Below are positions 1 to 33,210 of a DNA stretch of 33,210 bases, one piece after another; the first letter of the stretch is position 1; each line of letters opens with the position of its first letter. A model generated the notes under the pieces. That model was not told where the DNA came from. It was given only the letters and a program-made list of their open reading frames with translations, and made no database searches. The translations under genes were made by a program, and so were the position numbers. Source of the DNA: an uncultured Acetobacteraceae bacterium (GTDB lineage Bacteria; Pseudomonadota; Alphaproteobacteria; Acetobacterales; Acetobacteraceae); assembly GCA_937902425.1 (NCBI GenBank), contig CALFNB010000074.1, positions 1 to 33,210 of the forward strand. Direction: 5' to 3'.

Positions 1-1550
1 CCAGGTAGGTGAGCTTCGGTAGACGCTTGACTCCCGAGTCGGGGCACGATTCAAGCTCCCCATGTTGCCGCCACTGGATTCGGATTCGCATGTAGCAGCC
101 CCGCCGGAGCCAGATGGCCCGGTGTCCCCAGAATCAGTTATCGCGGCACTTCAGGAACAGAATGCCGCGCTGTCGGCGCTGGTAGCCGCGCTCCAGGCCC
201 GCGTCGCCGAACTGGAGCGCCAACTCGGCCTGAACAGCGGCAACAGCGGCAAGCCGCCATCCAGCGACGGACTGAAGAAGAAGCCCGTGCGTGTCAGCAG
301 CCTTCGCGGCCGGTCAGGCAAGAAGACCGGGGGACAGAAAGGTCATCCCGGCAAGACGTTGAGCCGCACCGAAACACCCGATGCGACCATCGATCATTTC
401 CCCGAGATCTGTTCGGGATGCGGTGGCACCCTGACCGGGGCGATGGCCACGGGCCATACCGCGCGGCAGGTGTTCGATCTCCCCGAACCTCAGCCCCTGA
501 TTGTCACGGAACACCGCGCCCATGCCTGCCTTTGCGGGAATTGCGGCGCCGAGACGCGCGCGGACTTCCCCGAAGCCGTGACCGCGCCAGTGCAATATGG
601 CGCGCGGCTCGCGGCGGTGGTGGTGTATCTGTTGCACTACCAGTTGCTGCCCGAGAAACGTCTGGCCGCGCTGATGGCCGATCTGTTCGGCGTGCACCTG
701 GTCACCGCGACGATCGCCGGCATGAGCCGGAATTGTGCCGCGCGGTTTCAGGGGTTCGCCGCCGCGGTGCGCGACCATGTGGCGGCGGCACCGGTCAAAC
801 ACATGGACGAAACCGGCTTCCGGATCGGCGGTAAGACGCAATGGCTGCACATCGCCTCGACGATCTGGTTAACGTTTTACCGCGTCTCCCCGAAACGGGG
901 CAGCCTGCTGGACAACGTCCTGGGAATCGTCGTTCACGACCACTGGAAGCCGTACTACACCTTGAAAGGCGTTTTGCACGCGTTATGCAATGCGCACCAC
1001 CTGCGCGAACTTCAGGCGTTGGTCGAGATCGAGAAAGAAGACTGGGCGCGCAAGATGCAACGTCTGTTGCGCCGGGCGTGTCATGCGACGAACCTCGCGC
1101 GTGATCAGGGTGTGACGTTGTCCTCTGAGTTCATCGCGCTGATCGAACGACGTTACGACACCATTCTCTCGGAAGGTTTCGCATTCCATGAGGCACAACC
1201 AGCTCTGATCTCCACCGCACGGAAACGCCGGGGCCGTGTGCCGCGCCGGACCGGCCACAATCTTCTGCTTCGTCTCCGCGTCCGTAAGGTGGATGTGTTG
1301 CGCTTCTTGTCCGACCCAACGGTGCCGTTCACCAACAATCTGGCGGAACGGGATGGGCGGATGATGAAATTGCGCCAGAAGATTTCCGGTGGCTTCAGGT
1401 CTGGTGACGGCGCGGAGGATTTCGCCGTGATCAGATCGCTGCTTTCGACAGCAAGAAAGCAGGGGTGGGATATCTTGCAGGCATTGGCCAGTCGGCCCGA
1501 TCGTCTGATCGCGGAACTCCAGATCGCCTGATCCAAGCTCGCCTACCTGG
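1..1550 (+). mobile_element. IS66-family insertion sequence, apparently complete with terminal inverted repeats
   Basis: CCAGGTAGGTGAGCTT at 1-16 and AAGCTCGCCTACCTGG at 1535-1550 are inverted repeats (15/16) flanking the transposase ORF; the left end coincides with the window edge so the outer boundary and TSD cannot be verified. Confidence 0.85.
62..1531 (+). CDS. IS66-family transposase (single-ORF type)
   Basis: 489 aa; N-terminal coiled coil plus NSGNSGKPPSSDG, CSGCGG/CGNCG zinc-binding motif, HMDETGFR, C-terminal NNLAERDGRMMKLRQKISGGFRS. Confidence 0.95.
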   Translation: MLPPLDSDSHVAAPPEPDGPVSPESVIAALQEQNAALSALVAALQARVAELERQLGLNSGNSGKPPSSDGLKKKPVRVSSLRGRSGKKTGGQKGHPGKTLSRTETPDATIDHFPEICSGCGGTLTGAMATGHTARQVFDLPEPQPLIVTEHRAHACLCGNCGAETRADFPEAVTAPVQYGARLAAVVVYLLHYQLLPEKRLAALMADLFGVHLVTATIAGMSRNCAARFQGFAAAVRDHVAAAPVKHMDETGFRIGGKTQWLHIASTIWLTFYRVSPKRGSLLDNVLGIVVHDHWKPYYTLKGVLHALCNAHHLRELQALVEIEKEDWARKMQRLLRRACHATNLARDQGVTLSSEFIALIERRYDTILSEGFAFHEAQPALISTARKRRGRVPRRTGHNLLLRLRVRKVDVLRFLSDPTVPFTNNLAERDGRMMKLRQKISGGFRSGDGAEDFAVIRSLLSTARKQGWDILQALASRPDRLIAELQIA

Positions 1551-1563
1551 GCTGTTACGATTT

Positions 1564-1580
1564 GCTCTCTTATAGAGAGC
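1564..1580. repeat. Perfect hairpin GCTCTCT-TAT-AGAGAGC
   Basis: 7-bp perfect stem with 3-nt loop immediately right of the IS66 end. Confidence 0.5.
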
Positions 1581-1593
1581 GGTCTGTTGCGAG

Positions 1594-1725
1594 ATGCCCA
1601 TTCTGATACCGCTCCGAGTGGCGAACCAACTTGAGGCGCTGCCCCGGGGTGACAGGATACGATTGATGGAACGACTTAAGACAATCGCGGCGGCGCCAGA
1701 TAGTCAGCATCCGAACGTGCTTCCG
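1594..1725 (+). pseudogene. Truncated RelE/ParE-like toxin N-terminus
   Basis: MPILIPLRVANQLEALPRGDRIRLMERLKTIAAAPDSQHPNVLP resembles the RelE/ParE N-terminal half; homology-like sequence stops exactly where the TIR element starts. Confidence 0.5.
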
Positions 1726-1866
1726 TGCCTATCCGGTTGTCACCCATACCCACTACATCTGGGGTGCTGCCAGTCTCCAGAACGTCCATGCTCGCCTCGC
1801 CAACGGCCAAACCACCTCGACCTCACATCCTACATTTAGTGGGTGTGGGTGATAACCGGATAGGCA
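1726..1866. mobile_element. MITE-like non-autonomous element, ~141 bp, ~30-bp TIRs
   Basis: TGCCTATCCGGTTGTCACCCATACCCACTA (1726-1755) vs reverse complement of the right end TGCCTATCCGGTTATCACCCACACCCACTA: 28/30 identical; no transposase inside. Confidence 0.75.
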
Positions 1867-2256
1867 CGCGTCCATCAATGCCATGACGACCGCGGTGCCG
1901 AAGCTGGTGGCCGGATTGACCCGCGGCTTGTTCGTGGCGGACCTGGAGCGGCACTGGAACTCGTTGCTTGATTATAATGACCCACAGGTGGTGTCGCGGT
2001 AACGGACTGCCTGACGAAAGCCGAGATGTGCGGCGTCCGCCGCTGCCTGTTTGGTGACCCGCGACGGTCGCGCCAAACCGGCCAACGGAGGCGACCAACG
2101 GAGACCAGCGGTGACAAGCGACTCGGCCGCTGGCACACTCGTGCGGTATGATCAGCCGCGCCGTCTGGATCGATCGCCAGCCGCAGCCAAGGCGATACCA
2201 CGATCGTGGGTGACATGTTCGCGAGTTGACCGACAAAACACGGAGGAGGGACGCAA

Positions 2257-3333
2257 ATGCCTATCAGCGGGGATCTGTTGAGCAGCGCCATGGCCGGCAT
2301 CGCATTCATCGGCTGCGCGATGACGAGCGTGACGCCGGCGCCAGGCGCACCACCACAGGCGCGGCGGCGTGAGGTCGTGGTCAACGGCAAACGGGTCAAG
2401 ACCATCGATGTGCACGCGCATTGCATTGTCCCGGCCGCCGCGGCGGTGATCAATCATCCGCTCGAGGCGCCGGGTTTGCTGATGCACGACACCAGCACGC
2501 GCATCGCGGCGATGGACGCGCAAGGCATCGACGTCGAGGCGCTCAGCATCAACCCATATTGGTATCGCGCCGATCGCGACGCCGCGGCCCACCTGATCAA
2601 GGTGCAGAATGAGACGTTGGTTGAGTTCCGCGCGGCCAGCCCCGACCGCTTCGTCGCCTTCGCGACGGCGGCGCTACAGCATCCCGATCTCGCCGCGGAG
2701 CAGGTCGAATACGCGGTCAAAAAGCTCGGCTTCCGCGGCGTCGGCGTGGCCGGCAGTGTCGCCGGCGAGGAACTGGCCAATCCGCGGTTTCATCCGTTCT
2801 GGGCCAAATGCGAGGAACTGGGCGTTCTGGTGTTCATGCACCCGCTCGGCACGCGCGAACTGGAGCCGAGCGGACGGCTCGCCGGCAGTGGGCTGTTGAC
2901 CAATACGATCGGGAACCCGCTGGAAACCACGATCGCGTTGTCGCACCTGATCTTCGAAGGCACGCTCGACCGCTTTCCTGGGCTGAAGATCTGCGCGGCG
3001 CATGGTGGCGGGTTTCTGCCGTCCTACGCCAACCGGTCGGACGCGGTAATCCGGTGCTTCCCGGACCGGGTCGGCCCTCTGCCAAAGAAGAATCCGACCG
3101 CGTATCTGAGAGACGGGCAACTGTTTTTCGACACGATCGTATTCACGCCAGAGGCATTGCGCCACCTGATCGCGGAATCGGGCCCAGGCCAGATCATGAT
3201 CGGGACAGACTATCCATTCCCGTGGACCAGCACCGAGGTTGACCTGGTGCTCAACACACCCGGGTTGAGTGATGACCAGCGCATCGCGATCCTGGGCGGG
3301 ACGGCGGCGCGGTTGCTGGGGATCGCGCCCTGA
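2257..3333 (+). CDS. Amidohydrolase family 2 (ACMSD-like metal-dependent hydrolase/decarboxylase)
   Basis: 358 aa; TIDVHAHC, HPLGT, LSHLIFEGTLDRFPGLKICAAHGGG, GTDYPFPW; RBS GGAGGAGGG upstream. Confidence 0.88.
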   Translation: MPISGDLLSSAMAGIAFIGCAMTSVTPAPGAPPQARRREVVVNGKRVKTIDVHAHCIVPAAAAVINHPLEAPGLLMHDTSTRIAAMDAQGIDVEALSINPYWYRADRDAAAHLIKVQNETLVEFRAASPDRFVAFATAALQHPDLAAEQVEYAVKKLGFRGVGVAGSVAGEELANPRFHPFWAKCEELGVLVFMHPLGTRELEPSGRLAGSGLLTNTIGNPLETTIALSHLIFEGTLDRFPGLKICAAHGGGFLPSYANRSDAVIRCFPDRVGPLPKKNPTAYLRDGQLFFDTIVFTPEALRHLIAESGPGQIMIGTDYPFPWTSTEVDLVLNTPGLSDDQRIAILGGTAARLLGIAP

Positions 3334-3446
3334 CCCTGGAGAGGCGGGGCGTTTTGGTAGAAGGGACATCGGATGGCCGCGCGTGCCCCGCATGCGCGGA
3401 ACGTCATGATCGCGTGCGGAGTATTATGCCAGGGCGTAAACAGATT

Positions 3447-3478
3447 ATCGTTGTGCGCGGAAATTCGCGCGCAATGAT
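3447..3478. terminator. Hairpin between convergent genes (possible bidirectional terminator, no clear U tract)
   Basis: ATCGTTGTGCGCG-gaaatt-CGCGCGCAATGAT: 13-bp stem with two G-U wobbles. Confidence 0.45.
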
Positions 3479-3574
3479 GGTCCGTGTCGAAACTGACCCC
3501 TGAAAGGCAAGGCAACGGCCCTACCAGAGGCGGGAGGCCGTCAGTGCGGCGCGTCGGCGCCGTGGTTACCGACG

Positions 3575-4525
3575 TTATCCCTTTCCGCCTTTCATTCTGT
3601 TACCGTAGTAATCGTACAGATGATCCAAGGACTTCCGACTCTCACGCCGCGATTCGACAAATGCACGGGCCAGAACATCCCAAAAAACGGGCATTCCAAA
3701 GACCCTTGTTGATTTTATGCGGTCGGCTATCCGTGCTGTAAGCTCCTCGGGTTTCGGGTCCACCACATAGATGTTCCCTTTGAATCCATTAAGGGTCTGG
3801 CAAAAACAATTCCACGAAACGTGATCATCGTGGCCAAAACTGTATCCGATCACCGCCACGAAATCAGGCAACTGCATGAACGCGGCCTCTACGTCGCGTT
3901 TCAATTGTTCCGTTTCCGTCTCAGGCGTGCAGAGAAGGAGTTCGTGGTGTGGCACAGGCATATCATACGCTCCTGCCAGTTTCAGATACTCCGCGATGTC
4001 GCTCGAACCGTACCAAGGTTCGACGCTACCGTGCGGAACTATAACTCGGTGGCGTGGGCGACACCAATTTGAGGCAAGACCGTCATGATTGTAATTCAAG
4101 ATCACCGCTGGATGAAAATGGCGGAACGCGCGGTAGTTGTCACTCTGAAGACCTACGAAAATGGGTCTCGCCAGCAGGTGTAGCATGTGCATTTCGGTAC
4201 GAAAGTTTGTCTGGCGCAGCAGCATATCCTCGAGGGGGAACTCCTCTGTACCTGGCCGAACGTCCCTGTTCCCGAATAGCGAGGCCATCGTCGCTTCGCG
4301 ATTGGTTCCAGCGGCCGCTGCGAAGCTCTTTCGAGTAAGTAGGGACTGCCGCGGAAGAAGCGCGGAAAAGCTGCCCCCTCGTATGTGGCCGAGTGCCGGC
4401 TCCAACAATAAGCCGTTGCTCATTGGAACCAGACCTGCTGATGAGCCAGCACCCAGCACGTACAATCCCTTGCGTGCCTGGAGATGTCCCAGGAACGACG
4501 TGAGACTCGGAACGCGTGCCGTCAT
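3575..4525 (-). CDS. SIR2-like (sirtuin-fold) NAD-binding protein, orphan
   Basis: GLYVLGAGSSAGL, VILNYNHDGLA, VPHGSV, VAVIGYSFGHDD, YVVDPKPEEL match the order of SIR2-fold motifs. Internal ATG at 4525 preferred over the ORF start at 4705. Confidence 0.75.
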   Translation of the reverse strand: MTARVPSLTSFLGHLQARKGLYVLGAGSSAGLVPMSNGLLLEPALGHIRGGSFSALLPRQSLLTRKSFAAAAGTNREATMASLFGNRDVRPGTEEFPLEDMLLRQTNFRTEMHMLHLLARPIFVGLQSDNYRAFRHFHPAVILNYNHDGLASNWCRPRHRVIVPHGSVEPWYGSSDIAEYLKLAGAYDMPVPHHELLLCTPETETEQLKRDVEAAFMQLPDFVAVIGYSFGHDDHVSWNCFCQTLNGFKGNIYVVDPKPEELTARIADRIKSTRVFGMPVFWDVLARAFVESRRESRKSLDHLYDYYGNRMKGGKG

Positions 4526-4722
4526 CGGAATACGACTGCCTTTCTCGCCAGACGGATGTGATCTAGTGAGGTCGCGCTGATGTTCAAGGACCTGGCGGCG
4601 GCTCTTCACGGGCTCCGCTGCGCGGTAAACCCGCAGGCCACCTTTAATATTCCTTCGATCTGGTCTCTGACCACGAGACTGGACAGTTAGCCCCTGGGGC
4701 GACACCGCGAGCCCGCCATGGG

Positions 4723-4752
4723 TCGCACGAATTTCAGTCGCACGAATTTCAG
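4723..4752. repeat. Perfect 15-bp tandem direct repeat (TCGCACGAATTTCAG x2)
   Basis: 4723-4737 and 4738-4752 identical; ~50 bp upstream of the ParD-like start. Confidence 0.9.
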
Positions 4753-4800
4753 GTGCGTCCTCCTGGCGGTTGAGGTATCCTCGCCAACACTGGAGCGTCC

Positions 4801-5085
4801 ATGGGCACCATCCAAATTCCGGACCACCTGAGGCAACTCATTGACAGCCAGATCGCCGAAGGGCGCGCGGCATCAGAGGCTGACTATGTGGTGGCGGCCT
4901 TGCGCGCCTATGCCGACCACGTCGAGGCTGAAAAAGAGATCGTCGCGATGGTGGACAGGGCCGATACCGACCTGGCGGCCGGGCGCTTTGTGACGGTGAC
5001 CGGGGCGAAGGACGCCGAAGCGCTCCATACGAGCGCGATGGCCCGGCTTCACGCGCGGGTGTCCGAAAACGCCCGGGAGCATTGA
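4801..5085 (+). CDS. parD: ParD-like ribbon-helix-helix type II antitoxin
   Basis: 94 aa; IQIPDHLRQLIDSQIAEGRAASEADYVVAALRAYADH typical of ParD N-terminus; followed directly by ParE-like coding. Confidence 0.75.
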   Translation: MGTIQIPDHLRQLIDSQIAEGRAASEADYVVAALRAYADHVEAEKEIVAMVDRADTDLAAGRFVTVTGAKDAEALHTSAMARLHARVSENAREH

Positions 5086-5450
5086 CCTACCGCCTGCTGG
5101 CGGGCGCCGAGGGCGATATCGACCGCATCTTGCTCAGGAGTGCGGAGGAATGGGGGCGTCCCGGCGGCGGAGCGTTACCACAGGCTGATGCTGGCCGTTT
5201 TCGCCATGATCGGCGCAAGGCCTGACACACCGGGTTCGCAGGCGGTCGAAACAGTCGCCGGTGTGCGTTTCTACCCTCTCTCTCGCTTGGCCGTCGCCTC
5301 GTTGTCCCTGAACAGCGCGTTGGCAAGCCGAGGCACATCGCCGTTTATCGGGTGGCCAATGACGGAGCGGTCGAAATCGTCGGACTGACCCACGACAGGA
5401 TGCTGCTGGCCCCGGCCGCGCGCCGGATGCATCGGGCAGCGGGCCCCTGA
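5082..5450 (+). pseudogene. parE: ParE-like toxin with two compensating 1-nt frameshifts
   Basis: Frame 0: TYRLLAGAEGDIDRILLRSAEEWGRP; frame +1: AAERYHRLMLAVFAMIGARPDTPGSQAVETVAGVRFYPLSR; frame 0 again: LGRRLVVPEQRVGKPRHIAVYRVANDGAVEIVGLTHDRMLLAPAARRMHRAAGP*. Extra C in the 5160-5162 CCC run and a missing nt near 5286; premature TGA at 5223-5225. Confidence 0.8.
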
Positions 5451-5541
5451 CAGAGTCTGGGCGATGTGTTCCAAATCCTCCGTATCACCAACGATTTGAT
5501 GCCATTCGCGGCCACTCGGTCGGCCAACCAGGGATAGTTCG

Positions 5542-6456
5542 ATGCAACGCATCCTCAACCTCCGACCTGAAATCATTGAGCATCGCATCCCAACCCCTGA
5601 CAGCAGGCCCTATATCCTCGCCGGAGGCCCCGACGGCTGTGTCCGGTTTTGCGGATCCGGACCCGGCCAGATCGGCCGCCTTGCTCCGGAAAACGGGACC
5701 ATCATCGAGTATCCGCTCCCCGACCCGACGGGCACTCCGGTCGGCATCGCAGCGGGATCGGATGGAACGATGTGGTTCACCCAATCGACCGCGCACAAGG
5801 TTGGCCGGATCACCATGGATGGCGCGATATCCGAGTTCGACCTGCCGACTCCCCGGTCCGGCCCGAACGGCATCGCCCTTGGCCCGGATGGCAACATCTG
5901 GCCGGCGCAGCACGCGATCGGCAAAGTGGCCCGGATCACGCCGGCCGGCGAGGTGACGGAATTCGATGGCTTCGCGCCAGGCGTCCATCCGCTCGTGCCG
6001 ACCGCCACCGCAACGCACGTCTGGTTCAGCGACTCGATCGCCAGCCGGGTCGCGCGGGTCGACATGAATGGCCGGGTGACGGAGTTCGCGACACCGCGGC
6101 CAAACAGCGGACCACGCGCCATCGTGCCCGGACCGGACGGATGCATCTGGTTCGTGCTCGCCGCGGGCAACGCGATCGGCCGCGTCACTCCCGGCGGCGA
6201 AATGCGGGAATTCCCGCTGCCAACACCGAATGCCAGCCCGCGCGGCATTGTCGTTGCCCGCGGCGACGAGATCTGGTTCACGCGGAACCTGATCAACCGC
6301 ATTGGGCGCTTGTCGCTCGATGGCGAGATGCTGGCGGACTACCAATTGCCGACGCCCAGTTCGGGTCCGCGCGCGATGGTGGCCATGCGGGACGGGCGGT
6401 TGTTCGTCTCACAACACGATGCGGGATGCGTCGGAGAGATCAGGCCGCACGCCTGA
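5542..6456 (+). CDS. Virginiamycin B lyase (Vgb)-like beta-propeller protein
   Basis: 304 aa of ~42-aa repeats of the type GPDGxxWF...IGRIT.xGxxxEFxLPTPxSGP. Confidence 0.85.
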   Translation: MQRILNLRPEIIEHRIPTPDSRPYILAGGPDGCVRFCGSGPGQIGRLAPENGTIIEYPLPDPTGTPVGIAAGSDGTMWFTQSTAHKVGRITMDGAISEFDLPTPRSGPNGIALGPDGNIWPAQHAIGKVARITPAGEVTEFDGFAPGVHPLVPTATATHVWFSDSIASRVARVDMNGRVTEFATPRPNSGPRAIVPGPDGCIWFVLAAGNAIGRVTPGGEMREFPLPTPNASPRGIVVARGDEIWFTRNLINRIGRLSLDGEMLADYQLPTPSSGPRAMVAMRDGRLFVSQHDAGCVGEIRPHA

Positions 6457-6727
6457 CACAATCAAAATGTTATCGGAACGACATCAAACCATAAGCCAGG
6501 GCCAGGAGACTTCGGCGGAGCCTCAAGCCCGGTGCGAACGCCTGAAACGACGAATCCGGCGAATTGCTGACCGCGCCGCCGCGAGTTAAGCAACTCTCCT
6601 GGGCCGCGTGCTCTGACACGAACCGCGACCGCCCCCCGGCTTCCATGGCCCGGTTATCGCGGCTACAGTGCAGTTCATTACAATAAAACATTCATCCAAC
6701 GTCGCCCCGACCTCGGATCGGCGAGCA

Positions 6728-6755
6728 GGAAAGCCGTGTCTGGAAAGCCGTGTCT
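6728..6755. repeat. Perfect 14-bp tandem repeat (GGAAAGCCGTGTCT x2)
   Basis: 6728-6741 and 6742-6755. Confidence 0.9.
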
Positions 6756-6783
6756 TGACGATTTCCGTGGCCAGCACGATACT
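6755..6783 (+). promoter_or_regulatory. Candidate sigma70-type promoter TTGACG-N17-GATACT
   Basis: -35 TTGACG 6755-6760, 17-nt spacer, -10 GATACT 6778-6783; points to the 2,032-aa gene. Confidence 0.35.
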
Positions 6784-6861
6784 CGGAGAACCGACCAGGT
6801 GTGGCGGATGTTCGAGTAACAACCTGGGGTGGTCCAAGATCGGTCAAACGAACCTAAGTCG

Positions 6862-6893
6862 AACCAGCTCGTGCAACCCTTGCACGAGCGGTT
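6862..6893. promoter_or_regulatory. Strong hairpin in the leader of the giant repeat gene
   Basis: AACC(A)GCTCGTGCAA-CCC-TTGCACGAGCGGTT: 10-bp perfect stem, extended to 14 bp with one bulged A. Confidence 0.6.
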
Positions 6894-7063
6894 TGAGTAT
6901 GATCGTGCCTGACGGGTGGTCGCCCGATCGTTCCGCCGGGCCGGAGCCTCATTTCGCCATCACGGCCTGTCGTGCCTTTCGGCCAAACAACAAGAGTACT
7001 GAATTTTCACGTGCTGGTCGTGCCGTGGCCGGGCTGCTCGGCGAACTGAAGGGGTAAACGAAG

Positions 7064-10000
7064 ATGGCTTCTTATTCGATCGGGTCCGGAGTGACCAGCA
7101 GCGGCATCACGCTGAACAGCGGCGAATTCCTGAGCGTTTCGTCCGGCGGGACCGTCGTCGCCACGACGGCCGGCAGTGGCAGCTACGCGTTTGTGTCCGC
7201 CGGCGGCACGGCCCGAGGTACCGTTTTGAACGGCGGCTCGGAGTACGATCTGGCTGGCGCCACCGTCAGTGGCACAGTCGTGAACAGCGGTGGCGCCGAG
7301 TTCGCGGAGGGCACCGCCAGCGGCACGGTCGTGAACGGTGGTGGCGTCCAGGCAGTGCTCGGCACGGCGCTCAATACCGTCATCAGCGGCGGCGGCTTCC
7401 AAATCGTGTCCCATGGCGTGGCGAGCGGTACGTTGGTGCTTAGCGGGAGCGTCCAGACCGTCCATGGCAGCGCCGCCGCTACCGTCGTCAGCGGCGGCGG
7501 CACCGAGGTCGTGTCCGTCGGCGGCGTGGCCAGTGGCACCGTCGTGAGCAGTGGTGCGTTCCTGGTCGTCTCCAGCGGCGGCATGGCCAGCGGCGCGACC
7601 GTGGACGCCGGCGGGTTCCTGGTGGTCCTGTCGGGCGGCCTGGCGAGCGGCACGATCAACGCCGGCGGTGAGGTCGTATCGACCGGGGTGATCGTGCTGT
7701 CGTCCAACCTCGTGGTGTTCGCCGGAAGCGGCACGGTGACCGGTGCTTCCGCTGGTTCCGGCGAATCCGAGATGGTCCTGCCGGGCGGCACCGCGATCAG
7801 CTCGCACATCGGCTCGGGGGGCTTTGAATACATCTCCTCCGGCGGCGTCGCCGAGTTCTCCGTCGTCAGCAAGTTCGGCATCGACTACGTGCAGTCCGGC
7901 GGTGTGGGCAGCGCGACCCAGGTGCTGTCCGGCGGCGCCGAGGATGTGCTGCGTGGCGGCGTCGCGAGTGGAACCATGGTGTCCGCGGGCGGCTATCAGG
8001 ACGTCCTCTCCGGCGGCGTGGCGAGCAGCAGCGTCGTCAGTAGCGGCGGCTTCCAGGTTGTCTCCTCCGACGGTTCGGCGATCGCGACGACCGTCAGCGC
8101 CGGCGGTGACGAGGTCATCCTGCCGGGCGGCCTGGCCAGCGCCACGAACCAGTTGCCGGGGGGTGTGGTGGTGTCCGCCGGCGTGGTCGTCCTGTCGGGC
8201 GGCGTGGTGATTTCGGCTGGTGCCGGGACGGTCTCCGGCACTCTCGCGAACGTCGGCGAGGTGGAGTGGATCCTTCCGGGCGGCACCGCCATCGGCTCGC
8301 TCATCTCCGGTTTCGAACTCGTGTTTTCCGGCGGCACCGCCAGCGGCAGCCTGCTGAATGGATTCGGCAGCGAGACGGTGCGGTCCGGCGGCGTGGCCGA
8401 CTTCACCGTCATCAGCGGCCGCGGCACGCAGACTGTCAGCAGTGGCGCGGCGGCGAACTTCGCCGAGGTAAACAGCGGCGGAACGCAGTTCATCGCCGGT
8501 GGCGGCGTGGCGAGCGGCACCGTCATCGGCGCGGGCGGCACCGCGGAAGTCTTCATCAGTCGCAAGACCACCAGCACGGTCGTCGGCACCGGAGGCACCG
8601 AAACGCTGTTTGGCACCGCGCTCGGCACCGTCCTGAGCGGTGGCACCGAACGCGTTCAGTTCGGTGGTGTGGCGAGCGGTGTCATCGTCAGTAGCGGCGG
8701 CGCCCAGAATATCAGCTTGAGCGGTCTGGCCACCGGCACCGTGGTTACCGCCGGCGGGCTGGAGGTCATCCTCGCCGGCGGCACGGCCAGTGGGACGACC
8801 CTGGCGAGCGGCGGTGCCGCCATCGTCTCCAGCGGCGGCCTGGCCATCGGCACCACGGTCAGCGGCGGAGCGTTGCTGGCGGTTCTGCCTGGCGGAACGG
8901 CGAGTGGAACGCAGTTGTCAGGCGGGCAGGTCATATCGGCCGGCGTTTTCGTGGTGCCGGTCAGCGGCGTGGTCCAGGCCGGCAGCGGAACGGTCTCGGG
9001 CCTGATCGTCGGCTCGGGGTTCCAGGAGTACATCCTCTCCGGCGGCACGGCGGTCGGATCGCTGATCGGCGGCACCGAACTGGTTTATTCCGGCGGCGTC
9101 GCCAGCGGCTCGATCATCAGCGGTGGCGCCCAGAACGTGCAGTTCGGCGGCGTGGCGGTCAGCGCCGTGCTGGACGCGGGCGGCATCCAGACCTTGGCGC
9201 GCGGTGTCGCCAGCTTCACCACCGTGAACGCCGGAGGCGCCGAGCGGGTATCCACCGGCGGCATCGCCAGTGCCACGGTCCTGAACGGCGGCACCGAGAC
9301 AGTGACATTCAGCGGTCTCGCCAGCGGAACGACGGTGCGCGGACCGGGCTTCGAGGTGATCTCCTACGGCGGCGTCGCGAGCGGCAGCGTGATCTCCGGC
9401 GGCGGCCTGCAATCGGTGAATTATGGCGGCACCGCCATCGGCACCACCGTGAGCAGCGGCGGCGATGAAATCCTGGCGCAGGGCACCGCCAGCGGTGCGG
9501 TGATCCTGAGCGGCGGTCTGCTCCAGGCACAGTTCGGCGCCGCGGCGAACAACACCACGGTCGGGTCCGGCGGCTACGAAGTCATTTCCGCCTTCAGCAT
9601 CGCCAGCGGGACAACCGTGAGCAGCGGGGGCACACTCATCCTGCTGCCCGGAGCAACGGCAAGCAGCACGAACCCGCTCGCGGGGAGCCTGGTGGTCTCC
9701 GCCGGCGTCGTCGTATTGGCTTCCGGCAGCGTGATCACAGCGGTCAACGGAACGCTCTCGGGCGTCCAGGTCAGCGCCGGCCAGACCGAGTTCGTGCTGC
9801 CCGGGGGCACCGCCGTCAGTTCGCTGATCGTCGGCACCGCGAACATCGGCTCCGGCGGCACGGACAGCGGCTCGATCGTGGTGCGGCCGGGAAACGAGAA
9901 CGTCAATACCGGCGGCACCGCGAACTCCGTCGTCGTGAGCAGCGGCGGCTTTCTGAACATCGAAGGCGGCACCGCCAACGGCACCGTGGTGAGCGCCGGT

Positions 10001-13000
10001 GGGGTCGAAGAACTCTACGGTGGCGTGGCGAGCGGTACGGTCGTCAGCAACGGCGGCAGTGAAAACGTGGCCGGCGGTGTCGCGAGCGGCACCATCGTCG
10101 GGCGCGGCGGATCCCAGGGCGTGTCCTACGGCTCGGCGGTCGGAGCGCTGGTGAGCGGCGGCGGCGTGGAGGTTGTTTCCTACGGTGGCGTCGCTGACGA
10201 CACGACGGTGGAAAGCGGTGGCGCGCAGTTCGTCTCCGCGCTTGGCGCGGTCAGCGGTACCGTGGTCAGCGGTGGCGGCTTCGAGGTCGTGTTCAACGGC
10301 GGCATCGCCAGCGGCACGACGGTGAGCAGCGGCGGCACGCTGGTCATTCTTCCGGGCGCGCAGGTGAGCGGAACGGTTCCGCTCGCCGGTAGCCACATCA
10401 TCTCCGCCAACGTGCTCGTGCTTTCATCCAACGCGGTGGTGTCAGCGGTCAGCGGCACCGTGTCGGGCGATGTGATCGCCCAGGGAGAGACGGAGTACGT
10501 ATTGGCGCGTGGCATCGCGGTCAGCTCGCTGATCCGCAATGTCGGTACCGAAGAGGTCATGTCCGGCGGCGTGGCCAATTTCACGGTCGTGAGCAAAGGC
10601 GGCCGGCAGGACGTGACCAACGGCGGCGCGGCCCGCTTCGCGGTGGTGAGTGCCGGCGGCTATCAGGTGTTGTCAGCCGGCGGCACCGCGACCGGCACGA
10701 CCGCGGCGGCCGGCGGCACTGAGAACGTCAGCTACAGCGGCGTCGCGATCGGGACCAAAGTCGCCAACAACGGCACAGTGGCGATCAACAACCTTGGCGT
10801 CGCCAACCTCACGGTGGTGAGCAGCGGGGGCGCGGAAATGGTCAGCGCCGGCGGCATCGCGAGCGCGACGACCATTCTGTCCGGCGGCTTCGAACTCATC
10901 TCGGCCGGCGGCACCGCGCTCGCGACGACGGTCCAGAACGGCGGGTTCCTGGTGCTGTTCCAGGGCGCCAGTGCTTCCGGCACCATCGTGCAGCCCGGCG
11001 GCTCGGTCCTCAGCACCGGCGTCGTCCTGGTCGGCCAGATCACCTCCGCCTGGGCGACCACCGCTAATAACGTGACGGCCGGTGACCTCTCGACGCTTGA
11101 CGTGTTGCAAGGCGGAACCGCGATCAGCGCCTCCATCGGGTTGTTCGCGAGCGCGACCATCTTTTCCGGAGGTTCCGCCGCCGAAACAACGCTCAACGCG
11201 CTGGCCAACATGACGGTGATGTCCGGTGGATCGGCCACCGACGTCACGTTCGTCAGCAACTTCGGCGCACTCAATGTCGCGGCCGGGGCGGCGTTGCAGG
11301 GTTTGATCGGCCTGGATGCCGATCTGGTAACGATCAACATCAACGGCAGCGTGATGCCGACCGCTGTCATCAGCGGTTTCAATGCCTCCGACGACATCAG
11401 CCTGGTAAACATCCCCTACGTCGCGGGCGCTACCGCCACGTACAACGCCGGCGCGGTGACCGTCTCCGAAGGCGGCCAGAGTTACGCTTTGAATTTCGCC
11501 CCGTCGCCGGCTTATTCCGCCGGGACGTTCTTTGTGTCCTCCGGCTTTGGCGGTACCGATATCGGCTTCCTGGGTTCGGGCAGTTTCATCGTCTCGGGCG
11601 GGCAGACGAGCCAGGGTCTGGCGATCGCGGGAAATGAGTTCCTCGGAGTGAACTCCGGCGGGACGGTCAGTGCGTCTACCCTGAGTGGCACTCAGCCGTT
11701 CCTGACCTATCAGCCTTCAATCCTCAACGGCGGCACGCTGCATTTCGTTACCGGTTCGGGCGCTGTCGCGTTGGAGCGGAACTCCGGCACCGACATCGGC
11801 AACCAGGTTCAGTTTGGCGGCAATCTGCTCAACGTCGGGCAAGTCCAGAACGCGACCGTCACCAGCGGCGGTTTCCTGTTTACCCTGGAAGGCACCGTGA
11901 ACAACGCCGTGGTGTCGGCGAACGGGATCGAACTGGTCGCGTTCTTCGGGGCGGCGACCGGGACCGTGCTCGACGGTGGCCTTGAAGGTCTGGCCGCCTA
12001 CGGCACCGCCAGCGGGACAGTAGTGAACAGCGGCGGCGAGCAGGTCGTCGGCGGCCAGGTCGACCTCGGCGGCGGCGATATCCTGCCGCTGCCATACGGC
12101 ACCGCCGACTCCACGGTGGTCAATTCCGGTGGGCTGCAGTTCGTCAACGCCCTGAGCGATGCCGAGTCGACACGCATCAATGCCGGTGGCGAAATGATCG
12201 TCAACTCCGCCGGCACGGCGGGCAACCCGGTCATTGGTGGCGGCGGCACACTGGTTCTGAACAGTTTCGCGGTGGTCAGCGGCGGCATCGTGCTCGGGGG
12301 CGCCGGGGCGGTGCTGGACATCGGCGGAACGTCGATGCCGACCGCGACCATCTCGGGTTTCACCGACGGAAACTTCATCGATTTGATGAACGTCGCCGCG
12401 GCGGGCGCGTCGGCGACGATCGACACCTCGTCCGACGTGCTGACGATCTCAGCGGGCGGCTCCACTTATCCGCTGGCGCTCGCCGGAGGCTATGCCGGCG
12501 CGATATTCAACGTCACCAGCGCTGGACCCGGTGCCAGTATCGTCACGGTGTCCGGCGCGGGCATCCCGTGCTTCACCGCGGGTACGCGGATCGCCACGGA
12601 GTCCGGCGAGGTCGCGGTCGAGGCGCTGCGAGAGGGCGACCGCGTGGTGCTACGCGACGGACGGATCGCACCGATCGTCTGGGTCGGCCATCGTCGCGTG
12701 GACTGCGCCCACCACCCGCGCGCGGATCAGGTCTGGCCGGTCCGCGTTGCCGCCGGCGCCTTCGGCTCAGGACTGCCGCACAGCGACCTGAGACTGTCGC
12801 CGGACGACGCGGTTTATGTCGATGGTGTTTTGATTCCGGTGAAACGTCTGGTCAACGGAACCTCAATTGCCGTCGAGCCGGTGGATGTCGTCGTTTATTA
12901 CCATATCGAACTGGCCGCACACGAGATCATGTTGGCGCAGGCGCTGCCGGTGGAGTCCTATCTGGATACGGGGGATCGGCGTGCCTTCGACAATGGCGGC

Positions 13001-13162
13001 ACGACGGTGATGCTGCATCCGGATTTCTCAACGCGGATGTGGGAGGCGATGGGCTGCGCGCCGCTCGTCGTGACCGGACCCAAACTCGCAGCCGCGCGCC
13101 GACGCGTGAACGCGTTGGCGAACGACCTGCCGCGGCAGACCGCTCGACGCGTGAGGCGTTGA
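7064..13162 (+). CDS. Giant AIDA-repeat (autotransporter-adhesin-like beta-helix) protein with C-terminal Hint domain
   Basis: 2,032 aa; dozens of ~20-aa repeats (SGGxASGTxVxSGGxxxVxxGG); Hint domain from PCFTAGTRIATESGEVAVEALREGDRVVLRDG (Cys codon 12569-12571) to about 13020; SD-like GAAGGGG upstream. Confidence 0.92.
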   Translation: MASYSIGSGVTSSGITLNSGEFLSVSSGGTVVATTAGSGSYAFVSAGGTARGTVLNGGSEYDLAGATVSGTVVNSGGAEFAEGTASGTVVNGGGVQAVLGTALNTVISGGGFQIVSHGVASGTLVLSGSVQTVHGSAAATVVSGGGTEVVSVGGVASGTVVSSGAFLVVSSGGMASGATVDAGGFLVVLSGGLASGTINAGGEVVSTGVIVLSSNLVVFAGSGTVTGASAGSGESEMVLPGGTAISSHIGSGGFEYISSGGVAEFSVVSKFGIDYVQSGGVGSATQVLSGGAEDVLRGGVASGTMVSAGGYQDVLSGGVASSSVVSSGGFQVVSSDGSAIATTVSAGGDEVILPGGLASATNQLPGGVVVSAGVVVLSGGVVISAGAGTVSGTLANVGEVEWILPGGTAIGSLISGFELVFSGGTASGSLLNGFGSETVRSGGVADFTVISGRGTQTVSSGAAANFAEVNSGGTQFIAGGGVASGTVIGAGGTAEVFISRKTTSTVVGTGGTETLFGTALGTVLSGGTERVQFGGVASGVIVSSGGAQNISLSGLATGTVVTAGGLEVILAGGTASGTTLASGGAAIVSSGGLAIGTTVSGGALLAVLPGGTASGTQLSGGQVISAGVFVVPVSGVVQAGSGTVSGLIVGSGFQEYILSGGTAVGSLIGGTELVYSGGVASGSIISGGAQNVQFGGVAVSAVLDAGGIQTLARGVASFTTVNAGGAERVSTGGIASATVLNGGTETVTFSGLASGTTVRGPGFEVISYGGVASGSVISGGGLQSVNYGGTAIGTTVSSGGDEILAQGTASGAVILSGGLLQAQFGAAANNTTVGSGGYEVISAFSIASGTTVSSGGTLILLPGATASSTNPLAGSLVVSAGVVVLASGSVITAVNGTLSGVQVSAGQTEFVLPGGTAVSSLIVGTANIGSGGTDSGSIVVRPGNENVNTGGTANSVVVSSGGFLNIEGGTANGTVVSAGGVEELYGGVASGTVVSNGGSENVAGGVASGTIVGRGGSQGVSYGSAVGALVSGGGVEVVSYGGVADDTTVESGGAQFVSALGAVSGTVVSGGGFEVVFNGGIASGTTVSSGGTLVILPGAQVSGTVPLAGSHIISANVLVLSSNAVVSAVSGTVSGDVIAQGETEYVLARGIAVSSLIRNVGTEEVMSGGVANFTVVSKGGRQDVTNGGAARFAVVSAGGYQVLSAGGTATGTTAAAGGTENVSYSGVAIGTKVANNGTVAINNLGVANLTVVSSGGAEMVSAGGIASATTILSGGFELISAGGTALATTVQNGGFLVLFQGASASGTIVQPGGSVLSTGVVLVGQITSAWATTANNVTAGDLSTLDVLQGGTAISASIGLFASATIFSGGSAAETTLNALANMTVMSGGSATDVTFVSNFGALNVAAGAALQGLIGLDADLVTININGSVMPTAVISGFNASDDISLVNIPYVAGATATYNAGAVTVSEGGQSYALNFAPSPAYSAGTFFVSSGFGGTDIGFLGSGSFIVSGGQTSQGLAIAGNEFLGVNSGGTVSASTLSGTQPFLTYQPSILNGGTLHFVTGSGAVALERNSGTDIGNQVQFGGNLLNVGQVQNATVTSGGFLFTLEGTVNNAVVSANGIELVAFFGAATGTVLDGGLEGLAAYGTASGTVVNSGGEQVVGGQVDLGGGDILPLPYGTADSTVVNSGGLQFVNALSDAESTRINAGGEMIVNSAGTAGNPVIGGGGTLVLNSFAVVSGGIVLGGAGAVLDIGGTSMPTATISGFTDGNFIDLMNVAAAGASATIDTSSDVLTISAGGSTYPLALAGGYAGAIFNVTSAGPGASIVTVSGAGIPCFTAGTRIATESGEVAVEALREGDRVVLRDGRIAPIVWVGHRRVDCAHHPRADQVWPVRVAAGAFGSGLPHSDLRLSPDDAVYVDGVLIPVKRLVNGTSIAVEPVDVVVYYHIELAAHEIMLAQALPVESYLDTGDRRAFDNGGTTVMLHPDFSTRMWEAMGCAPLVVTGPKLAAARRRVNALANDLPRQTARRVRR

Positions 13163-13217
13163 TCCGTCGGCGCGCGCGCTTATGTCGTGAATTTCGACCG
13201 CGGCGGATCGCGCGAGA

Positions 13218-14060
13218 TCAGGCTTTCGACAGCGTCCAGTTATAGACGCGCTGTAGCGTGTCACCCATGAGCGCGGCCCGGTCGCTGTCGGACAGGCGAT
13301 CGGTGACGCGAAAAGCGTCAACACCCTGTTTGAATGTCAACACTCCGACCGCCCGGGTCCAATCGGTGCCCCACATGCAGCGATCGAAGCCAAACGCGTC
13401 AAAAATCCGAAACAGCGGATCCCAGATGTCTTTGTAGGGGAAGGGTTCGTGCGACAGCGTGCAGGCGCCCGAGATCTTCACCACGATGTTGTCGTGGGCC
13501 GCCAGCGCCAGCAGCTTTGGAAGCTCGGCCCATGGCTGCGCGGGGGCTGGCGGTTTTTGCGGCTGGCGCAGCCCGAGATGGTCGATAACCAGTTTGGTGT
13601 TGCGGTTTCGCGCCGCGAGTTGACCCGCCTGCTCAAGGCGTCCCGTGCACATGAGGTTGACTGGCAACGAATGCCGCGCCGCGGCGGCCAGGACTCGGTT
13701 CAGGCCTGGGTCGGCGGGGTCGGTCGAGACGCCTTCTCGCATCATGATCCGGATACCGACCGTCCCCTTCGTGGCAGCCCAGTCGGCGATCGTATCGGCC
13801 ACGCCGGGGTCGTTCGCGTCGACCGGTTTGATCAACCGGAATCTGTTGGGATGCGCATTGTAAACGGCGATGGCGTAGCTGGCGTCATAGCGGTACATCG
13901 TGAACGGCGAGACCAGCAGGGCGCCGTCGACACCGACGGCGTCCATGGCGGCCACCATGTCGTCGCCGGTGACCTCTGGCGGGCCATGGAGAACGGCAGC
14001 CCATGGGCGGCCCGGGTGATCGCGTTCGTAGGCGTGAACCTGGACGTCGATTGTTGGCAT
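13218..14060 (-). CDS. Amidohydrolase family 2
   Basis: 280 aa; TIDVQVHAYERDHPGRPWA, KLVIDHLGL, NIVVKISG, FGFDRCMWGTDWTRA. Confidence 0.87.
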   Translation of the reverse strand: MPTIDVQVHAYERDHPGRPWAAVLHGPPEVTGDDMVAAMDAVGVDGALLVSPFTMYRYDASYAIAVYNAHPNRFRLIKPVDANDPGVADTIADWAATKGTVGIRIMMREGVSTDPADPGLNRVLAAAARHSLPVNLMCTGRLEQAGQLAARNRNTKLVIDHLGLRQPQKPPAPAQPWAELPKLLALAAHDNIVVKISGACTLSHEPFPYKDIWDPLFRIFDAFGFDRCMWGTDWTRAVGVLTFKQGVDAFRVTDRLSDSDRAALMGDTLQRVYNWTLSKA

Positions 14061-14175
14061 GGCTTCCGATCCTCCACCCGATCGATTCTGATCAGGAACG
14101 ATGTGTCCCGCCTGGTTGGTGCGGGTTCGAGACGGTACGCAGCATGGTCCTCGTATTCAAGTGTAGCACCGGCGA

Positions 14176-14763
14176 TCACAGACCGGCTGGTGCCTCCTGT
14201 CCGGCCACCCGTTCATAGGCTGCCCTGGTCGCATCGGAAACCTTATGGGTGTCTTCTCTGAGATTGCGTGGCGTGATCGCGATAAACGCGATTTCCCAAT
14301 CTTTTGGGGCCGGCTTTCCCACCTTCGGCAAGAACGCATGCGGCGCGTTTGGTGAGTTGTGGAAATGATCGCCGCCGGTCACTGGTGTGAGAATGGGTTG
14401 TGCATTCTGCCCTTCGGAATACGCATCCGCTTCACCAACGACGTACATGGGAAACTGATCGGTTCGGCTCCTCGGATGTCTGTGCAACTCGACTTGTTTC
14501 AGGAAAACACAAGCAACCGATCGTCCGTGACGATTTCGGCCATTTCGCCAGAAACCGTCTCCCGCTAAATCCATGGGCGTTGGGAGTTGGTGTTCCCTCC
14601 CGCCGAGCACTGCTCGCAGGGTTTCTCTTGGATTGAATTCATTTTCCCGCCCGGAGAAAGCGGCTCGCGCCGTGCTGAAGTCTTGGTATACAGCTTTCAC
14701 CCACGCCAGCTCGTCATCAGCCAGTTCATGATCCAATAACGAGATATCTGATACGTCAGCCAC
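14176..14763 (-). CDS. Hypothetical cupin-like protein
   Basis: HFHNSPNAPHAFLP metal-site-like motif; GTG start at 14763 preferred because AAAGGAG lies at correct spacing (atcaaAGGAGaagtcaGTG). Confidence 0.6.
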   Translation of the reverse strand: MADVSDISLLDHELADDELAWVKAVYQDFSTARAAFSGRENEFNPRETLRAVLGGREHQLPTPMDLAGDGFWRNGRNRHGRSVACVFLKQVELHRHPRSRTDQFPMYVVGEADAYSEGQNAQPILTPVTGGDHFHNSPNAPHAFLPKVGKPAPKDWEIAFIAITPRNLREDTHKVSDATRAAYERVAGQEAPAGL

Positions 14764-14835
14764 TGACTTCTCCTTTGATTTTCTTACCGATCGTGGACAG
14801 GAATCACCTACCACTGACCGGAATACCCGGCAAGA

Positions 14836-15726
14836 CTACGAAGCCTGACGCCGCGTCTGCGTCCAGCCGACATAAAGCCCGGAGGCAATGACGATCGCGG
14901 CGCCCAGCCAGGTCAGCGCGTCCGGCAAATCGCTGAACAGCAGATAGCCAACCAGCACGGAGCCGAGCATCTGCACGTATTGAAACGGCGTTACGATATT
15001 CGCCGGAGCAAATCCCAGCGACAGCGCGACGAAGTAGTGACTGATCGCGCCCAGTACGCCAAGACTGCAGAACAGCACGACATGACCCAGGCTCGACGGC
15101 GTTCGCCACACGAAGGGCAGCACCAGCAGCATGCCAAAGGCTCCGACGATGGAACTGTAGATCGCCGATGTTTCCGGTGCCTCGGTATCGGCGATCTCTC
15201 GCGTGAAGATCTGATAAAATCCATTCATCAGCGCACTGAAGATGACGAACAGCGCGGCCCAATGGAACACCTCGGACCCTGGGCGGATGATGATGAGCAC
15301 ACCCAGGAATCCGATCAGCACGGCGACCACTCTCCCCTGGCTGGTTCGTTCCCCCAGCATCGGCCACGCCAGCGCGGCGACCATCAGCGGTCCGGTCATG
15401 TTGATCGAGGCAGCCTTGCCGATCGGGATGAAGGTGATCGCGAAGAAGTAGCTCAGATTCGAAATGAACAGGCAGGAGGAGCGTAACATATGCCGGCCCA
15501 AACGCCGCGTGCGCAGCATGCGCAATCCGAACCGCGGCACGAACGTTGCCAGCATGAACAGGACATGCCCGAAGGCGCGAGCCCAGGAGACTTGCAGGGA
15601 ACTGTAGTGCTCGCCGAGCAACTTGGCGAAACCGTTCATCAATGGCGAGGTGAGGCCGGACAGACAGATGAACAGCACGCCCAGTAGCAGGTTGCGGTCC
15701 CATTGGCGCCGCGCCGGGTAGGACAT
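14836..15726 (-). CDS. EamA/DMT-superfamily transporter
   Basis: 296 aa polytopic; NGFAKLLGEHYSSLQVSWARAFG, paired 5-TM-like repeats, typical EamA pattern. Confidence 0.88.
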   Translation of the reverse strand: MSYPARRQWDRNLLLGVLFICLSGLTSPLMNGFAKLLGEHYSSLQVSWARAFGHVLFMLATFVPRFGLRMLRTRRLGRHMLRSSCLFISNLSYFFAITFIPIGKAASINMTGPLMVAALAWPMLGERTSQGRVVAVLIGFLGVLIIIRPGSEVFHWAALFVIFSALMNGFYQIFTREIADTEAPETSAIYSSIVGAFGMLLVLPFVWRTPSSLGHVVLFCSLGVLGAISHYFVALSLGFAPANIVTPFQYVQMLGSVLVGYLLFSDLPDALTWLGAAIVIASGLYVGWTQTRRQAS

Positions 15727-15790
15727 CGTCGTTTATTTCTCCCCCCGAGGCATGTTCCACCGCGTCAGAAGGTCGCGCGGAAGTCTTCAA

Positions 15791-16972
15791 TTACACAAAC
15801 TGTACCACGTTCTCGCAACCGATGATGTGGCGGCCCACCATTTCGATCAGCGGCAGCATCGCCTGCATATGCTGACTGGCACTCATTGCATCACGGAAGC
15901 GGCGTTCGAACGGCGCGGAATCCATGATCGCCGCGGTGCCCGCGCCGCGGTAGCACGCGATGGAGACATCGGTCGCCTCGTTCATGCCATAGGTCGTGGC
16001 GAGCCGGAGGCGCATCCGCGTGTCCACATCCAGATCGCCTTTCACCGCGGCGTCATAAGTTTGGCACACCGCCTCATGCAGGAAGGCGCGGGCGGCGGAC
16101 AGTTTCGCCTCCAGCAAGCCGATTTCCCGTTGTATCGCGTGGTTGTCGGCCATGGCGCTGATTGACGCCCGGCTGCGCCGGCTACGCGCGAGCGTGGTGT
16201 AGGTCTCCAGCATACGCCGCGCCAGGCCGAGCGTCACGCCGCAGAAACCCATCGCATAGAGCGGGGTGGAGTGGATGGCATAGAGCGGCCCGCTCTCCCG
16301 TCGTTCCTCGGGTGCTTCACGATGCGGGGCGTGCTCGTCCGCCACGAACAGGTCGTTGACCGAGTAAGTATCGCTGCCAGTGCCACGCAGACCGAGGACG
16401 TGCCAGTCGTCGACGATCGTGGCTTTCTCGCGAAGGAACAGGAAGCTGCGCACGTCTGGAGTGCCGTAGCGGATGTGTGGCGTGCCATCGGGGTTCTGCA
16501 CGGCGCCGTGGGCGCCGATCCAGGTGGTGTGACGGCTGCCGCTCGCGAAGCTCCAGGTGCCGGTCAGGCGGTAGCCGCCGTCCACGCGGATGGCCTTGCT
16601 GTTGCTGGTAATGGCGCCCCAGGCGAGCCCGGCGCGCCGACCATCGAAGACGGAGACGGCGGCGTTGTGCGGCATGGCGGCGGCGGACGTCGCGGAGGAG
16701 ACGTTGGACTGGTTGACGAACCAGCCGGTGCTGGCGTCGGCCCAGGCGACGGCCTCGGTTGTCTTGCAGAACTCCAGTGGGTGGATTTCCTGACCTCCCA
16801 GGGACCTGGGCAGCAGCAGGCGCAGCAGGTCCTGATCGACGAGGGCGTCAACGACCTCTGGGGTCAGTTCGCGGCGGCGGTCGATCTCGGGGCCATGGGC
16901 GTCCAGCAGTGGATGCAGTGCGTGGGCACGGTCGGGGGCGCTGGTAAGTGGTGCTGACTGGACGGTGTCCAT
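15791..16972 (-). CDS. Acyl-CoA dehydrogenase-fold flavoprotein (possible flavin-dependent monooxygenase)
   Basis: LLRLLLPRSLGGQEIHPLEF, WFVNQSN, YRLTGTWSFASGSRHTTW, LRGTGSDTYSVNDLFV; start MDTVQS with AAGGAAG RBS. Confidence 0.87.
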   Translation of the reverse strand: MDTVQSAPLTSAPDRAHALHPLLDAHGPEIDRRRELTPEVVDALVDQDLLRLLLPRSLGGQEIHPLEFCKTTEAVAWADASTGWFVNQSNVSSATSAAAMPHNAAVSVFDGRRAGLAWGAITSNSKAIRVDGGYRLTGTWSFASGSRHTTWIGAHGAVQNPDGTPHIRYGTPDVRSFLFLREKATIVDDWHVLGLRGTGSDTYSVNDLFVADEHAPHREAPEERRESGPLYAIHSTPLYAMGFCGVTLGLARRMLETYTTLARSRRSRASISAMADNHAIQREIGLLEAKLSAARAFLHEAVCQTYDAAVKGDLDVDTRMRLRLATTYGMNEATDVSIACYRGAGTAAIMDSAPFERRFRDAMSASQHMQAMLPLIEMVGRHIIGCENVVQFV

Positions 16973-17096
16973 GAAGGCTTCCTTGGTGGCCGGGTCCGGT
17001 GAGCAATAGGGGCGGCGTTGGAACGGCGTCAATCTGCTGGCCGGTGCGGTCATGCGGGTGGGCTTTACCGGTCCGTGGCGGCGCGGTATTCGTTAT

Positions 17097-17115
17097 GGAA
17101 CGATAATATTATTCC
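17097..17115. promoter_or_regulatory. AT-rich imperfect dyad upstream of the acyl-CoA dehydrogenase-like gene
   Basis: GGAACGATAATATTATTCC with core palindrome ATAATATTAT (17103-17112). Confidence 0.35.
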
Positions 17116-17255
17116 GCTTGAATATCATGCGAAGCGCCGTTATCCACGCATGACCTGGACCCGCGTCCGATCTTCATCAATACGATGGTCCGGTCGAGTC
17201 GGGCCATGACGTGGAGGGCAAAAGTCAGACTTAATGCGAAGTGATATGCGACCTC

Positions 17256-18350
17256 CTACGTCACGGTGATCGCTCCGGTAACCAGCGCACCGGTGGTGAC
17301 CCCGCCGGAACCTTGCGCCAGCATCCACAGATAGAATGTCGCCGCTGTCGCCGGCGCGTTGAACCACTGGCCCCATCCATTGGTTTGCCCATCGGCGCCG
17401 GCCGCGATCAGGCCCGTGGTCGGGATCGTCGAGTTGCTCGCCGACCAGGCGAAAGATGCCCCGGTCACCGCGGTTGGCGCGGCGGCCGCGGTCAACTGAG
17501 CACCGCCATTGGGCGCAACGCCGGTACTATGAACCTGCGTGGTCGCGGCGATCCAGGCGCCCTGCGCAACCGTGGCACCCCAGGTTGTCCCCGTGGTGAC
17601 GGCTGACCACGCCCCTGGGCTTGCCGCGGCGTTGGTCGCCCGCACTTCCACGTCGACCGCGGTCGCACCGGTCAGGCCGGCGAGAGTGTACGGACTCGCC
17701 ACTCCCGTTACCACCGTCCAGGTGCCGGCACCCGTCGGACTGGAGCGCACATTGTAACCCGTGGCGGCGCCGTGCGTGCCATCGACCCCTGGAGCACTCC
17801 AGGTGACGGTCAGCTTCGTGTTCGTGCCATCCGGCGGTGGCGCGACGCTCGCGATCGCCGGCGCGTTCGGCGCGAAAGGCCCCGCCGCCGCCGTGGTGCG
17901 CGTGCTGGTGGCCGACCATGCGCTCGTGCCGGCGGTGTTCGAGCACTGGAGTTGAACGTCGATCGCCGCGCCGGCGGTCAGGCCCGACAGGTCGTATGGG
18001 CTCGTGACACCTGACACCACCGTCCAGGTGGCGGCGCCTGACGGGCTGGATCGCAGGGCGAACGCGGTGGCGGCGCCGTGCGAGCCGTCGATCGCCGGGG
18101 CTGTCCAGGTCACGGTCAGGTGGCTGCCGGTGCCTTGCGCGAGCGATACGGCGCCCGGCGTGTTGGGTATGAACAGTGTGGGCGGTGTCGCGATCGCCGC
18201 CGGTACCGGCGGCTCGGCGGCTTGGCCGTGCCCCGGACGTACCCACCTTGTCTGTGGCGCGGGTGAGCTTGGCTGCCCGAGGGCGTGGACCGCGGTCATG
18301 TGCCGGCTTATCTGCTGGGCTGGCTGCCGTGGCGTGTCGGATTTTGGCAT
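17256..18350 (-). CDS. Fibronectin type III repeat protein (two Fn3 domains)
   Basis: 364 aa; two ~95-aa units: LTVTWTAPAIDGSHGAATAFALRSSPSGAATWTVVSGVTSPYDLSGLTAGAAIDVQL and LTVTWSAPGVDGTHGAATGYNVRSSPTGAGTWTVVTGVASPYTLAGLTGATAVDVEV. Confidence 0.8.
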   Translation of the reverse strand: MPKSDTPRQPAQQISRHMTAVHALGQPSSPAPQTRWVRPGHGQAAEPPVPAAIATPPTLFIPNTPGAVSLAQGTGSHLTVTWTAPAIDGSHGAATAFALRSSPSGAATWTVVSGVTSPYDLSGLTAGAAIDVQLQCSNTAGTSAWSATSTRTTAAAGPFAPNAPAIASVAPPPDGTNTKLTVTWSAPGVDGTHGAATGYNVRSSPTGAGTWTVVTGVASPYTLAGLTGATAVDVEVRATNAAASPGAWSAVTTGTTWGATVAQGAWIAATTQVHSTGVAPNGGAQLTAAAAPTAVTGASFAWSASNSTIPTTGLIAAGADGQTNGWGQWFNAPATAATFYLWMLAQGSGGVTTGALVTGAITVT

Positions 18351-18497
18351 TCTTGTGCGGCTCCTGTTGGCGCCGCGTGGATATGGGAAGCCCGCCGCCG
18401 TTATCCAGATGTTAGATGTACTAATGTACGATATCGGTTTTCAACCGGATAAGGGCTAATGCCAGCATTTTCCACTAACGCGCCGGCCGCTGGCCGC

Positions 18498-20138
18498 CTA
18501 TGCCAGCGCGAGTTCCCGGTAACCCGTCGCCGCCACCTCGTCACAGCGCGCGCGGTAGGCCGGGGCACTGCCGCTGTAGCGCGCGATGATTCGGGTCTGC
18601 TTGCCCTCCACGTTCGAGTTGATGCCGGTCATCCAAGAATTGACCTCGTTGGACAGCAGCCCCACCCCGAGCGACTTCACGTGATCGGTCCAGGACGCCA
18701 CGCCCGCCGCGGTGGCCTCCACCCGCGTCAATTGATGGTCCCGCGCGTGGCGGATCAGACTTGTCACCCACTCCACATTGTATTCGATACTGCGCGGAAT
18801 ATTGCCCAGAGCGGTATGCGGCCCCATCAGCATCATCATGTTGGGGAAACCCTCGACCATGACGCCCAGATAAGTGCGCGGCCCGCCTTTCCATTTATCC
18901 TTCAACCGAAGCCCGTCCACGCCCCGGATATCGATCCGGTCAAAGCTGCCGGTGATGGCGTCGAAACCGGTCGCGTAAATGATGATATCGAACTCGTACT
19001 CCCGATCGCTGGTCTTGATGCCGTTCGGTGTGATCCGTTCGATCGGAGCTTCCTTGATATCCACCAGTTCGACGTTCGGCTGATTGTAGACCTCGTAATA
19101 CTTCGTCTCCAAAGGCACGCGGCGGGTGCCGAAGCCGTGGTTTTTTGGGATCAGCTTCTCGGCCACCACTGGGTCCTTCACCCGCTGGCGAATCTTGCGG
19201 GCCACGAAATCGGTGATCGCGTCGTTCGCCTTCGGATTGGTCAGGATATCGCGAAAATTGCCCTGCCAGATGCCGAAGCCGGGCGAGGCATACAGCTTCT
19301 CGAAGAACGCCTCGCGCTTTTCCGGCGTCACTTCGAATGTGCCGCGCGGATCCGGCGTGTGCAGGAAACACGCGAAGGTCTCCTGGCAGCGTTTGAACAT
19401 TTCCGGGTAGCCGGCCTTGATCTTCGCCATTTGCTCGGCGTCGATCCGGCTGTTGTGCAGCGGCGCGCACCAGTTCGGCGTGCGCTGGAACACGGTCAGG
19501 TGGCCGGCGGTCTTGGCGACTTCCTGGATCGTCTGCACGCCGGTGGCGCCGGTGCCGATCACGGCCACGCGCTTGCCCTCGAAGCTCACCGGCTCCTTCG
19601 GCCAGCGGGCGGTGTGGAAGGATGCGCCTTTGAAACTGTCCACCCCTTCGATGCGCGGCATCGTCGGCGCCGACAGCGGGCCAATCGCGGTGATCAGGAA
19701 CCGCGTGCGAAAGCGGTCGCCGTTTTCCAGCGTCACATCCCAGCTTCGCGTCGCGTCCTGGTAGTGTGCCGCGCTGACCCGGCTGCGAAACTGGATGTCG
19801 CGGCGCAGGTCGAACTTGTCCGCGACGTGATTGAGGTAGCGCTCGGTCTCCGGCTGCGGCGCGAAATGTTCATTCCAGTTCCATTCCTCCAGCAGCTCCT
19901 TCGAAAACGAGTAGCTGTAGGAGTAGCTTTCGGAATCAAAACGAGCGCCTGGATAACGGTTCCAGTACCATGTGCCGCCGACCCCGGTGCCGGCCTCCAG
20001 CACCCGCACGCGCATGCCAAGCTCCCGCATGCGGTAGAGTTGGTAGAGCCCCGACATGCCCGCCCCAATGATGATGGCGTCGTAGTCCAATGCCGGCGCC
20101 GTGCCGGCCTGGGCCTGGGTTTCGTGCGAGGCGGTCAT
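18498..20138 (-). CDS. Flavin-containing / Baeyer-Villiger-type monooxygenase
   Basis: 546 aa; DAIIIGAGMSGLYQLYRMRELG, GGTWYWNRYPGARFDSESYSYSYSF, FKGASFHTARWPKE (BVMO-type fingerprint), AVIGTGATGVQTIQEVAK. Confidence 0.92.
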   Translation of the reverse strand: MTASHETQAQAGTAPALDYDAIIIGAGMSGLYQLYRMRELGMRVRVLEAGTGVGGTWYWNRYPGARFDSESYSYSYSFSKELLEEWNWNEHFAPQPETERYLNHVADKFDLRRDIQFRSRVSAAHYQDATRSWDVTLENGDRFRTRFLITAIGPLSAPTMPRIEGVDSFKGASFHTARWPKEPVSFEGKRVAVIGTGATGVQTIQEVAKTAGHLTVFQRTPNWCAPLHNSRIDAEQMAKIKAGYPEMFKRCQETFACFLHTPDPRGTFEVTPEKREAFFEKLYASPGFGIWQGNFRDILTNPKANDAITDFVARKIRQRVKDPVVAEKLIPKNHGFGTRRVPLETKYYEVYNQPNVELVDIKEAPIERITPNGIKTSDREYEFDIIIYATGFDAITGSFDRIDIRGVDGLRLKDKWKGGPRTYLGVMVEGFPNMMMLMGPHTALGNIPRSIEYNVEWVTSLIRHARDHQLTRVEATAAGVASWTDHVKSLGVGLLSNEVNSWMTGINSNVEGKQTRIIARYSGSAPAYRARCDEVAATGYRELALA

Positions 20139-20187
20139 CTGCTGTCGCTCCTGCGTGCGGTGTCAGCGGCTTTCCCAGGGGCGGGGA

Positions 20188-20205
20188 AGCTACTCACCAG
20201 TAGCT
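20188..20205. repeat. Hairpin AGCTACT-CACC-AGTAGCT
   Basis: 7-bp perfect stem in the divergent intergenic region between the BVMO and SBP genes. Confidence 0.5.
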
Positions 20206-20467
20206 TTGCCACCGACGCGGGCTTTGAGCAACGGTTGGACAGCCCGTCGGCAGGGCGGCACTCTGCCTGGCCCGCCGAGGTTCACAGACAGATGCGCGCC
20301 GCGGGCAAGGAGACGACCGTGCCCGATGTGGTGCTTCAGGATCACACCGACGATAGTCCCACGCGGGCGATCGGCGACAGTGTCAGGCGCTTTGTTGAGC
20401 AGGATTCCAGCTGCCGCCACGCCGGCATAACGGCCGGCGTCAACCGACCGTCAGGGAGCCGAAACGA

Positions 20468-22045
20468 ATGAAACGAAGAACACTTTTACAAGCGTCCGCG
20501 GCGGCCGCGCTGCCAACCTCCTTCGCTATCGCCCAACCGGCGAACACCCGCACATTGCGGTTCATTCCGCAGGCGAACCTCACGCTACTCGACCCGATCT
20601 TCACCACCGCTCAGCCTACGGTGAATCACGGTTGGGCCATTTATGACCTGCTGTTTGGCGTCAACGCGAAGCTGGAGCCGAAGCCGCAAATGGCCGAGGG
20701 CTACACGGTGTCCGACGATGGCAGGACCTATTTGATCAAATTGCGTGAGGGCCTGAAATTCCATAACGGCGAACCGGTGCGGGCACAGGATTGCGCGCCC
20801 AGTTTGAAGCGTTGGGCGGCGAGGGAGACGATTGGGCAGACTGTGTGGCAATATGTCGATGCATGCACCGCGCCAGACGACCGCACCCTGAAGATCACCC
20901 TTAAGCGGCCAATCTCGATCTTTATCGAGGCGATTGCCCGCGGCGGCGCATCGGTCGCCTTCATGATGCCCGAGCATGTCGCCAACACCGATCCGTTCAA
21001 GCAGATCAACGACACGACCGGATCCGGACCGTATAAGTTTCTGCCCAATGAATTCGTGCCCGGCGCGCATGCCGCCTATGCCCGCAATCCCGACTATGTG
21101 CCGCGCCAGGAGCCGGCGGAGTGGATGGTCGGCGGCAAGGTCGCGCATTTCGATCGGATCGAATGGCGGGTCATTCCGGACTCCGGCACCGCGGCGGCGG
21201 CTCTGCAGGCCGGCGAGGTGGACTGGTACGAAATGGTGGAGCCCGACCTCGTGCCGTTGTTGCGGCGCAATCCCGATATCACCATCGGCTCACACAATCC
21301 AACGGGCTATAATGGTGTGCTGCGCTTCAACCATCTGCATCCGCCGTTCGACAATGTCGCGGTGCGCCGTGCCGTGATGATGGGGATCAATCAGACCGAT
21401 TACATGGCGTCGGTCACCGGCGGCGACACGAGCGCGTACCTGACCTGCAAGTCGATGTTTCCTTGCGGCAGCCACTACGGCCAGGAGGTCGGCGCCGAGG
21501 CGATGCGGGGCGATGTCGAGAAGGCCAAGGCGATGCTTGCCGCGTCCGGTTACAAGGGCGAGAAGGCGGTACTGCTCAATCCGACCGACCTGACCACGGT
21601 GGGTCCTTTTGGCAACGTGACTTACGACCTGCTGCGCAAGATCGGCATGAACGTGGAGATGGTGGCGACCGACTGGGGCACCGTGGTCCAGCGCCGCGTA
21701 TCACGCGAGCCGGTGGAAAAGGGCGGGTGGTCCATCCTGCACACCTGGGCGCCCTCGACCATTCGCTACACGCCCGTCGAGCATAGCCAGATCCGCGGTC
21801 TAGGCTCGACCGCCTGGTTCGGCTGGTACAAAGACGACACGATGGAGGTGCTCACACGCCGCTTCGTGGAAGCGTCGACGACGGAAGAACGCGAGGCCAC
21901 GGTGCTGGAGATTCACCAGCGCGCGTTCGAGATGGTGCCCTGCATCCCTCTGGGCACGTTTCAGATCCGCACGGCATATCGTGCGAATCTGCAAGGCGTG
22001 ATTTCGGCGACCGGTCCGTATTTCTGGAACGTCAGACGTGTCTGA
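20468..22045 (+). CDS. ABC transporter substrate-binding protein, family 5 (DppA/OppA-like)
   Basis: 525 aa; signal-like N-terminus MKRRTLLQASAAAALPTSFAIA, LRFIPQANLTLLDPIFTTA, LREGLKFHNGEPV, GSGPYKF, VRRAVMMGIN. Confidence 0.92.
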   Translation: MKRRTLLQASAAAALPTSFAIAQPANTRTLRFIPQANLTLLDPIFTTAQPTVNHGWAIYDLLFGVNAKLEPKPQMAEGYTVSDDGRTYLIKLREGLKFHNGEPVRAQDCAPSLKRWAARETIGQTVWQYVDACTAPDDRTLKITLKRPISIFIEAIARGGASVAFMMPEHVANTDPFKQINDTTGSGPYKFLPNEFVPGAHAAYARNPDYVPRQEPAEWMVGGKVAHFDRIEWRVIPDSGTAAAALQAGEVDWYEMVEPDLVPLLRRNPDITIGSHNPTGYNGVLRFNHLHPPFDNVAVRRAVMMGINQTDYMASVTGGDTSAYLTCKSMFPCGSHYGQEVGAEAMRGDVEKAKAMLAASGYKGEKAVLLNPTDLTTVGPFGNVTYDLLRKIGMNVEMVATDWGTVVQRRVSREPVEKGGWSILHTWAPSTIRYTPVEHSQIRGLGSTAWFGWYKDDTMEVLTRRFVEASTTEEREATVLEIHQRAFEMVPCIPLGTFQIRTAYRANLQGVISATGPYFWNVRRV

Positions 22046-22505
22046 CAGGATCAAGTACGACGACGGGGATCTCTCGCCCACCGGACTTAAGTTGGTAGTC
22101 GGCGAAGGGCGGCCAGATTTCAACCGCTTTCGCCCACAGCCGCGTCCGTTCCTCACCGGCGGCGGTCCGTGCCCGCGCGTGCATCTTCGCGGTGCCGACC
22201 TGGATGTCGACCTCCGGATCGGCGAGGATGTTGCGGTACCAGCCGGGGTGCTCCGGCGCGCCGCCCTTCGACGCGATCACGAAATAGCTGTCGCCATCAC
22301 GCCCGTAGAACAGCGGGAACAAATACCGCTGCCCCGACTTGCGGCCGGTCGTGGTCAACAGCAACGACGGGACGGCCTTCTCGGGCACGCCGGGCCGGAC
22401 AATCGTGTAAATGTGACCGTCGGTGCCCCCGCTGGATAAATAGCGGTCCACATGATCCTTCATCCATTGCGGAAGGTTGGGAGCGAGGGTCGTTTCGGTC
22501 ATCAT
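22032..22505 (-). CDS. DDN/DUF385-type nitroreductase / deazaflavin-dependent oxidoreductase
   Basis: 157 aa; LLLTTTGRKSGQRYLFPLFYGRDGDSYFVIASKGGAPEHPGWYRNILADPEVDIQVG. Confidence 0.88.
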   Translation of the reverse strand: MMTETTLAPNLPQWMKDHVDRYLSSGGTDGHIYTIVRPGVPEKAVPSLLLTTTGRKSGQRYLFPLFYGRDGDSYFVIASKGGAPEHPGWYRNILADPEVDIQVGTAKMHARARTAAGEERTRLWAKAVEIWPPFADYQLKSGGREIPVVVLDPVRHV

Positions 22506-22532
22506 CGTGTTTCCTCATGCGCCATTTTGGTG

Positions 22533-23555
22533 TCACAGGCCCTGGCGAACCCGCGGGAACAGTTCTTTCGCGATCATATCGATTGTCTCCACGGCCAGGC
22601 TCTCCGGCATGCCGGCCCATTCCGTGCTCATGACCAGATGATTGACGCCAAGCCGGCGGCGGATCGCCAGGATCTGTTCCGCGACCTCATCGGGAGAGCC
22701 GATCAGAAAACGATCGCCAATCAGGCTGTCGAAATCCTGACCAAGGCCGCGGTCGTCCGCCGGCATATCCTGGTGCCAGGAATGATACGCCTTGTATTTC
22801 GCGCCGAGATAAGGAGCGCACAGGCGGATCGCCTCGGCTCGGGTCTTCGCGACGAAGATCTCCCGCCGCAAGGGCAGCTCCTCCGGGAACGGCTTGCCGG
22901 CGGCATCGAGCGCGCGCCGATACAGCTCCATCTGGCGTTCGAGGGTGGTGATCTCGACCGCGGGCCCGATATACCAGCAGTCACCGAGCCGGGCGGCTCG
23001 TTCGATCGCGGGGTCGGCATTGGCGCCAATCCAGATCGGCGGATGCGGTTTTTGCAATGGTTTCGGCAGGCAGGAGGCATCGTCGAGCTCGAAATGCGCG
23101 GCTTTCATCTGGACCTTGTCCTCGGTCCATAGCCGCTTGATCGCCACGAGATTGGCCTCGAACCGGCGAACTCGCTGCGCCCGCGGCACGCCGAACGCCT
23201 TGAACTCGACATCGCGATAGCCGAGGCCGACACCCAGGATTATCTTGCCACCGGTTATCACATCGAGCGTCGCGAATTCCTCGGCGACATGCAGCGGCGA
23301 CAACAGAGGCAGCAGCAGGACCCCGGCATTGAGCCGCATCCGCGGCGCCTCGGCGGCGAAACGCGCCAGCATCGGCACCAGTTGCAGCATCTGAAATGGG
23401 TAAGCACTGTAGTGAGCGGTCTTGGTGATGGAGTCGAAACCAAGCCGGTCCGCCAGCCGGACGAAGGCCAAAGTTTCCTGGAACCGGCGGGAGATATCTT
23501 CGCCTGCTTCCGCCTGGCCGCGGACAACCAGTCCGAACTGGAATTGTGCCGTCAT
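22533..23555 (-). CDS. LLM-class (luciferase-like) flavin/F420-dependent oxidoreductase
   Basis: 340 aa; LADRLGFDSI, LNAGVLLLPLLSPLHVAEEFATLDVITGGKIILGVGLGY, PIWIGANADPAIERAARLGD. Confidence 0.9.
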   Translation of the reverse strand: MTAQFQFGLVVRGQAEAGEDISRRFQETLAFVRLADRLGFDSITKTAHYSAYPFQMLQLVPMLARFAAEAPRMRLNAGVLLLPLLSPLHVAEEFATLDVITGGKIILGVGLGYRDVEFKAFGVPRAQRVRRFEANLVAIKRLWTEDKVQMKAAHFELDDASCLPKPLQKPHPPIWIGANADPAIERAARLGDCWYIGPAVEITTLERQMELYRRALDAAGKPFPEELPLRREIFVAKTRAEAIRLCAPYLGAKYKAYHSWHQDMPADDRGLGQDFDSLIGDRFLIGSPDEVAEQILAIRRRLGVNHLVMSTEWAGMPESLAVETIDMIAKELFPRVRQGL

Positions 23556-23558
23556 GAT

Positions 23559-24338
23559 TTAATCCTTCTGTTTCGACGGCTCGATCTGTTCCATCAACGC
23601 CAGACCTTCCATCGCGAGGCCGTAACCGAGCAGGTCCTGCATGCGCCTCTTCAGATACTCGGTGAACATCAGTCGCGTATAGCGCAGCAGAAGGGTCGGC
23701 TTTTGGGTCAGCGCCTCGGCATGTTCCCAGGCCCGCGCCAGGACCTTGTCACGCGGCAAAACTTCCGCCACCAGACCCAGATCCTTCGCTTCCTGGGCCG
23801 ACAGCGTCTGCCCGGTGAGCAGAAAGTACCGGCCGCGGTTGAGGCCCAACAGCAGAGGCATCACGATGTGCATGCCATCGCCGGGCACCAGACCGTTCGG
23901 GAAATGCGCCGAGTCCTGGAACGCCGCCGTATCCGAAGCGAGCACGATGTCCGACAGCAACGGAATTTCGCCGTGCCGCCACGCCGGCCCGTTGATCGCC
24001 GAGATCACTGGCACCTCGATGTTCAACAGGTTCATCAGCAAAGCGCGGCCTTCCCAGTGCACGCGGTCGAACGCGTTGGCTGTCAGACCCGCGCTGATGG
24101 CGCTTTGGCCAGGGGTCGCTCGGACACCGGACCACTCATCGCCTGTCCCGGTCAGGATCACCACCCGATTGTCACGGTCGCGCGCGACGTCGGTGAACGC
24201 ATCGGGCAACTCGCCGTGCGGCCCGAGGCCCCAACGCAGCGGTCCGTTATCGGTGTGAAACCGCATCTCCAGGATGCCGTTCTCCCGGCGCATGTGGATG
24301 CACGAATATTTCGTCGCGTACTCGTCGAATCGGCTCAT
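23559..24338 (-). CDS. Enoyl-CoA hydratase/isomerase family protein
   Basis: 259 aa from MSRFDEYATKY; VVILTGTGDEWSG, VISAINGPAWRHGEIPLLSDIVLASDTAAFQDSAHFPNGLVPGDG; the longer ORF start (24695) overlaps the neighbouring gene. Confidence 0.88.
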   Translation of the reverse strand: MSRFDEYATKYSCIHMRRENGILEMRFHTDNGPLRWGLGPHGELPDAFTDVARDRDNRVVILTGTGDEWSGVRATPGQSAISAGLTANAFDRVHWEGRALLMNLLNIEVPVISAINGPAWRHGEIPLLSDIVLASDTAAFQDSAHFPNGLVPGDGMHIVMPLLLGLNRGRYFLLTGQTLSAQEAKDLGLVAEVLPRDKVLARAWEHAEALTQKPTLLLRYTRLMFTEYLKRRMQDLLGYGLAMEGLALMEQIEPSKQKD

Positions 24339-24405
24339 CGCGGTGTCTCCCTCGAAAATATGGGCACCGGCGCGGCGGCGATCCTGCCGCGCCGGCTTCG
24401 GAGGA

Positions 24406-25479
24406 TCAGGGTGCGGTGATCCGATACACCCGCGCCGCGGTGCCGCTGTAGAGAGCTTTCTTTTCGGCGGCTGACGCATTGGCCGTGATCCGCTTGAAGG
24501 CGTTCCACAGCTCGGTGTAGCCGCACGACTGCTTGTCCGGCGGGAAGTTGCTTTCGAACATGCAGCGATCAACGCCGAAGGCTTCGATGCAAGGTTCGAC
24601 ATACTGGCGCCACGCAGCGGCGAGGTCCTCGGACGAGGGCGGAATGTCGCGCTCGTGGAAGTCGAACCCGAAGGAGACCATGCCGATGCCGCCAAGTTTC
24701 ATATTGACGTTCGGGCATTTCGCCAGTTCGGCGATATCCTTGCGCCAGCCGGCGAGAATCTCCGGTCGGCGCCCCGAATAAGGCCCGACGCCAAGCACGC
24801 CGCCGACATGGTTCAGGATGATGGTGGTGTTCGGGAACGCACGGGCGAGATCGATCGCGTCCGGTAGTTGCGGATGATACTGCCACGACTCGAAACTCAG
24901 TCCCAACGGTTCCAACCGGGCGAATCCCTCACGAAACTTCGGGTCCATCACCTGATGCAGCGCCACGGTGCGAGAGGCGAACTTGCTGATCGCCTCATGG
25001 GTGTCCCAGGCCACGCCGTGGCGGATGCCGCGCAAACGCCCGCCGGCGACCGCGATTTCGGCCTCCAGCAATTCGCGCACGCGCGCGCCGACGGTAAGGT
25101 CGCCGCCGCCCACGATCGCCTCGGCGACACGGCAAGGGCCATAATTGCCCGAGGCACTCATCGCCGCGATGCCGTTGACGAACTCGACCTCGCCCACCGG
25201 CGCCATCTCGCGTGAGCCGTCCTTGCGGTACATCGCGCGGCATTCGAGGAACACCGTCGAGACGATGTTGTGCCCGCCGCCGATATCGGCCAGCAGATTG
25301 GGCAACAGGTACTGTCCGCGATGCGGCGTGTCCCAGAAATGGTGGTGCGGATCGATGATCGGCAGATCCGGCTCCAGTGCCGCTTCGTTGGGGCGCTTCG
25401 CCAGCCATGCTTTCAGCGCGGCGTCATCGCGATAAGTGGTGCCACGAAATTCACCTTTCGAGTCTCCGGTCATTTGCAT
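24406..25479 (-). CDS. Amidohydrolase family 2
   Basis: 357 aa; LPIIDPHHHFWD, IILNHVGG, NVNMKLGGIGM, FGVDRCMFESNFPPDK. Confidence 0.9.
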   Translation of the reverse strand: MQMTGDSKGEFRGTTYRDDAALKAWLAKRPNEAALEPDLPIIDPHHHFWDTPHRGQYLLPNLLADIGGGHNIVSTVFLECRAMYRKDGSREMAPVGEVEFVNGIAAMSASGNYGPCRVAEAIVGGGDLTVGARVRELLEAEIAVAGGRLRGIRHGVAWDTHEAISKFASRTVALHQVMDPKFREGFARLEPLGLSFESWQYHPQLPDAIDLARAFPNTTIILNHVGGVLGVGPYSGRRPEILAGWRKDIAELAKCPNVNMKLGGIGMVSFGFDFHERDIPPSSEDLAAAWRQYVEPCIEAFGVDRCMFESNFPPDKQSCGYTELWNAFKRITANASAAEKKALYSGTAARVYRITAP

Positions 25480-25497
25480 TCCCTCCTTATGATTTCT

Positions 25498-26004
25498 TCA
25501 GTCGGCGACCAAACGAGGTGTCAGGGGCTTGCACACACGCACACCCTGACGCCCGATCAACGTTTCGGCTTCGGCGCGCGAAGCGACGACCGCGATGCCG
25601 CGCCGTCGCACGCTGCGGTCAAGCCCGATTGATTCCGCCCATTGTACCGGGATTGGCATGTCGGCGCCCTCTTCGACCACCACCAGAGCGCCTTCCATCG
25701 GCACGTCGGGCGTCTGATCGATACCGGAGAGCACATTCCGGTGCCAGTTGTTCATCCTCTCCCGCCATTCGCCGGTGCCCTGAGGGCCGGCCTTGGCGCG
25801 GTAGGTCGCACTGCTGAACACCTCCGGACCAGTGACCTGGTGCAGGGCGACGAAGGGGGACGCGTGGGGGGCCAGCGATTCGAACCGCTGGGTTGCCTGG
25901 ATGCCGGGGATGGAAATCAATTTCTTCATATGGGCAAGGTACCAGTCGTCCCATTCGGCACGGCGCGCGACGTCGATCAACGCCATTTCCACCATGTAGA
26001 TCAT
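25498..26004 (-). CDS. Hypothetical protein, possible dimeric alpha/beta-barrel (EthD-like)
   Basis: 168 aa; MVEMALIDVARRAEWDDWYLAHMKKLISIPGIQATQRF resembles EthD-like N-terminal strand-helix pattern. Confidence 0.6.
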   Translation of the reverse strand: MIYMVEMALIDVARRAEWDDWYLAHMKKLISIPGIQATQRFESLAPHASPFVALHQVTGPEVFSSATYRAKAGPQGTGEWRERMNNWHRNVLSGIDQTPDVPMEGALVVVEEGADMPIPVQWAESIGLDRSVRRRGIAVVASRAEAETLIGRQGVRVCKPLTPRLVAD

Positions 26005-26162
26005 CGCCGCGTCCTCCCGATGTATGGATTGGCTCTGGGCCGCGCCCTCGCAGTTTCCCCCACGGGCATTGTCCCTCCTTTCGGTTCCCGGCCGAATGGG
26101 TCACGTTACCCGCGATTGGGGGCGCGCGCCAATTCGCGGTGAACCCCTGTTGGCGATGAGGC

Positions 26163-26235
26163 CCGGAGTTCAGATCGAAATGTCATGCCGCGCGCGGCGA
26201 TGGGACAATCATACAGGTTGAGATATGAACTCCGG
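26163..26235. repeat. 10-bp inverted repeat (53-nt spacer) enclosing a 12-bp palindrome
   Basis: CCGGAGTTCA (26163-26172) and TGAACTCCGG (26226-26235); inner GCCGCGCGCGGC; right arm ends 2 nt before ATG 26238. Confidence 0.7.
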
Positions 26236-26237
26236 TT

Positions 26238-26522
26238 ATGCGCATCCTGTTAGTACTGACTGTTATCATCGTCTTCGGCGCGCTGTTGGTGATCGACACC
26301 GCGGCGCTGCTGCGTCTGGGCTTGTATTGCGTCTCCGGCGGTTGCGGTATTCCTCCAACCTGGATCGCGATCGGAGGTGGGGGACTGGCGCTCGGTGCGT
26401 GGTTGTTGGTCAGGCGGCGTCGTGCCAACGTGAAAATCGCGAGAGTTAAGCGGACCGCGCGGCCCAGACCGTCACGTGGAAAAACGGCCGCGCGAGGAAA
26501 GCCGAAACGGGCGAAACAGTAG
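26238..26522 (+). CDS. Small membrane protein with basic C-terminal tail
   Basis: 94 aa; two hydrophobic segments (ILLVLTVIIVFGALLVI, IAIGGGGLALGAWLLV) then RRRRANVKIARVKRTARPRPSRGKTAARGKPKRAKQ. Confidence 0.55.
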   Translation: MRILLVLTVIIVFGALLVIDTAALLRLGLYCVSGGCGIPPTWIAIGGGGLALGAWLLVRRRRANVKIARVKRTARPRPSRGKTAARGKPKRAKQ

Positions 26523-26530
26523 CGTGGTTC

Positions 26531-28111
26531 TCAATGAAGTCCCGTTCGAGACGCGCGGTCCGGTGCATCTCCCGTGACCTTGAACAGCGCGGCGAAATCC
26601 GACCGCGATACCAGCGTGAGGCAGCGTGGGATGAAGTTGGCGAGATCTGGATCCGCTCCCGCTTCCAGCAGCAGAACGTAATCGAAATCAACCAGCGCGG
26701 GCAGCGCGAGATCCGGATCGGCCACGAGTTCGGCATGGGATGGGATGTCGTGCGCCTCGCGGGCCAGCCTCGCACAGGCGGGCCGCGAATAGATTGGCTG
26801 CTGCGCCGGATTGGCGAACAGCACCGGCCAGAATGCGCCTCGCTCGATCAGCAACAGCGCCGGCAAATGATAATCGGCGCGCAGCCCATTCGACAACCGG
26901 CGCGCGCGCGGTCCCGCGTCCCAATAAGCCGGGGCTTCTTCCTGTGAAACATTGGGGAAGTACACTTTCGCGGTTGGCGGGACGGTGGCGATGACGGCGC
27001 GCAACTCGCTGAGGTCGTGCCGATGTCCTGTCCACACCCACGCCACGACCGCCATCCGCACGGTGAACAGCACGATGCATGCCGCGGCGGTCACCCGATA
27101 CGCCACATGGTGTTCCACGCGGCTTCGATCCACCGCCGCGAACACCAGGAAGCCGAGCATGACGGTAACGCGCATGTCGAGAAAACTCCCACCCATCAAA
27201 TCGAACGGGAGCACGAACCAGGCGACCGGCAGCACCACGACGGCCGGCACGGCGCGTGGCGCCACGACAAGCCACCCGAATGCGACACCCAACGCGATGC
27301 CGCCATAGACGAGCACCGCGCTGATCATGTCGAGCGGGAAGACATAATTGATGAACGGGCTCGCCGCGTTCTCCAGTTTGACATGCGCCGGCGGCCACTG
27401 CATCGCGGCCGGCGCGTCGCGCGATGTCGTGAGCGTCGACAGCAGGATCGGGCCGGCCAGCATCGCCAACAATCCAGCCGAGCGGACGAGTAGCGCGTGA
27501 AAGTTCCGCATCGCGCGCAGTTCGGCGGCGCCGATCAGCACGAGGAAGAACACCAACCCCACGAAGTGGCAGAAGAACAACAGGATCGATGCCGCCATGG
27601 CGCCCGCGATGGTGGCGAGCGGCCGACGTTCCCGCCAGACCATCCAGCCGGCGGCGCATGGCATCGCCAGCCCGCGGCCGATCCGCCAGTTCAGAAATCC
27701 AAGCAGGAAGGTGCTGTTATAAGCGACGAGGCCCGAGCCAGGCGGCCAGCACGAACGCCGCCCAAACAAGGCGCGGTGCAACGTCAGCACGCCGGCCAGG
27801 TTCAGCAACAGCACGCCACCCAGCAGGCAACGGCCGGCGGCATGGATGGGAAGCAGATGCAGCAACCCAAGGCCGATCACGTCGCCGGCCAGGTTGGGGA
27901 TGATGGTCCATTCCGGAGTGAAGATACGGCCGAGCACCGGATCGCCAGGACCAGCGGCCAACAGCACCAGCCGAGCCAGATGGTTCGGGTAGTCCAATAC
28001 CGGCGGCACGTCGGTGATCAGCAGCGGGGCCAGCGGGATGCCTGACAGCGCGGTCACTGATGCCCACCACGCCACGGGCTCGGTGCTGACACATTCAGGA
28101 CCGGGACTCAT
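26531..28111 (-). CDS. Polytopic membrane protein (putative glycosyltransferase-like/unknown)
   Basis: 526 aa from MSPGPECVSTEP, multiple TM segments; start overlaps upstream stop as ATGA; the 853-aa ORF extension is antisense/out of frame to the acyltransferase. Confidence 0.7.
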   Translation of the reverse strand: MSPGPECVSTEPVAWWASVTALSGIPLAPLLITDVPPVLDYPNHLARLVLLAAGPGDPVLGRIFTPEWTIIPNLAGDVIGLGLLHLLPIHAAGRCLLGGVLLLNLAGVLTLHRALFGRRSCWPPGSGLVAYNSTFLLGFLNWRIGRGLAMPCAAGWMVWRERRPLATIAGAMAASILLFFCHFVGLVFFLVLIGAAELRAMRNFHALLVRSAGLLAMLAGPILLSTLTTSRDAPAAMQWPPAHVKLENAASPFINYVFPLDMISAVLVYGGIALGVAFGWLVVAPRAVPAVVVLPVAWFVLPFDLMGGSFLDMRVTVMLGFLVFAAVDRSRVEHHVAYRVTAAACIVLFTVRMAVVAWVWTGHRHDLSELRAVIATVPPTAKVYFPNVSQEEAPAYWDAGPRARRLSNGLRADYHLPALLLIERGAFWPVLFANPAQQPIYSRPACARLAREAHDIPSHAELVADPDLALPALVDFDYVLLLEAGADPDLANFIPRCLTLVSRSDFAALFKVTGDAPDRASRTGLH

Positions 28112-29271
28112 GCCATCAGCCGGCTGATTCGGACCGCCGGCCGGTCCACCAGGCGCTCGAATCCCGTGGCGACGAGCAAGACAACAGCGACGAAACCGAT
28201 GAAGGTGACGGCGACCGCCTCGGGCTGGGGTAACACGCCGGCCAAAGGAATGAACCCGGCACAGGCAAGGGTGAACATGATCGGAAAGTGCGACAGATAA
28301 ATGCTGAACGACAGCCGGCCGAGCTGGCGGCATGACGACAGCGACCGCTGCGCGAACGGGTTGAGCAGCACGCCCACGAACAGAGCCACCGCGGCGCACT
28401 GACTCTGGAATTGAAACAGGTTCGGCGCGGCGACCGGTGCGAACCGGGCGATCGCGACGCGCGCGGCTTCCAGTACGGTCCAGTCCTTGATGGCGCTCAT
28501 GGTCAGGCCCAGTACGATCAGGGCAGCACCGATCGCCGGTCTGGGAGGGTTTCCCAACCAGGTCGCGCAAAGATGGCCGATGACGAACAAGAACATCGGG
28601 TGTGTGCCAAACAGGATGGCGCACATGATCACGGCGGCCGCGTGTGCTCGCGGCGACCTCGCGCGCAGCATCACAAGCGCAAGCAACAGCAGCGATCCAT
28701 ATAGTTCCAGATGCAACGACCAGGACGGCGCGTTGAGCGCGTGCTCCAGCAACGGAAGCCGGCCGGCGATCGGCGCGAACAGTGTGTATTCGCGGTACCC
28801 CAGAATGAGGCTGTCGAGGGTGATTTCGCGCAGCAGATGAGTCAGCGTCGTCGCACCGCTGGAGTCCATCGCCAACCAGCCTGAACCGGTTACGCGCGCG
28901 GCCATGATGTGCGCATTCGGCATCGCCGCCAGCAAGATCAGCGCGAGGACCGCGGCGGCGGTGACCGGGACACCCAGGCGAACCAGCCGCTTCAGGGCCT
29001 GGCGCGGCCATGCGCCGCCTCGCGCGAACGACGGCGTGAGCACCGCGCCGCTGATCAGGAAGAAGACATAAACCGCCGTGTGCCCATCCCACAGCACATG
29101 CAGCGGCGCGACGGCGTGCTCCGCGGTGTCGGGCAGGAAGCCGGTGACGAAGTGCAGCAGTACGACCTGCAGCGCGGCGATGCCTCGGAGACCTTCCAGG
29201 AACTGGACCTTGCCGGGCCTGGTCAACTCAGGGCCCAGGCGATCGATCGATGCGCATGTTGTTTCCTTCAA
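28108..29271 (-). CDS. Acyltransferase family 3 (OafA/YrhL-like)
   Basis: 387 aa; FLEGLRGIAALQVVLLHFVTGF, YVFFLISGAVLTPSF, SFSIYLSHFPIMF. Confidence 0.9.
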   Translation of the reverse strand: MKETTCASIDRLGPELTRPGKVQFLEGLRGIAALQVVLLHFVTGFLPDTAEHAVAPLHVLWDGHTAVYVFFLISGAVLTPSFARGGAWPRQALKRLVRLGVPVTAAAVLALILLAAMPNAHIMAARVTGSGWLAMDSSGATTLTHLLREITLDSLILGYREYTLFAPIAGRLPLLEHALNAPSWSLHLELYGSLLLLALVMLRARSPRAHAAAVIMCAILFGTHPMFLFVIGHLCATWLGNPPRPAIGAALIVLGLTMSAIKDWTVLEAARVAIARFAPVAAPNLFQFQSQCAAVALFVGVLLNPFAQRSLSSCRQLGRLSFSIYLSHFPIMFTLACAGFIPLAGVLPQPEAVAVTFIGFVAVVLLVATGFERLVDRPAVRISRLMA

Positions 29272-29426
29272 CCCATGGCGGGTGGCGGCCCTTCGTCACC
29301 ATGCCGTATTTGGCCGGCTCGTCGAAGCGGGGCGGGCCGGGATCGACTTCATCACTGTCGGGAAGCTATGAATAGCTTGGCCAAGAGACCGGATCGCCGC
29401 GCTCGCGCGGACCAAGGAGCGGCGGA

Positions 29427-31025
29427 ATGAACGAAAAAGTGGACGTGTTGATCATCGGCTCCGGCGCTTCGGGCGCCGCGGTGGCGTGGAGCCTGGCCGA
29501 GACCAAGATGCGTATCCTGTGCCTGGAACAGGGCGATTGGATGAAACAATCGGACTACCCGAGCAACGGACGGGACTGGGAAGCGCGACTGTTCGACGAT
29601 TTTTCCACCAGCCCTAATCGGCGCGGGCGGCCGACGGATTATCCCATCAACGACGACAACTCGCCGATCAAGGTGGTCAATTTCAACGGCGTTGGCGGCA
29701 GCACGATCATGTACACGGGGCACTATCCCCGGCTGCATCCGTCGGATTTCCGGGTCCGCACGCTGGATGGCGTCGCCGACGACTGGCCGATCGATTACGC
29801 GACGCTGGAGCCGTTCTTCGCCGAAAATGACCGCATGACCGGCGTCTCGGGGCTGGCTGGCGATCCGGCATATCCGCCGAAGCAGCCACCCATGCCGCCG
29901 CTGCCTTTGGGCAAGAGCGGCACACGATTCGCGCATGCGATGAACCAGCTTGGCTGGCACTGGTGGCCGTCGGACACCTCGGTCGCCACGACTGAGTATG
30001 ACGGACGCGCGCCGTGCATCAATCTCGGTCATTGCACGCCGGCCTGCGCGCAAGGTGCGAAGGCGAGCACGGACATCACGTACTGGCCGCATGCGATCCG
30101 CGCCGGAGTGGAACTGCGCACGCGCTGCCGGGTGCGGGAGATCACGGTTGACGAACACGGCATGGCCTCGGGCGCGATTTATTACGACGCCGACGGGAAG
30201 GAGCAATTCCAGCCGGCCGAGGTCGTCATCATGGCCTGCAACGGCGTGGGCACGCCTCGATTGCTTCTGAATTCGGTCTCGGGGCGGTTTCCCAACGGGC
30301 TGGCCAACGCCAGCGGCCTGGTGGGCAAGAACCTGATGTTCCATCCGTATGCTCAGGTTTTCGGCTATGTGGAGGAGCCGCTGGACAGCAATCGCGGGCC
30401 GCCGCTGTGCCTGTGGAGCAAGGAGTTTTACGAGACCGATATGAGCCGCGGTTTCGTTCGGGGCTACGCATTTCAGTTTGGCCGCGGCATCGGGCCGGTC
30501 ACCGAGGCGATTATCAGCGAGGCGGACGGGCGGCTGCCCTGGGGTGCGGAGCATCACAGCGCGTTTCGGCGGTTGGTCGGGCGGCGCATTGGCCTGTCGG
30601 CGATCTGCGAGGACCTGCCGGAGGAACACAACCGGGTGACAATCGATCCGGTGCTGAAGGACGGGCACGGCATTCCGGCGCCGAAGGTCGATTATACGCT
30701 CAGCGAGAATTCGTTGCGCATGATGGATCACGGTATCGCGCGGGCGAAGGAAGTGCTGGCGGCGGCGGGGGCGACGAATGTCGGTGTGCAGAGCCCGATC
30801 CTGAACGGTGGTTGGCATCTTCTGGGCACGGCACGCATGGGGACGGATCCGGAGCGGTCGGTGGTGAACGAGTGGGGACGGTGCCACGACGTTAAGAACC
30901 TGTTCATCGTCGACGGCAGCATTTTCGTGACCTCTGGCGGAGTGAACCCGACCTGCACCATCCAGGCGCTGGCGCTGTACATCGCGGACGCCATGAAGCA
31001 GCGCCTGGCGACGTTGTTCGATTGA
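29427..31025 (+). CDS. GMC-family oxidoreductase (copy 1)
   Basis: 532 aa; DVLIIGSGASGAAVAWSLAETKMRILCLEQGDW, NGVGGSTIMYTGH, C-terminal HLLGTARMG...VDGSIFVTSGGVNPTCTIQALALYIAD. Confidence 0.92.
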   Translation: MNEKVDVLIIGSGASGAAVAWSLAETKMRILCLEQGDWMKQSDYPSNGRDWEARLFDDFSTSPNRRGRPTDYPINDDNSPIKVVNFNGVGGSTIMYTGHYPRLHPSDFRVRTLDGVADDWPIDYATLEPFFAENDRMTGVSGLAGDPAYPPKQPPMPPLPLGKSGTRFAHAMNQLGWHWWPSDTSVATTEYDGRAPCINLGHCTPACAQGAKASTDITYWPHAIRAGVELRTRCRVREITVDEHGMASGAIYYDADGKEQFQPAEVVIMACNGVGTPRLLLNSVSGRFPNGLANASGLVGKNLMFHPYAQVFGYVEEPLDSNRGPPLCLWSKEFYETDMSRGFVRGYAFQFGRGIGPVTEAIISEADGRLPWGAEHHSAFRRLVGRRIGLSAICEDLPEEHNRVTIDPVLKDGHGIPAPKVDYTLSENSLRMMDHGIARAKEVLAAAGATNVGVQSPILNGGWHLLGTARMGTDPERSVVNEWGRCHDVKNLFIVDGSIFVTSGGVNPTCTIQALALYIADAMKQRLATLFD

Positions 31026-31142
31026 TGCGGATGCGACTTTTGTGCCGGTTGACGCCTCGCTGTTTTCGCGAGCAGAGGTGTGCCCGAGAATGATGCTGAG
31101 GGGGTATTGGAATGTATCAATCATTAAGCGGGATAGTGTGAG

Positions 31143-32777
31143 ATGACCGTATCCAGTAAGGCGAAAGGCGATCGACCCAGAGACGCGATCGTCGACGTCC
31201 TGATCGTCGGCTCCGGCGCGTCCGGCGCCGCGGTGGCCTGGAGCCTGGCCGAGACAAAGATGAAAATCCTTTGCCTGGAGCAGGGCGATTGGATGAAACA
31301 ATCCGACTTCCCAAGCAACGGACGGGACTGGGAGGCGCGGCGCTTCAGCGATTTCGACATCAGTCCGAACCGGCGGGCGCGGCCGACGGATTATCCCGTG
31401 AACGACGACAACTCGCCGATGAAGGTCGCCAACTTCAACGGGGTCGGCGGCGGCACGATCATGTTCACCGCGCATTTTCCGCGCATGCACCCGTCGGATT
31501 TTCGCGTGAAGTCGCTGGACGGCGTGGCCGATGACTGGCCGATCGATTACGCGACGCTGGAACCGTTTTTCGCCGATAACGACCGCATGATGGGGGTCTC
31601 CGGCCTCGCCGGCGATCCGGCCTGTCCGCCCAGAAATCCGCCGATGCCGCCGCTGCCGCTTGGCAAGACCGGCGCCCGTTACGCCCGCGCGATGAACAAG
31701 CTTGGCTGGCACTGGTGGCCGTCCGACTCCGCCATCGCGACGACCGAGTATGACGGACGGGCGCCATGCATAAATCTCGGACATTGCACGCCGGGGTGCG
31801 CTCAGGGTGCGAAGGCGAGCACGGATATCACGTATTGGCCGCATGCGATCCGGGCCGGGGTCGAGTTGCGGCCGCGTTGCCGGGTGCGAGAAATCACCAC
31901 CAATGAACACGGCATGGCCTCGGGGGCAATTTATTACGATGCCGATGGGATCGAGCGGTTTCAGCCGGCGGAGGTGGTCATTCTGGCCTGCAACGGCATC
32001 GGCACGCCGCGGCTGCTGCTCAATTCGGCATCGTCTCGGTTTTCCAATGGGTTGGCGAATTCCAGTGGTTTGGTAGGCAAGAACCTGATGTTGCATCCAT
32101 GGCCGCAGGTCGGCGGTTACGTCGATGAGCGGGTGGACGGCGATCACGCGCCCATGCTGAGCCTGTGGAGCAAGGAATTCTACGAGACCGACCCGGCGCG
32201 CGATTTCGTCCGCGGCTACACGCTGCAGTTCGCTCGCGGCGGCGGCGTGGTCAGCGAGGCCATCGATAGCGAGGCCGGCGGGCGTTTGCCCTGGGGTGCC
32301 GGCCATCACCGGGTTTATCGCCAATTGTTTCACAAGCGCCTGCGGATCGGGATCGCCTGCGAGGACCTGCCGGAGGAACACAACCGGGTCACTCTCGATC
32401 CGGTGCTGAAGGACAACCATGGCATTCCGGCGCCGAAGATCGATTACGCGATCAGCGAGAACACGCGGCGAATGATGGAGCATGGGATCGCTCGGGCGTC
32501 TGAAATATTGACCGCGGCGAGGGCGACGAACCTGTTTACGTCGCGGACGGTGCTGAACAGTCCAGGGCATTTGCTGGGGACGGCGCGGATGGGTAACGAT
32601 CCGGAACGGTCCGTGGTGAATGCGTGGGGGCGGTGTCACGATGTGAAGAACCTGTTCATCGTCGATGGCAGCATCTGGGTCACGTCGGGTGGGGTAAACC
32701 CGACCTCGACCATTCAGGCGCTGGCGCTTTATATCGCCGACAGTATGAAGCGGCGGCTGGCAACCTTGTTCGATTGA
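31143..32777 (+). CDS. GMC-family oxidoreductase (copy 2, tandem paralogue)
   Basis: 544 aa; near-collinear with copy 1 (DVLIVGSGASGAAVAWSLAETKMKILCLEQGDWMKQSD...). Confidence 0.92.
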   Translation: MTVSSKAKGDRPRDAIVDVLIVGSGASGAAVAWSLAETKMKILCLEQGDWMKQSDFPSNGRDWEARRFSDFDISPNRRARPTDYPVNDDNSPMKVANFNGVGGGTIMFTAHFPRMHPSDFRVKSLDGVADDWPIDYATLEPFFADNDRMMGVSGLAGDPACPPRNPPMPPLPLGKTGARYARAMNKLGWHWWPSDSAIATTEYDGRAPCINLGHCTPGCAQGAKASTDITYWPHAIRAGVELRPRCRVREITTNEHGMASGAIYYDADGIERFQPAEVVILACNGIGTPRLLLNSASSRFSNGLANSSGLVGKNLMLHPWPQVGGYVDERVDGDHAPMLSLWSKEFYETDPARDFVRGYTLQFARGGGVVSEAIDSEAGGRLPWGAGHHRVYRQLFHKRLRIGIACEDLPEEHNRVTLDPVLKDNHGIPAPKIDYAISENTRRMMEHGIARASEILTAARATNLFTSRTVLNSPGHLLGTARMGNDPERSVVNAWGRCHDVKNLFIVDGSIWVTSGGVNPTSTIQALALYIADSMKRRLATLFD

Positions 32778-32786
32778 GGTGTGGGA

Positions 32787-33210
32787 ATGAACGAGCTTAC
32801 ACCGGCGGAAAGCCGGGACCTGCGTTGCATCGCCGGAATGATGATCCCGGCGTCCGCCGAGTTCGACGTGCCGGGGGCCGATGATGCTGTTATTTTCGCC
32901 GACATCGTCGGAACGATGGGCCGCGATCTGGCGCATGTGCGGGAGGCCTTGGGCGCGCTGGCCGCACTGGCCGGAGGTGCGATCACCGACCTGGATACGG
33001 CGCGGCGAGAGGCCGTGGTGCTGGCGTTCCGGGAGCGCGGAGGGGTGGCGGCGGCGACGCTGTCTCGAGTGATCCTGCAATGCTACTACCGGGACGACCG
33101 GGTGGTGCGATCCCTGGGTCTGGAGCCGCGGGCGCCATTCCCGAAGGGGCATACGCTGGAGCAGGGGGATTGGTCGCTGCTCGACCTGGTGCGTAAGCGG
33201 CCGAAGATGT
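32787..33210 (+). CDS. Gluconate 2-dehydrogenase subunit 3-like small protein (partial, runs off window)
   Basis: My translation: MNELTPAESRDLRCIAGMMIPASAEFDVPGADDAVIFADIVGTMGRDLAHVREALGALAALAGGAITDLDTARREAVVLAFRERGGVAAATLSRVILQCYYRDDRVVRSLGLEPRAPFPKGHTLEQGDWSLLDLVRKRPKM...; no stop before the edge, 9 nt after GMC copy 2. Confidence 0.65.
   Translation, partial: MNELTPAESRDLRCIAGMMIPASAEFDVPGADDAVIFADIVGTMGRDLAHVREALGALAALAGGAITDLDTARREAVVLAFRERGGVAAATLSRVILQCYYRDDRVVRSLGLEPRAPFPKGHTLEQGDWSLLDLVRKRPKM

Follow-up and report, generated by a model that had tools for sequence, protein, structure and literature searches.

The 316-residue SIR2-like protein encoded in the 33,210-nt stretch of Acetobacteraceae DNA analyzed here (the window) is probably a compact, stand-alone anti-phage effector, of a rare, unnamed branch of SIR2 proteins, that degrades NAD+ and acts by abortive infection. 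The analysis itself establishes an intact open reading frame (ORF), the presence and conservation of SIR2 motifs, a predicted core that is SIR2-like, the absence of deacetylase-type zinc Cys pairs, signs of mobility, and the embedding of one relative in an Hma operon.

Results

The ORF and its motifs. An earlier note on this DNA, made from the sequence alone, had described an ORF with SIR2-like motifs on the minus strand (Table 1). The ORF is exactly as described, running intact from an ATG start to a stop codon, and all of the motifs cited are present: GAGSS (residues 25 to 29), NYNHD (144 to 148), HG (165 to 166), GYSFG (227 to 231), and VDP (255 to 257). The other five frames contain 7 to 13 stops each across the same interval, and codon usage there favors the annotated frame over all five. 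N146 and H165 are the predicted catalytic Asn and His. The DSR2 catalytic mutant N133A/H171A alters an Asn/His pair (PMC10973363), which by motif would be equivalent to N146/H165. The only Cys residues are at positions 155, 199, 240, and 242; they do not make two CxxC pairs, and the four-Cys zinc module of canonical sirtuin deacetylases was not found among them. When the protein was shuffled 200,000 times, the ordered motif set GxGxS, NxD, HG, and GYS at SIR2-like spacings appeared in 2 cases, a result that is indicative only, since the regular expression was chosen after the sequence had been viewed. Invariance of the motif positions in three relatives from unrelated bacteria, described below, is the better test.

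Table 1. Coordinates of the SIR2-like gene, its motif codons, and neighboring features in the window
Feature	Coordinates	Strand	Remarks
SIR2-fold protein gene (P0001), 316 aa	3575..4525	-	Predicted NAD-binding, probably NAD-hydrolyzing; member of a small unnamed family
LGAGSS codons (residues 24-29)	4439..4456	-	SIR2 GAGxS motif after strand 1; residue 28 alone varies in the four members
N144-Y-N146-H-D148 codons	4082..4096	-	Counterpart of SIR2 T-x-N-x-D; in register with SIR2_2 TTN[YF]D
H165-G-S codons	4025..4033	-	Counterpart of SIR2 HG motif; in register with SIR2_2 HG
GYSFGHDD codons (residues 227-234)	3824..3847	-	SIR2_2-type GY[SG]F motif, then invariant DD
IS66 transposase	62-1531		Pfam E = 1.9e-43
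Palindromic MITE-like element or strong hairpin, 145 bp	1724-1868		43-nt arms, 86% complementary; just after the IS66 region
Amidohydrolase gene	2257..3333	+	Other flank of the SIR2-like gene; neighbor, not part of the system
ParD-like antitoxin gene of a decayed toxin-antitoxin pair	4801..5085	+	Pfam E = 4.4e-4; 21.1 bits vs. cutoff of 21; neighbor, not part of the system
Vgb-family protein	5542-6456		
AIDA-repeat/Hint protein, 2,032 aa	7064-13162		13 AIDA stalk repeats and a C-terminal Hint_2 domain

Searches of profile libraries and genomes. The description of the protein as "undescribed" was borne out at the level of the libraries. Searches of Pfam-A, PADLOC, PHROGs, and PDB sequences with the window protein returned no match at an E value of 10, and NCBIfam returned a single irrelevant match (E = 0.3). 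The Pfam SIR2_2 model (PF13289) likewise gave no match at an E value of 10 for any of the four family members now recognized, and none of the four was matched by the PADLOC HEC and PDC models. When genomes were searched with the SIR2_2 model, it missed the window protein, while the same model gave 13 SIR2_2 matches in congeneric genomes. A PDB profile match to a pseudomurein endoisopeptidase (E = 0.015) was rejected because it spans a short repeat-like stretch.

Similarity searches with the single protein found no relative in plasmids, phages, viral contigs, or about 1,450 genomes. Weak matches in four whole-genome samples of 300 to 399 genomes each (E = 0.006 to 1) covered short segments, many of them interrupted by stops, and exact-peptide scans of the genome and viral collections were also negative. 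Degenerate search patterns were then derived from artificial alignments (A1 to A5) in which the suspected motifs alone were kept; these alignments served only that purpose and are never used as evidence, and one of them (A2) gave a pattern that was too degenerate. The pattern [LIV][YF][VIL]LGAG[SA]SA, scanned across 84,980 species genomes, matched 129 stretches, and tblastn comparison with the natural window protein showed 3 of them to encode relatives. These are from Bradyrhizobium sp. BR 10289 (L068; 33% identity, E = 4e-39), the Spirochaetes metagenome-assembled genome (MAG) contig CALMRC010000020.1 (L069; 26%, E = 1e-17), and a Proteobacteria MAG (L070; 26%, E = 1e-13), the E values being relative to the candidate stretches. 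Identity to the window protein is thus 26 to 33% by tblastn, and it is 27 to 37% in the four-member alignment described below. Degenerate patterns scanned on viral contigs yielded no relatives, and none were found in viral contigs, phages, plasmids, or Escherichia coli. Profile searches of 32 congeners and about 420 further genomes (from Bradyrhizobium and from the phylum and class to which the other two relatives belong) gave no full-length match; a weak 43-residue match (E = 2e-4) was obtained at one further locus (L075). The family thus appears to be very sparsely distributed across phyla, with a count (3 relatives in 84,980 species) that rests on one pattern.

Conservation within the family. 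When the four natural family members are aligned (A6), the invariant positions include L24, G25, A26, G27, S29, A30, N144, N146, D148, A151, H165, G227, Y228, F230, D233, D234, S237, P257, P279, and W282; these comprise the quartet of SIR2 motifs together with residues specific to the family. The search pattern fixed the GAG motif alone, so that the other motifs were found to be conserved independently of it. G166 is kept in three of the four members, and L070 carries HL instead of HG; the window protein is without the short insert between GY[ST]F and DD that its relatives carry. Two features are peculiar to the family: T-T-N-[YF]-D is replaced by N-[YF]-N-x-D, and GY[ST]F is followed by an invariant DDxxS. 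The family signature can be written LGAG[AS]SA ... N[YF]NxD[GN][LI]A ... GY[ST]F ... DDxxS.

Predicted fold. The window protein almost certainly has the Rossmann-type SIR2 fold that the earlier note had assigned to it. A single-sequence AlphaFold2 model reached a pLDDT of only 31, and modeling on the four-row alignment gave a mean pLDDT of 57 and a pTM of 0.57, with core blocks at 70 to 85. This moderate-confidence model has a SIR2-like core, with strands at residues 20 to 24, 141 to 144, 222 to 226, 251 to 255, and 275 to 278, and is unreliable at residues 31 to 122 and 166 to 203 (pLDDT of <50). In a Foldseek comparison with the PDB, ranks 1 to 16 were all SIR2 proteins, the best being SIR2-HerA (E = 1e-4), Sir2Tm (E = 2.7e-4), and human FAM118B (E = 3.3e-4); SIRT2 and DSR2 (E = 3.4e-3) were also matched. 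TM scores were 0.36 to 0.39, reflecting how much of the model is unreliable, and the result therefore supports the fold class and not a detailed placement. PDB entry 8yhx carries the title "trimeric HerA"; we take its matching chains to be the SIR2 subunit, given that the clearly labeled SIR2-HerA entries 8uae and 8sub match too. A library of viral structures gave weak SIR2 matches only (E = 0.015). When the family is aligned jointly with seven SIR2_2 proteins, GAGxS, NxD, HG, and GY[SG]F all fall in register. SIR2_2 proteins were matched weakly in a local HMM-HMM comparison (probability of 55%, mostly from the GAG motif); global comparison gave 89%, with the middle unreliable.

The activity could differ from that of other SIR2 proteins, given the HL of L070 at the HG position and the use of N-[YF]-N by the family where others carry T-[TQ]-N. 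An NAD-using enzyme of SIR2 fold might catalyze ADP-ribosylation of a target in the manner of SirTM, base exchange, or formation of an ADP-ribose-type signal instead of bulk NAD+ hydrolysis. The altered motif and the variable residue 166 would suit such a protein, even with the Asn and His kept, and macrodomain-linked SirTM is among the weaker structural matches (8rsn; E = 0.1). The best structural matches, however, are SIR2-HerA and FAM118B, which are NAD-processing immune sirtuins, and no macrodomain or target-carrier gene was recognized beside the window gene or beside its L068 and L069 relatives. We consider a reaction other than NAD+ hydrolysis unlikely, if still a reading of some weight.

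Origin and neighborhood of the gene. The SIR2-like gene has a GC content of 0.543 and a GC3 of 0.587, and nearly all other window genes checked have a GC3 of about 0.80 (~0.74 to 0.85). The low GC3 relative to its neighbors points to horizontal acquisition. Every one of the four family members is lower in GC than its surroundings (0.543 versus 0.64 for the window gene, 0.391 versus 0.625 for L069, and 0.587 versus 0.647 and 0.44 versus 0.501 for the other two), and a full-length relative of the window protein was absent from all 32 congeners searched. These data support the view that the gene was recently acquired and sits in a variable spot. Another ORF with atypical GC3 (0.535 versus about 0.80), at 14176-14814 on the minus strand, is possibly foreign as well.

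The earlier note had placed the gene in an "accessory zone" with neighbors typical of a defense island. The first part holds for the gene itself, given its GC3 and its absence from congeners, but a defense island in the surroundings is not supported: a PADLOC scan of ten window ORFs found no defense protein and gave two matches, to metabolic enzyme models only. The neighbors are ordinary, namely catabolic genes, IS66, and a decayed ParDE pair. Those named in the note were indeed found, the IS66 element being real, the supposed MITE corresponding to a 145-bp palindrome, the ParD match being marginal, and the ParE-like sequence being frameshifted. IS66 lies 2.0 kb and the palindrome 1.7 kb from the SIR2-like gene, with the intact amidohydrolase gene between; orthologs of the latter (83 to 92%) occur in congeners without the SIR2 gene, where they lie in different contexts. 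Elsewhere in the window, the AIDA-repeat/Hint protein pairs adhesin repeats with an autoprocessing-type domain, and two closely similar tandem genes at 29427-31025 and 31143-32777 are GMC oxidoreductase-like by eye.

A distance of 275 bp separates the SIR2-like start codon from the start of the upstream ParD-like gene, a proximity that could suggest a toxin paired with this antitoxin. However, ParD is divergently oriented, and behind it comes a frameshifted remnant that we identified by eye as ParE-like, the two spanning 4801-5390; because the antitoxin thus already has a decayed partner, we rejected the SIR2-like protein as its toxin. Invariance of the active-site residues across the family argues in turn against a catalytically dead SIR2 relic, and we regard either of these explanations as extremely improbable. 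Two perfect tandem 15-mers (GTCGCACGAATTTCA) lie at 4722-4751, between the ParD-like gene and the SIR2 gene.

Genomic context of the relatives. The relative in the Spirochaetes contig lies within an Hma operon (5098-19219) that follows a gene of the phage integrase family. The order is integrase, HmaA, SoFic, SIR2-like protein, HmaB, GmrSD_N, and HmaC, with PADLOC scores of 1,640 bits for HmaA, 339 for SoFic, 1,539 for HmaB, and 1,131 for HmaC; the three embedded genes are thus those for SoFic, the SIR2-like protein, and a GmrSD_N (DUF262) protein. The SIR2-like gene begins 1 bp after the SoFic gene, shares 4 bp with hmaB, and has a GC content of 0.39 in surroundings of 0.62, features that give it the look of an exchangeable passenger. 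The authors of PADLOC described Hma as a candidate defense system of three genes (PMC8565338), and several Hma-embedded genes show antiviral activity (PMC12988326).

In Bradyrhizobium (L068, positions 4679-11517), a tniA-tniB-tniQ-like module is directly followed by the SIR2-like gene, and a gene for a retropepsin-like aspartyl protease begins 17 bp after it. The two genes are possibly a transposon cargo pair, the position after tniABQ resembling that of cargo in a Tn5053/Tn7-type element. The third relative lies on a 3.5-kb contig that is uninformative for context. With one relative in an Hma operon, one after tniABQ, and one on a short contig, the numbers are too few for statistics. Examination of homolog neighborhoods, which the earlier note had proposed, thus placed one of three relatives in a recognized defense operon, the others being in the tniABQ module and on the 3.5-kb contig; the defense link that the note had drawn finds support in the relative in the complete Hma operon and none in the window gene's own neighbors.

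SIR2 is paired with HerA or with a short Argonaute in known systems. By analogy, the protein could be an effector subunit of a family that normally acts with a neighboring sensor, the window copy then being an orphan, either inactive or driven by an unlinked partner. That the window protein has no separate sensor domain would fit, as would the placement of the L069 copy amid SoFic and Hma genes and of the L068 copy 17 bp from the retropepsin-like gene. No conserved partner was seen among the family members (n is small, and one contig is short), and the window ORF is without decay, both of which count against a lost partner; we judge this explanation rather improbable. Far less probable still is a housekeeping or stress protein of SIR2 fold, active in NAD or nucleotide metabolism and carried by chance on mobile DNA. 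The catabolic genes, IS66, and decayed toxin-antitoxin pair around the window gene, with no defense genes, would agree with such a role, but the very sparse distribution across phyla, the low GC in every member, and the embedding of a relative in an Hma operon do not.

Discussion

We infer an NADase reaction, an anti-phage role, and a trigger for the window protein as follows. The protein would bind NAD+ in the SIR2 cleft and hydrolyze it by means of N146 and H165, and the loss of NAD+ would arrest the infected cell (abortive infection). Until infection, the protein would be held off. Control would have to come from the helical insert (residues ~31 to 122), from oligomerization, or from another protein, because no separate sensor domain is recognizable; in the last case, the regulator may be an unlinked or a phage protein. 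Oligomerization serves as a control in FAM118 and several bacterial immune sirtuins (PMC12700824).

The best structural match, the SIR2 subunit of SIR2-HerA (PDB 8yhx, 8uae, and 8sub), shares the SIR2 core, but its chains are 383 to 428 residues long, compared with 316 for the window protein, and there is no significant sequence match; no HerA was found among the ten window ORFs scanned with PADLOC or among the genes scanned around L069 and L068. DSR1/DSR2 and ThsA share the SIR2 core with its Asn/His, but the DSR proteins have about 1,000 residues and a long C-terminal sensor that the window protein does not have. Pfam and PADLOC searches gave no match to the ThsA SLOG domain in the window protein, and a TIR gene, as for the ThsB partner of ThsA, was absent among the scanned window genes, as was, in both the protein and those genes, any match to the Argonaute/APAZ partner or fusion of short-pAgo SPARSA systems. 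In the Pfam SIR2_2 family (PF13289), the motifs are in register, but the window family differs by N-[YF]-N-x-D and by its own invariant DD..S, P, and W. The PADLOC sets of Hma-embedded candidates (HEC) and phage-defense candidates (PDC) are also relevant, in that L069 is likewise embedded in Hma. To our knowledge, bacterial SIR2 defense proteins need either a large fused sensor (DSR, ThsA, and Avs5) or a partner (HerA or Argonaute).

FAM118B/SIRal (PDB 9r0p), a vertebrate antiphage-like sirtuin, is also compact, of SIR2_2 type, and without a fused sensor, although it has no significant sequence match to the window protein. FAM118B forms filaments and needs its paralog for marked activity (PMC12700824). 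A wider proposal, which we hold only tentatively, is that the family represents a new branch of compact immune sirtuins across phyla, true single-gene NADases that would sense phage through the SIR2 domain itself and not through a sensor that is fused or supplied by a partner.

A 316-residue SIR2 protein without a separate sensor would be a small system in which to study how a lone SIR2 domain is restrained and triggered, and the window protein would give the compact immune sirtuins FAM118B/SIRal a counterpart in bacteria. Some SIR2 proteins escape profile libraries, and the family signature motif offers a route to more of them.
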